Part shown: in pieces, positions 1-64,000 of the stretch
Layout of the letters: the number at the start of each line of letters is the position of its first letter
How positions within the stretch are numbered: position 1 is the first letter of the stretch
From: Streptomyces sp. PCS3-D2
Lineage (GTDB): Bacteria; Actinomycetota; Actinomycetes; Streptomycetales; Streptomycetaceae
Direction: 5' to 3'
NCBI RefSeq assembly: GCF_000612545.2
Contig: NZ_CP097800.1
Location: forward strand, 3,573,001 to 3,637,000
DNA length: 64,000 bases
Translations under genes and position numbers: made by a program
Notes under the pieces: model-generated
The model's input: the letters and a program-made list of their open reading frames with translations, nothing else
The model's database searches: none
What the model was told of the DNA's origin: nothing

Positions 1-451
1 GGCCGCGCAGCGGCGAAATCCGCAGCGCGCCGAGGACCACCCCGTCACTGTCGTCGACCAGCAGGTCACACGTCCGCACCGACCCGTCGAGCACCGCCCG
101 GGCCGCCGCGACGGTGGACTGGGGAACCCCCAGGGACATCGCCAGCGCCAGGGACCCCACCGGCCCCACCGGGACCAGGGCCAGAGCGCTCTCGCCCAGC
201 CCCCGCTCCCGGTGCAGCAGTCCCACCGCCCGCACCAGGGCACCGTCGTCACCCACGATCACCGGCTGCCGTTGACCCCGGCGGGCAAGCGCCCGCGCAA
301 ACTCCTCCTGCGAATCCGGGAGGCAGATCTTCGCCGCCGCGCCCGCTGACAACACATCCTTCGCGATCCGCACGGACTCGCCGTCGAGACGGCGGGCGAC
401 CGGGTCGACGAGCACCAGCAGACCGCCTACCGGCGCGCCCGCTTCGCTCAT
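1..451 (-). CDS. Diacylglycerol-kinase-like catalytic domain protein (partial, C-terminus outside window)
   Basis: About 150 N-terminal residues are visible, starting at ATG 451 and running off the left edge. The segment has the layout of a diacylglycerol/lipid kinase catalytic domain: a beta-strand with LLVLVDPVARR, then VIVGDDGALVRAVGLL in the position of the family's GGDGT region, then LALVPVGPVGSLALAMSLGVP in the position of the NDLARxLG segment. The canonical GGDGT is degenerate (GDDGA), so catalytic activity is uncertain. It is divergent from purA with a 183-base intergenic region. A lipid- or sugar-kinase fold is a reasonable inference; the substrate cannot be told from this part. Confidence 0.6.
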   Translation of the reverse strand, partial: MSEAGAPVGGLLVLVDPVARRLDGESVRIAKDVLSAGAAAKICLPDSQEEFARALARRGQRQPVIVGDDGALVRAVGLLHRERGLGESALALVPVGPVGSLALAMSLGVPQSTVAAARAVLDGSVRTCDLLVDDSDGVVLGALRISPLRG

Positions 452-634
452 GGTGGGCTCTGGAGCCGACACCTCGGTCCTTCCTCGGGTAGCATCTTTG
501 TGCAAGAGGCCCTTGCGCTATTGCGCCAGGGCCTTCGTCTATTCCGGGGCAACCCGTCCGACGGCTCAGCCCGCGTACATCGTCGTACGCGCCCCTGACC
601 TTGGACATGCCCCATCCGGAAGAGGTGTACGCCT

Positions 635-1918
635 GTGCCCGCTCTTGTGCTGCTCGGAGCTCAGTGGGGTGACGAGGGCAAGGGAAAGGCCACCGACCTG
701 CTCGGTGGATCCGTTGACTATGTAGTGCGCTACCAGGGCGGCAACAACGCCGGCCACACGGTCGTCGTCGGCGACCAGAAGTACGCGCTGCACCTTCTCC
801 CTTCCGGCATCCTCTCCCCCGGATGCACCCCGGTCATCGGTAACGGCGTCGTCGTCGACCCGGCCGTCCTGCTCTCCGAGCTGCGCGGTCTCAACGAGCG
901 CGGCATCGACACCTCCAAGCTGCTCATCAGCGGCAACGCTCATCTGATCACGCCCTACAACGTCACCCTCGACAAGGTCGGCGAGCGCTTCCTCGGCAAG
1001 CGCAAGATCGGTACCACCGGTCGCGGCATCGGCCCGACCTACGCGGACAAGATCAACCGCGTCGGCATCCGCGTCCAGGACCTCTACGACGAGTCGATCC
1101 TCTCCCAGAAGGTCGAGGCGGCGCTGGAGGGCAAGAACCAGCTCCTCGCGAAGCTCTACAACCGCCGCGCGATCGAGTCCGCGGCCATCGTCGAGGAAAT
1201 GCTCCAGTACGCGGAGCAGATCAAGCCGTACGTCGCCGACACCACCCTGATCCTCAACAACGCGCTGGACGAGGACAAGGTCGTGCTCTTCGAGGGCGGC
1301 CAGGGCACCCTGCTCGACGTCGACCACGGCACCTACCCCTTCGTCACCTCGTCGAACCCGACCGCGGGCGGCGCCTGCACCGGCACCGGCGTCGGCCCCA
1401 CGAAGATCAGCCGTGTCATCGGCATCCTCAAGGCCTACACCACCCGCGTCGGCGCGGGCCCGTTCCCGACCGAGCTGTTCGACCAGGACGGCGAGGACCT
1501 GCGCCGCATCGGCGGCGAGCGCGGCGTGACCACCGGCCGCGACCGTCGCTGCGGCTGGTTCGACGCGCCGATCGCACGGTACGCCACCCGCGTGAACGGC
1601 CTCACCGACTTCTTCCTCACGAAGCTGGACGTACTGACCGGCTGGGAGCAGATCCCGGTCTGCGTCGCCTACGAGATCGACGGCAAGCGCGTCGAGGAGC
1701 TGCCCTACTCGCAGAGCGACTTCCACCACGCGAAGCCGATCTACGAGTACCTCCCCGGCTGGTCCGAGGACATCACCAAGGCCAAGACCTTCTCGGACCT
1801 GCCGGCGAACGCCCAGGCCTACGTGAAGGCCCTGGAGGAGATGTCGGGCGCCCCGATCTCCGCGATCGGCGTCGGCCCCGGCCGCACCGAGACGATCGAG
1901 ATCAACTCGTTCCTGTAG
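635..1918 (+). CDS. purA: Adenylosuccinate synthetase
   Basis: Catalyses GTP-dependent condensation of IMP and aspartate to adenylosuccinate, the first committed step from IMP to AMP, in the cytosol. The 427-residue product has the expected family length. It opens with [24 protein letters not shown], which carries the GDEGKGK P-loop, followed by NNAGHTVVV and the substrate-binding stretch [14 protein letters not shown]. The start is GTG 635, with a purine-rich GGAAGAGG about 10 bases upstream. It is a single-gene unit: divergent from the lipid-kinase-like gene on the left and closed by a strong hairpin on the right. Identification is secure. Confidence 0.98.
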
Positions 1919-1937
1919 GCAGCGCCCGCAGCGGCAC

Positions 1938-1971
1938 GAAGGGGCGGGCGCCGTACGGCGCCCGCCCCTTC
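1938..1971 (+). terminator. Hairpin terminator after purA
   Basis: A perfect 15-bp GC-rich stem (arm GAAGGGGCGGGCGCC, loop GTAC) lies 20 bases after the purA stop. It has no long T-tract, which is usual for Streptomyces terminators. Confidence 0.85.
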
Positions 1972-2002
1972 CCGCACGTACGGGCGCGTGCCCGCGGCGG
2001 TG

Positions 2003-2115
2003 TCACCGCCGTGCCGTTCCGGTAGTCGGACCAGTGGTTCGGGGTCCGGGGCACGGACAGGAAGCCGCCACCAGGGCAGCGACGACCACGAGTCGGCGAT
2101 TGCGCACCGATCCCC
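2003..2115 (-). pseudogene. Relic of a signal-peptide region related to the 4208-5905 secreted protein
   Basis: On the minus strand this stretch reads GSVRNRRLVVVAALVAAS and then runs into unrelated residues and a stop. It closely parallels the start of the secreted PKD protein encoded at 4208-5905 (GSVRSRRLVVSVAVIAAT), and the two DNA stretches share GGATCGGTGCGCA and most of the following 35 bases. No start codon matches the intact gene, and nothing downstream resembles the mature protein. It is best read as a decayed fragment of a paralogue, or a short duplication of that gene's 5' end. Confidence 0.45.
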
Positions 2116-2287
2116 TGGTTCCGGATCGCACGAAGCCCGTGGATTCCGGGCGGGCAGGGGGATCCAGCCCCTGGCAGGCCCGGGCGCGGCGATCCCCGGA
2201 AGGCGGGTTCCGGGTAGGCGGAAATATGATGGGCGGGTCCTTTCCGCGGCGGAAGCAGGGACGGATGCGCCATCGTCGGAGCTGTCC

Positions 2288-3139
2288 ATGAGCCGGCGCC
2301 GTCCCCCTCGGGTGGCCAGCGCCGACCTGTTGAGCACGCTCGGAAAACTGACCGCACAGGCACGCCAGGGCGTGGAGCTCCAGCAGGCCCGTGTGGAACT
2401 GGCCGAGGCGCTGCAACGCGAGATGCTGCCCACCGCGCTGCCCTGCGTGCCGGGCCTGCGCACCGCGGCCCGTTACTCGCCCGCCCGGAACGGCCTGGAC
2501 ATCGGCGGCGACTGGTACGACGGCTTCCGGCTGCCGGAGGGCGCGCTCGCCTTCTGCATCGGCGACGTCCAAGGGCACGACGTCGACGCGGCCGCGTTCA
2601 TGGGCCAGGTCAGGATCTGTCTGCGGGCCGTGGCGGCCGTGGTCGTCGATCCCGGTGAGGTGCTGAGCCGGGCCAACGAAGTGCTGCTCTCGATGAACCG
2701 CGATCTCTTCGCGACCTGCAGCCTGCTCCGCTTCGACCCGGACACCTGGGAGCTGGAGAGCTCCCGGGCCGGTCACATCCCCGCGGTCTGGGCCACGGTC
2801 GACGGCCGGTACGGCATCACCGAGGACACCGGCGGGCTGCCGCTGAACCTGGTGGCCGGGTCGGCCTACGAGGTGACCCGGCGGCGGCTGACGCAGGCGG
2901 GATCGATCGTCCTGCTCACCGACGGCGTGGTCGAGGGCCCGCGCTTCCCGCTCGAAGTGGGGCTGGAACGGGTGGTCGAGGTCGTCCGGGAAGCGGCCGG
3001 CAGCGACCCGGCCGAGCTGGCCGCCGAGGTGATGAAGGTGGCCGATTCGACGGGCCACGCGGACGACGCCGCGGTCCTCGTCCTCAGCCACGACGCGGCC
3101 GGATCCGCCCCGGGGCAGTGCCCGGACCCCGACCCCTGA
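2288..3139 (+). CDS. SpoIIE/PP2C-type serine phosphatase
   Basis: A 283-residue protein with a SpoIIE (RsbU-like) PP2C phosphatase domain over most of its length. The N-terminal helix ends in LAEALQREMLPTALP, the usual lead-in. The metal-binding motifs IGGDWYDGF, FCIGDVQGHDVDAAAFMGQ, LLTDGVVEG and HADDDAAVLVL appear in order. Such enzymes dephosphorylate anti-anti-sigma factors or related regulators in partner-switching cascades. No sensory PAS or GAF domain is present, so input must come from a partner. Start ATG 2288 was chosen because homology-like sequence begins soon after and the upstream in-frame extension is low complexity. The stop overlaps the possible start of the next gene, a MASE1 membrane protein, suggesting that the two form one signalling unit. 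Confidence 0.88.
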   Translation: MSRRRPPRVASADLLSTLGKLTAQARQGVELQQARVELAEALQREMLPTALPCVPGLRTAARYSPARNGLDIGGDWYDGFRLPEGALAFCIGDVQGHDVDAAAFMGQVRICLRAVAAVVVDPGEVLSRANEVLLSMNRDLFATCSLLRFDPDTWELESSRAGHIPAVWATVDGRYGITEDTGGLPLNLVAGSAYEVTRRRLTQAGSIVLLTDGVVEGPRFPLEVGLERVVEVVREAAGSDPAELAAEVMKVADSTGHADDAAVLVLSHDAAGSAPGQCPDPDP

Positions 3140-4167
3140 CCGGACCCCGTGACCCCGCGGAGCGCGTGTCACGCCCCGCCCGGCCCGCCGGCTTGTTGTC
3201 TGATGACGTGGTGCGCACCGAGGGATGGCGACGTCCGGCCGAACTGCTCCTGCTGATCCTCGGCGTCGCCGTCGCCTACTACGCCGGCGGGCGGATCGGC
3301 CTGCGCCAGAGCGTGGTCGTCGACGGCGCCCAGGTCACACCGCTGTGGCTGCCCACCGGCATCGCGCTGGCGGCGCTGCTCTGGCTGGGCCTGCGCGTCT
3401 GGCCCGGGATCTCCCTGGGCACCTACTTCGCCATCGAACGCATCAGCGATTTCGATCTCAGTGAACTCGGCATCCTCGCGGGGAACACGCTCGCGCCGGT
3501 GTGCGCGTACCTGCTGTTGCGCCGGGTGGGCTACCGCACGGCGATGGACCGGCTCCGGGACGCACTGGCGCTCGTCTTCCTGGGCGGCCTGTTGCCGATG
3601 CTGATCAGCGCCACGGCCGGCACCTGGACGCTGGTGCTCACCGGCGATCTGCCCCGGGACGGGTTCTGGCCGGTGTGGACGGCCTGGTGGGTCGGGGACG
3701 CGATGGGGGTGCTCGTCCTGACCCCGCTGCTGCTGGTCCTGCGCCGGGCCCGGCTGCCCCGGGACGACTACCGGCTGGCCGAGGTGTCGGCCCTGGCGGT
3801 CACGTCCGTGATCGTCACGCTCGTGGCCACCCGCAGCCACCTGTCCGTGCTCTTCCTCGTCTTCCCGCTGCTGATCTGGGCGGCGGTCCGCTTCCAGTTC
3901 GCCGGGAGCGCGCCGTGCACCCTGCTGATCTCGGTCCTGGCGATCTCGGCGGCGCACGACCGCGCCGGACCGTTCGTCGACTACGGCCTGCTGGAGCTCA
4001 TGGTCAACCTCCAGGCCCTCAACGGAGCGGCCGCCCTGACCGGACTGCTGCTCGCCGCGCTCGTCACCGAGCAGAACACCATACGGCTGCGGATCGAGCA
4101 GGTCTGCGAGGACCTGGCGGAGCTGGTGGAGCACCTGGCCCCCGGCGAGAGACCGCCCGAACACTGA
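3118..4167 (+). CDS. MASE1-domain integral membrane sensor protein
   Basis: About 320-349 residues, mostly hydrophobic, with around eight predicted membrane segments. The layout is that of MASE1: AYYAGGRIGL, then TPLWLPTGIALAALLWLGLRVWPGISLG, then NTLAPVCAYLLLRRVG and WWVGDAMGVLVLTPLLLVL. MASE1 is a ligand-sensing membrane domain usually fused to histidine kinases or cyclic-di-GMP enzymes. Here it stands alone, ending in a short cytosolic helix (RLRIEQVCEDLAELVEHL), so it probably signals through a partner such as the preceding phosphatase. The start is uncertain: GTG 3118 overlaps the upstream gene by 22 bases, while GTG 3166 and GTG 3208/3211 are also possible. Confidence 0.8.
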   Translation: MPGPRPLTGPRDPAERVSRPARPAGLLSDDVVRTEGWRRPAELLLLILGVAVAYYAGGRIGLRQSVVVDGAQVTPLWLPTGIALAALLWLGLRVWPGISLGTYFAIERISDFDLSELGILAGNTLAPVCAYLLLRRVGYRTAMDRLRDALALVFLGGLLPMLISATAGTWTLVLTGDLPRDGFWPVWTAWWVGDAMGVLVLTPLLLVLRRARLPRDDYRLAEVSALAVTSVIVTLVATRSHLSVLFLVFPLLIWAAVRFQFAGSAPCTLLISVLAISAAHDRAGPFVDYGLLELMVNLQALNGAAALTGLLLAALVTEQNTIRLRIEQVCEDLAELVEHLAPGERPPEH

Positions 4168-4196
4168 GCGCCCCGGGCAGGTCCTGCCCGGGGCGC
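4168..4196. terminator. Bidirectional hairpin between convergent genes
   Basis: A perfect 13-bp stem (GCGCCCCGGGCAG, loop GTC) begins at the first base after the MASE1 stop and ends 11 bases before the stop of the convergent secreted-protein gene, so it can serve both. Confidence 0.85.
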
Positions 4197-4207
4197 CCGG
4201 TGGTGGG

Positions 4208-5905
4208 TCAGTTGCTCTCGTAGTAGCCGAAGATGTCGACGATCAGGTCGGTGTTGTCCCAGCCCTGGTTCCAGTAGTCGACGATGCCGTTGTTCCCGGC
4301 GGCTGCCTGGACCAGGTTCGGGACGGTCCGGCGGGCCGTCCAGTTCAGCGTCGATGCGGTGGGGCGGTCCGGGAAGACCTGGCGGCCCAGCCGGTACTGC
4401 TCCCGCGTGTTCGGGTCGGGGGCGACCGACAGGAAGCCCGCACCGGCGGTGTTGGTGACCGTGGTGTTCAGCACGAACCCGGCGATGCCGGGCTCGTCCA
4501 CGGACAGCGGGTGCCAGATGTAGCCGCGGCCCTGCATCGGGCCGTGCGTCCAGCGGGGGTCGCGGGTGTCGAGCAGCCGGACCGAGGTGATCGGCATGTA
4601 GGCGGCCTTGCTCTGGGTGCTGTAGTAGCCGACGACGTCGACGACGACGTCCGTACCGGCCCAGGCGCCGTTGCGGACGTCGATGGTGCCGTCGGGGCCG
4701 ACCGGCACGATCACGGCGTTCGCGACGGTCTGGCCCGCGGTGAAGTTCAGGTTGGACGTGATCGGGACGCTCCCGCCGCCCGGGAAGACGGACAGGTGCC
4801 CGGCCTCCCTCGGGTTGGTCACGGTCACGTTCAGCGCCACGGCGGTGATGCCTGCCGGCACTCCGCGCAGGCCGCTGATCTTCGTGCCGAAGGTCTTCTG
4901 GCCCTGCAGCTGGCCCCGGGCGGTGCCGAGGCCCTCACGGGTGTCGACGAACCGGACCGGCGCCATCGGCGTGTAGCCGGCCGCGTCGGCGTGCGTGAAG
5001 TAGCCGGTCACGTCCGCGATCAGGTCCACGGACGCCGAACCGCGGTTGGCGAGCTCCACGTAGCCGTTCTTGCCGACGGGCACGATGACCAGGTTCGGAA
5101 CGGACTGGCCCGCCTCGAAGTTGACGTTCGAGGTCGTCGGCCGGTCGGTGCCCTCGGCGAACGCCGTGACGTGTCCGCCGCTGGTGGTGTTCGTGACGGT
5201 CACGTTGAGGGCGACGGCGGTGACGCCTTCCGGGATGGTCCCGTTGCCGCCGACCTTCACCCGGGTCGAGCCGTACGCGGGGACCTTGCCCCGGACCGCG
5301 CCGGTGCCGTCGCGGGTGTCCAGCAGGCGGGTCGGGGTGTGCGCGACGAAGTCCGAGCCGGCGGTCATGATCTGGAACTCGTTGACGACCTCGGCCTGGT
5401 TGGCCGGGTCCGTCACGGCGACCCTGACGGTGTACTGGCCGAGCTTCGCGTAGGTGTGACTGTTCTTCAGCAGCGTCGAGCCGTGCGCGTCCATGCCGTC
5501 CGGGGCGCTCCCGTCGCCCCAGTCGACGGTGACCTTCAGCGCGGAGTCGGCGCTGACGATGGTGGTCTCCAGGTCGAACGCGTGCGCGGTGGTGGCCGTG
5601 GCGTTCAGGACGAGGGCCAGGTCAGGGTTACCGGCCGCCTGCTGGGCGGCGACCCCGCTCTTGGCACCGGGCAGAGCCTTGCGGACGGAGCGCTCCGCGG
5701 GACTGCTGAAGGTCTTCAGGCCCGGCGCCGCGGCCTTGGCCAGGTCGACGGCCGGCGCACCCATCCCGGGCGCGACGGGCCCGGGCGCGACGGGCCCGGG
5801 CGCGACGGGCCCGGCGGCCGCGGCGATGCCCGGCGCAAAGCCGATGGTGGCCGCGATGACGGCAACGGAAACTACGAGACGGCGACTGCGCACCGATCCC
5901 CCCAT
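4208..5905 (-). CDS. Secreted PKD-domain protein with three RLLDTRDG-type repeats
   Basis: A 565-residue exported protein. ATG 5905 is followed by a twin-Arg/Lys-poor signal peptide (SVRSRRLVVSVAVIAATIGFAPGIAAAA) and a tandem APGPV repeat. A PKD-like beta-sandwich lies near residues 110-180 (VDWGDGSAPDG, HTYAKLGQYTVRVAV). Three repeats of about 120 residues follow, each with LLDTRDG or FVDTREG, GVTAVALNVTVTN, a TSNVNFEAGQ-like stretch and DVTGYF or DVVGYYS. This repeat is common in actinobacterial secreted proteins and is predicted to be an extracellular beta-structure; its ligand is not known. No enzymatic motif is visible. A surface-binding or matrix role is inference only. Confidence 0.85.
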   Translation of the reverse strand: MGGSVRSRRLVVSVAVIAATIGFAPGIAAAAGPVAPGPVAPGPVAPGMGAPAVDLAKAAAPGLKTFSSPAERSVRKALPGAKSGVAAQQAAGNPDLALVLNATATTAHAFDLETTIVSADSALKVTVDWGDGSAPDGMDAHGSTLLKNSHTYAKLGQYTVRVAVTDPANQAEVVNEFQIMTAGSDFVAHTPTRLLDTRDGTGAVRGKVPAYGSTRVKVGGNGTIPEGVTAVALNVTVTNTTSGGHVTAFAEGTDRPTTSNVNFEAGQSVPNLVIVPVGKNGYVELANRGSASVDLIADVTGYFTHADAAGYTPMAPVRFVDTREGLGTARGQLQGQKTFGTKISGLRGVPAGITAVALNVTVTNPREAGHLSVFPGGGSVPITSNLNFTAGQTVANAVIVPVGPDGTIDVRNGAWAGTDVVVDVVGYYSTQSKAAYMPITSVRLLDTRDPRWTHGPMQGRGYIWHPLSVDEPGIAGFVLNTTVTNTAGAGFLSVAPDPNTREQYRLGRQVFPDRPTASTLNWTARRTVPNLVQAAAGNNGIVDYWNQGWDNTDLIVDIFGYYESN

Positions 5906-6100
5906 TTTTGAACGTGCTCAGGTCTGGGCTCCAGCGTACACAGATCTTCACCCCCCGGATGGCGAATAAATGTGCGATCCAAGGGAGTTGGCGCGTTTCC
6001 ACCCTGAACCGACCCCTATGCCCCACGGACCGGCCCGACGCTCCGGCCGTCCGGCGCTCCCCGACCGGCCGCCGCGGCACGCCCCGACGCAGCCGGGCCG

Positions 6101-6979
6101 CTACCAGGCCAGCTGGGAGATCTCCTCCGCCACCACCGCGCAGGCGTCCGCCGCCGGGTCGATCAGCGGGAAGTGGCCGACCCCGTCGAGCAGGGTCAGC
6201 CCGACCATCTCGCCGGCCTTCGCGGCCGCCACCACGTACGCCTCGGCCACCTGCTGCGGGACCACGATGTCGTCGCGGCCCTGGACCACCGCCGTGGCGA
6301 TGCCCGTCGGCAGCAGCGACGCCGGGTCGGCCGACGGCATGCGCTCGTCCCAGTGGTCCGCGCCGCCCAGCAGCTGCGCGCTCGCCCCGCCGCACACGCC
6401 CAGTTCCTCCGCCACCGCGAAGTCCGCGATCGGCGCCAGCGCCACCACCCCGCGCAGCATCGGCGGGGCGGGCAGCCGCCACGGCGAGCCGGGCGGGAGC
6501 ACGTGCCGGGCCGCGGCCCACAGCGCGAGGTGGCCGCCCGCCGAGTGACCGGTGACGACCACGCGACGGACGTCGGCCTGCGGCAGGGCGGAGGCGACGA
6601 GCCCCGGCAGGGCGTCCATCGCGGCGGCGACGTCGTCGAACGTCTCCGGCCAGCGCCCGGCCACCGGCCCCTCGGCGTCCTGGTGGGGCAGGGAACTTCC
6701 GCGCCGGTACTCGACGTTGGCGACGGCGAAACCGCTTCGGGCCAGGAAGTCGGCGAAGGGGGTGACGTGCTGCCTGTCGTAGGGGGCCCGCCATGCCCCG
6801 CCGTGCAGGACCACCACCAGCGGGGCCGGGCCCGGGGTCTCGCCGCGCGGGGCGTAGAAGTCGACGACGTGGTCGGGGTGTTCGCCGTACGCGGCCGTCG
6901 CGTCCGGTGCGACCGCCGGATGGGCAAAGGCCGAGGCGGCCTCGGCGGCGTCCCGTTCCACGGCGGCGGGGTCCGTCAT
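6101..6979 (-). CDS. Alpha/beta hydrolase, probable kynurenine formamidase
   Basis: A 292-residue alpha/beta hydrolase with the esterase/lipase layout: VVLHGGAW oxyanion segment, VVVTGHSAGGHLALWAA nucleophile elbow (catalytic Ser in GHSAG), VQGRDDIVVP acid region and a C-terminal GVGHF histidine. HGGxW plus GHSAG is the pattern of KynB-like kynurenine formamidases. It lies 171 bases downstream of kynU in the same direction, so hydrolysis of N-formylkynurenine is a sound inference, although a general esterase role is not excluded. A palindrome in the gap (7059-7073) suggests that the gene also has its own regulated promoter. Confidence 0.8.
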   Translation of the reverse strand: MTDPAAVERDAAEAASAFAHPAVAPDATAAYGEHPDHVVDFYAPRGETPGPAPLVVVLHGGAWRAPYDRQHVTPFADFLARSGFAVANVEYRRGSSLPHQDAEGPVAGRWPETFDDVAAAMDALPGLVASALPQADVRRVVVTGHSAGGHLALWAAARHVLPPGSPWRLPAPPMLRGVVALAPIADFAVAEELGVCGGASAQLLGGADHWDERMPSADPASLLPTGIATAVVQGRDDIVVPQQVAEAYVVAAAKAGEMVGLTLLDGVGHFPLIDPAADACAVVAEEISQLAW

Positions 6980-7058
6980 CGGCTCAACCTCTCGGTAACG
7001 CGTGGGACAGCGGGGACAGATGTTCCGGTGTTCCGGCAGAGCGGGACCGTATCAGTCT

Positions 7059-7073
7059 GGAACAGCCTGTTCC
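7059..7073. promoter_or_regulatory. Palindromic operator candidate upstream of the hydrolase gene
   Basis: GGAACAG-C-CTGTTCC is a perfect 7-1-7 inverted repeat, 80 bases before the hydrolase start. Two further TGTTCCGG or GTGTTCCGG half-sites lie at about 7020-7036. The arrangement suggests a dimeric repressor site. Confidence 0.5.
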
Positions 7074-7150
7074 GTGCTGGGACCGGAATACGGCCGGGCG
7101 GACGGAGCATTGGCCCCGCCCGCCCTGCGATGTGACGTTTCGCTACCGCT

Positions 7151-8350
7151 TCACCCGAAAATGTGACCCAGCGTGCGCGCCGCACGCTCGGCGTCGGCGA
7201 AACCGACGTAGAGCGGTGTGAAGCCGAAGCGCAGGACGTCGGGTGCGCGGAAGTCGCCGATGACGCCCCGGGCGATGAGCTCCCCCATGACCTTCCGGGC
7301 GTTGTCGGTCCGCAGCGAGACCTGGCTGCCGCGGCACTCGTGCTCGGCCGGGGTGACCGACTCGACCAGGCCCTGCGGGACGTACGCCGCCACACACGCG
7401 AGGAAGAAATCGGTCAGGGCGAGGGACTTGGCGCGCACGGCCTCGACGGCGACTCCGTCCCAGGCGTCGAGCGCCGCCTCCAGCGCCAGCATGGACAGGA
7501 TGTCTGGGGTGCCGACGCGGCCGCGGGTCGCGCCCCGCGCCGCCTCGTAGGCCGGGGTCATCGCGAACGGATCCGCGTGGCCGTTCCAGCCGGGGAGGGG
7601 GGAGTCGAAGGCGTCCTGGTGGCGAGCTGCGATGTACAGGTACGCGGGGGCGCCGGGGCCGCCGTTGAGGTACTTGTACGTGCAGCCGACCGCCAGGTCG
7701 ACACCGTGCGCGTCGAGGCCCACGGGCAGGGCGCCCGCGGAGTGGCAGAGGTCCCAGACCGCGACCGCCCCGGCGGCGTGGGCCGCCGCCGTGAGGGCCG
7801 GCAGGTCGTGGAGCCGGCCGCTGCGGTAGTCGACGTGGTTGAGCAGGACCACGGCGGTGTCGGCGTCGATCGCCTCCGCCGCCTGCGCGGGGTCGACCGG
7901 GACGACGGTCAGGCCCGTCAGCCGGGCCGCCGACTGCGCGATGTAGCCGTCGGTGGGGAACGTCGCCGAGTCGACCAGCAGCCTGGTCCGGCCGGGGGCG
8001 GCGAGGCGGGCACCGCCGACCAGGGCCTTGAAGAGGTTGACGCTGGTGGAGTCACCCACGACCACCTGGCCGGGAGCGGCGCCGATCAGCGGGGCGATCT
8101 TGTCGCCGATCCGCTCGGGCGCGGTCCACCAACCGCTCTCGTCCCACGAGCGGATGAGCAGTTCGCCCCACTGCCGGGCGACGACGTCGGCGGTGGCCGC
8201 GGCCACACCGGCGGGCAGCGCCCCGAGCGAGTTGCCGTCGAGGTAGACGACCCCGTCGGGCAGGGTGAAGCGCTCGCGCAGTGTGGCCAGCTCGTCGGCG
8301 GCGTCCAGCTCGGCCGCACGGGTCCGCAGGTCGGACCGGATGTCAGACAT
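7151..8350 (-). CDS. kynU: Kynureninase
   Basis: PLP-dependent enzyme cleaving L-kynurenine to anthranilate and alanine. The 399-residue length is normal. Diagnostic stretches are VYLDGNSLGALP near the N-terminus, SWWTAPERIGDKIAPLIGA-like sequence, VGDSTSVNLFKAL, VVLLNHVDYRSG, VWDLCHSAGALPVGL and the PLP-lysine region VGCTYKYLNGGPGAPAYLYI (KYLNGGPG). The start ATG 8350 overlaps the stop of kynA by 8 bases (ATGTCTGA), so the two are translationally coupled. There is no kynurenine monooxygenase gene nearby, so the pathway here most likely ends at anthranilate. Confidence 0.96.
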   Translation of the reverse strand: MSDIRSDLRTRAAELDAADELATLRERFTLPDGVVYLDGNSLGALPAGVAAATADVVARQWGELLIRSWDESGWWTAPERIGDKIAPLIGAAPGQVVVGDSTSVNLFKALVGGARLAAPGRTRLLVDSATFPTDGYIAQSAARLTGLTVVPVDPAQAAEAIDADTAVVLLNHVDYRSGRLHDLPALTAAAHAAGAVAVWDLCHSAGALPVGLDAHGVDLAVGCTYKYLNGGPGAPAYLYIAARHQDAFDSPLPGWNGHADPFAMTPAYEAARGATRGRVGTPDILSMLALEAALDAWDGVAVEAVRAKSLALTDFFLACVAAYVPQGLVESVTPAEHECRGSQVSLRTDNARKVMGELIARGVIGDFRAPDVLRFGFTPLYVGFADAERAARTLGHIFG

Positions 8351-9188
8351 GGCTGCGCGCCGTCCAGAGCTCCGGGAAGACGTTCTTCGTCGCGCGCTTC
8401 TCCAGCCAGGTCACACCGGCCGAGCCGCCCGTTCCGGTCTTCGCGCCCATCGCGCGTCGGGTGGCCACCAGGTGGTCGTTGCGCCAGCGCCAGACGAGCT
8501 CGGCGACGTCGGTGAGGACCTCGCCGAGCCGGTGGAGGTCCGCGTGCAGCTCCGGGGCGGCGTACAGGCCGGTCCAGACGGCCTCGACCTCGGCCGAGGC
8601 CTCGTAGCGCAGCGAGAGGTCCCGGTTGAGGACCGACTCCGGTACCGGCAGGCCGCGGCGGGCCAGCAGGCGCAACACCTCGTCGTAGAGGCTGGGCTCC
8701 TGGAGGGCCTTCTCCAGCTCTGCGTGGACACGCGGCGCGCCGCGGTGCGGGACCAACATGGAGGAGGACTTCTCGCCGAGCAGGAACTCCATCCGGCGGT
8801 ACATCGCCGACTGGAATCCGGAACCTTCGCCGAGGGCGCCTCGGTAGGCGTTGAACTGCGCCGGGGTGAGCTGGGCGAGCGGGCGCCAGGAGGCGTTGAG
8901 GGCCTCCAATTCACGGAGGGAACGTTTCAGCGCATCCATTGCGACCGGGATGCGGTCCTCGCTCAGAGCCTTCGCGGCGGTTTCCCACTCGTGGACGATG
9001 ACCGTGAACCACAGCTCCATGACCTGGGTCGTGACCAGGAAGACCATCTCGCCCGGGTCGTCCGAGCGGAGGTGCTGGAGGTGGGTGAGGACGTCCGCCT
9101 GGACGTAGTCCTCGTACGGGGTCGTGCCGTCGAAGTCGAGGTTCGGGGTGTCCCCGCCGACTCCGGAGGCATCAAGGGTGTTCGACAT
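8343..9188 (-). CDS. kynA: Tryptophan 2,3-dioxygenase
   Basis: Haem enzyme opening the indole ring of tryptophan to N-formylkynurenine. The 281-residue form starting at ATG 9188 (MSNTLDASG) has the normal length and a good AGGAG 6 bases upstream. Family hallmarks are TPYEDYVQADVLTHLQHLRSD, MVFLVTTQVMELWF with the haem-distal region, FQSAMYRRMEFLLGEKS, and the C-terminal VWRWRNDHLVATRRAMGAKTGTGGSAGVTWL with the proximal histidine in NDH. The frame stays open upstream to 9803, but that extension is low-complexity shadow sequence. It is first in a kynA-kynU(-kynB-like) operon for tryptophan catabolism. Confidence 0.97.
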   Translation of the reverse strand: MSNTLDASGVGGDTPNLDFDGTTPYEDYVQADVLTHLQHLRSDDPGEMVFLVTTQVMELWFTVIVHEWETAAKALSEDRIPVAMDALKRSLRELEALNASWRPLAQLTPAQFNAYRGALGEGSGFQSAMYRRMEFLLGEKSSSMLVPHRGAPRVHAELEKALQEPSLYDEVLRLLARRGLPVPESVLNRDLSLRYEASAEVEAVWTGLYAAPELHADLHRLGEVLTDVAELVWRWRNDHLVATRRAMGAKTGTGGSAGVTWLEKRATKNVFPELWTARSHV

Positions 9189-9774
9189 CGCTGTCTCCTC
9201 GACACGTGCTTCCGGGTAGCGGTCCGCTCCTTCCGTGAGGTGAGTGGAGCCCCGGTCCCCTGCCCGCATCATAGGACCCCGGCGCGCCGGCGCTCCAGCG
9301 GAGAGTGATGCAGACCACACACCCGGTCCGCGTGCCACGTCCCGCCGCCCGCCGTGCGGCACCCGGTCGCAGCCTCGGCCGACCGGGAGACGGACCCGGT
9401 GCCGCCCCTCCGCCGCACCCGGGGGCTCGGTGCGGGACCGCACGGGACACGGCCGGGCGAGCACTGCGGCGCACGGCCACCTGTGGCTGGCCCCGCCGCC
9501 CTGTTCACGGTGGCGGCCCTTGCCACGCGCCACCGCGTCCCCCCGGGCGCCGGATCGGCCCTCTTCGGGGCCCCTGCGGGTCGGCAGCACTGGCGACGCT
9601 TCACCGGTGACGTGGGGCGACCACCTGGTCGTCCTCCAGGTGGCCCTCTTGTCCAGCGTGGGCCCCGCCGGCCCGGATCTCCTGACCCGGACGCGGTCTG
9701 TGCCACGGGCCCGCCTGGCCGATCTCTCCGGGATCCGGTGGGGAAAGTCGGCCCACCAGGTCCGCTCAGCGGGC
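9189..9774. other. Long intergenic region upstream of kynA
   Basis: This very GC-rich stretch of 586 bases has several overlapping open frames, but their translations are Arg/Gly/Pro-rich and resemble no protein. It should hold the kynA promoter. No gene or clear operator is visible. Confidence 0.4.
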
Positions 9775-10167
9775 TCAGGCCCCCGCGTCGATCGACTCCG
9801 CAATGATCCCGACCATGGTGGAATCCCAGGTGAGAACCAACAGTTCGGCCTTCTCCCCCTGGATGGTGTTGCAGGTCAGCGCAGTTCCGCCGCGGCCGCC
9901 ACCGATCGCCGCGTCGGACGGTCCGGCCAGCCGCAGCGCCTTCGCACCGGGCCCGTCCAGGACCGCTGCGGAGCGGAGCAGCGTTATCTTCCCGGGTTGC
10001 ATCCCAGATGCCCTGGCGCCCGTACGGTACCGGCAGCGCAGGGTGACCGGCTCACCGCGCCGAAACGCGGCGACGCGGCGTGCGGAACGGGCCCGGTCGA
10101 GCCCCTTGCCGCCGATCCACAGCGCCAGGTCCATCAGGGAATGCAGCGCGAGTTCCAGCAACAGCAT
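9775..10167 (-). CDS. Conserved-looking hypothetical protein, 130 aa
   Basis: The product starts MLLLELALHSLMDLALWIGG, a short hydrophobic N-terminus that may be a membrane anchor or amphipathic helix, followed by a basic stretch and a beta-rich region (EPVTLRCRYRTGARASG, KITLLRSAAVLDGPG, ALTCNTIQGEKAELLVLTWDSTMVGIIAESID). No domain is recognised. ATG 10167 has GAGGAG 12 bases upstream. The translation has normal composition, unlike frames on the other strand, so it is probably a real gene. It is divergent from the DUF3151 gene across about 290 bases in which nothing else is evident. Confidence 0.6.
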   Translation of the reverse strand: MLLLELALHSLMDLALWIGGKGLDRARSARRVAAFRRGEPVTLRCRYRTGARASGMQPGKITLLRSAAVLDGPGAKALRLAGPSDAAIGGGRGGTALTCNTIQGEKAELLVLTWDSTMVGIIAESIDAGA

Positions 10168-10455
10168 GTGATCGTTCGCTCCTCAACTCAAAGGATTCGT
10201 GCAAGGCGTGTGCGGGTGCAGCCCGCTTGCCCGTGCGTGCGAGCACGCCCGGGGCCGTCAGACCGTACGCATGAAGCCTTGGCGTCCTTGCGGAAGGCCC
10301 CGACGGACTCGCCGCCCGGCCCCGTGCCGTCGTGGGTGGACCCGAAGTCGATGACCTGCCGGGCCTTGCCCCCCGAGCTTCCGGGTCCGGTCCTCACCGT
10401 TGCACGGGGTCTGCTCTCCGATCGTCCCCCGGTCCCCGAGTGGCAGACTGCTTCC

Positions 10456-10872
10456 ATGACGATGCACAAGAACCTGCTCGGCGGCCCGGAGCCGACGTAC
10501 CTCCCGGAGAACGAAGAGGCGTACCGCCTGCTCGGCGAGGGGTCCCTGTCGCCGGCCGAAGTGGTGGCGAAGGACCCCACGTTCTCGCTCGCCTGGGCGA
10601 TGCTCGCCGACGAGGCCTTCGAGGCCGGTCGGGTGGTCGAGTCGTACGCGTACGCGCGCACCGGCTACCACCGCGGTCTGGACGCGCTGCGCCGGGCCGG
10701 GTGGAAGGGGCACGGCCCCATCCCCTGGGACCACCAGGCCAATCGCGGGTTCCTGCGCTGCCTCGCCGCCCTCGCTCGCGCCGCCGGCGCGATCGACGAG
10801 AAGAGCGAGACGGAGAGGTGCTGGCAGTTCCTGAACGACAGCAGCGCCGAGGCGTACGCCGAGCTGAAGTAG
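10456..10872 (+). CDS. DUF3151 family protein
   Basis: A 138-residue protein matching the actinobacterial DUF3151 family: KNLLGGPEPTYLPE at the start, then a helical core (FSLAWAMLADEAFEAGRVVESYAYARTGYHRGLDALRRAGWKGHGPIPW) and FLRCLAALARAAGAIDEKSETERCWQFLNDSS near the end. Function is unknown; the fold looks like TPR-type helices. ATG 10456 gives the family N-terminus. From memory this gene sits next to fba in many Streptomyces, and here it is convergent with fbaA across a shared hairpin. Confidence 0.85.
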   Translation: MTMHKNLLGGPEPTYLPENEEAYRLLGEGSLSPAEVVAKDPTFSLAWAMLADEAFEAGRVVESYAYARTGYHRGLDALRRAGWKGHGPIPWDHQANRGFLRCLAALARAAGAIDEKSETERCWQFLNDSSAEAYAELK

Positions 10873-10890
10873 AGGGGCGGGCAGCCCGAA

Positions 10891-10922
10891 GCCCGGCCTC
10901 CGTCGTGGGACGGAGGCCGGGC
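10891..10922. terminator. Bidirectional terminator between DUF3151 gene and fbaA
   Basis: A perfect 14-bp stem (GCCCGGCCTCCGTC, loop GTGG) lies between the convergent stops at 10872 and 10961. Confidence 0.85.
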
Positions 10923-10960
10923 CCTGGGGGTGCGACTGCTGCCGCCTCAGCGGCGGCGGA

Positions 10961-11983
10961 CTACTTGATCCGGGTGCCGGCAGAGCGCAGGTCCGCGCAC
11001 GCCTCGACGACGCGCGCAGCCATGCCCGCCTCGGCGGCCTTGCCCCAGGTCCGCGGGTCGTACTTCGACTTGGTGCCGACCTCGCCGTCGACCTTCAAAA
11101 CGCCCGCGTAGTTGCTGAACATGTGGTCCACGACCGGGCGGGTGAAGGCGTACTGGGTGTCGGTGTCCAGGTTCATCTTCACCACGCCGTTCTCCAGCGC
11201 GGTGGCGATCTCCTCGGCCGTGGAACCCGAACCGCCGTGGAAGACGAAGTCGAACGGCGAGGCCTTGCCGAACTTCTCGGCGACACCGGCCTGGAGGTCC
11301 TTCAGGAGCTCGGGGCGCAGCACGACGTTGCCCGGCTTGTAGACGCCGTGGACGTTGCCGAAGGAGGCGGCCAGCAGGTAGCGGCCCTTCTCGCCCAGGC
11401 CCAGGGCCTCGGCGGTACGGATGGCGTCCTCGACGGTGGTGTACAGCTCGTCGTTGATCTCGTGGCTGACGCCGTCCTCCTCGCCACCGGTCGGGGTGAT
11501 CTCGACCTCAAGGATGATCTTCGCGGCGACGGCCTTGGCGAGCAGCTCCTGGCCGATCGCCAGGTTGTCGGCCAGGGTCTCGGCGGAGCCGTCCCACATG
11601 TGCGACTGGAAGAGCGGGTTCTGACCGCGGGCGACGCGCTCGGCGGAGATGTCCAGGAGCGGACGTACGTAGCCGTCCAGCTTGTCCTTGGGGCAGTGGT
11701 CGGTGTGCAGGGCGACGGTGATGTCGTACTTGGCGGCGACGATGTGCGCGAACTCGGCCAGGGCGACCGCGCCGGTGACCATGTCCTTGTTGTGCTGGCC
11801 ACCCAGGAACTCCGCACCACCGGTGGAGATCTGGATGATGCCGTCGCTCTCGGCCTCCGCGAAGCCCCGCAGCGCGGCGTGCAGGGTCTGGGACGAGGTC
11901 ACGTTGATGGCCGGGTAGGCGAACTTGCCTGCCTTCGCCCGGTCGAGCATCTCGTTGTAGACCTCGGGGGTTGCGATGGGCAT
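10961..11983 (-). CDS. fbaA: Class II fructose-1,6-bisphosphate aldolase
   Basis: Zinc-dependent aldolase of glycolysis/gluconeogenesis, interconverting fructose 1,6-bisphosphate with dihydroxyacetone phosphate and glyceraldehyde 3-phosphate. The 340-residue protein starts MPIATPEVYNEML at ATG 11983, with AAGGAG upstream. Zinc and catalytic motifs are ALHTDHCPKDKLDGYV (Asp and His), EVEITPTGGEEDGV, SFGNVHGVYKPGNV, FVFHGGSGST and KMNLDTDTQYAFTRPV. These are characteristic of the long class II (type A) enzymes. It is monocistronic, with a parS palindrome 130 bases upstream of its start. Confidence 0.98.
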   Translation of the reverse strand: MPIATPEVYNEMLDRAKAGKFAYPAINVTSSQTLHAALRGFAEAESDGIIQISTGGAEFLGGQHNKDMVTGAVALAEFAHIVAAKYDITVALHTDHCPKDKLDGYVRPLLDISAERVARGQNPLFQSHMWDGSAETLADNLAIGQELLAKAVAAKIILEVEITPTGGEEDGVSHEINDELYTTVEDAIRTAEALGLGEKGRYLLAASFGNVHGVYKPGNVVLRPELLKDLQAGVAEKFGKASPFDFVFHGGSGSTAEEIATALENGVVKMNLDTDTQYAFTRPVVDHMFSNYAGVLKVDGEVGTKSKYDPRTWGKAAEAGMAARVVEACADLRSAGTRIK

Positions 11984-12113
11984 CTGTCCGCTCCTTGGGT
12001 GTGCGGGAAGTGTGCTTATTGCGGGCCCTGACCTGGGGGCGACGTCATCGTCGCGCCTATCTTTCCAGACTCCGCGCAAGGGTCCAGCCCGCCGGTCTCG
12101 CGTCAGGCGGGAA

Positions 12114-12149
12114 CGTCCCGGGATGTTTCACGTGAAACATCCCGGGACG
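12114..12149. other. parS (ParB-binding centromere site) inside a 36-bp perfect palindrome
   Basis: The central 16 bases at 12124-12139 are TGTTTCACGTGAAACA, an exact match to the bacterial parS consensus, which contains the GTTTCACGTGAAAC used by Streptomyces ParB. Perfect symmetry extends 10 bases further on each side (CGTCCCGGGA and its complement), giving 36 bp, so the DNA could also act as the pyrE terminator. Streptomyces chromosomes carry roughly twenty parS sites, mostly around oriC, and a site in this gene neighbourhood fits that pattern. Confidence 0.92.
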
Positions 12150-12220
12150 CGATGAAAAGCCAGGTCAGACCCACCTCAAGAGGTCGGGGGACCCTTGGCG
12201 CCAGTTGTCGCGGTGGCCGG

Positions 12221-12784
12221 TCAGGACAGGCCGAGGTCCTCGAGGCGGTAGCCGGTGAGGTACGGCAGGCCCGCCTCGGCGATCGCGTCGGCCGCGCCGC
12301 GGTCGACGATCGTGGCGACGGCGACGACCTCGCCGCCGGCCTCGCGGACGGCCTCTACGGCGGTCAGCGGGGAACCGCCGGTGGTCGAGGTGTCCTCGAC
12401 CACCAGGCAGCGCCTGCCCTTCACGTCGGCGCCCTCGATGCGGCGCTGCATGCCGTGCGCCTTCTGCGCCTTGCGGACGACGAAGGCGTCCAGGCGCTGA
12501 CCGCGCGCGGCGGAGGCGTGCAGCATCGAGGTGGCGACCGGGTCGGCACCGAGGGTCAGGCCGCCGACGCAGTCGTAGTCGAGCTCGGCGGTGAGGTCGA
12601 GCATGACCTGGCCGACCAGCGGGGCCGCCTCGCCGTCGAGGGTGATCCGGCGGAGGTCGATGTAGTAGTCGGCCTCCCGGCCGGAGGAGAGGATCACCTT
12701 GCCGTGCACGACGGCCTTGTCCTTGATCTGCTGCAGAAGCGCATCGCGCGTGCCCGACGGCATGACTTCGTTGACGTCACTCAT
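12221..12784 (-). CDS. pyrE: Orotate phosphoribosyltransferase
   Basis: Transfers orotate to PRPP, giving OMP, in pyrimidine biosynthesis. The 187-residue protein has GKVILSSGREADYYIDLRRITL (the orotate-binding SGRxSxYYID-like region), DYDCVGGLTLGADPVATSM, AFVVRKAQKAHGM and the PRPP-binding motif CLVVEDTSTTGGSPLTAVEAV. ATG 12784 gives the usual length. It is 21 bases downstream of an aldose-epimerase-like gene in the same direction, so the two are likely cotranscribed. The parS palindrome follows 72 bases after the stop. Confidence 0.96.
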   Translation of the reverse strand: MSDVNEVMPSGTRDALLQQIKDKAVVHGKVILSSGREADYYIDLRRITLDGEAAPLVGQVMLDLTAELDYDCVGGLTLGADPVATSMLHASAARGQRLDAFVVRKAQKAHGMQRRIEGADVKGRRCLVVEDTSTTGGSPLTAVEAVREAGGEVVAVATIVDRGAADAIAEAGLPYLTGYRLEDLGLS

Positions 12785-12805
12785 GGCGACGAGCTTAGTT
12801 GCGGG

Positions 12806-13588
12806 CTAGACGAGGCGCCGCCACGTCCAGGTCGTGGAGACCTCCAGCGGGTCGACGGGGGTGACCAGGCGCGGAGCGGTGTTGATCCCGTTCGGCGGAC
12901 CGGACTGGGGCTCGACGCAGACGGCTTCGGCCTGCTCGTCGTAGACGACCACCCATTCGGACCTGCTGGTGACGCGTAGTTCCAGCGCACCGGGCCAGGT
13001 GAGGGTGACGTCGACCCCGTCGGGCATGCCGAAGCAGTCGTCCCAGGGACCGGGCCGGCGGTCGATGCGCTGTCCGGTGGGCAGGTGGTCGGCCCCGCGC
13101 TCCTCCTGCCAGGCGGGGTCGAAGGAGATCTCGACGTCCTGACCTCCGAGGCTGCGCAGGAACCAGGGGTGCCAGCCGGCCTGGGCGGGGAAGGAGTCCC
13201 CGTACGTCTCGACGCCCATGGTGAGGGTCAGTGAGTCCTCGGTCAGCGTGACGACCTGGGTGACCCGGCCGGGCGTCGGCCACGGGTCGGCGAGGTCGTA
13301 GACGAATGCGGCCTCGGTGGCGGTGGCGCCGGCCGGCCGCCACGACGCGTCCCGGCCGAGGCCGTGCAGGGCGTGCGGCGGGTGGTCGAGGGGCATCTGG
13401 TGCACGGTCGCACCGTTGTGGAACCGGCCGTCCTTCATCCGGCCGCACCACGGCACCATCGGGAAGGCTCCGTACCGGGGCCCCTGGCGCAGCAGCTCGG
13501 TTCCGTCGATGCGCAGGCTGCTGATCCGGCAGCCGTTCTCCTGGTCGACAGTCACCTCGGTGCCGCCGGCGCTCAGTTGCGTACTCAT
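12806..13588 (-). CDS. Aldose 1-epimerase family protein
   Basis: A 260-residue beta-sandwich sugar epimerase of the galactose mutarotase-like superfamily. Landmarks are CRISSLRIDGTELLR, GAFPMVPWCGRMKDGRF, HALHGLGRDASW (first catalytic His in HGLG), FPAQAGWHPWFLR (second His in GWHPWF) and VCVEPQSGPPNGIN (Glu). All the usual catalytic positions are present. The substrate is uncertain: this subgroup includes enzymes acting on glucose-6-phosphate or free aldoses. ATG 13588 was chosen because the upstream in-frame extension is low-complexity. It probably forms an operon with pyrE. Confidence 0.85.
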   Translation of the reverse strand: MSTQLSAGGTEVTVDQENGCRISSLRIDGTELLRQGPRYGAFPMVPWCGRMKDGRFHNGATVHQMPLDHPPHALHGLGRDASWRPAGATATEAAFVYDLADPWPTPGRVTQVVTLTEDSLTLTMGVETYGDSFPAQAGWHPWFLRSLGGQDVEISFDPAWQEERGADHLPTGQRIDRRPGPWDDCFGMPDGVDVTLTWPGALELRVTSRSEWVVVYDEQAEAVCVEPQSGPPNGINTAPRLVTPVDPLEVSTTWTWRRLV

Positions 13589-13679
13589 GCAGTCGACCCT
13601 AGTAGTGCTCGGCCACGTCACCGCAGGTGCACCGGTCAGGGCCGCAGTGTCCGGTGGGTGCACGCCACGGCGCGGGAAA

Positions 13680-13706
13680 CGCCCGGGTACGCGCCGCACC
13701 CGGGCG
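13680..13706 (-). terminator. Hairpin terminator after the SRPBCC gene
   Basis: CGCCCGGGT and ACCCGGGCG flank a 9-base loop. The hairpin lies 67 bases after the stop at 13773 on the minus strand and before the epimerase gene. Confidence 0.6.
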
Positions 13707-13772
13707 TCCCGGCCAGGGCGTGACGCCGACGGCAGAGCCCGAGACCGCACGCACCGCGGCGGGGGCCGCGGG

Positions 13773-14603
13773 TCAGCGGCGGCGACGCAGGGCGCGGCCG
13801 ATGACGACGGCGGAGGCGAGTGCGAGCGCCGCAGCCGGGGCGATCCAGCGCAGGCTGTCGCCGGTCGCGGTGGCGGCCGGGGCGGGAACCGGAGCGTACC
13901 GGCCGCGCGGGGGCGCGTGGTCCACCTCCTCGGCACTGCGGCCGATCATGGTGCGGCGGGCGTGGGCGGCCTCGGCCGGCGGCCGCGGGGCACCGGCCGC
14001 TCCGAGGTCCTCGAACCCGGCGGCCAGGAACGGGTCCACGGCAGGGTCCAGGGACGGGGGCGGCACCTCGGTCTCGAAGACCGTGGCGCTGACCTCGGTG
14101 ACGTCGCCTTGGGGTCCCTCCACACCATCGGCGTCCTCGGCCTCGGCAACGGGATCGGCGACGGGACCGCTCACCGCGGACCCGGCGGCCAGTTGGCCGG
14201 CGGCCCGGTCGAACAGCCTGCGCAGGGCGGTGGCCGCAGCCGCGGGGTCGAAGGAGGCGGCCCGCCCGTCGGCGGTGGCGTGGGCGGAGAAGTCCAGCCG
14301 GGTCCCGTCCGGTGCCGGCGTCAGACGCAGGCCGAGGGAGAACGTCACGGTGCCGCTGCCCCGCACCTCGGTGCCCTCGCCCTCGAAGGTGAAGTGGTCG
14401 GGGTCCCGCTCGGTGACGGCCGCGGACCCCCGATAGGTCACGGTGCTCCCGCCGGCCCGGACCTTGAGCCGGCCGGACAGCGGGCCGACGCCGGTGTCGG
14501 CGTCCTGCTGGAGTCCCGGCACGCACCGGGCCACCCGTGCGGGGTCGCGCAGCACGGCGCGGAGGTCGTCTGCCGGGACCGGGACGAACACCTGATGCTC
14601 CAT
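13773..14603 (-). CDS. SRPBCC (CoxG-like) protein with C-terminal membrane anchor
   Basis: A 276-residue protein. Residues 1-135 form an SRPBCC/START-type domain of the carbon monoxide dehydrogenase subunit G group: MEHQVFVPVPADDLRAVLRDPARVARCVPGLQ, VRAGGSTVTYRGSAAVTERD, GRAASFDPAAAATALRRLFDRAAGQL. A low-complexity acidic/Pro linker and one C-terminal transmembrane helix (LRWIAPAAALALASAVVIGRALRRRR) follow, so the domain faces the cytosol and is membrane-tethered. CoxG-type proteins help maturation of molybdenum CO dehydrogenase or bind hydrophobic ligands such as quinones. No cox genes are in view, so a lipid- or quinone-binding role is inference. It begins 32 bases after the spermidine-synthase-like gene. 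Confidence 0.78.
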   Translation of the reverse strand: MEHQVFVPVPADDLRAVLRDPARVARCVPGLQQDADTGVGPLSGRLKVRAGGSTVTYRGSAAVTERDPDHFTFEGEGTEVRGSGTVTFSLGLRLTPAPDGTRLDFSAHATADGRAASFDPAAAATALRRLFDRAAGQLAAGSAVSGPVADPVAEAEDADGVEGPQGDVTEVSATVFETEVPPPSLDPAVDPFLAAGFEDLGAAGAPRPPAEAAHARRTMIGRSAEEVDHAPPRGRYAPVPAPAATATGDSLRWIAPAAALALASAVVIGRALRRRR

Positions 14604-14635
14604 GCGATCGAGCCTACGGCCTGGACCGCACCGGG

Positions 14636-16279
14636 TCACGAATACCGCGGATGCGGCAGCGTCGAGGGCGGAAGTCCGCTCAGTCGGGTGCGTTCGGCGT
14701 CGCGCGCCGCGTCCTGGAGGGAACCGGTGGTCAGCGAGCTCAGCGCGGGCGTCTCGCCGTCCACGCGCAGCCGGGGCTGCTGGTCGCGGGCGGCCAGGAC
14801 GAGGCCCCAGTCCTGCGGTGGCGCGCCGGTCCCGCCGGAGGGGCTGCGGTCGGGGCCGGCGGTGAAGCCCGTGAGGCGGCCGCCGGCGCTGTACGGGGCG
14901 GTACGCAGGCCCGCCGCGCGGAGCGTGGAGTCGACGGTCCAGTACGTACGGGGGCGCGCGGTCATCGGTCCGGCGTGCACGGCCATCCGGCCTCCGGGGG
15001 CCAGCGCCCGTGCGGCCAGTCCGTAGAACTCCTGCGAGTACAGCTTCGTGCTGGGGGCGATGCCGGGATCCGGCAGGTCGGAGACGATCACGTCGAAGCG
15101 GTCGTTCGCGGCGGGGCCGCGCAGCCAGCGGAAGGCGTCCTCGTTGACGACGACCAGGCGCGGGTCGGCGTACACCCCGGCGTTGAGCGCGGACAGCATG
15201 GGGTCGGTGCGGGCGAGGCTGACCACGCCGGGGTCGACCTCGACGACGGTGACGGAGGCGACATCCCGGTAGCGGAGGACCTCGCGGGCGGCGAGCCCGT
15301 CGCCGCCGCCGAGGACGAGCACCCGGGCGTGCGGGCCGGTCATCGCGGGGTGCACCAGGGCCTCGTGGTAGCGGTACTCGTCGTAGCCGCTGACCCGCAG
15401 CCGCCCGTCGAGGTACAGGTCGAGGGAGCGCGGGGAGCCGGTCGCGGGCCCGGTGAGCACCAGCTCCTGCACGCCGGTCCGGACGGCGACCCGCACCTCG
15501 GATCCGTAGACGGCACGCCGGGCGAACCGCTCGAAGTCGTCGGCGAGGACGGTCGCGGAGGCCAGGACGACGAGGACGGTCAGGTTCGCGGCGACGAGCA
15601 GCCAGCGGCTCCGCCGGCTCAGGTCACGGCGGAAGAGCCACAGGACCAGCCCGCCGCCGACGACGGCGTTGACGGTGCCGGTGACCATGGCGCCGGTGAG
15701 CTGACCGAGCATCGGCAGCAGCAGGAACGGGAAGGCGAGGCCTCCGACGAGGGCGCCCACGTAGTCGGCGGCGAACAGGTCGGCGACGGCGCCGCCCGCG
15801 TCCTGTCTGCGGATGCGCTGGATGAGGACCATCAGCAGCGGGATCTCCGCGCCGATGAGCATCCCGATGGCGAACGAGAACGCGACAAGCGCTGGTCGGG
15901 ACTCCCCCAGCCAGGCGAAACTCGCGTAGAGCGCCATGGCGGAGAGGCCGCCGAGACAGGCGAGGCCGGCCTCGATGACGGCGAAGCCGAGGGCGGGCCG
16001 GTGCCGCAGGCGCTTGGCGAGCAGCGAGCCGACGCCCATGGCGAAGACCATGACGGACAGGACGACCGACGCCTGGGTGACGGAGTCGCCGATGAGGTAG
16101 GTGCCCAGGGCGAGGAGCTCCAGCTCGTACACCAGCCCGCAGGCGGCGCAGACGAACACGGTGGCCAGGACCAGGAGTCGGCCGGTCCGGGGCCGTACGG
16201 GCAGCGCCACCGGAACGGTCGCGGCGCCTCCCGGCTCCGGAGCCGGGAGGACCCGGCGCGGGACGGAACGGTCGATCAT
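14636..16279 (-). CDS. Integral-membrane spermidine-synthase-like protein
   Basis: A 547-residue fusion. Residues 30-220 hold about seven membrane helices ([64 protein letters not shown]). A cytosolic Rossmann methyltransferase-like domain follows with the polyamine synthase signatures [60 protein letters not shown] and [27 protein letters not shown]. Soluble spermidine synthases transfer aminopropyl groups from decarboxylated SAM; membrane versions are common in Streptomyces and their substrate is not established. It is likely cotranscribed with the SRPBCC gene. The start ATG 16279 precedes a cytosolic basic stretch. Confidence 0.88.
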
Positions 16280-16435
16280 GCAGCGAACCGTACGTCACCG
16301 CCCACTCGCATCCGGTCACCCACATGGGTGCAAGTGGCGCACCGATTCGGCCGGTTGGCGTAACCACACCGCACGCCTCGCGCCACGGGGCTCCGCCAGG
16401 ACCCGCCGCGCCCGAACGGCCCTCCCCCGCATGGC

Positions 16436-16981
16436 CTAGAGCAGGGCCGGCGATTCCAGAGCCGGCGCCGCGGCTCCCATCCGGATCCCGACCCGCGTGC
16501 GGGTGACCACCAACTGCCCCTCCTGCGGGTAGGCGTGCCAGGTGCGCCACCGCACCTGGCCCTCGTACCGCTGGGCGAGCATGGCGGTGAAGGCGTGCGG
16601 ACTTCCCGGAAACGTCCCCGCGAGCCCGTTCGGGTGATCGGCCACCAGGGCGAGCAGCTCCTGCGCCCGCCCCGCGAACGATCCCCGGGACAGGGTCTCG
16701 ACCCGTGCGGCGAACTCGTACTCGCAGTCGCCCACCCGCTTCGCCACGCCGAGCGGCAGCGGCGTACTGCTGCCGGGCATGCAGGCGACCGTCTCCGAAC
16801 AGAGCACGTCCCGCTCCTCCAGCAGAACCTGATGGGAGGCCCCGAGCAGGCGCAACTCGACCTTCGCACCAGAAAGCTCGAGGTTCAGTACGGCCAGGGC
16901 GGGCAGCCGGTCCCGACCCAGGGCCCAGGCGAGATCGGCGGCACGCGTGTCGGTGTATGAGGTCTGGAGGGTCGTGAGCAT
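16436..16981 (-). CDS. DUF2617 family protein
   Basis: A 181-residue protein starting MLTTLQTSYTDTRAADLAWALGRDRLPALAVL at ATG 16981, with GGAG 8 bases upstream. The rest has an alternating beta pattern (VELRLLGASHQVLLEE, YEFAARVETLSRGSF, VRWRTWHAYPQEGQLVVTRTRV). This matches the actinobacterial DUF2617 family, whose function is unknown. It is upstream of, and in the same direction as, the spermidine-synthase-like gene across 156 bases, an association that from memory recurs in Streptomyces and suggests a related role. Confidence 0.8.
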   Translation of the reverse strand: MLTTLQTSYTDTRAADLAWALGRDRLPALAVLNLELSGAKVELRLLGASHQVLLEERDVLCSETVACMPGSSTPLPLGVAKRVGDCEYEFAARVETLSRGSFAGRAQELLALVADHPNGLAGTFPGSPHAFTAMLAQRYEGQVRWRTWHAYPQEGQLVVTRTRVGIRMGAAAPALESPALL

Positions 16982-17300
16982 GAGTCGGCTCCGCAAACGC
17001 GCGAGGGAGAGGGGCCGGGGCCCGCCAGCGGTAGCAAGCACGGGTGGGGGGACACCGGCACGGGTCCACAGGAAGTCCAGGGAGGTCCGAGGACTGGTCT
17101 ACTCAACCGAGGGAATCATGAAAGGCACGGCACTCACAGCGTTTTTACCCAACTTGACGGGGTTTACATCCCCCCGGGGGCTTCGCAGTTCACGTGTTCA
17201 ACAGGTTGCGTCCCGCGCGTCGCGCTGCACGGACAACGCACGGGGCGCCCGGGGGAAACGGGCCTCGGACGCCCACGTCAGGACGGCGCCGTCCGCCCCG
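16982..17300. other. Intergenic region with a relatively AT-rich stretch
   Basis: About 320 bases between the DUF2617 start and the end of the small Gly/Cys gene. The segment 17118-17175 is noticeably less GC-rich (CAGCGTTTTTACCCAACTTG), as expected of a promoter for the minus-strand DUF2617 operon. No gene is seen. Confidence 0.4.
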
Positions 17301-27030: not shown

Positions 27031-27074
27031 CACAACGGCGCCATCGCGGTCAGGTCCACGATGGCGCCGTTGTG
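27031..27074. terminator. Hairpin terminator between convergent genes
   Basis: A perfect 16-bp stem (CACAACGGCGCCATCG) with a 12-base loop lies between the PPOX stop (26983) and the convergent Rieske-like gene end (27118). Confidence 0.85.
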
Positions 27075-27117
27075 TGGGGGTAGCGCCTGAGCGATCTGGA
27101 ACGACGGGGGAATCGCT

Positions 27118-27432
27118 TCAGGCACTGCGGGGGGTGGCGGTGGTGATGTCGGGTTCGAAGAGCTGGTGGTCCCGCTGGTCGAGATTGACGAAGACCATTC
27201 CGTAGCGCACTTCGCAGCGGACGGGCTGCGGCGCGCCGCGCGGGCGGCGCAGGCACCGATAGGCACGTACGTCCTCGTCCTCCTCGCGCACGATGACGAT
27301 CGGTTGGCCGAAGAGGGTCACCATCAACGAGTCGCCGGGGTGGGGGATGGCCGTGGCGAGGTCGATGAACTGCCAACCGGAGCGGTAGGCGGACGCCATC
27401 TCGCGGCGGAAGCCGCGGTCGTCGGGGGTCAC
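27118..27432 (-). CDS. Rieske-like protein lacking the iron-sulfur ligands
   Basis: A 104-residue protein resembling the N-terminal Rieske module of ring-hydroxylating dioxygenases: SGWQFIDLATAIPHPGDSLMVTLFGQPIVIVREEDEDVRAYRCLRRPRGAP, then directly YGMVFVNLDQRD, the stretch that follows the Rieske domain in those enzymes. The CxH and CxxH ligand pairs are not recognisable: RHRGA has become RRPRGA and the second loop is deleted. It cannot bind a normal [2Fe-2S] cluster, so a binding or scaffold role is more likely. GTG 27432 overlaps the stop of the upstream repeat-peptide gene by 4 bases (GTGA), which argues that the two work together. Confidence 0.6.
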   Translation of the reverse strand: MTPDDRGFRREMASAYRSGWQFIDLATAIPHPGDSLMVTLFGQPIVIVREEDEDVRAYRCLRRPRGAPQPVRCEVRYGMVFVNLDQRDHQLFEPDITTATPRSA

Positions 27433-27686
27433 GCGGACACCGTCGCAGGAGTCTCGGTCCAGCCGGTGTCGTCCTTGCCGCCGAGGTCGGCGGCGGTCCA
27501 GCCGGTGTCCGCGTACTTGCCCACGGGCGCCGTGGTCCAGCCGGTGTCGAACTCCGTGCTCGTCAGGCTCGTACCCTGACCGCCCCCAACGCTCCCCGCG
27601 TCACTTTCGACGGCGCTGACTGCCCCAAAAACCGCAACGGCGGAGAAACCTATGGCAAGCACCGAGCGAAGCATTCTCTTGTACAT
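27429..27686 (-). CDS. Exported DTGWT-repeat small protein (possible precursor peptide)
   Basis: ATG 27686 gives an 85-residue product with a Sec-type leader (MYKRMLRSVLAIGFSAVAVFGAVSAV). The polar tail carries three copies of DTGWT at residues 47-51, 60-64 and 73-77, with an exact 13-residue period. The period and the aromatic core in each unit are reminiscent of multi-core peptide precursors; a signal-peptide-bearing repeat protein is the conservative reading. It is translationally coupled to the Rieske-like gene and divergent from a LuxR-type regulator. Function is unknown. Confidence 0.65.
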   Translation of the reverse strand: MYKRMLRSVLAIGFSAVAVFGAVSAVESDAGSVGGGQGTSLTSTEFDTGWTTAPVGKYADTGWTAADLGGKDDTGWTETPATVSA

Positions 27687-27833
27687 GGTCGGCTTCGTCC
27701 TCACTTGATGGAATCCTCTCCCCCGCGTGTCAGACGATGGCTCATTCAGGCACGTCAATGCCACAGGGACGATGCATCATGTTCTTGCATGTTCAGGACC
27801 CTGGGGGGTGGAGATTTGACGCAAAAAGGGACA

Positions 27834-28862
27834 ATGGCGACACATCCCCACCCCGTCACGTCCATGTGCGCCGAGGGAACCCGGCTCTACGCGGCTGCCC
27901 TGAGCACCGGCCGGATCGCTCGGGGAGAGATCCAGAACGCCCCCTGCCTGCTGGAACTGGCCCTTCTGCAGCCCGACCCGGATGACGCCAACCAACTCCG
28001 CCCGGTTCCCCCGTCGGTGGCTCTGGCGCAACGACTCCATCCGATTGAACGCGAGATCCAGGACCGCCGACGCAGCGCTGTAGATCTCACCGACACTTTC
28101 GAGCCTTTCCTGGCCATCAGCGCGCAGAGCCCGGCCGACACCCATGCCATCACGGTGCTGGAGGGTTTCGAAAGGATCAACGCCGCGCTGAACCTCGCGA
28201 CGGCCGAATGCCACACCGAGGTGCTGACGGTCCAGCCGGGCGGAGCGCGCCCCTCCGAGGCTCTCACACAGGCCCTGGAACGCGACCAGCCGCTGATCGA
28301 CCGCGGGGTCAGCATACGGACCCTCTACCAGCACACCGCGCGGCACAGCCAGGGCACCCTCGCCTACGTGGACCGCATCTCCACGGGCAAGGTGGAGATC
28401 CGCACGCTCGAAGAGCTGATAGAGCGCCTCATCGTCTTCGACCGGACGGTCGCCTTCATCCCGGTGAGCGACGACCGCCGGGTCGCGCTGGAACTGCGCC
28501 ACCCCGGCCTCGTCGACTACCTCATCAAGGTGTTCGAGCAGCTGTGGCACCGCGCCGTGCCCCTCACGGAGGAGGTGACGTACCGCAGCACCCCCGGCGG
28601 CATCACGGGCGTGCAGCGCACCATCGCCCAGCTCCTCATCGAGGGGCACGTGGACGAGGCCATCGCCCGCCGCCTGGGCATGAACGTCCGCACCTGCCGC
28701 GCCCACATCGCCAAGCTCGCCACCACCCTCGGCAGCGGCAGCCGGGCCCAGCTCGGCTACCTCATCGCGCAGTCCGGCATCCTGGGCCGCCCCTCCACCC
28801 CACAGGAGTGCGGGGAGCCCGGCCCGGGCCACGACCCGCACCAGGACCCGGAAGACCTGTAG
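27834..28862 (+). CDS. LuxR-type transcriptional regulator with TrmB/PLD-like sensor region
   Basis: About 342 residues. The C-terminal third carries a LuxR-type helix-turn-helix (TGVQRTIAQLLIEGHVDEAIARRLGMNVRTCRAHIAKLATTLGSGSRAQLGYLIAQSGIL). The N-terminal part matches the regulators whose middle region looks like a TrmB/phospholipase-D-like sensor (ITVLEGFERINAALNLATAECHTEVLTVQPGGARP, LIDRGVSIRTLYQHTARHSQGT, RTVAFIPVSDDRRVALELRHPGLVDYLIKVFEQLWHRAVPL). Such regulators are abundant in Streptomyces beside small secreted peptides and natural-product loci. It is divergent from the DTGWT-peptide gene, so autoregulated control of that pair is a sound inference. The start is uncertain: ATG 27834 is used here, and TTG 27816 with GGTGGAG is an alternative. 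Confidence 0.82.
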   Translation: MATHPHPVTSMCAEGTRLYAAALSTGRIARGEIQNAPCLLELALLQPDPDDANQLRPVPPSVALAQRLHPIEREIQDRRRSAVDLTDTFEPFLAISAQSPADTHAITVLEGFERINAALNLATAECHTEVLTVQPGGARPSEALTQALERDQPLIDRGVSIRTLYQHTARHSQGTLAYVDRISTGKVEIRTLEELIERLIVFDRTVAFIPVSDDRRVALELRHPGLVDYLIKVFEQLWHRAVPLTEEVTYRSTPGGITGVQRTIAQLLIEGHVDEAIARRLGMNVRTCRAHIAKLATTLGSGSRAQLGYLIAQSGILGRPSTPQECGEPGPGHDPHQDPEDL

Positions 28863-28914
28863 AGCCCCCTTGGGAGCTTCCCGGAGGCCACCCGGAGTGC
28901 CCCGGGAAAAGCCT

Positions 28915-28948
28915 TCAGGCCCCGCCCCGTGGAGGGGCGGAGCCTGAG
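28915..28948. terminator. Hairpin terminator between the regulator and hspR
   Basis: CAGGCCCCGCCCC pairs with GGGGCGGAGCCTG (one G-T pair) around a short loop, between the convergent stops at 28862 and 28982. Confidence 0.75.
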
Positions 28949-28981
28949 AAGTGTGCTGCCGGGGCCGGGACGGGCCGCCGC

Positions 28982-29452
28982 TCAGTCCATCGGGCGCTTG
29001 GGGGTCGGGCGCCAGACCACCAGGGCGCTGCCCGGCTGCGGCGGCTGGTACGGGACCAGGTCCCGCCGGTAGGAGGCGTGCACCTGGGCCTCGCGGGCCC
29101 GCAGCGTGGCCGCCGCACCGTCCACCGCGGCGGAGAGCTCGGCGACGCGCTGCTGGAGCGCGGCCACCTGGTTCTCCAGCTCGATGATCCGCTTGATGCC
29201 CGCCAGGTTGATGCCCTCGTCCTGGGACAGCGCCTGCACCGTGCGGAGCAGCTCGATGTCCCGGGCCGAGTAGCGCCGGCCGCGCCCGGCCGTACGGTCC
29301 GGGGAGACCAGGCCGAGGCGGTCGTACTGGCGGAGGGTCTGCGGATGCAGGCCCGAGAGCTGGGCGGCCACCGAGATCACGTAGACCGGGGTCTCGTCGG
29401 TGAGTGGGTAACCGCTTCCCAGACGGGAAGACTGTCGTCGGCGGCCGTCCAT
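28982..29452 (-). CDS. hspR: Heat-shock repressor HspR (MerR family)
   Basis: A 156-residue MerR-family repressor that binds HAIR sites and needs DnaK as corepressor, closing a feedback loop on the dnaK operon and clpB. The HTH is near residues 24-55 (YVISVAAQLSGLHPQTLRQYDRLGLVSPDRT); GRGRRYSARDIELLRTVQALSQDEGINLAGIKRIIELE follows, then a coiled coil with the pattern of dimerising helices. It begins one base after dnaJ ends (ATG 29452, dnaJ stop 29454-29456) and is the last gene of the operon. Confidence 0.97.
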   Translation of the reverse strand: MDGRRRQSSRLGSGYPLTDETPVYVISVAAQLSGLHPQTLRQYDRLGLVSPDRTAGRGRRYSARDIELLRTVQALSQDEGINLAGIKRIIELENQVAALQQRVAELSAAVDGAAATLRAREAQVHASYRRDLVPYQPPQPGSALVVWRPTPKRPMD

Positions 29453-29453
29453 G

Positions 29454-30632
29454 TCATGCTCCCTTCGCGGACTCGAACAGCGCGGAGCGCGGGTCCTGCG
29501 ACTCCGTCGCCTCGCGGTACATCTCCAGCGCCTCGCGGGCCTTGTCCGACAGCTCGGTCGGAACCGCCACTTCCACGGTGACCAGCAGGTCCCCGCGGGT
29601 GCCGTCCTTGCGGACCGCCCCCTTGCCGCGGGCCCGCATCGTACGCCCGTTCGGGGTGCCCGGGGGCAGTTTCAGCGTGACCGACGGGCCGTTCAGGGTC
29701 GGGACCTTGATGTCGGCGCCCAGCGCCGCCTCCGCGAACGTCACCGGGACGGTCACCGTGAGGTTGTCGTCCTTGCGCCCGAACACCGGGTGGGTGCCGA
29801 CGTGCACGACCACGTAGAGGTCGCCGGCCGGACCGCCCCGCTCGCCCGGAGCGCCCTTGCCGCGCAGCCGGATCCGCTGGCCGTCGGAGACGCCCGCCGG
29901 GATCCGGACCTGCATGGTGCGGGAGCTGCGGGCCCGGCCGCTGCCCTTGCACACGTCACACGGGGTCTCCGCGATCAGGCCGCGGCCCTTGCAGTCCGCG
30001 CAGGGGTCGGTCAGCGAGAAGCCGCCGCCGCTGCCCCGCGAGACCTGGCCGGTGCCGACGCAGGTCGGGCACACCCGGGGGGTGCCGTTCTTGTCGCCGG
30101 TGCCCGAACAGGCCTTGCAGGGCGCCTGCGAGGACATCCGGAGCGGGACCGTGGCCCCGTCCACCGCCTCCGTGAAGGAGAGGGTGACCTCCGACTCGAT
30201 GTCCTGGCCGCGGCGCGGCTGGGTACGGGTGCCCGCACCCGGGCCGGCGCCGCGGTTGAAGAGGCCGCCGAAGACGTCGCCCAGGCCGCCGCCGAAGCCG
30301 CCGGCCTGGCCGCCCTGCTGGGTGCCGCCGAAGAGGTCGCCCAGGTCGAAGTTGAACGAGCCGCCGCCGCCCGGCCCGGGGCGGAAGCCACCGCTGCCGA
30401 ACAGGGCGCGCGCCTCGTCGTACTCCTTGCGCTTCTTGGCGTCCCCGAGGATGTCGTTCGCCTCGGAGATCTCCTTGAAGCGCTCCTCGGCGGCGGCGTC
30501 GCCCTTGTTGGCGTCCGGGTGGAACTCGCGCGCGAGCTTCCGGTACGCCTTCTTGATCTCGGCCTCGGTGGCGTCCTTCGGGACACCGAGGACCTTGTAG
30601 TAGTCCTTCTCGACGAAGTCCTTCGTGTTCAT
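29454..30632 (-). CDS. dnaJ: Hsp40 co-chaperone DnaJ
   Basis: Co-chaperone that stimulates DnaK ATPase and delivers clients. The 392-residue product has a J-domain (KDYYKVLGVPKDATEAEIKKAYRKLAREFHPDANKG, with the HPD motif) and a Gly/Phe-rich linker (residues 85-140). The zinc domain has four CxxCxGxG-type repeats (CKACSGTGDKNG, CPTCVGTGQVSRG, CADCKGRG, CDVCKGSG). Two C-terminal substrate-binding beta-sandwich domains follow. ATG 30632 has AGGAGG upstream. It follows grpE by about 28 bases. Confidence 0.98.
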   Translation of the reverse strand: MNTKDFVEKDYYKVLGVPKDATEAEIKKAYRKLAREFHPDANKGDAAAEERFKEISEANDILGDAKKRKEYDEARALFGSGGFRPGPGGGGSFNFDLGDLFGGTQQGGQAGGFGGGLGDVFGGLFNRGAGPGAGTRTQPRRGQDIESEVTLSFTEAVDGATVPLRMSSQAPCKACSGTGDKNGTPRVCPTCVGTGQVSRGSGGGFSLTDPCADCKGRGLIAETPCDVCKGSGRARSSRTMQVRIPAGVSDGQRIRLRGKGAPGERGGPAGDLYVVVHVGTHPVFGRKDDNLTVTVPVTFAEAALGADIKVPTLNGPSVTLKLPPGTPNGRTMRARGKGAVRKDGTRGDLLVTVEVAVPTELSDKAREALEMYREATESQDPRSALFESAKGA

Positions 30633-30660
30633 CCCCGGTGTCCCTCCTCCCGCGCTGCCT

Positions 30661-31325
30661 CTACGTGTACTGCGTCAGCCCTTGTCGGCTGCATCCGCGT
30701 CCTCGCCGGACGGCTTGTCGCCCTCCGCGGACTCGGACTTGGGGCCGCGCCCGGCTGGGGCTCGCGACCCGTGCGGGACGGATCGTACGCTCGCCGATCC
30801 GGTACCCCGGCTGCAGGATCGCCACGCAGGTCGTCTCGGTGACGTCCGGCGCGTACGAGTGCATCAGGGCCTCGTGGACCGTCGGGTCGAAGGGCTCGCC
30901 CTCCTTGCCGAACTGCTGCAGGCCCATCTTGGCGGCGACCGTCTCCAGCGATTCGGCCACCGACTTGAAGCCGCCGACCAGCTCGCCGTGCTCCCGCGCC
31001 CGACCGATGTCGTCGAGCGTGGGCAGGAGCTCCGTCAGGAGGGACGCGACCGCGATCTCCTTGACGGTGATCCGGTCCCGCTCCACCCGGCGGCGGTAGT
31101 TCTGGTACTCCGCCTGGAGCCGCTGGAGGTCCGTGGTGCGCTCACCGAGCGCGGTACGGGCCTGGTCCAGCTGCGCCAGCAGGGCCACGTCCTGTGCGCT
31201 GTCCCCGGCCGGGGCCGCACCCTCCGCCGTGTCGGCGGAGTCGGCGGCCTTCGGCTCGGCGTCGTCCTGAGCGGCGTCGGCGGGGACTTCGGGCTTCTCG
31301 TCGAAGCCCGGGGTCTCCTCCGACA

Positions 31326-31326
<1 letters not shown>
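30661..31326 (-). CDS. grpE: Nucleotide exchange factor GrpE, C-terminal tail frameshifted
   Basis: DnaK nucleotide-exchange factor. The core is normal: acidic N-terminus, long coiled coil (LLAQLDQARTALGERTTDLQRLQAEYQNYRRRVERDRI) and beta domain (EGEPFDPTVHEALMHSYAPDVTETTCVAILQPGYRIGERTIRPARV). After RPARVA the frame turns into an Arg-rich tail ending at 30661. One base out of frame, the same DNA encodes an acidic GrpE-like tail (GPKSESAEGDKPSGEDADAADKG) ending at TGA 30675-30677. This is a one-base change in the poorly conserved tail, real or a sequencing error; the chaperone core is intact. GrpE starts at ATG 31326, overlapping the dnaK stop. Confidence 0.93.
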
Positions 31327-33269
<1,943 letters not shown>

Positions 33270-33382
33270 TTAGCCGCCGCTTACGCGCAACCCCGCGCCC
33301 TCCCGACGACCGGACGGCCGGACGAGGGACCCGCGCCGCGCGGCGCGCCGGGGCCGCACCGCACATGCGGCAGCGTGCTGGC

Positions 33383-33919
33383 ATGCCGCTCACACTCACC
33401 GCCCCCCGGCTCCGGGCACGGCGGCCCGCCGCCCCGCCGGCGAAGCGGGTGCTCGACCTCGTCGGGGCGGTGATCCTGCTCGCCGTGCTCGGCCTGCCGC
33501 TCGCGGCCGTCACCGCGCTGCTGTACGCGACCCGGGGCGGGCGGCCCTTCGCACGGCGGCCCGCGGCGGGCCTCGCCGGGCGGCCGTTTCGGACCTGGCG
33601 CTTCGACACGGCCGGGCCGGGCCGGACGGGCGCCCTGCTGGAGCGCTGCGCGCTCGACGGCCTCCCCCAGCTGCTCAACGTGGTCCGCGGCGAGATGTCG
33701 CTGGTCGGTCCGCGGCCCGAGGCCCGCACGGATCGCCCGGAGCGGCTTCTCGTACGCCCCGGAATGACCGGATTGTGGCAGGTGAGCGCACGCTCCGACC
33801 TCCCCTGGGAGGAGATGGCGCTGCTCGACCGGCATTATGTGGAGAACCACTGGCTCGGGATGGACCTGGCGATCCTCGCCCAGACCCCGCGGGCGGCCTA
33901 CCGACGAAGGCTCGCCTGA
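33383..33919 (+). CDS. Short bacterial sugar transferase (undecaprenyl-phosphate type)
   Basis: A 178-residue protein starting MPLTLTAPRL. One membrane helix (VLDLVGAVILLAVLGLPLAAVTALLYATRGG) precedes a compact sugar-transferase domain with LDGLPQLLNVVRGEMSLVGPRPE, VRPGMTGLWQVSARSDLPWEEMALLDRHYVENHWLGMDLAILAQT. These are the catalytic signatures of enzymes that load the first sugar phosphate on undecaprenyl phosphate for exopolysaccharide synthesis. The middle of the domain is shorter than in typical 200-residue catalytic units, so activity needs proof. No polysaccharide genes are next to it. ATG 33365 is an alternative start. Confidence 0.82.
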   Translation: MPLTLTAPRLRARRPAAPPAKRVLDLVGAVILLAVLGLPLAAVTALLYATRGGRPFARRPAAGLAGRPFRTWRFDTAGPGRTGALLERCALDGLPQLLNVVRGEMSLVGPRPEARTDRPERLLVRPGMTGLWQVSARSDLPWEEMALLDRHYVENHWLGMDLAILAQTPRAAYRRRLA

Positions 33920-33980
33920 GCGACACAGATCACCGCACACTCAGCTACATTGCGGCGTCGGGAATGGGTAACCTCAAGCC

Positions 33981-34007
33981 TTGACTTCATAAGTTACCGC
34001 TTAGTAA
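33981..34007 (+). promoter_or_regulatory. Promoter and inverted-repeat operator for the Fe-S oxidoreductase gene
   Basis: TTGACT (33981) and TAGTAA (34002) are candidate -35 and -10 hexamers with a 15-base spacer, in locally AT-rich DNA. TTAC-N6-GTAA (33994-34007) and GGTAAC/GTTACC (33967, 33993) form overlapping inverted repeats of the kind bound by TetR-type repressors. Confidence 0.45.
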
Positions 34008-34029
34008 GTGCCGCCCGAGGAGCCCTCCC

Positions 34030-36621
34030 ATGCAACTCGCCGCGATCATCGTGTCGCTGGTCCTGACGGTGGTCGGCGTCGCGCTGCTCGCACGAGCCGT
34101 GGCGCAGATCTACCGCTTCGTGAAGATCGGTCAGCCCGTACCGGCCGGCAGCCGCACGGACGACCCGAAGGCCCGAACCCTGACCCTCGTCCGGGAGTTC
34201 CTCGGCCACAGCCGGATGAACCGCTGGGGCATCGTCGGCTTCGCCCACTGGTTCGTCGCGATCGGCTTCCTGACGCTCCCGCCGACCCTGGCGCAGGCCT
34301 ACGGCCAGCTCTTCCAGGCCGACTGGACGCTTCCGGTCCTGGGCGGCTTCCTGCCGTTCGAGCTGTACATCGAGTTCATCGGCCTGATGACGGTCGTCGG
34401 CATCCTGGTCCTGATCGGGATCCGCCTGCTCAGCCTGCCCTCGCGGGCCGGCCGCAAGTCGCGCTTCGCCGGCTCGAAGGCCTGGCAGGCGTACTTCGTC
34501 GAGTACGTCATCCTCACCATCGGCCTCGCGATCCTGTGCCTGCGCGGCCTTGAGGGCGCCATCCACCACGTGGACGGCTGGGAACCGGCGTACTTCGTCT
34601 CGTACCCGCTGGTCACGGTCTTCGAGGGGCTGTCGCCGAGCGCGCTGCAGAACGCCATCTACTTCACCGCGATGATCAAGATCGGCACCTCGCTGATCTG
34701 GATGATCGTGGTCTCCCTGAACACCAACATGGGTGTCGCGTGGCACCGGTTCCTGGGCTTCCCGAACATCTGGTTCAAGCGGAACGCCGACGGCGCGACC
34801 GCCCTGGGCGCGCTCCAGCCGATGACCAGCGGCGGCAAGGAGATCGACTTCGAGGACCCGGGCGAGGACGACGTCTTCGGCGTCTCGCAGGTCGAGCAGT
34901 TCTCCTGGAAGGGCATCCTCGACTTCTCCACGTGCACCGAGTGCGGCCGCTGCCAGTCGCAGTGCCCCGCCTGGAACACGGGCAAGCCGCTGTCCCCCAA
35001 GCTGCTGATCATGTCGCTGCGCGACCACGCGCACGCCAAGGCCCCGTACCTGCTGGCCGGCGGCGGCAAGACGATGGAGGGCGAGGAGAAGGCCTCCGAG
35101 GAGCAGCTGGCCGGTGTGCCGGCGACCGCGCTCGCCGAGGCCGAGCGCCCGCTGATCGGCACGGTCGAGGAGAACGGCGTCATCGACCCGGACGTGCTGT
35201 GGTCCTGCACGACCTGCGGTGCCTGCGTGGAGCAGTGCCCGGTCGACATCGAGCACATCGACCACATCGTCGACATGCGCCGCTACCAGGTGATGATCGA
35301 GTCCGCGTTCCCGTCCGAGGCGGGCACGATGCTCAAGAACCTGGAGAAGAAGGGCAACCCCTGGGGCCTGGCGAAGAAGCAGCGCGTCGAGTGGACGAAG
35401 GAGGTCGACTTCGAGGTCCCGATCATCGGCAAGGACGCGGAGGACCTCTCCGAGTTCGACTACCTCTACTGGGTCGGCTGCGCCGGCGCCCTGGAGGACC
35501 GGGCCAAGAAGACCACGAAGGCCTTCGCGGAGCTCCTGAACATCGCGGGCGTCAAGTTCGCGATCATGGGCGGCGACGAGAAGTGCACCGGCGACTCGCC
35601 GCGCCGCCTGGGCAACGAGCCGCTCTTCCAGCAGCTGGGCCAGGAGAACGTGGCCATGCTGAACATGGCGTTCGGCGAGGACGACGAAGATCCTTCGACC
35701 CGTAAGCCGAAGTCGGCGAAGCGGATCGTCTCGACCTGCCCGCACTGCTTCAACACCATCGCGAACGAGTACCCGCAGCTGGGCGGCGAGTACGAGGTCA
35801 TCCACCACACGCAGCTGCTCCAGCACCTGATCGACGAGGGCCGGCTGACGCCGGTGACGCCGGTCGACGGACTGATCACGTACCACGACCCGTGCTACCT
35901 GGGCCGGCACAACAAGGTCTACACGCCGCCGCGCGAGATCATGTCGGCCGTGCCGGGCCTGCGCCAGCAGGAGATGCACCGCCACAAGGAACGGGGCTTC
36001 TGTTGTGGCGCCGGTGGCGCACGGATGTGGATGGAGGAGCGGATCGGCAAGCGCATCAACAACGAGCGCGTCGACGAGGCCCTGTCCCTGAACCCCGACA
36101 TCGTCTCCACCGCCTGCCCGTTCTGCCTGGTCATGTTGACCGACTCGGTCAACGGCAAGAAGAACGAGGGCCAGGCGAAGGAGTCGGTCCAGGTCGTGGA
36201 CGTGGCCCAGCTCCTGCTGGAGTCGGTCAAGGCCCCGGGGCCGACGGAGGAAGAACTGGCCGCCCTGGCGGCCGAGGCGGAGGCCGAGGCCGCTGCGGCA
36301 GCGGCAGCGGCGGAGGCGGAGGCGGAGGCGGAGGCAGCCGCCAAGGCGAAGGCGGCCGAGGAGGCCAAGGCGAAGGCCGAGGCGGAGGCGAAGGCCAAGG
36401 CCAAGGCGGAAGCCGAGGCGAAGGCCAAGGCCGAGGCGGCTGATGCCGAGGCTGAGAAGACCGGAGCCGCGCAGGCGGCGGACGCGAAGCCGGAAGCCGA
36501 AGCGGCGCCGGAGGCCGAGGCTGAGGCCGAGAAGCCGACGTCGCCGCAGACGTCGGCGGAGCCCACGGCCGGGCCCGAGGCTCCGGCTCAGGACGAGGCG
36601 AAGTCCGGAGACGCCAGGTAG
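34030..36621 (+). CDS. Membrane-bound heterodisulfide-reductase-like Fe-S oxidoreductase
   Basis: An 863-residue protein. Five membrane helices in the first 240 residues resemble nitrate reductase gamma/HdrE-type quinone-interacting anchors. Two ferredoxin-type [4Fe-4S] motifs follow (CTECGRCQSQCP at about 303 and CTTCGACVEQCP at about 397), then two CCG domains (CPHCFNTIANEYP, YHDPCYLGRHNKVY, CCGAGGARMWMEE, CPFCLVMLTDS). It should pass electrons between a soluble donor and membrane quinone; the donor is unknown. From memory it matches the conserved actinobacterial protein typified by M. tuberculosis Rv0338c. The last 130 residues are low-complexity Ala/Glu/Lys. ATG 34030 has GAGGAG upstream. 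Confidence 0.9.
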   Translation: MQLAAIIVSLVLTVVGVALLARAVAQIYRFVKIGQPVPAGSRTDDPKARTLTLVREFLGHSRMNRWGIVGFAHWFVAIGFLTLPPTLAQAYGQLFQADWTLPVLGGFLPFELYIEFIGLMTVVGILVLIGIRLLSLPSRAGRKSRFAGSKAWQAYFVEYVILTIGLAILCLRGLEGAIHHVDGWEPAYFVSYPLVTVFEGLSPSALQNAIYFTAMIKIGTSLIWMIVVSLNTNMGVAWHRFLGFPNIWFKRNADGATALGALQPMTSGGKEIDFEDPGEDDVFGVSQVEQFSWKGILDFSTCTECGRCQSQCPAWNTGKPLSPKLLIMSLRDHAHAKAPYLLAGGGKTMEGEEKASEEQLAGVPATALAEAERPLIGTVEENGVIDPDVLWSCTTCGACVEQCPVDIEHIDHIVDMRRYQVMIESAFPSEAGTMLKNLEKKGNPWGLAKKQRVEWTKEVDFEVPIIGKDAEDLSEFDYLYWVGCAGALEDRAKKTTKAFAELLNIAGVKFAIMGGDEKCTGDSPRRLGNEPLFQQLGQENVAMLNMAFGEDDEDPSTRKPKSAKRIVSTCPHCFNTIANEYPQLGGEYEVIHHTQLLQHLIDEGRLTPVTPVDGLITYHDPCYLGRHNKVYTPPREIMSAVPGLRQQEMHRHKERGFCCGAGGARMWMEERIGKRINNERVDEALSLNPDIVSTACPFCLVMLTDSVNGKKNEGQAKESVQVVDVAQLLLESVKAPGPTEEELAALAAEAEAEAAAAAAAAEAEAEAEAAAKAKAAEEAKAKAEAEAKAKAKAEAEAKAKAEAADAEAEKTGAAQAADAKPEAEAAPEAEAEAEKPTSPQTSAEPTAGPEAPAQDEAKSGDAR

Positions 36622-36661
36622 GCACCCGGCCAGTCGGCCGCCCCAACAGCAGGCGACACAG

Positions 36662-36699
36662 CGGAACGGCCGGCCCCCACCCGGGGGCCGGCCGTTCCG
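36662..36699. terminator. Bidirectional hairpin terminator
   Basis: A perfect 17-bp stem (CGGAACGGCCGGCCCCC, loop ACCC) lies between the convergent stops at 36621 and 36710. Confidence 0.88.
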
Positions 36700-36709
36700 G
36701 CGTTTCCGG

Positions 36710-37564
36710 TCAGCCCCGGAGCGGTATCACCGCGAAGCCCAGCCCGGCCGCGTCCGTCGCGGCCGCGCCGCCGCTGCTGGGGACGGCCCGGTCACGGTGC
36801 TTCCCCGGCTTCGGCGCGTCGGCCGGGTACCTCGCGATCAGCCTGCCGTCGAAGTCGTACACCCAGCCGTTCCCGCCGCCCGCGCCGTCGATGACGACGA
36901 AGGTGAAGCGCTTGCCGTCCCGGGCGATCTCGTACGCCCAGCCGTCCTGCCGCATACCCGGGCGCTTCGGGTCGAGGGTGCCGAGGACGTTGCCGTTCGG
37001 CGTGGAGACCACGACGTACACGCCGCGCGGGCCGTCCACCAGCTTGGCGATGCGCCCGTCCGGCAGGGCGACCCGTACCGAGCTCTCCACCACGTCCTGC
37101 TTCTTCACCGCGGGCTTGGGCTGCGGCGTCGCCTTCGGAGTCGGCTCCCCGTCCAGCCACGACGTCACGGTGCCGTCCGGCCGGAGCACGACGTGCAGGC
37201 CGTCGCTCCGCCCGTACGACGCCGGCTCCGCCCGGCTGACCAGGGTGTCCGGTCGGGCGGAGCCCGCGAAGACGTCGGCCTCGAAGTGGCTCGTGCCGAT
37301 CCGGTAGACCTTGGCCACGGAACCATCCGCCAGCCTCACGGCGGCGGCGAAGGTGCGGACTTCGGGCGCCGGCCGGTGCTTCGGGTCCACCGGGGCTCCG
37401 GCGGGCGGCCCGGCCGACGGCCGCCCGGCACCCGGCAGCGCCTCCTTCCCGGGCGCGGCAGGAGAGTCCGCGAAGGCGGACCCGCCCGGGAGTGCCAGGA
37501 CGCAGGCCACGCCGGCGACGACGACGGCGGCGGTACGGAGGGCGGTGCGGCGGATGCTGCGCAT
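36710..37564 (-). CDS. Secreted hypothetical protein, 284 aa
   Basis: ATG 37564 starts a clear signal peptide (MRSIRRTALRTAAVVVAGVACVLALPGGSAFA) with a Pro/Ala-rich linker. The mature region is beta-rich with repeated short units: FAAAVRLADGSVAKVYRIGTSHFEADVF, ESSVRVALPDGRIAKLVDGPRGVYVVVSTPNGNVLGTLDPKR, WAYEIARDGKRFTFVVIDGAGGGNGWVYDFDGRLIARYP. This looks like a beta-propeller or beta-sandwich repeat; no catalytic motif is visible. It is divergent from the Yip1 gene across about 290 bases that contain a GGATCCCCG inverted repeat at 37731-37762 and no gene. Function is unknown. Confidence 0.75.
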   Translation of the reverse strand: MRSIRRTALRTAAVVVAGVACVLALPGGSAFADSPAAPGKEALPGAGRPSAGPPAGAPVDPKHRPAPEVRTFAAAVRLADGSVAKVYRIGTSHFEADVFAGSARPDTLVSRAEPASYGRSDGLHVVLRPDGTVTSWLDGEPTPKATPQPKPAVKKQDVVESSVRVALPDGRIAKLVDGPRGVYVVVSTPNGNVLGTLDPKRPGMRQDGWAYEIARDGKRFTFVVIDGAGGGNGWVYDFDGRLIARYPADAPKPGKHRDRAVPSSGGAAATDAAGLGFAVIPLRG

Positions 37565-37850
37565 GATGGGACTCTTCCTCGTGCTCGTTCGTACGTGTTC
37601 GCACTGTGTGGAGGCGACGGAACCGACGGAGACGACGCTATGAGCCCGATATGTGGAGAGACCGTCGAATATGTAACAGAAGCCCACAGAAGAGCCTGCA
37701 ACCCCATGAACCAGACATGGGATGCAGGATCCCCGGGGGTGGGGGCAACTCCTCGGGGATCCCCTAGGGGATGTCACAGGTCAGCCGCAAAGGATGCGTG
37801 TTCCGGCTGCCCGGCCACCGGGGCCCGCCGGACCAGGTACGTTCGATCAC

Positions 37851-38759
37851 GTGGCTGGATTCAGGATCGGACGCGGACGGGACGACAACCGCGGTCCACA
37901 ACAACCCCCGCAGCAGCAGCAGTCGTACGGTCAGCAGCAACCGCCGCCGTACGGCCGGCCGGCCTACCCTCCCGTCGGCGGCCCGCCACCGCAGCAGCAG
38001 TGGCCGCAGCCGAACGCCGGGGACCACGGCGAGCCGGAGTACTTCGACCCGTACGGACAGCAGCAGCCGCACGCGCAGCAGCCTCCGTACGGCCACGGGG
38101 GCGGCGGTAACTACACGAACGACAACCCGGGTCACACGCAGGTCTTCGCCGTCGGCGAGGACCCGTACGGCCAGGGAGCGACCTACCAGGCGGGAGCAGC
38201 CCCGGCGGCGCCGTCCGGGCCGCGGCTGCCGTGGAAGGAACTGCTCCGCGGCATCGTGACGCGCCCCGGGCCGACCTTCCTGCAGATGCGCGACTACCCC
38301 GTGTGGGGTCCGGCGCTGATCGTGACCTTCCTCTACGGCCTCCTCGCGGTCTTCGGCCTCGACGACGCCCGCGAGGACGTGATCAACGCGACCCTGTCGC
38401 AGGCCGTCCCGATCGTGCTGTCCGCCGGCGTGGCCTTCGTCATCTGCGGTCTGCTCCTGGGCGCGGTCACGCACACCCTGGCCCGCCAGATGGGCGGCGA
38501 CGGCAGCTGGCAGCCCACCGTGGGCCTGTCGATGCTGGTCATGTCCATCACGGACGCCCCGCGCCTGCTCTTCGCTGTCTTCCTCGGCGGCGACAACATG
38601 GTCGTCCAGGTGCTGGGCTGGGCCACCTGGGTCGCCGCGGGCGCCCTGTTCACCTCGCTGATCAGCAAGTCGCACGACCTGCCGTGGCCGAAGGCGCTGG
38701 GCGCCTCCGCGATCCAGTTGATCGCCCTGCTGTCGATCATCAAGCTGGGCACCATCTAG
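37851..38759 (+). CDS. Yip1-domain membrane protein with Gln/Pro-rich N-terminus
   Basis: A 302-residue protein starting at GTG 37851 (VAGFRIGRGRDDNRG). Residues 15-125 are disordered, rich in Gln, Pro, Tyr and Gly (QQPPPYGRPAYPP). The C-terminal Yip1-type domain has about five membrane helices (VWGPALIVTFLYGLLAVFGLDDAREDVI, AVPIVLSAGVAFVICGLLLGAVTHTLARQMGG, ATWVAAGALFTSLIS, ALGASAIQLIALLSIIKLG). The bacterial role of Yip1 proteins is unknown. A 26-bp perfect hairpin ends the gene. Confidence 0.82.
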   Translation: MAGFRIGRGRDDNRGPQQPPQQQQSYGQQQPPPYGRPAYPPVGGPPPQQQWPQPNAGDHGEPEYFDPYGQQQPHAQQPPYGHGGGGNYTNDNPGHTQVFAVGEDPYGQGATYQAGAAPAAPSGPRLPWKELLRGIVTRPGPTFLQMRDYPVWGPALIVTFLYGLLAVFGLDDAREDVINATLSQAVPIVLSAGVAFVICGLLLGAVTHTLARQMGGDGSWQPTVGLSMLVMSITDAPRLLFAVFLGGDNMVVQVLGWATWVAAGALFTSLISKSHDLPWPKALGASAIQLIALLSIIKLGTI

Positions 38760-38781
38760 CGCACCCGCACCCGCACCCGCA

Positions 38782-38836
38782 CACCGCGTGCGAGAGGGGC
38801 CCCGGCCGTCGGCCGGGGCCCCTCTCGCACGCGGTG
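38782..38836. terminator. Exceptionally strong bidirectional hairpin
   Basis: A perfect 26-bp stem with a 3-base loop (GTC at 38808-38810) lies between the Yip1 stop and the phosphoribosyltransferase gene end. It is preceded by three tandem copies of CGCACC-type hexamers (38761-38782). Confidence 0.9.
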
Positions 38837-38849
38837 GGACGAGACGCGA

Positions 38850-39350
38850 TCAGGCGTCGAGGACCTGGCCCTCGCGCTTGACGACGGGCGGCTCGACCGA
38901 CCACGGGAAGTTGATCCACTCGTCGGTCTTCTTCCACACGTACTCGCACTTCACGAGGGAGTGGGACTTCTCGTAGATGACCGCGGAGCGCACCTCGGCG
39001 ACGTGGCCGAGGCAGAAGTCGTGCACCAGCTTCAGCGTCTTGCCGGTGTCGGCGACGTCGTCGGCGATGAGGACCTTCTTGTCGGTGAAGTCGATCGCCT
39101 CGGGCACGGGGGCCAACATGACCGGCATCTCCAGCGTGGTGCCGACGCCGGTGTAGAACTCCACGTTCACCAGGTGGATGTTCTTGCAGTCCAGGGCGTA
39201 GGCCAGGCCGCCGGCGACGAACACACCGCCGCGGGCGATGCTGAGGATGATGTCCGGCTCGTAGCCGTCGTCGGCGATGGTCTGCGCCAGCTCGCGCACG
39301 GCGGCGCCGAAGCCCTCGTAGGTCAGGTTCTCGCGTACTGCGTTGCTCAT
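38850..39350 (-). CDS. Purine phosphoribosyltransferase (hypoxanthine/xanthine type)
   Basis: A 166-residue type I phosphoribosyltransferase. Features are [70 protein letters not shown] (PRPP loop with DDVADTGKT) and [16 protein letters not shown] at the end. This pattern is that of short xanthine/hypoxanthine salvage enzymes. Substrate preference cannot be told from sequence. ATG 39350 overlaps the dcd stop by 4 bases (ATGA), so the two nucleotide-metabolism genes are translationally coupled. Confidence 0.88.
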
Positions 39351-39934
39351 GCCTCGTGCCTCACCTGGGTGCGGTGGAAGTTCTGGAAGGAGCGCGAGGC
39401 GGTCGGCCCGCGCTGCCCCTGGTACCGGGAGCCGTACCGTTCGCTGCCGTACGGGAACTCCGCGGGCGAGCTGAGCCGGAACATGCACAGCTGCCCGATC
39501 TTCATGCCGGGCCAGAGCTTGATCGGCAGCGTGGCCAGGTTCGACAGTTCGAGGGTCACGTGCCCCGAGAAGCCGGGGTCGATGAACCCGGCGGTCGAGT
39601 GCGTCACCAGTCCCAGGCGACCGAGGCTGGACTTCCCCTCCAGCCGGGAGGCGATGTCGTCGGGCAGCGTGATGACCTCGTAGGTCGACGCGAGGACGAA
39701 CTCACCGGGGTGCAGGATGAACGCCTCGTCCCCCTCGGGCTCGACCATCCGGGTCAGATCCGGCTGTTCGACCGCGGGGTCGATGTGGGCGTAGCGGTGA
39801 TTCTCGAACACCCGGAAGTACCGGTCGAGACGCACATCGATGCTGGAGGGCTGCACCATCGCCTCGTCGAACGGGTCGATGCGAACCCGTCCGCTGTCGA
39901 TCTCGGCCCGGATGTCTTTGTCAGAGAGAAGCAC
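39347..39934 (-). CDS. dcd: dCTP deaminase
   Basis: Deaminates dCTP to dUTP, supplying thymidylate synthesis. The 195-residue product starts at GTG 39934 ([42 protein letters not shown]). Active-site motifs are [36 protein letters not shown] and [21 protein letters not shown]. It is about four residues longer than the usual 191. The 4-base overlap with the phosphoribosyltransferase gene implies coexpression. Confidence 0.97.
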
Positions 39935-40021
39935 GCCCCGAGGATACGCAGAGCGCGCGGGCCGCCCCAATCGAGAGGGACCGCCCGCGCGCCCGGCCGT
40001 ACGACTCACCCCGCCCGGCGC

Positions 40022-40189
40022 TCAGCGCTTGGGCGCACCGCCGACGGGGACGGCCTGGCGCAGGCGTGCGCACCGCGGACACCGCAGCAGCCGCCCGGGC
40101 CCGATCCGGCCGGCACCGAGGTGCTGCAGCGGGAAGGAGGCGGTACTGAAAACGTGCCCTTCGGCACAACGGACGACGGTGTGCTCCAT
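40022..40189 (-). CDS. Small zinc-ribbon-like conserved protein, 55 aa
   Basis: ATG 40189 gives MEHTVVRCAEGHVFSTASFPLQHLGAGRIGPGRLLRCPRCARLRQAV. The CxxxH and CPRC positions form a plausible zinc-binding ribbon. This small protein recurs in Streptomyces; its function is unknown. It is upstream of dcd on the same strand, separated by about 90 bases. The longer in-frame extension to 40366 does not look like protein. Confidence 0.7.
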   Translation of the reverse strand: MEHTVVRCAEGHVFSTASFPLQHLGAGRIGPGRLLRCPRCARLRQAVPVGGAPKR

Positions 40190-40412
40190 CGAGTCCCTTT
40201 CCCCAACGAGCCATACTGCAACGAATCGCCACATTAGGGGATGATCGGCACCCGCTCCAGCCGCCGCTCCGCACCACACGGTACGCCCCAACTCCCGCCC
40301 CCACACGCCCCCGTGTACACCACAGACGACAACGACCCCGCGGCGGATACACCGGGGGTCGATCATGAGGTAGAGTGTGAAACGGTAGTGATCCAGGCAA
40401 CTGGCCCACCGT

Positions 40413-40486
40413 GCGGATGTAGTTTAATGGTAGAACATGAGCTTCCCAAGCTTATAGCGCGGGTTCGATTCCCGTCATCCGCTCCA
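40413..40486 (+). tRNA. tRNA-Gly (anticodon CCC)
   Basis: A cloverleaf folds cleanly: acceptor GCGGATG/CATCCGC, D-arm with AATGGTA, anticodon stem TGAGC/GCTTA with loop TTCCCAA (anticodon CCC), T-arm GCGGG-TTCGATT-CCCGT, discriminator T and an encoded CCA (40484-40486). It is the apparent target of the adjacent integrase. Confidence 0.95.
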
Positions 40487-40491
40487 CGATA

Positions 40492-40518
40492 AAGCCCCAG
40501 GTCAGCGACCTGGGGCTT
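40492..40518 (+). terminator. Terminator after tRNA-Gly
   Basis: A perfect 12-bp stem (AAGCCCCAGGTC, loop AGC) is followed by a T-rich tail (GTTTGTTGT), a classic intrinsic terminator. The 25-base core GCCCCAGGTC-AGC-GACCTGGGGC is repeated at 58431-58455. Confidence 0.9.
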
Positions 40519-40612
40519 GTTTGTTGTCTAGACCCATTGAGGCTCGCGTGCCATTCGCGTGCCATAACTTCCCTAATGGGGCGTCAGGTTGGTGGCGTGC
40601 CCCTTGTGCGGA

Positions 40613-41821
40613 TCACCTCGCCCGAGCGGACCGACCAGACGCCGACGGCGAGGGCACGAACATGCGCCCGGTCCCGGCGAGGCTGGGCCGCCCGCTGTCG
40701 CCGGGCACCCGCTGGAGCCGGACGGTAGCGTCGATGTCGTCGGCGAGCCTGCGCTGATGCTCCTTCGTGGAGTGCTGGTAGATCAGCTGGGCCCGCTCCG
40801 ATGACTGGCCCGCGCGGACCATGAGGTCCTTCAGCTTGGCACCGGTGTCGGCGGCGAGGGTGTTCCCCGTGTGGCGCAGGTCGTAGAAGCGGAACTCGTT
40901 GGGCATGCCGACCGCCTCACGGGCCTTGCGCCACTTCCGACCGAAGGACGTACCACGCAGGGGCGCACCCTTCTCGCCCACGAAGACGAGGCCGTCGGGT
41001 CCGTCCTCGGCAAACCACTCCAGGTGCCGGCGGACGTCCAGAAGCACGAAGCTGGGCAGCATGATCTCCCGCTTGCCCGCACGGGACTTCGGATCCCCGA
41101 TCACCCTGTGCCCCGTGTTCAGCTCCGGGGCAGCCCTGCGCACGCGGACCGAGCCCGCGTCGAGATCGACGTCGGCGCGGCGCAGCTCGGCCAGTTCCTC
41201 CGGCCGCATGGAGGCGAAGGCCCCCAGCAGGACCATCAGCCGCCAGCGGATCCCGATGGCCTCGGCGAGCGCGAAGACCTGCTCGACGGTGGCCACGGGC
41301 CGCTCGTCGGCGTCCTCGCGCCCCGCACCTCGGATCGAACACGGGTTGCGGCGGATCAGCTCGTCCTCGACCGCCGTCTGCATGATCGCCTTCAGCAGCC
41401 GGTAGGACTTGGCCGTCGTGGTCTTGCCGGTCGCCTTCAGCCGTTCCGCGCGCCAGGTCCTGACCTTGGCGGGGCTGATGGCATTGACGTACTCCTCCCC
41501 GAAAGACGGCTCCAGGTGGAGACGCAGGAGCCGTCGGTACAGCTCGTCGGTAGTGGCCGCGATGCCCCGCTCCTCGATCCAGCGCAGGGCGTACTCGGCG
41601 AACAGCACCTCGCCGGCGGTCGGGTCGATCCAGTCTCCGCGGGCCTGGTCGGCCTGGACCTGGGCAAGGAACAGCTCCGCTTCCCGCTTGCTCTCGTACG
41701 TCTGCGGGGCGGGTCGCAGCACGCCGTCCGTACCGGGATAGCGGGCCTGGTATCGGCCCGAGGGGAGAGCGCGGATCGCGCCGAAGCTGCGGCGCGGGGC
41801 CCGTCTGCGGGAACGCGGCAC
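40613..41821 (-). CDS. Site-specific tyrosine recombinase (integrase)
   Basis: A 402-residue phage-type integrase. An Arm-type N-terminal part (RYQARYPGTDGVLRPAPQTYESKREAELFLAQVQ) and a SAM-like core-binding domain (residues 65-165) precede the catalytic domain. Catalytic positions: Arg in FASMRPEELAELRRADVDL (about 203), Lys in VIGDPKSRAGKREI, FYDLRHTGNTLAADTG (about 314) and Tyr in AQLIYQHSTKEHQRRLADDI (about 347). In the HxxR box the first His is replaced by Tyr (YDLR), a tolerated variation. It lies 130 bases from tRNA-Gly, pointing to it. It ends immediately after the excisionase-like gene (stop 41822), so the two are coupled. Confidence 0.93.
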   Translation of the reverse strand: MPRSRRRAPRRSFGAIRALPSGRYQARYPGTDGVLRPAPQTYESKREAELFLAQVQADQARGDWIDPTAGEVLFAEYALRWIEERGIAATTDELYRRLLRLHLEPSFGEEYVNAISPAKVRTWRAERLKATGKTTTAKSYRLLKAIMQTAVEDELIRRNPCSIRGAGREDADERPVATVEQVFALAEAIGIRWRLMVLLGAFASMRPEELAELRRADVDLDAGSVRVRRAAPELNTGHRVIGDPKSRAGKREIMLPSFVLLDVRRHLEWFAEDGPDGLVFVGEKGAPLRGTSFGRKWRKAREAVGMPNEFRFYDLRHTGNTLAADTGAKLKDLMVRAGQSSERAQLIYQHSTKEHQRRLADDIDATVRLQRVPGDSGRPSLAGTGRMFVPSPSASGRSARAR

Positions 41822-42049
41822 TCAGACCACCAGCCCGTAGCCGGCGCGGCGTCCGCGGACGGGCTCGACGGTCCGCTCGGCGATGTACGCGGTCAGCACG
41901 CTGTCGGCGATGCGGACGTGCTTGCCGAGCTTGACGTAGCGGATACGCCGCTCGGCGATGAGGCGGCGGATAAAGCGCACGCCGGTACCGAGACGCTCCG
42001 CGGCTTCCTCGACCGTGAGGAGACGGTCGTTCGTGTTCACCTCCTTCAC
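41822..42049 (-). CDS. Excisionase-like helix-turn-helix protein
   Basis: About 75 residues: NDRLLTVEEAAERLGTGVRFIRRLIAERRIRYVKLGKHVRIADSVLTAYIAERTVEPV. This is the MerR-like/excisionase helix-turn-helix, in which LTVEEAAERLG forms the recognition region and RYVKLGKHVRI the wing. It is expected to direct integrase towards excision. The stop abuts the integrase start (41821/41822). The start is uncertain: GTG 42049 or GTG 42040, the latter with AAGGAG immediately adjacent. Confidence 0.82.
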   Translation of the reverse strand: MKEVNTNDRLLTVEEAAERLGTGVRFIRRLIAERRIRYVKLGKHVRIADSVLTAYIAERTVEPVRGRRAGYGLVV

Positions 42050-42226
42050 CGCACCGGATTCCTCGGCATTTACATTTCGGCTCTTCCCGCCCGCCCCATC
42101 GGCGGCGAGGTTTTTGCGGGCAGGGGGTATCGGCGATCGACGCAAGAGTTCCCTCTCGTGAAATGGGCAGGGGTGTGGCAGGGGACGGGACAACGGGTGC
42201 ACCGACAGCAACCAATGGTCTGGAGA

Positions 42227-42251
42227 ATCCCCGGTTTCGGAAACCGGGGAT
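42227..42251. terminator. Perfect hairpin just after the XRE gene
   Basis: ATCCCCGGTTT and AAACCGGGGAT flank a CGG loop (11-bp perfect stem) and begin 6 bases after the XRE gene stop on the minus strand. It may be a terminator or an operator near the excisionase promoter. Confidence 0.65.
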
Positions 42252-42257
42252 CGTCGG

Positions 42258-42530
42258 CTATATTGCGCCCGCCCCGGCCTCCGGCGGGTTCCCGAGAAGG
42301 GTCTGCGGCGGTGTTCCGAGGGCGGCTGCGATGGCGACGAGGTCGTCCACGTCGCAGCGTCGGACGTTGCGTTCGATGCGCGAGAGCGCGGTGAAGGTCA
42401 TGGGCCGGCCAAGGGCACGGACGCGGGCGGCGAGCTGGCGCTGAGAGCAGCCGCGGGCGACACGGGTGCGCTCGATGGCGCGGGCGGTGGCTCGGCCGGC
42501 GGGGCCGATTTCAAGAGATCGTGGTGGCAT
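42258..42530 (-). CDS. XRE-family repressor, 90 aa
   Basis: A small Cro/CI-type DNA-binding protein. The HTH lies near residues 18-60 (RAIERTRVARGCSQRQLAARVRALGRPMTFTALSRIERNVRRCDVDDLVAIAAALGTPPQTLLG). It is the probable maintenance repressor of the element, being divergent from the DUF3631 ATPase gene across 271 bases that contain a TGCCGTCA inverted repeat. There is no separate dimerisation domain. Confidence 0.82.
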   Translation of the reverse strand: MPPRSLEIGPAGRATARAIERTRVARGCSQRQLAARVRALGRPMTFTALSRIERNVRRCDVDDLVAIAAALGTPPQTLLGNPPEAGAGAI

Positions 42531-42579
42531 TGGTGTGTTGTAGCTTCCGCCGCGACCCTATAGGAACCTCTTTCCTGTC

Positions 42580-42608
42580 TGCCGTCAGCGATACGCTCGA
42601 TGACGGCA
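42580..42608. promoter_or_regulatory. Inverted repeat with ATGACGGCAG motif
   Basis: TGCCGTCA (42580-42587) and TGACGGCA (42601-42608) form an 8-13-8 inverted repeat in the divergent region. ATGACGGCAG at 42600 recurs twice at 48670 and 48682, suggesting one regulator at both loci. Confidence 0.5.
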
Positions 42609-42801
42609 GCAATTTCGGTGACCGGGATTCGGGGGATACGGTTCTGGGCCGGAAACCCTTCAGGAGTTCTAGAGCCAGCTCTGGACTTCTGGGTCTGGTG
42701 TGTGGCTGTGTTGTCCACGCACCCCGGCCACGCCGGATTTCCCTTCCCAATTCCCGAGAGGTGACCGCTAGCGCGGCACCCGAAAAGGAGCCGCCCCCTT
42801 G

Positions 42802-44064
42802 ATGCCCAATACCCCTGACCCCGTCACCGCCCCGCCCAAGGCGGTCTGGCCGCCGGTGGCCGTACCCGGGCAGCCCGACGCGCACCGGACCGTCCCGGAG
42901 GACTCGGTCACGGAACCGAAGGCTTCGCCGCCACAACCCCTCTCCGCTCCGATCGGCCCCCGCGCGCAAGGCGACCAGGTGCTGGCCGACCTGGCCGCGC
43001 AGATCGAGCGGTACGTGGTGCTGCCGAGCCCAGAGGCGCTCACAGCGGTGACGCTGTGGGTGGCGGCCACGCACCTGCAGACGGTGTGGCAGCACGCGCC
43101 GCGGCTGGCGGTGGTGGGGCCTGCGAAGCGGTGCGGCAAGTCGCGCCTCCTGGACGTGATCACCGAGACCGTCCACGACCCACTGATCACCGTGAACGCC
43201 TCGGCTGCGGCGATCTTCCGGTCGATCGGCGAGTCGGATCCGCCGACCCTGCTGGTGGACGAAGTCGACACGATCTTCGGCTCGGCGAAGGTCGCGGAGA
43301 AGAACGAGGAGCTTCGGGGCCTGCTCAACGCGGGCTTCCAGAAGAGCCGTTACACGCTGCGCGTCGCCGGACCGAACCACGAGGTGGTCCGCTTCCACAC
43401 CTTCGCGATGGCCGCCCTCGCCGGCATCGGCGATCTGCCCGACACGATCATGGACCGGTCCGTGGTGATGCGGATGCGTCGCCGCCGGAGCGGCGAGAAG
43501 GTCTCGGAGTTCCGCGCCTTCCGCGACACCCCAGCCCTGCACGTGGTGCGCGACCGCCTCGCCGCGTGGCTGCGCCCGCGAGGCAAGGAAGCGATCGGGC
43601 TGATGCCCGTCTCCATGCCAGTGGAGGACAGGGCTGCGGACACCTGGGAGCCACTGGTCATCGTCGCCGACCTCGCCGGAGGCGACTGGCCCGAGCGTGC
43701 CCGCACCGCGTGCCGAGTGATGACCGCGCATGAGGCTGCCCTCGACCAGGACAACTCGCTGCACACCCGCCTCTTGGTCGACATCCGCCGTGCCTTCGCA
43801 GCTTGTGGCGACCCGGCTGCCCTGCCCACCAGGACGATCCTCACCATGCTCAACCGTGACGAGGAGGCCCCCTGGGCGAACGACGGCGCCCAGGGCCTGA
43901 TCCCGCGTCGCCTGCAGATCCTGCTGGATCCCTTCGCCATCAGGTCGTCCACGCGCCGCTTCCCCGAGGGGACCCAGGCCAAGGGCTTCACCCGCGCCCA
44001 GTTCATGGACGCATGGGACCGGTACTGCCCGTCCGAAACCCCATCGGAGCCGTCCGGGACGTGA
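42802..44064 (+). CDS. DUF3631-domain ATPase
   Basis: About 420 residues. After a Pro-rich N-terminus, a P-loop ATPase is seen: VVGPAKRCGKSRLLDVI (Walker A) and TLLVDEVDTIFG (Walker B), then VRFHTFAMAALAGIGDLPDTIMDRSVVMRMRRRRSGEKV, typical of DUF3631. These occur on actinomycete elements and phages and are thought to act like helicase/primase-associated ATPases in replication. The C-terminal 100 residues (ILTMLNRDEEAPWANDGAQGL) fit the same family. ATG 42802 (TTG 42799 adjacent) has AAAAGGAG 11 bases upstream. Confidence 0.85.
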   Translation: MPNTPDPVTAPPKAVWPPVAVPGQPDAHRTVPEDSVTEPKASPPQPLSAPIGPRAQGDQVLADLAAQIERYVVLPSPEALTAVTLWVAATHLQTVWQHAPRLAVVGPAKRCGKSRLLDVITETVHDPLITVNASAAAIFRSIGESDPPTLLVDEVDTIFGSAKVAEKNEELRGLLNAGFQKSRYTLRVAGPNHEVVRFHTFAMAALAGIGDLPDTIMDRSVVMRMRRRRSGEKVSEFRAFRDTPALHVVRDRLAAWLRPRGKEAIGLMPVSMPVEDRAADTWEPLVIVADLAGGDWPERARTACRVMTAHEAALDQDNSLHTRLLVDIRRAFAACGDPAALPTRTILTMLNRDEEAPWANDGAQGLIPRRLQILLDPFAIRSSTRRFPEGTQAKGFTRAQFMDAWDRYCPSETPSEPSGT

Positions 44065-44106
44065 CCGTCCCGACCCGTCCCACTCGTATCAGCGCAGGTC
44101 AGCGCG

Positions 44107-44332
44107 GGGACGAGTCGCAAGGGCGGGACGGGTGGACCCGTACCACTCGCCACATCCAAGAGCCGTCGGCCAGCTCTGGCGGCCCACCTGCCGCACCCGT
44201 CTCTTTCATACTCGTCCCACCCGCCCCAGGCAGGTCAGCACAGGGACTGCTCGCCGCTCCGGGACGAGTCCAACCCGTACCGCTCTGCTACCCGTACCGC
44301 CTCTGACCAGGCACGGGACGAGTGGGACGAGT
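44107..44332. repeat. Cluster of GGGACGAGT repeats between the DUF3631 and DUF2637 genes
   Basis: The 330-base gap after the DUF3631 gene holds GGGACGAGT at 44107, 44261, 44315 and 44324 and its complement at 44210, plus near matches such as CCCACTCGT at about 44086 and repeated CCCGTACC. Short direct repeats of this kind are typical of plasmid/AICE cis-acting loci (clt-like) or iterons. No gene is seen in this gap. Confidence 0.65.
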
Positions 44333-44393
44333 CTTCACCCGCCACGGCCGCCACCACTGGCAGCCGCCTCCACCACCCCAGGGAGCCTCACGC

Positions 44394-45212
44394 TTGCCCT
44401 CGCACAACCCCGCCTCCGCCACCTCGGCCCAGCCCTTCCGGATATCCCTGGCCGAGGCGATCCGCACCGGAGTGGCCTTGATGGCCCTGGCCGCGTTCGC
44501 GCTCTCCTACGACGCGTTGCGCCAGATGGCCGCCGCCAGCCACATCCACCCCGCGCTCACCTACGCCTTCCCTCTGGTCGTCGACGGGTTCATCGCCATC
44601 GGGATCGGCGCCCTGCTCGTACTGCGGACCGTCCACTTGCGAGCCCGCCTGTATGTGGCCGCCCTGGTGAGCCTGGCCACCGCCACCAGCATCTGGGCGA
44701 ACGTGCTCCACGCCGTCCGCCTCAACCAGCAGACCGGCCACACGGGGCTGCTGCTGCTGGACGACGTCACCGTCGGTGTCATATCCGCCATCGCCCCGCT
44801 CGCCTTGGCCGGAGCTGTCCACCTGTACCTCATCGTCCAACGCCACCCGGCACACCTGGAGCCACAGATCCCGGCCCCGACGATTAACAGGCCCATGCGC
44901 CCCCGGCCCGGACGGGGCACCGCTGCTGAGCCCGAACCGCAGCCCGCTGAAAAGGTGGCTCAGCCACAACTCGAGCAAGTGGCTGAGGCCGGGAAGCCCC
45001 CCGTCGAACGCTTCGGCCAGACCGTCGCCACCTTCGAGCAGGTGGTCGAGATCGGGCGCGCGGCCCCGCGGGGCCGCGGCGGCAGGGTCTCGCGCCGCCG
45101 CATCGAGGAGGCCGTTCGCGCCAAGGGCCTGGGCGCGGGCAAGGACCTCCTCGAAAGGGCCAAGAAGGATCTCCAGGCAGAACTCGATGCCGCCCAGGCA
45201 GACGCTGCCTGA
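44394..45212 (+). CDS. DUF2637 (SpdB-like) membrane protein
   Basis: A 272-residue protein. TTG 44394, preceded by GGGAG 8 bases upstream, is the preferred start (LPSHNPASATSAQPFRISLAEAIRTG). Residues 20-150 hold four membrane helices (GVALMALAAFALSYDALRQMAAAS, YAFPLVVDGFIAIGIGALLVLRT, YVAALVSLATATSIWANVLHAV, ISAIAPLALAGAVHLYLIVQR), the DUF2637 pattern. The C-terminal 120 residues are charged and end in a helical basic region (SRRRIEEAVRAKGLGAGKDLLERAKKDLQAEL). DUF2637 proteins are linked to plasmid spreading (Spd) in Streptomyces. Confidence 0.85.
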   Translation: MPSHNPASATSAQPFRISLAEAIRTGVALMALAAFALSYDALRQMAAASHIHPALTYAFPLVVDGFIAIGIGALLVLRTVHLRARLYVAALVSLATATSIWANVLHAVRLNQQTGHTGLLLLDDVTVGVISAIAPLALAGAVHLYLIVQRHPAHLEPQIPAPTINRPMRPRPGRGTAAEPEPQPAEKVAQPQLEQVAEAGKPPVERFGQTVATFEQVVEIGRAAPRGRGGRVSRRRIEEAVRAKGLGAGKDLLERAKKDLQAELDAAQADAA

Positions 45213-45664
45213 CTCCCACCACCGCTGCCCGCTGCACGGAACACGCGAAGGGGCGGGGCGCTCGCCCCGTCCCCCCGTCGTCTCCCCATCGCACCGCCGG
45301 CATCCGAAGCCCCCGACGATGCACGAGCAGCACACCCTCATCGCCGACGACCGGCAGCAGCCCGAACCGCTCAACCTCGTTCCAGCTGGAGCAAGTTATC
45401 GGCTAAGACACTCTTCCCCGTCGGGGAAGCGCGTCTTAGCCGCTCCCGCCCCTGGGTGGCGGGAGCGGACCGGAGCCAGGGGGCACCGGCCCACCAAGCA
45501 GCGACCGAGGGCGGATCGCAGCCGAAGTCCGAACCCCCGGCGCAAGCGCTCCCCGAGGCGGACGGGAGCCCGAAGGCCGCCACCATCACTGGCAGCGGCC
45601 ATGTTCCTCAGGGAGCACAGCAGGTGTCCCCGGAAGCCCGCCCAAGCCGTTCATTGACCAGGCA
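45213..45664. other. Gene-free stretch with two hairpins
   Basis: 450 bases without a convincing gene; open frames have Arg/Pro/Ser-rich translations. It contains a GGGGCGGGG hairpin at about 45252-45277, suitable as the DUF2637 gene terminator, and a larger interrupted hairpin at 45400-45442. Confidence 0.5.
45400..45442. repeat. Interrupted 43-base hairpin
   Basis: CGGCTAAGAC (45400) pairs with GTCTTAGCCG (45433-45442) and CTTCCCC with GGGGAAG around GTC, separated by a 3x3 internal loop. It is unusually AT-containing for a local terminator and may be a structural or recombination site. Confidence 0.6.
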
Positions 45665-46078
45665 TCAGCGATCGAGAGCCGCGTCGAGGTGTTCTTGTAC
45701 CGGCGCGAACAGACCGTACGGGACGTACTGCGGGATCTCGGCGTGGGCTACCCAGGCGACTTCGGCCAGCTCGTCGGTATCCGCGACGTGCGCGTTTCCG
45801 TCGAGCACCTCGCAGGCCGTGTAGGACATCAGCCGACCAGTGTCCGGGTGGACCCGCTCACCCAGTAGCCGTCCCGACTTCACTATCAGACCCGTCTCCT
45901 CCTGGGTCTCGCGCACGGCTGCATCCTCCCGGCTTTCGCCAGGCTCGACCTTGCCTGCGGGGAACTGCCAGGAGAGCCGGCCCTCGCTTACGCGACGCCG
46001 CACCATGAGCACGCGGCCCTTGTGCACCACGATGGCCGCGGCGACGCCCGGGCGCTCCCCGGCGTTCTGCTGCGTCAC
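45665..46078 (-). CDS. Nudix hydrolase
   Basis: A 137-residue Nudix protein. GTG 46078 (VTQQNAGERPGVAAAIVVHKGRVLMVRRRV) is preceded by GGAGGAG. The Nudix box is GKVEPGESREDAAVRETQEETGL, with all consensus Glu and Gly residues. Such enzymes hydrolyse nucleoside diphosphates linked to another moiety. The substrate is not evident; MutT-like cleansing or nucleotide-sugar/drug hydrolysis are possible. Last gene of the minus-strand regulator operon. Confidence 0.9.
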   Translation of the reverse strand: MTQQNAGERPGVAAAIVVHKGRVLMVRRRVSEGRLSWQFPAGKVEPGESREDAAVRETQEETGLIVKSGRLLGERVHPDTGRLMSYTACEVLDGNAHVADTDELAEVAWVAHAEIPQYVPYGLFAPVQEHLDAALDR

Positions 46079-46146
46079 GTCTACTCCTCCAGGACGGCCA
46101 GGATGGATGGGAAGGACGTATGGACGGGGATGAACCGGGTGGCTGT

Positions 46147-46515
46147 CTAGGCAGACGGTGCGCCGCTGCGTCGGTGGCTTCCCCGCCCCCTGACAGCGAT
46201 TCTGGCCTCCCGTCCGCACTCGGGTCGGTGGGCGGGGCGGGCGGGCTCATCGTGGCGGCGGATGGAGCACCAGACACGTTCCTGGAGCTCTGCGATGCAG
46301 GGGCCGCAGGCATACATGGGCGCCTGGGCTCCGGCCACACTGACCGGGCCGATCCACAGGACGCGGGTCCATCGCTGTCCGCAGTACAGCCAGCACACCC
46401 CTTCGACCCACTCGTTGCCGTCGTTGGTGGTCGGCGGCTCGGGCAAGCCACCGCGAGCGAACTCAGCGATGCCGGGCACCATCAGGTCGTGCGGTAAGCC
46501 TGGCTCGGTCAGCAC
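46147..46515 (-). CDS. Small Cys-containing protein of unknown function, 122 aa
   Basis: GTG 46515 has AGGAGGGG upstream. The middle carries GVCWLYCGQRWTRVLWIGPVSVAGAQAPMYACGPCIAELQERVW, with a CxxxxC and a CxxC pair that may bind zinc. The C-terminus is basic and probably disordered. It starts 4 bases after the GNAT gene ends, so it is translated from the same message. The family is not recognised, but related proteins are common in regulator/Nudix operons of Streptomyces elements. Confidence 0.65.
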   Translation of the reverse strand: MLTEPGLPHDLMVPGIAEFARGGLPEPPTTNDGNEWVEGVCWLYCGQRWTRVLWIGPVSVAGAQAPMYACGPCIAELQERVWCSIRRHDEPARPAHRPECGREARIAVRGRGSHRRSGAPSA

Positions 46516-46519
46516 CGGC

Positions 46520-47140
46520 TCACCCCTCCTGTCCGCTGTCAGCCGCGGTCAGGGGCATACCTGCCGGGGCTCCGTCGTCAGCGCTTAGGTCGAAGGTGCC
46601 GGTCTGCACCCACTCGTGCTCCAGGATCGAGTAGGTGATCGAGTCCCGCCAGGCTCCGTGGACGAAGACGTGGTCGCGGATCCGCCCGTCCTCGGTCATG
46701 CCCGCCCGCAGGAGGGTACGCGCGGATGCCTCGTTGAGAGGCGAGCGTGCGGCCCATATGCGGTGCAGACCCAGGACTTTGAAGCCGAGCGCACACAGCA
46801 TGTGGACGGTCTCCGTGCCGAGGCCCTTGCCCCACTCCCCCGGGTTCAGGGCGAACCCGATGGTGGCCGCCTGCTGCGGTTCGGTCGCCAGGCGCGCGTA
46901 GCCGATCAGCCGGTGTTCACCGGCCGGGGTGATGGCCAGGCAGTACTCGGTCCGGGGAGTGTCCTTTGTGGAGCCGATGGACCGGTCGACGATCGCCTGG
47001 ACCTGGTCGGGGGTGCGGGGCTCGAAGCTGAGGTGCCGGGTGGCCTCGGGGTCTCCGTAGATGGCCAGGAGGGCGGCGGTGTCCTCGGGTTCGACTTCGC
47101 GCAGTGCCAGGCGGGGGCCGGCCAGGTGGACTGGAGTCAT
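46520..47140 (-). CDS. GNAT-family N-acetyltransferase
   Basis: A 206-residue GNAT protein of the RimJ/RimL type: LALREVEPEDTAALLAIYGDPEATRHLSFEPRT at the start, ATIGFALNPGEWGKGLGTETVHMLCALGFKVLGLHRIWA (acetyl-CoA pyrophosphate loop GKGLGT) and NEASARTLLRAGMTEDG at the end. The acceptor is unknown; N-terminal or small-molecule acetylation is possible. ATG 47140. It follows the TPR-type regulator by 23 bases and is part of the same operon. Confidence 0.88.
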   Translation of the reverse strand: MTPVHLAGPRLALREVEPEDTAALLAIYGDPEATRHLSFEPRTPDQVQAIVDRSIGSTKDTPRTEYCLAITPAGEHRLIGYARLATEPQQAATIGFALNPGEWGKGLGTETVHMLCALGFKVLGLHRIWAARSPLNEASARTLLRAGMTEDGRIRDHVFVHGAWRDSITYSILEHEWVQTGTFDLSADDGAPAGMPLTAADSGQEG

Positions 47141-47163
47141 GGCTGCGGAGCCTACCTGCGGGG

Positions 47164-48582
47164 TCACCGGACGAGGACGGACGTCGGGGTGGCCGTGAAG
47201 GCTTCGATCTCCTCGCGGAGGCCGGCCGCCGCCGCGCCTCGGTTGCGCCTGCCTTCGACCTGGAGTGCGGAGTGGACCCGCTGGGCGCTGCTGGTGATGC
47301 CGAAGTTGCGCTGCTCGATGGGGAGGTCGAGTACCGGCTGGACGGCTTCGATGGCGCCTTCGATCTCGCCGCGGGCGATGCGCGCGAGGGCGAGGTCGGT
47401 CTGCGCGCCGGCCTCGTCGCCGAAGGCCCATTCGTCTTCCGTGGCGGTGCGGTACGCGGCGACGGCGGCCTCGGACTGGCTCTCGCCGAGAGCGGGGTCC
47501 TCGCCGAGGTGCACGGTGGCCTCGGCGACGTAGTACAGCTGCCGGGGCACCGGGAAGGTCATGATGCCGCCGAAGGCATCGAGGTCGTCGGGTTCGGCGG
47601 CCGTACGGGCTTCCTCGGCCTGCTGGATAGCGGTACGGGTGGCTTCGCCGTCGCCGAGGAGGGCGTGGGCACGGGCGGAGAGACAGGCCAGCCAGACGCT
47701 GGTGGTGCCGCGGACGTTGCCCGCCGCACCGAGGCCGAGGGTGGCGTAGTCGGCGGCCTCGGAGGGGCGCCCGGCCCAGTAGGAGATGAGCGACTGCAGG
47801 GAGCGGACCCAGGCGCGCATGGCGTGGTGGTCGGCGTTGTCGGCGCAGACGAAGGCGGTGCGGGCCTGCATCATCGCGGCACTGGGGTTGCCCAGGTCGT
47901 GGCTCGCTTTGGCGAGCATGCCGGAGGTGATGCCGGCGAGCAGATAGAGATCGCGGGCCTGCAGGGGCTTGACCCGGCCGTGCTCGAGGAGCCGGAAGGT
48001 GAGGTCCTGTACCTCGACCAGGTCGCCGAGCAAGGTCGGCAACGCGAGCCTCGGGTAGGCGACGGTGAGCCGTCGCACTTCGTCATGGATCTGGCCCAGG
48101 GTCTCCGGGCCGATGCTGCTGCCCTCCGCCAGGGCGGTGAACCTGAGCGCACGACGAGCCGCCATCGCGACCTGCCTTTCCAATTCCGTGGTGCCCGCGT
48201 CGAGGCGGGACTCGCTGCTGAACGGGCCACCAGCAGGCAGTGCCGCTGCCCGCTCGGAGGGGAGAAGGACAGGGGCTGGCCGTGGCGGTGGGACGACGAT
48301 CGGGGTATCGACCGCAGGCGTGGGAGCGAGAAGACGATCGACGCTGACGCCGAACATCGCCTCCAGCACTCGGCACTGGTCCGGGTAGGGGCGGGTCTTG
48401 ACCGCACCGCCGTACCAGCGTTCGAACTGCCGCTTGGAGACCGACAAGCCTTGAAGCCGACGGTCGTTCTGCTCCTCCGCGACCGTGTTGGCGGTCGCTT
48501 CGAACCGGAGGCGGAAGGTCTCGTAGACCTGCCAGTGCCGCTGCAGCGTCAAGACCCGTAAGAGCGTGGGAGTTTCAGCCAC
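47164..48582 (-). CDS. Large regulator: HTH-like N-terminus and TPR-like sensor
   Basis: A 472-residue protein starting at GTG 48582, with GAGAGGA 6 bases upstream. Residues 1-80 resemble an atypical XRE-type helix-turn-helix (TLQRHWQVYETFRLRFEATANTVAEEQNDRRLQGLSVSKRQFERWYGG, VLEAMFGVSVDRLL). A Pro-rich linker and about 330 residues of TPR-like helical repeats follow (ARTAFVCADNADHHAMRAWVRSLQSLISYWAGRPSEAADYATLGL), as in peptide- or ligand-sensing regulators. It is divergent from the six-gene operon starting at 48936; the shared region has ATGACG repeats. It probably controls that operon and its own. Confidence 0.8.
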   Translation of the reverse strand: MAETPTLLRVLTLQRHWQVYETFRLRFEATANTVAEEQNDRRLQGLSVSKRQFERWYGGAVKTRPYPDQCRVLEAMFGVSVDRLLAPTPAVDTPIVVPPPRPAPVLLPSERAAALPAGGPFSSESRLDAGTTELERQVAMAARRALRFTALAEGSSIGPETLGQIHDEVRRLTVAYPRLALPTLLGDLVEVQDLTFRLLEHGRVKPLQARDLYLLAGITSGMLAKASHDLGNPSAAMMQARTAFVCADNADHHAMRAWVRSLQSLISYWAGRPSEAADYATLGLGAAGNVRGTTSVWLACLSARAHALLGDGEATRTAIQQAEEARTAAEPDDLDAFGGIMTFPVPRQLYYVAEATVHLGEDPALGESQSEAAVAAYRTATEDEWAFGDEAGAQTDLALARIARGEIEGAIEAVQPVLDLPIEQRNFGITSSAQRVHSALQVEGRRNRGAAAAGLREEIEAFTATPTSVLVR

Positions 48583-48669
48583 CGCAGATCCTCTCCGTCC
48601 CCGTTCGCCTGGTCTGACGATAGCCATGGCCGATCAGCGGGAAACCCGTTCGACGGCTTGGCGGCTGAG

Positions 48670-48710
48670 ATGACGGCAGCCATGACGGCAGTCATGACGC
48701 ATGACGTCAT
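48670..48710. repeat. ATGACG(GCAG) direct-repeat array in the divergent promoter region
   Basis: ATGACGGCAG occurs at 48670 and 48682 (12-base period), ATGACG at 48694 and the palindrome ATGACGTCAT at 48701; ATGACGGCGG follows at 48747. The region 48583-48935 has no gene and separates the regulator from the six-gene operon, so this array is a likely operator for both. Confidence 0.7.
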
Positions 48711-48935
48711 CATCCGGCGCGTCGGGCCCTCGACGAGGGCGGCTTCATGACGGCGGCGACGTCGTATCCATGCCTCGGCGCCCGCCTCATGCTGAACGCA
48801 CTTCGCTTTGCGTGTCGCCCTGACAGCGAAGCGTGAGATCGGCGGCTGTTCGTCAGCAGTCCGGCTCGATCACCCCATCCAGCACCACGTGCACACCTGT
48901 CCGCTGCTCGGCGGGCCGGGAACGGGAGGGAACCG

Positions 48936-49766
48936 ATGGAAACTCCGACCGCTCTGGCAGGGCAGATCGCCCAGCTGGACGCCGTGGACTCCGCCCAGCT
49001 GGAGCGGATGCGCCACGAGGCCCTGACGGCGCAGGCGCCCTGGAAGGCGGAGTACGGCGCCTACCAGTCGGGGGGCTGGTGGACGACCTCGCTGATGAAC
49101 GCCTCCGGTGACGCCGCCGACGTGACGATCGGCGACTGCGCGGCCAGGCCGACGGACCTGCTGGCCCAGATGCCGGACACCGCCGCGCTGCTGGCCGAAC
49201 TGGGCCTGAACTACATGTGGGTGCGGCTCGCCCGGCTGGAGGCCAACGCCTTCCTCTGGGAGCACCGCGACTACGACGAGCTCGACCAGGTGGAGCGGCA
49301 CCGGCTGCACATCCCGCTCCACACCAACTCATCGGCCTACCTGGTCACCGGCGGCACCAAGGTCCACATGACCGGCGGGCGGATCTGGCGGCTGACGCCG
49401 ACGTACGCCCACGGGGTCTGCAACCTGCTCGGCCCCGACCGGATCCACCTGATCGCCGACGTGTACGCCGACGACGCCTACCGGCGCCTGGCCCGGCACC
49501 CCTCGCTCCACCCGACCGCCGTCGAGCCGCTCCCCGCGATCAACGAGACGATCACCGCCGAGCGGCTGCAGGCCGCCCGCGCCATGGCCGACCTGGGCTA
49601 CACGGAGGCGGCCGAGCGCATGCTGCTGCGGCTCTTCTACGCCTACGCCCTGCCGGAAGGCACGGTCTACGACCTGATCGCCGAGCTCCACACCTCGCTC
49701 GGTGACGAAGAGGCCGCGACGCGCTGGGCCTCGGCCAAGCGCCGCCTCCTCGCCCTCACCGCCTGA
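48936..49766 (+). CDS. Aspartyl/asparaginyl beta-hydroxylase-like enzyme
   Basis: A 276-residue Fe(II)/2-oxoglutarate-dependent hydroxylase of the Asp/Asn beta-hydroxylase family. The double-stranded beta-helix shows FLWEHRDYDELDQVERHRLHIPLHTN (metal HxD near residue 110), HMTGGRIWRLTPTYAHGVCNLLGPDRIHLIADVY (second His near 158 and the 2-oxoglutarate-binding Arg near 168). The C-terminal 80 residues form a helical extension. Soluble bacterial members act on free or carrier-bound amino acids or peptides. ATG 48936 has GGGAGGG upstream. First gene of the six-gene operon, 44 bases before the next. Confidence 0.85.
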   Translation: METPTALAGQIAQLDAVDSAQLERMRHEALTAQAPWKAEYGAYQSGGWWTTSLMNASGDAADVTIGDCAARPTDLLAQMPDTAALLAELGLNYMWVRLARLEANAFLWEHRDYDELDQVERHRLHIPLHTNSSAYLVTGGTKVHMTGGRIWRLTPTYAHGVCNLLGPDRIHLIADVYADDAYRRLARHPSLHPTAVEPLPAINETITAERLQAARAMADLGYTEAAERMLLRLFYAYALPEGTVYDLIAELHTSLGDEEAATRWASAKRRLLALTA

Positions 49767-49810
49767 CCACCCGCAAGTCCAACCCGCCGGAATCCGAACG
49801 GAGGACGCGC

Positions 49811-50683
49811 ATGCCCACCCTGCACCTGGCCGAACTCACCCACGCCAACCGACCCGCCCAGCTCCCGCTCCTGTCGAGCCTCGCCGACATCCTGGCCACC
49901 TCGCAGGCCGTCACCCACCTGATGGTCCGCGGTTCGCTGGCCCACGGCACCGCCGACCGCCTGTCCGACGTCGACTTCGTCGTCGGCGTCCACGACGCCC
50001 AGCTGCCCGCGTTCGTGAAGGCGCTGGACGACCTGATGTCCATCGAGGCCGGCGCCCTGCTGCCCGGCTGGCGCGACACGATCGTCGCCGACCTCGGCGG
50101 CGTCGGGATGGTCTTCCTCGTCCCGGACGAGGGCAGGCTGCACCAGATCGACCTCTACCTCGTGCCCGCCACCCGCATCCCGCGCCTGCGGGCAACGGTC
50201 GCCACCGCCTCGATCCTCGAACGGGAGCTGGCACCCTCCGGCCCTGAGGCGGTCCTGACTGCCGAGCGGTTCGCCGCGGAGTTCCTCGCCCGGCCGCGTA
50301 CGTGCACCGAGCTGCTGATCGAGCACCTGGTGCTGGCCGTACTGCTGCACAAGCGCATCAAGCGGGGCCAGCGCTTCGTCGCGTACTCGGAGTGGCACCG
50401 GCTCCACACCGCGACGAAGGACCTCATCAAGGCTGCCCTGGCCCCGGGGTCCCGGTTCTGGGGCTGGTACCAGCTGCGCGAGGAGATCGCCGTCACCCCG
50501 ATCGGCCGGGCCTGCCTGGGCGACCTGGATGCGGCGATCGGTGGGCCGGCCGTCCCGCTCGCCGAGGACGTGGACGCGGCCATCGCGCGGATGCTCGCGC
50601 TGGTCGAGCGGGCTTGCCCCGAGGCCCTCGACGGGCTGGGCGACTCCATCGCCGCCTACCGCACGTACCAGGAGCTGGTGTGA
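49811..50683 (+). CDS. Nucleotidyltransferase (aminoglycoside/lincosamide-type fold)
   Basis: A 290-residue protein with the pol-beta nucleotidyltransferase signature: VTHLMVRGSLAHGTADRLSDVDFVVGV (GSx10DxD near residues 40-56), followed by a helical C-terminal domain. Typical members transfer NMP groups to hydroxyls of antibiotics or metabolites. The metal-binding acidic pair is present and the rest resembles family members with small-molecule acceptors, so transfer to a small molecule is more likely than tRNA modification. ATG 49811 has GGAGG upstream. The stop overlaps the next start by 4 bases (GTGA). Confidence 0.82.
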   Translation: MPTLHLAELTHANRPAQLPLLSSLADILATSQAVTHLMVRGSLAHGTADRLSDVDFVVGVHDAQLPAFVKALDDLMSIEAGALLPGWRDTIVADLGGVGMVFLVPDEGRLHQIDLYLVPATRIPRLRATVATASILERELAPSGPEAVLTAERFAAEFLARPRTCTELLIEHLVLAVLLHKRIKRGQRFVAYSEWHRLHTATKDLIKAALAPGSRFWGWYQLREEIAVTPIGRACLGDLDAAIGGPAVPLAEDVDAAIARMLALVERACPEALDGLGDSIAAYRTYQELV

Positions 50684-51279
50684 ACGCACTCCACCTCGCG
50701 GGCCCGGCCACCAGCTGGGCCCGCGAGGGCCTGACCGCCGTGTTCTTCGGCGGTGTCGTCCCCGCCTCCGCCGAGGAGGAGAGCCTGGCCGAGGAGATCG
50801 GCCGGGCCCTGGCCCAGGCCGGGTACTCGCTCCTGCACGGCGGCTACAACGGGCTGATGGAGGCCGCCGCCCGCGGAGCGAGCTCCGAAGGAGCCACGGT
50901 CACCGCGGTCACCCTGACCGGAAAGCACGACGAGTGGGGACCGTTCAACCCGCATGCCACCAGCTCGGTCCACCTCCACGACCTCGGCGCGCGGCTCAAC
51001 CACTACCTGAGATACGCCGATGTGATCGTCGCGATGGGCGGTGGCGTCGGCACACTGCACGAGCTCACCGCCGCCCTGTACTACGCGACCACCATCCGGC
51101 CCGTACCGGTCTTCCTCGCCGGGTCGGCTGCCCTTCGCCTGCTCGCGTTCCTGCGGCAGGAGAAGTGGCTGTACGAGACCCCGACGCGGCCACTCGGTTT
51201 CCTCACCGCCGTCGAATCCGCCGCCGCCGTCCGCACCTGCCTCGCCACGCTGGACACAGCCCCGATCGGAGAAGCATGA
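50680..51279 (+). CDS. LOG-like nucleotide/phosphoribohydrolase-type protein
   Basis: A 199-residue Rossmann-like protein of the LOG/TIGR00730 superfamily. Motifs: LTAVFFGGVVPASAEEE, AGYSLLHGGYNGLMEAAARGASSEGATVTAV (GGxxGLM, nucleotide loop) and VIVAMGGGVGTLHELTAAL, the counterpart of the PGGxGTxxE active site, with GGGVGT in place of PGGxGT. LOG enzymes release free base from nucleoside 5'-monophosphates. Loss of the Pro and spacing differences make exact activity uncertain. It starts GTG 50680 and is coupled to both neighbours by 4-base overlaps. Confidence 0.82.
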   Translation: MNALHLAGPATSWAREGLTAVFFGGVVPASAEEESLAEEIGRALAQAGYSLLHGGYNGLMEAAARGASSEGATVTAVTLTGKHDEWGPFNPHATSSVHLHDLGARLNHYLRYADVIVAMGGGVGTLHELTAALYYATTIRPVPVFLAGSAALRLLAFLRQEKWLYETPTRPLGFLTAVESAAAVRTCLATLDTAPIGEA

Positions 51280-51827
51280 CCGCCAGCACGACGCCGGCCG
51301 GCCTCACCGCCAGGCTCGCCGAAACCGCCTGCGTCACCGCCCCGTTCCAGCTCGCCGACGGCGCCCGGCTGGATGCCTACTTCGACGAGTACCGGCTGGC
51401 CGCCGACCCCGCACTCCTGCACGACACCGCCGCCGCCCTGGCCGGTCTCGTGCCCGCCGACGCCCAGCTGCTGGCCGGGGTCGAGCTCGGCGGCGTCCCC
51501 CTTGTCGTCGCCCTGTCCGCGGCCACCGGTCTGCCCGCCGTCTTTCTGCGCCGCCGGCCGAAGGGCTACGGATCCCGGCGACAGATCGAGGGCGCCTCAC
51601 ACACCGGCCGCCGCACCGTCCTCGTCGACGACGTGGTCCGCTCCGGCGGCCAGCTCCTGAAGATGGCCCGTACCCTGCGGATCGCCGGGGCTCCCGTGAC
51701 CGACGCGATGTGCGTGCTGGAGCGCCCGCTCGGAGGCCGCCTGCTGCTGGCCGAGCACCGCGTCACCCTGCACTCCCTGCTCACCGAGGCCGACCTGCCG
51801 CCATCTCAAGGTGGTGCTGCCGCATGA
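51276..51827 (+). CDS. Orotate phosphoribosyltransferase-like protein
   Basis: A 183-residue type I phosphoribosyltransferase resembling PyrE. QLADGARLDAYFDEYRLAADPALLHDTAAAL corresponds to the substrate-binding start, FLRRRPKGYGSRRQIEGA to the flexible loop and TVLVDDVVRSGGQLLKMARTLR to the PRPP motif (DDVVRSGG). The genome has a canonical pyrE at 12221-12784, so this copy is likely specialised for another base or for salvage. Next to a LOG-like enzyme and a HAD phosphatase, conversion of a nucleobase/nucleotide pair is a sound inference. The ATGA overlaps on both sides imply translational coupling. Confidence 0.82.
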   Translation: MTASTTPAGLTARLAETACVTAPFQLADGARLDAYFDEYRLAADPALLHDTAAALAGLVPADAQLLAGVELGGVPLVVALSAATGLPAVFLRRRPKGYGSRRQIEGASHTGRRTVLVDDVVRSGGQLLKMARTLRIAGAPVTDAMCVLERPLGGRLLLAEHRVTLHSLLTEADLPPSQGGAAA

Positions 51828-52495
51828 AGAGGGCCGTACTCTTCGACCTCGACGGGGTCCTCCTCGACAGCCATGCCGCCCAACTCGCCACCCTGGCCGG
51901 GTTCGCGACTTCCGCGCTCGACCGCCGCGTCACCGTCGCCGACCTCCCCACCGGTGCGGCAACCGTGCCGCGGCAGCAGGTCCTGGCGGAACTCGGACTG
52001 AGCGGAGCGATCAACGACGACGGCTGGGACGCGGCCACCGCGACGGCGAGCCTCGGAACCGAAGTCTTCCCGTTCGTGGGCGAGACCCTAACGGCCCTCC
52101 GGGCCGCAGGTGTCGCCACGGGCATCGTGACCCTGCGAAGCCACCGCAGAGTCGGCTGGCTGCTGCCGCCGGACGTCGTCGACCTGATCGACACCGTCGT
52201 CTGCTTCGAGGACGCGGCCCCCAAGCCCGCGCCCGACGGGCTGCTCCTCGCCCTGCGGCAGCTCGACGTCGCACCGGAGGGCGCCGTGTTCGTCGGTGAC
52301 ACGGAGCTCGACGTCCACGCCGCCCGGGCGGCAGGCGTACGAGTCGTCGGGGCGGGATGGGGCTTCGCCGGTCCCGAGGCCCTCAGCCGGGCCGGCGCCG
52401 ACCTCGTCCTGCCGCACGCGGCAGCGCTCGCCGACGTACTGCTCCTCCTTCTGGCGGGAGCCGCGCCTTCCCACCAAATCATCAAGCGATCTTGA
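51824..52495 (+). CDS. HAD-superfamily phosphatase
   Basis: A 223-residue HAD hydrolase: AVLFDLDGVLLDSHAAQLATLAG (nucleophile Asp8, acid Asp10), VATGIVTLRS (motif II, Thr in place of the usual Ser/Thr), DAAPKPAPDG (motif III Lys) and AVFVGDTELDVHAARAAGV (motif IV GDxxxD). All catalytic residues are present, so a functional phosphatase of phosphoglycolate/nucleotide type is expected. It is the last of the four overlapping genes; a structured hairpin follows the stop before the AlaRS gene. Confidence 0.88.
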   Translation: MKRAVLFDLDGVLLDSHAAQLATLAGFATSALDRRVTVADLPTGAATVPRQQVLAELGLSGAINDDGWDAATATASLGTEVFPFVGETLTALRAAGVATGIVTLRSHRRVGWLLPPDVVDLIDTVVCFEDAAPKPAPDGLLLALRQLDVAPEGAVFVGDTELDVHAARAAGVRVVGAGWGFAGPEALSRAGADLVLPHAAALADVLLLLLAGAAPSHQIIKRS

Positions 52496-52514
52496 TGCCT
52501 GACCCGCTACTCTG

Positions 52515-52566
52515 GGTGGTGCAGCGCGCACAGGATGACTGCATCCATGTGGGCTGCTGCACCACC
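52515..52566. terminator. Two-tier hairpin between the HAD gene and the AlaRS gene
   Basis: GGTGGTGCAGC (52515-52525) pairs with GCTGCACCACC (52556-52566), and an inner helix CAC-GGATG pairs with CATCC-GTG around ACTG. It may terminate or attenuate transcription into the AlaRS gene, which has 159 bases of leader after it. Confidence 0.7.
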
Positions 52567-52725
52567 TGTGAGCAACGGATCAGGAGTCATGGTCTACACC
52601 GTGGGGGCGCGAGCTATCTGCGTCGAGCTGGAGAACTGAGAACCCTCAGTCCCTGTTCTCGGCCCGGCTCGGCGTGTGATCAACCCCCACCTCTCCACGA
52701 CTCTTTCCGTGAGGGCCACACCACC

Positions 52726-55380
52726 ATGCGCTCGACGCAGATCCGCTCCACCTTCCTGGACTTCTTCACCTCGCGCGGCCACCGCCAGGTCCCGTCCAGC
52801 CCGCTCATCCCCTCCGACCCGACCCTGCTGCTCGCCAACGCCGGCATGAACCAGTTCAAGCCCTACTTCCTGGGCGAGGTCACCCCGCAGTACCCCCGCG
52901 CCACCACCATCCAGAAGTGCGCCCGCACCTCCGACATCGACAACGTCGGCCGCACCAACCGGCACGCCACGTTCTTCGAGATGATGGGCAACTTCTCCTT
53001 CGGCAACTACTTCAAGGCCGACGCCATCGCCTACGCCTGGGAACTCCTCACCCAGGGCTACAACCTGGAGAAGGACCGCCTCTGGATCACCGTCTACGAG
53101 GACGACGACGAGGCCGAGCAGCTGTGGCGGAAGATCGGCGTCCCCGCCGAGCGCATCCAGCGCCTGGGCATGGAGGACAACTACTGGTCCATGGGCGTCC
53201 CCGGACCGTGCGGCCCCTGCTCGGAGGTCAACTACGACCGAGGGCCGGCCTTCGGCCGCGAGGGCGGACCCGCCGTCGACGGCGAACGCTACGTGGAGAT
53301 CTGGAACCTCGTCTTCATGCAGTACCAGCGCGGCGAGGGCGACAAGAAGGGCAACTTCCCGATCCTCGGCGAGCTCGCCCAGCAGAGCATCGACACCGGC
53401 CTCGGCCTCGACCGCCTCGCCGCGATCCTTCAGGACGTCGAGAACGTCTGCACCACCGACCTGCTCATGCCCACCCTGAACATCGTCCGGGAGCTCGCCG
53501 GCCGCGACTACCCCGGCAACGGCGAGGAGAAGGTCTCCTTCCAGGTCGTCACCGAGCACGCCCGCTCGATCGCCTACCTCATCGCCGACGGCGTCCTGCC
53601 CGCCAAGGACGGCCGCGGATACGTCCTGCGCCGCCTCATGCGCCGGGCCATCCGCCACGCCCGCCTGCTGGGCATCGACCAGCCCGTCCTCGTCCCCGCC
53701 ACTGCCACCGTGATCGCCAACCTCGGCGACGTCTGGCCGGAGCTCACCGACCAGGCCAACCTCATCGAGCAGGTCGTCACAGCCGAGGAAGATTCCTTCA
53801 CCCGTACCCTCACGCAGGGCACCCGGCTGCTGAACGCCGCCATCATGCGCACCCGGGAGAGCCGCTCCGGCTCACTGCCGGGCGAGACCGCCTTCGAACT
53901 TGCCGACACCTACGGCTTCCCCCTGGAGCTGACCGTCGAGGCCGCCCACGACGCCGGCCTGACCGTCGACGAAGACCGCTTCGCCACGCTGCTGGACGAG
54001 CAGAGGAAGCGCGCCAAGACCGGCGGCAAGGCCAAGACCGCCGACGCCCTGCGCCGCCAGGACACCTACCGGGAGCTGTCCGCCCACCTGCCGCGCACCG
54101 GCTTCCTCGGCTATGAGCACCTCACCTCCGAGGTCACCGTGCTCGGCCTGATCTCCGGCGGGGCCGTCACCACCAGCGCCCCCGAGGGCTCCGACATCGA
54201 GTTCGTCCTCGACCGCTCGCCCTTCTACGCCGAAGCCGGCGGCCAGGTCGGCGACACCGGCACCCTGCGCACCGAAGACGGCACCCTGCTGCGGATCACC
54301 GACACCCGGTACGGCCTGGAGGGCTTCCGCGTCCACAGCGCCCGCGTCCTCGAAGGCGAGCTCCGCACCGGGGCGAGGGGCGAAGCCACTGTCGACGCCG
54401 ACCGCCGCAAGGGCCTCATGCGCTCCCACTCGGCCACCCACATCCTGCACGCCGTCGTGCGCACCACCCTCGGCGACCACGCCCGCCAGCAGGGCTCCCT
54501 CGTCGAGTCCGACCGCCTGCGCTTCGACTTCGCCCACTTCTCCGCGGTCGCCCCCGAGCAGCTCTCCCGGATCGAGGCCGCCGTCAACGGCCACGTCCTC
54601 GACGACCCGGCCGTCCGCGCCTGGCACGCCGACCGCGCCGAAGCCGAGGCCGCCGGCGCCATCGCCCTGTTCGGCGAGAAGTACGGCGACACAGTCCGCA
54701 TCGTCGACATCGGCGACTTCTCCCGCGAACTGTGCGGCGGCACCCACGTCGCCCACGGCTCCCAGGTCGGCACCTTCCGCCTGCTCAGCGAAGGCTCGAT
54801 CGGTTCCAACCTCCGCCGCATCGAAGCCCTGACCGGCCACGGCGCCCTCCGCCACCAGGACACCGAGCGCCGCCTGCTCGACGAGGTCTCCGCCCTCCTC
54901 ACCACTCGCCCCAAGGACGCCCCCGAAACCCTCCGCAAGCGGCTCGACGCTCTCAGCACCGCCCAGCAGGAACTCGGCCGCCTCCGCCAGACCGAGCTAC
55001 GGAACCGAGCCCAGCAGCTCGCTGCCTCAGCCCGCCAGGTCGCCGGCGGCCGGATCGTCACCCAGAAGGTGACGGACCTCGGCCCCGACGAGCTGCGCAC
55101 CCTGGCCGCCCATACCGCCGATCTCCTCAACGGCGACCACGCCGTCGTCGTCTTCGCCACCGGACACACCGGCAAGGCCCACCTCGCCGCCGCCGTCACC
55201 CGCAGCCTCCACGACACCGGCGTCCAGGCCAGCCAGATCCTCACCGCCGCCGCCCGCAGCGTCGGCGGTGGAGCCGGAGGCAAGGGCACCGTCGCCAGCG
55301 CCGGCGGGCGCCGCACCGAGGCCCTCGACCAGGCACTGGCCATCGCCACCGAGGACGCCGCCCGCGTCCTCAGCCGGTAG
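52726..55380 (+). CDS. Alanyl-tRNA synthetase, apparently a second copy in an accessory operon
   Basis: An 884-residue alanyl-tRNA synthetase. Class II catalytic motifs are MRSTQIRSTFLDFFTSRGHRQVPSSPLIP and SDIDNVGRTNRHATFFEMMGNFSFGNYF; the editing domain has SHSATHILHAVVRT (zinc HxxxH) and ELCGGTHVAHGSQVG (about 669). The C-Ala domain ends with AARSVGGGAGGKGTVASAGG. All parts are present, so it is a full enzyme. Streptomyces carry a housekeeping alaS elsewhere on the chromosome; this copy in an accessory operon may provide resistance to an AlaRS inhibitor or supply alanyl groups. ATG 52726 gives the family N-terminus. Confidence 0.95.
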   Translation: MRSTQIRSTFLDFFTSRGHRQVPSSPLIPSDPTLLLANAGMNQFKPYFLGEVTPQYPRATTIQKCARTSDIDNVGRTNRHATFFEMMGNFSFGNYFKADAIAYAWELLTQGYNLEKDRLWITVYEDDDEAEQLWRKIGVPAERIQRLGMEDNYWSMGVPGPCGPCSEVNYDRGPAFGREGGPAVDGERYVEIWNLVFMQYQRGEGDKKGNFPILGELAQQSIDTGLGLDRLAAILQDVENVCTTDLLMPTLNIVRELAGRDYPGNGEEKVSFQVVTEHARSIAYLIADGVLPAKDGRGYVLRRLMRRAIRHARLLGIDQPVLVPATATVIANLGDVWPELTDQANLIEQVVTAEEDSFTRTLTQGTRLLNAAIMRTRESRSGSLPGETAFELADTYGFPLELTVEAAHDAGLTVDEDRFATLLDEQRKRAKTGGKAKTADALRRQDTYRELSAHLPRTGFLGYEHLTSEVTVLGLISGGAVTTSAPEGSDIEFVLDRSPFYAEAGGQVGDTGTLRTEDGTLLRITDTRYGLEGFRVHSARVLEGELRTGARGEATVDADRRKGLMRSHSATHILHAVVRTTLGDHARQQGSLVESDRLRFDFAHFSAVAPEQLSRIEAAVNGHVLDDPAVRAWHADRAEAEAAGAIALFGEKYGDTVRIVDIGDFSRELCGGTHVAHGSQVGTFRLLSEGSIGSNLRRIEALTGHGALRHQDTERRLLDEVSALLTTRPKDAPETLRKRLDALSTAQQELGRLRQTELRNRAQQLAASARQVAGGRIVTQKVTDLGPDELRTLAAHTADLLNGDHAVVVFATGHTGKAHLAAAVTRSLHDTGVQASQILTAAARSVGGGAGGKGTVASAGGRRTEALDQALAIATEDAARVLSR

Positions 55381-55403
55381 CACCAGACAGCCTGAGCCAC
55401 CGT

Positions 55404-55437
55404 TGTCGGCGCCTCCCGATCGCGGGAGGCGCCGACA
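55404..55437. terminator. Bidirectional terminator after the AlaRS gene
   Basis: A perfect 15-bp stem (TGTCGGCGCCTCCCG, loop ATCG) lies between the AlaRS stop and the convergent GNAT gene end at 55445. Confidence 0.88.
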
Positions 55438-55444
55438 CCCGTAG

Positions 55445-56005
55445 TCACCGCCCGCGTCCGCCCTCCACCAGCCCCTTCCGCAGGACCAGGCTGTCGTAGT
55501 TCGTCACATCCCACCGCCACGTCCCAACGGGCGTATAGCCGCGGCGGCGATACCAGCTGATCAGCTCGGCGGCGTCAGCAGAGGTGTCGATGACCACCGC
55601 ATCGGAGCCCATCGCAGCGATGCGTTCCTCCGCCAACGACAGCAGCCACTGCCCAAGACCCGACCCCCGGTGCGCGGGGTCCACGGCCAGCTGCCAGAAC
55701 GAGCCCGAGCCGTCCCCGGCCGGATAGCCCTCCGGAACCTCGTGCGAAGCCGCCAGCGTCACGGTGCCCACCAGCTCGCTTCCCTGCAGGGCCACCCAGC
55801 ACTCACCCCGGCCCAGCCGGTAGGCCGTGTCCTCGGCCGACTGGTACGAGGCGAAGAAGACTCGGCCCTCAGCGGCATGGCCCGAGTAGGCACGGTGAAG
55901 TAGACGGGTCAGTGCCGCAACGGAGTCGCCTTGGGTGAACGGTCTCACCACGACCGCCTGCCGGCCGCTGAGCCGCATCGACGCACCTATGGATGGCCTG
56001 TCCAC
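55445..56005 (-). CDS. GNAT-family N-acetyltransferase
   Basis: A 177-186-residue GNAT protein. Features: VVRPFTQGDSVAALTRLLHRAYSGH, VGTVTLAASHEVPEGYPAGDGSGSFWQLAVDPAHRGSGLGQWLLSLAEERI (acetyl-CoA loop HRGSGLGQ) and YRRRGYTPVGTWRWDVTNYDSLVLRK at the end. The acceptor is unknown; small-molecule or N-terminal acetylation are typical. Start either GTG 56005 (MDRPSIG) or ATG 55978 (MRLSGRQ), the latter closer to the family start. It is convergent with the AlaRS operon. Confidence 0.85.
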   Translation of the reverse strand: MDRPSIGASMRLSGRQAVVVRPFTQGDSVAALTRLLHRAYSGHAAEGRVFFASYQSAEDTAYRLGRGECWVALQGSELVGTVTLAASHEVPEGYPAGDGSGSFWQLAVDPAHRGSGLGQWLLSLAEERIAAMGSDAVVIDTSADAAELISWYRRRGYTPVGTWRWDVTNYDSLVLRKGLVEGGRGR

Positions 56006-56074
56006 ACGATCGAGTATCAGTCGTCGAGCGACGCACTGCCCGCTGAGCTGCTAGGACGCCCACAGGAATGTGAC

Positions 56075-56169
56075 TCACGGCCCCGGCTTGAACATGTCGA
56101 AGATGGGGAGGTAGCGCGTCCAGCTGTGCCCGAACACGATGAGCATGACGAGCACGGCCCATGCCGTTG
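56075..56169 (-). pseudogene. 3' fragment of membrane-protein gene cut off by the IS element
   Basis: Read on the minus strand, this continues the gene of 57496-58334 if the IS and one GTTG copy are removed: TAWAVLVMLIVFGHSWTRYLPIFDMFKPGP then stop TGA at 56075-56077. It supplies the last membrane helix and C-terminus of the protein. It has no start of its own, so it is untranslated at present. Confidence 0.85.
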
Positions 56170-56238
56170 TGAGGTTCCCCCGAGATGCGGGGTGGGGTGA
56201 CAGAGGGTCAGATGGGTCTCATGAGAGGAGCCCAGACG

Positions 56239-56550
56239 ATGCCTGCCCCGAGAAAGTACCCGCTGGAGTTGCGTGAGCGTGCGGTCCGGATGTACCAGAC
56301 CGCCGAGCCGAAGCCCGTGATCCGCCGCATGGCCGAGGAACTCGGCGTGCACCACGAGGCCCTGCGTAACTGGATCCGTCAGGCCGAGGCCGACGCCGGC
56401 GAACGAGGCGACCTGCTCACCACCGCCGAGCGCGAGGAGCTCGCCGCTCTGCGGAAGGAGAATGCCCAGCTCAAGCGGGCGAACGAGATCCTCAAGGCCG
56501 CCTCGGCTTTTTTCGCCCAGGAACTCGACACGACCCGGCGAAGGTACTGA
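56239..56550 (+). CDS. IS3-family transposase OrfA
   Basis: A 103-residue HTH protein. ATG 56239 has GAGGAG 9 bases upstream; MPAPRKYPLELRERAVRMYQTAEPKPVIRRMAEELGVHHEALRNWIRQAEADAGE is the typical OrfA helix-turn-helix, followed by a leucine zipper (ELAALRKENAQLKRANEILKAASAFFAQEL). The slippery heptamer lies near its end, where -1 shifting leads into OrfB. An upstream ATG at 56185 lies within the terminal repeat and is unlikely to be used. Confidence 0.93.
   Translation: MPAPRKYPLELRERAVRMYQTAEPKPVIRRMAEELGVHHEALRNWIRQAEADAGERGDLLTTAEREELAALRKENAQLKRANEILKAASAFFAQELDTTRRRY
56508..56514 (+). other. T TTT TTC programmed -1 frameshift heptamer
   Basis: The heptamer lies in the correct phase of OrfA (codons GCT TTT TTC), and OrfB is in the -1 frame, matching the X XXY YYZ rule for IS3-family slippage. 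Confidence 0.85.
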
Positions 56551-57464
56551 CGTTCCTCGACGAACGCGGTGATCTCGGTGTCGAGCCCGTACTCCGGGAA
56601 CTGCACATCCCCTCCTCCACCTACTACCGCTGGCGCCAGGCGGTGAAGGAGCCGTGCGAGCGACGCCGCAGGGACGCGGAGCTGACGGGCAGGATCCGCC
56701 AGGTCCACGAGGAGTCCGGCGGCATCTACGGCTCACCCCGAGTGCACGCCGTCCTCAGACGCGAGGGCACTCGCGTCGGCCGTAAACGGGTCGAACGGCT
56801 CATGCGGGAAGCCGGCCTGGCAGGGATCAGCCCCCGCAAGTCCAAAGGCTTCACCCGCCGCGACCCGGACTCCGACCTCGCACCCGACCTGGTCAGACGC
56901 GACTTCACCGCCGACGGGCCGAACCGGCTGTGGGTCACCGACCTGACCATGATCCCCACCGGGGAGGGGCCGCTGTGGCTGTCCGCGATCCGCGACGCGT
57001 TCTCCCGCCGGGTCGTGGCCTGGGAAACCTCCGCCCGCGCCGACGCCGACCTGGTCCTCACCTCGCTGGAATACGCCCTCGCCAGCCGCGAGCCCGCCCC
57101 CGGCGAGCTCGTCCATCACGCCGACCACGGCTGTCAATACACGTCCGTGAAGCTCACAACACGCCTGGTCAGGGCCGGCATCCAGGCGTCCATGGGCTCG
57201 GTCGGCGACTCGTACGACAACGCCCTCGCGGAGAACCTGTGGATGGTCATCAAGACCGAATGCATCCGCAGCCGCGTCTTCGCCACACGTGCCGAGGCGA
57301 ACCTCGCGCTCTTCGAGTACATCGACGGCTTCTACAACCCCCGCCGCATCCAGAAACGGCTCGGCTACCTCAGCCCCATCGAGTACGAGGAGAAGCACTA
57401 CACCAACCAGGCAACGACCGAACAAGTGAACCTGAAACCACGTCAACCCGCTCTGACCAGCTAG
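56511..57464 (+). CDS. IS3-family transposase OrfB (made as OrfAB by -1 frameshift)
   Basis: The frame after the slippery heptamer reads RPGTRHDPAKVLTFLDERGDLGVEPVLRELHIPSSTYYRWRQAV, then the DDE integrase domain (rve): NRLWVTDLTMIPTGEGPLWLSAIRDAFSRRVVAW (first Asp), HHADHGCQYTS (second Asp) and GDSYDNALAENLWMVIKTE (catalytic Glu). The DDE triad is intact. Independent initiation at GTG 56643 would lose the first 45 residues, so frameshift expression is more likely. Confidence 0.9.
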   Translation, partial: FRPGTRHDPAKVLTFLDERGDLGVEPVLRELHIPSSTYYRWRQAVKEPCERRRRDAELTGRIRQVHEESGGIYGSPRVHAVLRREGTRVGRKRVERLMREAGLAGISPRKSKGFTRRDPDSDLAPDLVRRDFTADGPNRLWVTDLTMIPTGEGPLWLSAIRDAFSRRVVAWETSARADADLVLTSLEYALASREPAPGELVHHADHGCQYTSVKLTTRLVRAGIQASMGSVGDSYDNALAENLWMVIKTECIRSRVFATRAEANLALFEYIDGFYNPRRIQKRLGYLSPIEYEEKHYTNQATTEQVNLKPRQPALTS

Positions 57465-58334
57465 TCAGCCACACCCGTACAGCGGGGGAACCTCAGTTGC
57501 TGCTGCGGCCGTGGCCATGTCAGGAAGCCCCAGGAACGACAATCCCACGACACCACCGGCGATCAGCAGGACTGCCGCTGCCACATGAACCAACTCGCGA
57601 TCACGTGCGGGCTTTCGACCTTCCAGCGCAGTCTTCGGGAGAAGCGCCCCTATGTGGCCGGCGGCATACTGCTCGGCGATGGTCGCAGCCAGACCAGCAA
57701 GCTCTCCGAGGGCGACAGAGAGCTGCCCGTGGTCCAGTTCCGCCTCCGCCTCCCTCAGCTTGGCCACCACCTGGCCACCATGGGTCCTGAGCTCTCTCCG
57801 CCGGGGGGAGAACGGAGGCACCCTGCCGGATCGGCCATACGCCTGCATGACATTGGCCTCAAGCCGCCGGAGTGAGGCCGATACCTCCCGCAACTTGTGA
57901 GCCTTTGTGTCATGGCCAGCGGCGTACGCCTCGGCGCAGGCATGGATCACTGCCATGCACTCGAGTGTCAGAAGGTTGCGGACGAATACACGCCCGTACG
58001 GCCAGCTGCGGCCACAGACCCATGCGAGCACTGGGCAGGACGCGGCAAACACCCATGCCCATTTCGAGACAGGGCGATTGCTGATGTCGCTGGCCACAGC
58101 CATCGCGAAGTACATCACGACGCTGTAGCCCAGCATGAGGGAGGCGAGAAGCATGACGACCCACGGCGCCTGGCCTGCATGCGCTCTCCTGAGTGCGACA
58201 CGCACACGGGCGGGTACAGGCCACCAGCCGTAGCCCAGGCGGTCAAGGTCCGCGCGCAGCCTGGCCATCTCGAGGTCAGTCGACCGCCGCAGACGCCTAC
58301 TCCGCCGCGCCCGTAAGGCGCCCTTCAAAGTCAT
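57465..58334 (-). pseudogene. Membrane protein gene truncated by IS insertion (paralogue of the 59203-60285 protein)
   Basis: ATG 58334 (MTLKGALRARRSRRLRRSTDLE) or a nearby ATG at 58346 starts a protein with a basic N-terminus, two membrane helices (WVVMLLASLMLGYSVVMYFAMAVA, WAWVFAASCPVLAWVCGRS), a 110-residue helical cytosolic domain and a third helix (LVHVAAAVLLIAGGVVGLSFLGL). At ATAAAAT it runs into the IS and ends after nine IS-encoded residues (EVPPLYGCG). The lost last helix is at 56075-56165. It pairs with 59203-60285: CAEAY and IGALLP/VGSMLP are shared. The gene may still make a nearly full-length product without its last helix. Confidence 0.85.
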
Positions 58335-58430
58335 GGCCGTGAGCATGCCACCGAATACTGACAGGCAGGACTGCCTTCCGAGGATGCTCCCCAGCTTCCG
58401 GTCCGGTCGTCCACCACAGTTGCGCATCAA

Positions 58431-58455
58431 GGCCCCAGGTCAGCGACCTGGGGCC
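58431..58455. terminator. Hairpin terminator, near-copy of the tRNA-Gly terminator
   Basis: GGCCCCAGGTC-AGC-GACCTGGGGCC is a perfect 11-bp stem. It terminates the minus-strand gene at 58495-59013. Its 23-base centre is identical to the terminator after tRNA-Gly. Confidence 0.8.
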
Positions 58456-58494
58456 TCGCTCAGGGGCGAAGGCGTCCGTATCGTCTGCGCACCG

Positions 58495-59013
58495 TCATCC
58501 ATCGGTGCGGATCTCCTGCCAGCGCTGCGCGACAGTGCTGTCCACGGTGTAGAAGAACTCCGTCTTGAAGTCGGGGCTCGGGCTCAGTTGCTCGATCCAG
58601 GTCATTGGCCAGTCACGGCCGTCAAAGTGCTTCTTCAGGTGGCGGCTGAAGGCCGAAAGCGCTCCTCGCAGGTGGGTGCGGTCGATGTCCAAGAGCTCGA
58701 CAAGGCGTGTCGTGCTGACATAGTCACCAGGGTGCTCAGCCAACACATCCAGCAGCCTGCTCACGCTCTGCGTGGATGACAACCGAGTCTCGGCCAGCCT
58801 CCGGAGCACCTCGGCGGTCCATTGCTCGCCCAGCGTCTCACCGCCCGACACATCGCTCTCGACCGTCGTGTGGCCGGAGAGCTGGACGACGTACGCCTGG
58901 ACCTCCGCCACGAACTGGCGAGGCACCGGAACGTACACGTATTCGCTGTCCTGCTGAAGCAAGGTTCCCCCCACTCGAGAAGCTGCACTGTCAAGTCTCA
59001 CCCTGACATACAA
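58495..59013 (-). CDS. Winged-helix-like protein of unknown function, 172 aa
   Basis: TTG 59013 (or the internal GTG 59001) starts a soluble 168-172-residue protein. A beta-rich N-terminal half (EYVYVPVPRQFVAEVQAYVVQLSG) precedes a helical region with a winged-helix pattern (SVSRLLDVLAEHPGDYVSTTRLVELLDIDRTHLRGALSAFSRHLKKHF). The last part has PDFKTEFFYTVDSTVAQRWQEI. It is divergent from the intact membrane protein gene, and their shared region has an 8-11-8 inverted repeat, so it may regulate the locus or act as an adaptor. The family is not recognised. Confidence 0.65.
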   Translation of the reverse strand: MYVRVRLDSAASRVGGTLLQQDSEYVYVPVPRQFVAEVQAYVVQLSGHTTVESDVSGGETLGEQWTAEVLRRLAETRLSSTQSVSRLLDVLAEHPGDYVSTTRLVELLDIDRTHLRGALSAFSRHLKKHFDGRDWPMTWIEQLSPSPDFKTEFFYTVDSTVAQRWQEIRTDG

Positions 59014-59035
59014 CCTGGACTCCGTCTACCCAGAG

Positions 59036-59062
59036 GGAGACTCCATATCTCACCGAGTCTCC
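59036..59062. promoter_or_regulatory. Inverted repeat in the divergent promoter of the SMC-like locus
   Basis: GGAGACTC and GAGTCTCC are perfectly inverted around 11 bases, 23 bases from the winged-helix gene start. It is a candidate autoregulatory operator. Confidence 0.5.
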
Positions 59063-59202
59063 TCTCGGCGGCTTCAAGCGTTCGTCCGGAGGCTCCGTAA
59101 CACCCCCACCTGCGGGACCGCTAAAGATCGTTTGCGTGAGACGGCCCACCAGCTCCCGCGTTCCCGGCACCATCGGTCCATCCACACCGATGAGGGGACG
59201 CC

Positions 59203-60285
59203 TTGAACCTGGTCCGCACGACCGCCCAGCAGATGGTTCCGTACCTCGCACGAGCCCGATTACGGCTCGAATCCTGGCGCCTCCGCGCCAATCGGCGGAT
59301 TATCGGCACCCGACTCCGCAGCCTCACCTCGTCACTCCAGGTACTGCAAGTGACGGAGCGGAAGCTTCCTCATACCCGGCGAGCACTCCAGGACACTCGG
59401 GCAACCCTCGAAACAGCCCCCTACGGCTCCATGGCCGTAACCCTTTGCGCCCTTTGGCTCGGCATGAGCCTGATCAGGTTCTTCGCAGCGGTCGTCCAGG
59501 ACCTGGCTGCAGCACTCGGCATCGAGTCCGTCACAAAGGCCGCGAAGCACTTCCTGTGGGTTGTGCGCCCTGAAGCCGCGAATCAGCCCGTGCATGGATG
59601 GGACGCGTTGATCTACATGGTCACTGGCATGAGTGTCGTGATCACCCCTGTCTGGTGGCTTCTGAAGCGACGCCCAGCACGAGGAGCCGTCCTGCGACAC
59701 CGGGCGACCATTCACACCGTGGAAGCGCTCAACCTCTGTGCCGAGGCCTACAGCCGGCAGCCCGGACAACGTGCCTCACAGCTCCGAGCGCTCGACCTCG
59801 GCATCCGTGCAACCGAAGACGCCATCCTGCTCGCCCACCGGTACACAGGAACCATGCCCCGCCGTTCTGCCAGGAAGGCAGCAGCCCGTGCGCATGCGGC
59901 ACAGGTCGCGGGTGCACTCCGAGCAGAGTCGCTGCGGATCGACGTGGACCCGGAAACCGCGCTGCCTCGCTTGGGGACCATGTTGGCCGAGATCGGCGAA
60001 CGGTGTGCGGAGGGCCGTGTCGGGTCCATGCTGCCAGCGGAATCCCTCGTGGACGTCGCACCCGTGTCCGCAGCACGCGCAACGGTCCGGGAGTCGATCC
60101 ACGTGGCCGTGGTCATCATTGCCGCTATGACGGCCGCCGTCGGGGCTTCAGCTGCACTGCCCACGCTAGGAGTGCATGATGACCTGCGCCCATGGCTCAT
60201 CGTGGGGTGCGCCGTGTTGGCAGCCATTCTGGTCGGCGGTTGGCACCGTGTGGGTCGACTTCTGGAACTAGTGCCGGGCAAGTAA
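59203..60285 (+). CDS. Four-helix membrane protein with central cytosolic domain, 360 aa
   Basis: TTG 59203 has GAGGGGAC upstream. Basic N-terminal 80 residues precede two membrane helices (TLCALWLGMSLIRFFAAVVQDLAAAL, LIYMVTGMSVVITPVWWLL). A helical domain of about 170 residues (LNLCAEAYSRQPGQRASQLRALDLGIRATEDAILLAHRYTG, GTMLAEIGERCAEGRVGSMLPAESL) and two C-terminal helices follow. The layout and CAEAY plus GSMLP motifs match the IS-disrupted protein at 57465. No family is recognised. It is upstream of the SMC-like ATPase (168 bases) in the same direction, so a joint function is likely. Confidence 0.75.
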   Translation: MNLVRTTAQQMVPYLARARLRLESWRLRANRRIIGTRLRSLTSSLQVLQVTERKLPHTRRALQDTRATLETAPYGSMAVTLCALWLGMSLIRFFAAVVQDLAAALGIESVTKAAKHFLWVVRPEAANQPVHGWDALIYMVTGMSVVITPVWWLLKRRPARGAVLRHRATIHTVEALNLCAEAYSRQPGQRASQLRALDLGIRATEDAILLAHRYTGTMPRRSARKAAARAHAAQVAGALRAESLRIDVDPETALPRLGTMLAEIGERCAEGRVGSMLPAESLVDVAPVSAARATVRESIHVAVVIIAAMTAAVGASAALPTLGVHDDLRPWLIVGCAVLAAILVGGWHRVGRLLELVPGK

Positions 60286-60453
60286 CTCTCTCGCTGGCTG
60301 AGGTCGCGGTGCGGAACGTCAATGTGCGGGTGTCCCCAGCCTCGTTCTGGCAATTTCACTGCGCCCGGATCGTCCACAGCAGCACTGCATCGTTATGCAG
60401 GGCATGGCACGCCGGCCATCCAGGCGGGCGGCACGTCCTGGAGGGACCAGGTC

Positions 60454-62319
60454 ATGGCACATCCGATCCGGCTGAAGCGGTACTCGGTGGAGACCGAAGC
60501 CGGCTGGCACTCCTACTCGCTCGATGGCGACCTCGTTGCCTTGGTCGGCGCGGTCAACACGGGCAAGACCTCGTTCTTCGAGGGGGTCGCATACACCTTC
60601 GGGGCAGACCCAGTCTGGCCGGTCGCAATGGACCGTTTCGTACACCGGGTGGAGACCGAGATCTTCCTGGGCGGACAACATGTGCGGCTCCGCCGCAGCG
60701 TGCGTGGCGCAACCCGCCAGGTCGAGCTCCTCGAACCCGACGGCACACTGACCGAGATCCTGCCGCTCAAGGACGTGGACGACACCGGCCGCACCACCCT
60801 GTCCCACTGGCTGATGGATGCACTGAGCCTGTCCAATCTGCTGGGCACCGCACGCCGGGGAAAGAAGCCGGTTACCTTCAACGAGCTGCTCGACTTCATG
60901 TACGTACGGCAGTCGACCATCGACCAGAAGATCGCCGGCCATCGAGCTGACCGTCCCAGCGCCCTGCGGCAGACCCTTTTCGAGCTGCTCTTCGGCCTGT
61001 CCACCCCAGACCTCCCAGCCCTGGAGGCGGAGCTACGTGCCGTCAGCGACACCATCCGGCAGCTCAACCAGGACCAGGCCAGCATCTCCACGTTCCTCAA
61101 TGCGTCGACCGCTACCAACCTCGATGCCATCCAAGCTGACATCGCACGCGCGACTGAGGAACACGAGGCCGCAGAGCGTCGGCTGAAGGTCATCGAAGCC
61201 GAACTGACTGCCTTGACCGGAGCCGCAGAACCCCTGCGCGCTGCCTTGCGGCAGGCCGTCGCTGAGGCGGAAGCCACGCATCGCCGTTCCAGCAGCGCAC
61301 GCCGCGCTCTGTCCGACAGCGAGAGCAGCGTGGATCAACTTCGCAAGCGCTTGGAGAAGGCCCACAAGCCGGTACTGCATTGCCTTCACTGCCAAGCCGA
61401 TCTGAGCCGGCGCACCTTGCCGGAGAACACATGCCCCCTGTGCACTGAGACGAACGTCGATCTTGCGGCGGCAACCACCCTGCTCCAACAGCAGCTGGAC
61501 GCTGCTCGCGACCGGGTCGTCCAGGGCCAAGCGCGGGTAGCTGAGGCTGAGAAGGCAGCAGCCGCAGCCGATGCGCGCGTCGGAGATCTCCAGCAGCGTC
61601 TGGACGAGGCGACCCGTCGCCTCATCGCTCCGCATGCCGACCAGCTCGCCGATGCCCGAGTGGCTGTCGCCGAGTCAGCCGCGCGCCTACAGAGCCTGCA
61701 ACGTCTGGTTGAGCCTCACCAGCGCCTGCGCACCTTGAAGGAGCAACTGCGGGAGGCCGAGGAACGGCGGGCCGAGCTCACGCAGGCGCGCAAGGATCTG
61801 ATCGACAGCTACGCCGTACGCCGCAGCGACGTCTTGGACAGCCTCAACGACATCTTCGGTGACGTCGTCGCCGAAATGGACCTGCCTTGGTACGCCGGAG
61901 ACGCCCGCATCGACCGCGACACCTACCTCCCCATCGTGGATGGACAAGGCGTCGAACGCCTCGGTGGAGGTACTCGCGCCGCGGTCACCGTCGGCTACCA
62001 CGTCAGCCTGCTGCGGTACCTGCTCACCAACCGCGTCGGCGATCTGCCGACCTTCCTGATGATCGACTCACCGACCAAGAACATCGGCCGCAACGACTGG
62101 GATACCCGCTTCGCCCAGCGCATTTACAGCAGCTTCGTGGACTTCGTCACCGCCCGGGCTGGTGCCGGCATCACCACCGACCCGTTCCAAGTCGTGGTCG
62201 CGGACAACGACCTCCCGGCGTCTGTACGAGGCCACGTCCTGGTACACGACTTCGACCACGACCGGCCGCTAATTCCCGGTCTAAGGAACCCGCACGCAGC
62301 CGAACAACCATCCAACTGA
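60454..62319 (+). CDS. Rad50/SMC-like ATPase with zinc hook
   Basis: A 621-residue SMC-type ATPase. ATG 60454 follows GGAGGG. Walker A is VGAVNTGKTSF (residues 32-40) and Walker B is FLMIDSPTKNIG (about 533-545); the signature stretch is ERLGGGTRAAVTVGYHVSLLRYL. The coiled coil is broken near residue 308 by HCLHCQADLSRRTLPENTCPLC, a CxxC...CxxC zinc hook. The short coiled coil is typical of ABC ATPases in defence systems rather than housekeeping Rad50 or SMC. It likely works with the upstream membrane protein(s) and the winged-helix protein. Membership in a known class (Lamassu, ABC-3C) is not established. Confidence 0.82.
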   Translation: MAHPIRLKRYSVETEAGWHSYSLDGDLVALVGAVNTGKTSFFEGVAYTFGADPVWPVAMDRFVHRVETEIFLGGQHVRLRRSVRGATRQVELLEPDGTLTEILPLKDVDDTGRTTLSHWLMDALSLSNLLGTARRGKKPVTFNELLDFMYVRQSTIDQKIAGHRADRPSALRQTLFELLFGLSTPDLPALEAELRAVSDTIRQLNQDQASISTFLNASTATNLDAIQADIARATEEHEAAERRLKVIEAELTALTGAAEPLRAALRQAVAEAEATHRRSSSARRALSDSESSVDQLRKRLEKAHKPVLHCLHCQADLSRRTLPENTCPLCTETNVDLAAATTLLQQQLDAARDRVVQGQARVAEAEKAAAAADARVGDLQQRLDEATRRLIAPHADQLADARVAVAESAARLQSLQRLVEPHQRLRTLKEQLREAEERRAELTQARKDLIDSYAVRRSDVLDSLNDIFGDVVAEMDLPWYAGDARIDRDTYLPIVDGQGVERLGGGTRAAVTVGYHVSLLRYLLTNRVGDLPTFLMIDSPTKNIGRNDWDTRFAQRIYSSFVDFVTARAGAGITTDPFQVVVADNDLPASVRGHVLVHDFDHDRPLIPGLRNPHAAEQPSN

Positions 62320-62422
62320 CCCCCCGCTGCTCAGCGCCCGGTATACCTCTGACACGCTTTCCCGGCGCCTACGCCAGACCAAAATTCCAGCCTGCGAAGC
62401 AACAAGGGTAGCCCCCGGAAGC

Positions 62423-63718
62423 TCAACCGCGCGAATTCTCAATCCGGCGAAAAACCCAACGGTCCAATCGGCCAGTACTATTTTCCGCAGCGACATATTC
62501 ACCCGTCGGAAGAATAGCCAACTGGCACTTCTTTGCGATCAACTTCAGGCTCTGCCCAGATGAGGCAACGAGGCGGGTTTCCAACAGGCGGTTGCGCACG
62601 TCACTAATTTCAACACCCCTTGACTTTAGCCATGCGATCATCTCCGGGTCATCGCAACGCACCTCCCTCCCTTGACACAGCCGCGTTAGCAAAACAAATT
62701 CCTCCTCTCCGATGAAATTTGGACGCCACCGCTCTGTCGCCGAAGTCACGTCAAGCGTTTCATCACCAGCATTATGCACTTGAATTTGCCAGCCGCCTCT
62801 CCCATCGAGGATGGCAGCACGACAGCTCAACAGAGTCCTGGCGATCTCAGTCTCAAGATCTTCTCCCCAAACCTCTCCCCCAAGGCCGTACAGCTCATCC
62901 AGTCGCGTCCAAATGAACTCCAGCAACAGCCTCAGCGGGTTCTCCGGCGTCGAGAAGTAAAACGGCCACCACCCATCGATTAGAGGTGTCATGAACGGCC
63001 GACCATTGGCCTTAACGAGGGAGTATCCACCCGAAACGATCAATTGAGGGAAATTTGCCGGACCGAATCCATGCTTCCCAATATTCTGCCCAATGTAGTT
63101 CGACATCGACGATCGAAATGCTCGCTCGCTCTTAAATCCGTGCATCCCGAGAATGATTCGGACCGCAGAAATCTGTTCCAGGAGGAGGGTTTGAAGTACG
63201 GCATCCTCTTCGTAGGCGAGGGCGACAGGCCCCTCCCCATCCCAGGCCAACTTCCCAGTCATCTCCGCGAACGTTCTAACCGACGGAGCCATACTCCGAT
63301 CGGGGTCGTCCGGCACCTCGTCATCGCCTTGATAGTAGGCGTGCTCGATCTGAGCGACTGAATTAAGCTGAGCAAACGCATCGCGAAGCTCGGCCGAGTG
63401 GAGATTCTTCTTAACTTCGACAACGGCAATGATGTCTTTAACATGCCACACATAAGAGTCGGTATATGGGATCCTTTCTCCCTCGCCCCGAACCACCATG
63501 CAATCAAGTTGGCCGGACATGCTTCCGCGACCGTCGCGAGCAAACCCGGATACCACCTGCAGACCCAATCCGACCGGCAGGGCGCGGTTCAATACGTCTG
63601 AAGACAGCCCCTCATACATGTCTCCAATTGTGGGAGCATGCCTTACAGGAGCATTGTCGAGTTTAGGCAGCTCGTCTCGAATAATGCCCGACAGAAGGTC
63701 GGAAATCGTGCGAATCAC
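62423..63718 (-). CDS. DUF6602-like protein with nuclease-like N-terminal domain
   Basis: A 431-residue protein starting at GTG 63718 (IRTISDLLSGIIRDELPKLDN). The N-terminal 130 residues show GRGSMSGQLDCMVVRGEGERIPYTDSYVWHVKDIIAVVEVKKNLHSAELRDAFAQL, with an Asp before the strand and EVKK, the PD-(D/E)XK-type pattern of the DUF6602 group. The remaining 300 residues contain WWPFYFSTPENPLRLLLEFIWTRLDELYG and EEFVLLTRLCQGREVRCDDPEMIAWLKSRG with no known enzyme motif. Its DNA is clearly lower in GC than the rest of the window, a sign of recent transfer. A role in phage or plasmid defence is inference. Confidence 0.72.
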   Translation of the reverse strand: MIRTISDLLSGIIRDELPKLDNAPVRHAPTIGDMYEGLSSDVLNRALPVGLGLQVVSGFARDGRGSMSGQLDCMVVRGEGERIPYTDSYVWHVKDIIAVVEVKKNLHSAELRDAFAQLNSVAQIEHAYYQGDDEVPDDPDRSMAPSVRTFAEMTGKLAWDGEGPVALAYEEDAVLQTLLLEQISAVRIILGMHGFKSERAFRSSMSNYIGQNIGKHGFGPANFPQLIVSGGYSLVKANGRPFMTPLIDGWWPFYFSTPENPLRLLLEFIWTRLDELYGLGGEVWGEDLETEIARTLLSCRAAILDGRGGWQIQVHNAGDETLDVTSATERWRPNFIGEEEFVLLTRLCQGREVRCDDPEMIAWLKSRGVEISDVRNRLLETRLVASSGQSLKLIAKKCQLAILPTGEYVAAENSTGRLDRWVFRRIENSRG

Positions 63719-63867
63719 TAGACCTCACCCACAAGTTGACCCAACTTACGCGCCCGAGAACGCCATCGAAGGAATTCCCTTTTAGCCAGCGGCGCATCAA
63801 AACAAACCACCAGCGCACCCCTGTTCCCGTAGTCCGCTCCCACTCCACCTCGGCCGGGACACTTCAC
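63718..63867 (-). CDS. Possible small gene upstream of the DUF6602-like gene (49 aa or C-terminal part of a longer one)
   Basis: An open minus-strand frame ends in TAG at 63718-63720, whose G is also the first base of the next gene's GTG. This one-base overlap suggests a coupled upstream gene. From GTG 63867 it reads VKCPGRGGVGADYGNRGALVVCFDAPLAKREFLRWRSRARKLGQLVGEV. An upstream in-frame stop (63901-63903) limits it to 60 codons. No family is recognised, and it may be a remnant. Confidence 0.35.
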   Translation of the reverse strand: MKCPGRGGVGADYGNRGALVVCFDAPLAKREFLRWRSRARKLGQLVGEV

Positions 63868-64000
63868 AGCCTGCCTTCGGCGACTACCAAGTACTGGGGC
63901 CTACGCCTCGCCCCCTTCGGACAGGCTCGACGGCGACCTCCTGAGCGCGCAGGCACGCCGCTGCCGGAACACCCCGCCTCATGTCACCGACCTCGCGAAG
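63868..64000. other. Window end, nothing recognised
   Basis: 133 bases with no convincing gene or site. All six frames are interrupted or have low-complexity translations. GC rises again to the host level. Confidence 0.3.

Follow-up and report, generated by a model that had tools for sequence, protein, structure and literature searches.

Five core genes and an exchangeable last gene behind an alanine-codon leader: a possible nucleotide antibiotic cluster directed at alanyl-tRNA synthetase in Streptomyces

In the window, the whole 64,000 nt stretch of the Streptomyces sp. PCS3-D2 genome analysed here, five core genes are followed by an accessory alanyl-tRNA synthetase (AlaRS) gene with a leader of its own. 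Related clusters (type II) carry the same leader in the same place before an APH-like phosphotransferase (kinase) instead of AlaRS (type I). It is likely that the core makes a nucleotide-type toxic metabolite which blocks AlaRS or otherwise lowers Ala-tRNA, and that the last gene protects the maker. More tentatively, with the chances falling a little short of even, these loci would form a new family of small mobile clusters for an AlaRS-directed nucleotide antibiotic, in which an Ala-codon attenuator would gauge target inhibition from the supply of Ala-tRNA and drive either an AlaRS insensitive to the drug or a kinase that inactivates it. No publication was recognised as describing the operon or its leader in a search of the open-access literature, judged mostly from the listed matches.

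Reading of the open reading frames and profile searches confirmed the gene content, shared + strand and 4-nt overlaps of the middle four genes given in the initial annotation (Table 1). The order is amino-acid hydroxylase, nucleotidyltransferase (NTase), LOG-like protein, PyrE-like phosphoribosyltransferase (PRTase) and HAD phosphatase, then the accessory AlaRS, which is indeed full-length by its family match. Overlaps lie at the NTase/LOG, LOG/PRTase and PRTase/HAD junctions, and a 44-nt gap separates the hydroxylase from the NTase. The AlaRS likely starts at 52726, since the 123 further residues of a longer frame (from 52357) are not covered by the family match; this sets it 230 nt past the HAD gene and behind its own leader. 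This 230-nt leader was absent from the initial annotation. The upstream gene had been described as a large divergent sensor regulator. It is divergent and matches the model of NsdA-family TPR regulators, and the annotated plasmid loci L078, L080, L081 and L083 have a divergent regulator in the equivalent position. A Pfam search of the gene returned no domain, so the label of sensor was not borne out.

Table 1. Position and identification of the operon genes, leader elements and flanking genes.
Feature	Position	Strand	Basis or remark
NsdA-family TPR regulator, divergent	47164..48627	-	NF053720, 94 bits (cut-off 75)
2-oxoglutarate hydroxylase, AspH-type, proline-hydroxylase-like	48936..49766	+	PF05118, E 2e-15
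Putative small-molecule nucleotidyltransferase, probable antibiotic-NTase fold	49811..50683	+	Motif and fold; Pfam matches weak, below cut-off
LOG/SLOG-family putative nucleotide phosphoribohydrolase	50680..51279	+	PF18306, PF03641
PyrE-like phosphoribosyltransferase	51276..51827	+	PF00156
HAD phosphatase	51824..52495	+	PF13419
-10-like hexamer TACTCT, putative promoter for last gene	52508..52513	+	Sequence inspection only
Leader 5' hairpin, GGTGGTGCAG...CTGCACCACC	52514..52566	+	Inspection and folding
Leader ORF, MVYTVGARAICVELEN	52589..52639	+	Ala codon GCT at 52613-52615; start uncertain, ATG 52589 or GTG 52601
Leader hairpin (outer stem of 12 bp, 52620-52631 pairing with 52664-52675)	52620..52675	+	27 aligned leaders
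Accessory alanyl-tRNA synthetase, 884 aa	52726..55380	+	TIGR00344, 842 bits (cut-off 457)
GNAT, convergent	55445..56005	-	Found here in only some of the Streptomyces/Kitasatospora loci

The core proteins retain the Pfam families and catalytic residues of LOG phosphoribohydrolases, orotate PRTases and amino-acid hydroxylases, but fall under the curated NCBIfam cut-offs for the named subfamilies. The LOG-like protein passed Pfam LDcluster4 and scored 61.9 bits against TIGR00730 (cut-off 96.35), the PRTase 88.1 bits against the orotate phosphoribosyltransferase model TIGR00336 (cut-off 106.8), and the hydroxylase, which passed PF05118, 42.8 bits against the nonproteinogenic amino-acid hydroxylase model TIGR04531 (cut-off 300). 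By sequence comparison, solved relatives of the hydroxylase are the L-proline cis-4-hydroxylase 4p7w and 1e5r, named a proline oxidase and presumably a proline 3-hydroxylase. Invariant residues are H110, D112, H159 and R169 of the hydroxylase (31/31), R105, G121-G122-x-G124 and E128 of the LOG-like protein (24/24), R92, K96 and D118-D119 of the PRTase (24/24), and D8, D10, K134, D159 and D163 of the HAD protein (22/22). In the pathway we propose, the hydroxylase would yield a hydroxylated amino acid, the LOG-like protein would release a base which the PRTase re-attaches, the HAD protein would dephosphorylate and the NTase would nucleotidylate. One point against our overall reading is that neither visual inspection nor BLAST, for which window genes alone served as queries, revealed a transporter in the shared gene set.

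The genes grouped in the initial annotation as one operon are conserved together in other genomes. All five core genes are present in 32 of 37 related loci. In some of the neighbourhoods read, genes were named by inspection wherever no family search is mentioned. AlaRS lies beside the core in 31 of the 37 (26 on the same strand, 5 convergent) and the kinase in two. The reading-frame overlaps recur at NTase/LOG (37/37), LOG/PRTase (38/38) and PRTase/HAD (36/37). Of 25 loci in which the HAD-to-AlaRS gap was measured, all but the frameshifted L031 have a gap of 220-283 nt, the L041 value being taken from an over-long HAD frame; the HAD-to-kinase gap is 193-225 nt in 7/7. Amongst 296 Streptomyces genomes the core occurs in six and operon-type AlaRS in six. 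The NTase and operon-type AlaRS are found together in five, and each is present without the other in one further genome, a co-occurrence beyond chance (Fisher p 2e-9, uncorrected for kinship).

The last gene is exchangeable and, with its leader, separable from the core. The leader model R1 matched nine of the 296 genomes: six with operon-type AlaRS, one type II and two with kinases beside core remnants; several of the nine supplied sequences to the model, and G286 and G191 did not. In seven places the leader with AlaRS or kinase stands without an intact core alongside. Leader and AlaRS without adjoining core genes are found at L116 (pSGZL), L100, L126, L149 and L150. The L126 AlaRS begins 625 bp into its contig, so the core could lie on another, and an NTase search of that genome (G189) gave no match. 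One locus counts against our reading: L043 has the core and a type II leader with neither kinase nor AlaRS behind it, though its short hydroxylase frame suggests that it may be decaying.

These exchanges bear directly on whether the AlaRS is an alanyl source, as the initial annotation had allowed. The AlaRS would then supply Ala-tRNA from which an alanylated nucleotide is built, much as AcmD provides AcmF with Ala-tRNA on the way to ascamycin (PMC12945691), and the operon AlaRS does retain its catalytic, editing and C-terminal parts (tRNA-synt_2c, SAD and DHHA1 domains). Type II cores, however, carry a kinase instead; the genomes of L039 (type II) and L043 have one alaS each, G052 has no operon-type AlaRS, and the type II genome of L037 returned no alaS and is uninformative. 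Leader and AlaRS also exist without a core alongside, and neither an AcmF-like nor any other aminoacyl transferase was noticed in the shared gene set. We thus regard a donor role as unlikely. A dual role, with the AlaRS serving the pathway by charging tRNA and also conferring protection, is reported for AcmD in the same source, but it meets the same objections and requires that type II clusters have lost it, making it slightly less likely still.

The AlaRS phylogeny instead fits a protective role for the last gene. The PCS3-D2 genome has three alaS genes, so that the window copy (C1:3625726) is not the only one: C1:6282664 is by inspection in the usual housekeeping setting (rpsD; mltG, aroE), and C1:3648905 lies outside the window. 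Another alaS was present in all 28 genomes with an operon-type or convergent AlaRS in a survey of the genomes behind 33 loci (the 37 less L015, L021, L027 and L040), and likewise in G519 and G442. In trees built without L015, L021, L024 and L031 (frameshift or contig end), operon-type AlaRS forms a clade apart from housekeeping copies, and Nocardia and Kibdelosporangium carry AlaRS of separate origin beside the same core. A single clade for operon and convergent AlaRS was rejected in an AU test with three outgroups (p 1.6e-6), which was run after the first tree was seen and used groups set by gene neighbourhood; an earlier test without outgroups did not reject it (p 0.45). Taken together, the exchange for a kinase behind the same leader, the core-less leader units and the independent Nocardia and Kibdelosporangium AlaRS support AlaRS as target and means of self-resistance, the other role raised in the initial annotation, and this is favoured over AlaRS as alanyl source.

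N303 and D400 of AlaRS (E. coli numbering) are the readers of G3:U70. D400 is kept in all operon-type, housekeeping and convergent copies compared. Of the 25 operon-type copies, the 21 from Streptomycetaceae have K at position 303 and the four from Micromonosporaceae have N, as do 17/17 housekeeping and 5/5 convergent copies; the AlaRS of L149 and L150 have N303 and D400. The K303 substitution may point to a possible change in tRNA reading. An 'Asp-plus-Asn' rule of AlaRS is described in PMC12945691. The active site of the operon AlaRS yielded no resistance change, which counts against our reading.

The core might alternatively belong to a defence or toxin-antitoxin system, poisoning phage or plasmid competitors with AlaRS or kinase as the antidote. 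It is rare and patchy, it is also plasmid-borne (10 plasmid records, six of them examined), and SLOG proteins are reported to occur in conflict systems. PADLOC, however, gave weak matches only (at best E 2e-4 for the NTase against candidate PDC-S09, and E 0.006 for the HAD protein against a Hydrolase model) and the LOG protein had no match in 50,697 phage records, leaving defence as improbable as the dual role.

Returning to a toxic core product with a protective last gene, the leader suggests how protection could be controlled. A short ORF is conserved before the last gene and accompanied by a hairpin whose outer stem is paired in 99.7% of cells across 27 aligned leaders. The whole 21-pair structure is 91.8% paired, against 22-43% when slid; covariation is modest, with both sides changed in 2/21 pairs and most leaders being close relatives. 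Ala is the sole residue unchanged in 27/27 among the 13 ORF codons compared, and its third base varies (GCT 21, GCG 4, GCA 2). This invariance rests on the alignment of 27, as the ORF pattern search itself required GC at the Ala codon; that search also placed L036 out of register and gave no match for L041 and L100. The alignment leaves aside near-duplicates (L016, L019, L020, L022, L045, L078, L079) and L027, and L043, L100, L149 and L150 stand outside it. The -10-like hexamer is TACAGT in many relatives, and the element is present in core-less L116, L100 and L126. By eye, no such leader was seen upstream of the Nocardia and Kibdelosporangium AlaRS, which counts against our reading.

The last gene is probably induced through ribosome stalling at the Ala codon. 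The protector would be a unit of its own, comprising promoter-like site, leader ORF, hairpin and then the distinct AlaRS (type I) or APH-like kinase (type II). When Ala-tRNA runs short, ribosomes translating the leader ORF would stall at its Ala codon and cover the 5' arm of the adjacent hairpin, allowing expression of the immunity gene. Counting against this proposed attenuation, the hairpin has no U-tract and folding did not consistently free the start site of the last gene. When 12 leaders were folded with and without the masked stretch, the mean unpaired probability of the start site decreased or changed by no more than 0.02 in 11 leaders (window 0.61 to 0.43; L036 0.35 to 0.37) and rose only in one type II leader (L083, 0.24 to 0.38). 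A translational switch is thus not claimed. Control by a T-box was rejected: no Rfam leader family reached its gathering score in the window, where only a tRNA did so. Arrest through a macrolide-type motif was rejected too: R-x-R occurs in type II leader peptides and is absent from that of the window. Weak class-wide leader matches in G356, G342 and G399 (E 0.002-0.008) fall within unrelated coding frames or on their opposite strand and were taken as chance. Plasmid matches H56-H59 cover 35-37% of the leader query and were likewise set aside; L154 (H56), read base by base, has no leader ORF, and BLAST gave no match of the kinase there. An inducible spare AlaRS that rescues translation, with the five genes as unrelated nucleotide salvage, would suit a leader responding to alanine or Ala-tRNA supply but is very unlikely, given the rarity of operon-type AlaRS in Streptomyces, its tie to the core and its exchange for a kinase under the same leader.

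If our reading is correct, the five core genes form a compact pathway whose product inhibits the formation of Ala-tRNA, and immunity genes are exchanged behind a constant sensor. The leader would then predict the compound's target from the genome, the attenuator codon naming the tRNA that runs out, and would provide a ready reporter for finding inducing conditions. New here are the leader, its invariant Ala codon, the type II kinase swap, the core-less leader units and the independent AlaRS.

Ribosome-mediated attenuators of amino-acid and antibiotic-resistance genes have a short leader ORF overlapping a hairpin, with a conserved cognate codon. The window leader resembles them in its short upstream ORF overlapping a hairpin and its conserved Ala codon, but has one fully conserved Ala codon, lacks a U-tract and precedes two unrelated proteins. 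For the AlaRS, set beside it by description, the nearest precedent appears to be AcmD of the Streptomyces ascamycin (acm) cluster, an additional AlaRS with higher resistance to ascamycin than the canonical enzyme has (PMC12945691). The acm product is a nucleoside resembling alanyl-adenylate, its cluster includes the adenine PRTase AcmV and phosphatase AcmT, and AcmD gives self-resistance (PMC4257720, PMC12945691); this is the only producer cluster with a resistant AlaRS that we found described in the open-access literature searched. Both clusters combine an extra AlaRS with a PRTase and a phosphatase. The window operon differs in having no sulfamate genes, AcmF or AcmE, and in having the LOG-like protein, the NTase, the proline-hydroxylase-like enzyme and the leader. 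SbzA, an IleRS paralogue of the SB-203208 pathway, is likewise a resistant extra synthetase within a biosynthetic cluster (PMC12945691). Like SbzA, the window AlaRS is a second synthetase in its cluster; it differs in that a kinase can take its place behind a shared leader, and in that leader and synthetase are also found on their own.

The six genes claimed in the initial annotation are present as described in the window, which belongs to a 7.6 Mb genome with Streptomyces as its closest relatives throughout the searches. A scan with the LOG protein recovered 37 related loci (L numbers below) in Streptomyces, Kitasatospora, Micromonosporaceae, Nocardia and Kibdelosporangium. The complete five-gene core of hydroxylase, nucleotidyltransferase (NTase), LOG, phosphoribosyltransferase (PRTase) and HAD protein was detected in 32/37 of these, counting the frameshifted L021, confirming that the genes are co-conserved in other genomes. 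Cores were incomplete in L027, L038 and L047 (no HAD), L044 (no PRTase or HAD) and L046 (LOG only). Junctions overlapped at NTase/LOG (37/37), LOG/PRTase (38/38) and PRTase/HAD (36/37), and the AspH/NTase junction was a short gap in 32/37 loci. Among 296 Streptomyces genomes, six carried the NTase, six the operon-type AlaRS and five both (Fisher p = 2e-9, uncorrected for kinship). Class-wide, the NTase was found in 3 of 394 genomes, the window's own included. A LOG search also returned 10 plasmid records; the six inspected comprised one with AlaRS and five with a kinase, that of L079 being assigned by BLAST only as its record has no annotation at that spot.

Each core protein retains residues that are catalytic in its own family, and these were invariant across the aligned relatives of the hydroxylase (31), NTase (31), LOG (24), PRTase (24) and HAD (22). 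The solved relatives of the hydroxylase are proline hydroxylases. The NTase sequence had no clear relative among known structures (best E 0.14); the best fold match of its model (pLDDT 89) was a structure named LinB, presumably a lincosamide nucleotidyltransferase, followed by aminoglycoside nucleotidyltransferases. Judging from these enzyme families, the product is likely a nucleotide or nucleoside with a modified amino acid, or a mimic of alanyl-adenylate. No transporter was seen among the shared genes, by eye and by BLAST with window genes only. The divergent regulator matched an NsdA-family TPR model. Left of the operon lie a tRNA-Gly(CCC) gene and candidate integrative-element genes. Between the operon and a third alaS, an IS3-type element, identified by inspection, is present twice in opposite orientations, the copies being about 8 kb apart.

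The last gene of the operon is exchangeable. In L037, L039, L125 and five plasmid loci (L079-L083), an APH-family phosphotransferase (PF01636 match for L081) replaces AlaRS after the core, in the identical strand and place. The HAD-to-AlaRS distance was 220-283 nt in 24 of 25 loci measured, the frameshifted L031 being the exception, and HAD-to-kinase 193-225 nt in 7/7. This interval holds a leader in which a -10-like site is followed by one hairpin, a short ORF and another hairpin; the 12-bp outer stem of the latter begins 4 nt past the ORF's alanine codon. Across 27 leaders, 99.7% of outer-stem cells were paired, and 91.8% of cells paired in the full 21-pair structure versus 22-43% with slid partners; two of the 21 pairs had changed on both sides. 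Among 13 codons compared, alanine was the sole residue constant in 27/27 leaders (GCT 21, GCG 4, GCA 2). As regards putative attenuation, the hairpin has no U-tract, and folding of 12 leaders gave no consistent switch at the start site of the last gene.

Leader and last gene also occur away from an intact core. A leader covariance model matched 9/296 Streptomyces genomes: six with operon-type AlaRS, one with the kinase arrangement (type II; G052), and G286 and G191, in which a full-length kinase and leader adjoin core remnants. Several of the nine had supplied sequences for the model; G286 and G191 had not. Class-wide, 8/394 genomes matched: three with the core, G519, G442 and three weak matches taken as chance. 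AlaRS and leader without adjoining core genes were found on plasmid pSGZL (L116), in L100 (S. zagrosensis, the genome of L047), in L126 (at a contig start in G189), and in L149 (G519) and L150 (G442), the last two genomes each with a second alaS. Leader and putative immunity gene thus stand without an intact core in seven places, five with AlaRS and two with kinase. In L043 the core, with a short hydroxylase frame, lies beside an intact type II leader and ORF, with an unrelated frame in the kinase's place and no kinase behind the leader. Four Streptomyces plasmids (H56-H59) carry just about 45 bp of the 3' part of a type II leader, apparently a relic. On pSGZL, type I-E CRISPR-Cas genes lie near the leader and AlaRS.

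Features and leader peptides
Feature	Location	Detail
Five-gene core	window 48936-52495 (+)	leader and AlaRS follow, to 55380
Candidate integrative-element genes, tRNA-Gly(CCC)	window 40413-45212	presumably DUF3631/DUF2637-like, a kind found in integrative elements
IS3-type element	window 56185-57464; L006:8494-9773	
Third alaS region	L007:3899-18108 (C1:3648899-3663108)	beyond the window
Type II leader and ORF	L043:11717-11900	
CRISPR-Cas genes	L116:15813-20649	
Leader piece	L154:6001-6046	Streptomyces plasmids
tsaD-alaS pairs	L095:479-4437; L099:2821-6939; L117:8360-12667	
Leader peptide, Streptomycetaceae type I		MVYTVGARAICVELEN and shorter forms
Leader peptide, two Micromonosporaceae		MVGRRASRAELGNEDRVLA
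Leader peptide, type II		MRVMRRRAPGVELEY/H and variants

The second alaS predicted by the initial annotation exists, and the strain's genome holds three in total. One has, by inspection, the surroundings typical of actinobacteria, with rpsD upstream and mltG, aroE and aroC downstream. In a survey of genomes that covered 33 of the 37 loci, another alaS was present in 28/28 with operon-type or convergent AlaRS. The convergent copy follows the core in four Nocardia loci and Kibdelosporangium; in the two loci compared (L034, L038) it shared 57-58% identity with the Streptomyces housekeeping copy and 45-46% with the window copy. In 5/5 of these genomes the other alaS lies, by inspection, before mltG-like genes. 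A single origin of operon-type and convergent AlaRS was rejected with Paenibacillus, Acetoanaerobium and Azospirillum as outgroups (AU p = 1.6e-6), and was not rejected without outgroups (p = 0.45). At E. coli position 303, which we take to read the tRNA-Ala G3:U70 pair, Asn is replaced by Lys in 21/25 operon-type AlaRS, all 21 from Streptomycetaceae. The third alaS scores 750 bits against TIGR00344 and has A in place of the aligned D400. Its neighbours encode a P450, a methyltransferase, a protein resembling class II aaRS (PF00152), a carrier and condensation protein, an MFS protein and two ATP-grasp proteins; the region is probably a separate biosynthetic cluster that includes synthetase-like enzymes. 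In one more clade of accessory AlaRS, alaS follows tsaD, annotated in L117 (with a GNAT between) and seen by inspection in L095 and L099, as a different, recurrent pair.

Two unrelated proteins replace each other downstream of a single leader and accompany that leader at sites with an absent or damaged core, and one of the two duplicates an enzyme from a class of known antibiotic targets; we infer from sequence that this is the pattern expected of self-immunity. Recruitment of AlaRS twice, together with retention of the sensor alanine codon in loci with a kinase as the immunity gene, points to Ala-tRNA formation as the putative target. The initial annotation had also offered AlaRS as an alanyl source; AlaRS is unlikely to be needed as a donor, since no AlaRS accompanies type II cores. 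The principle is illustrated by the ascamycin cluster and its extra AlaRS, AcmD, which has greater resistance to ascamycin than the canonical enzyme and also supplies Ala-tRNA (PMC12945691).
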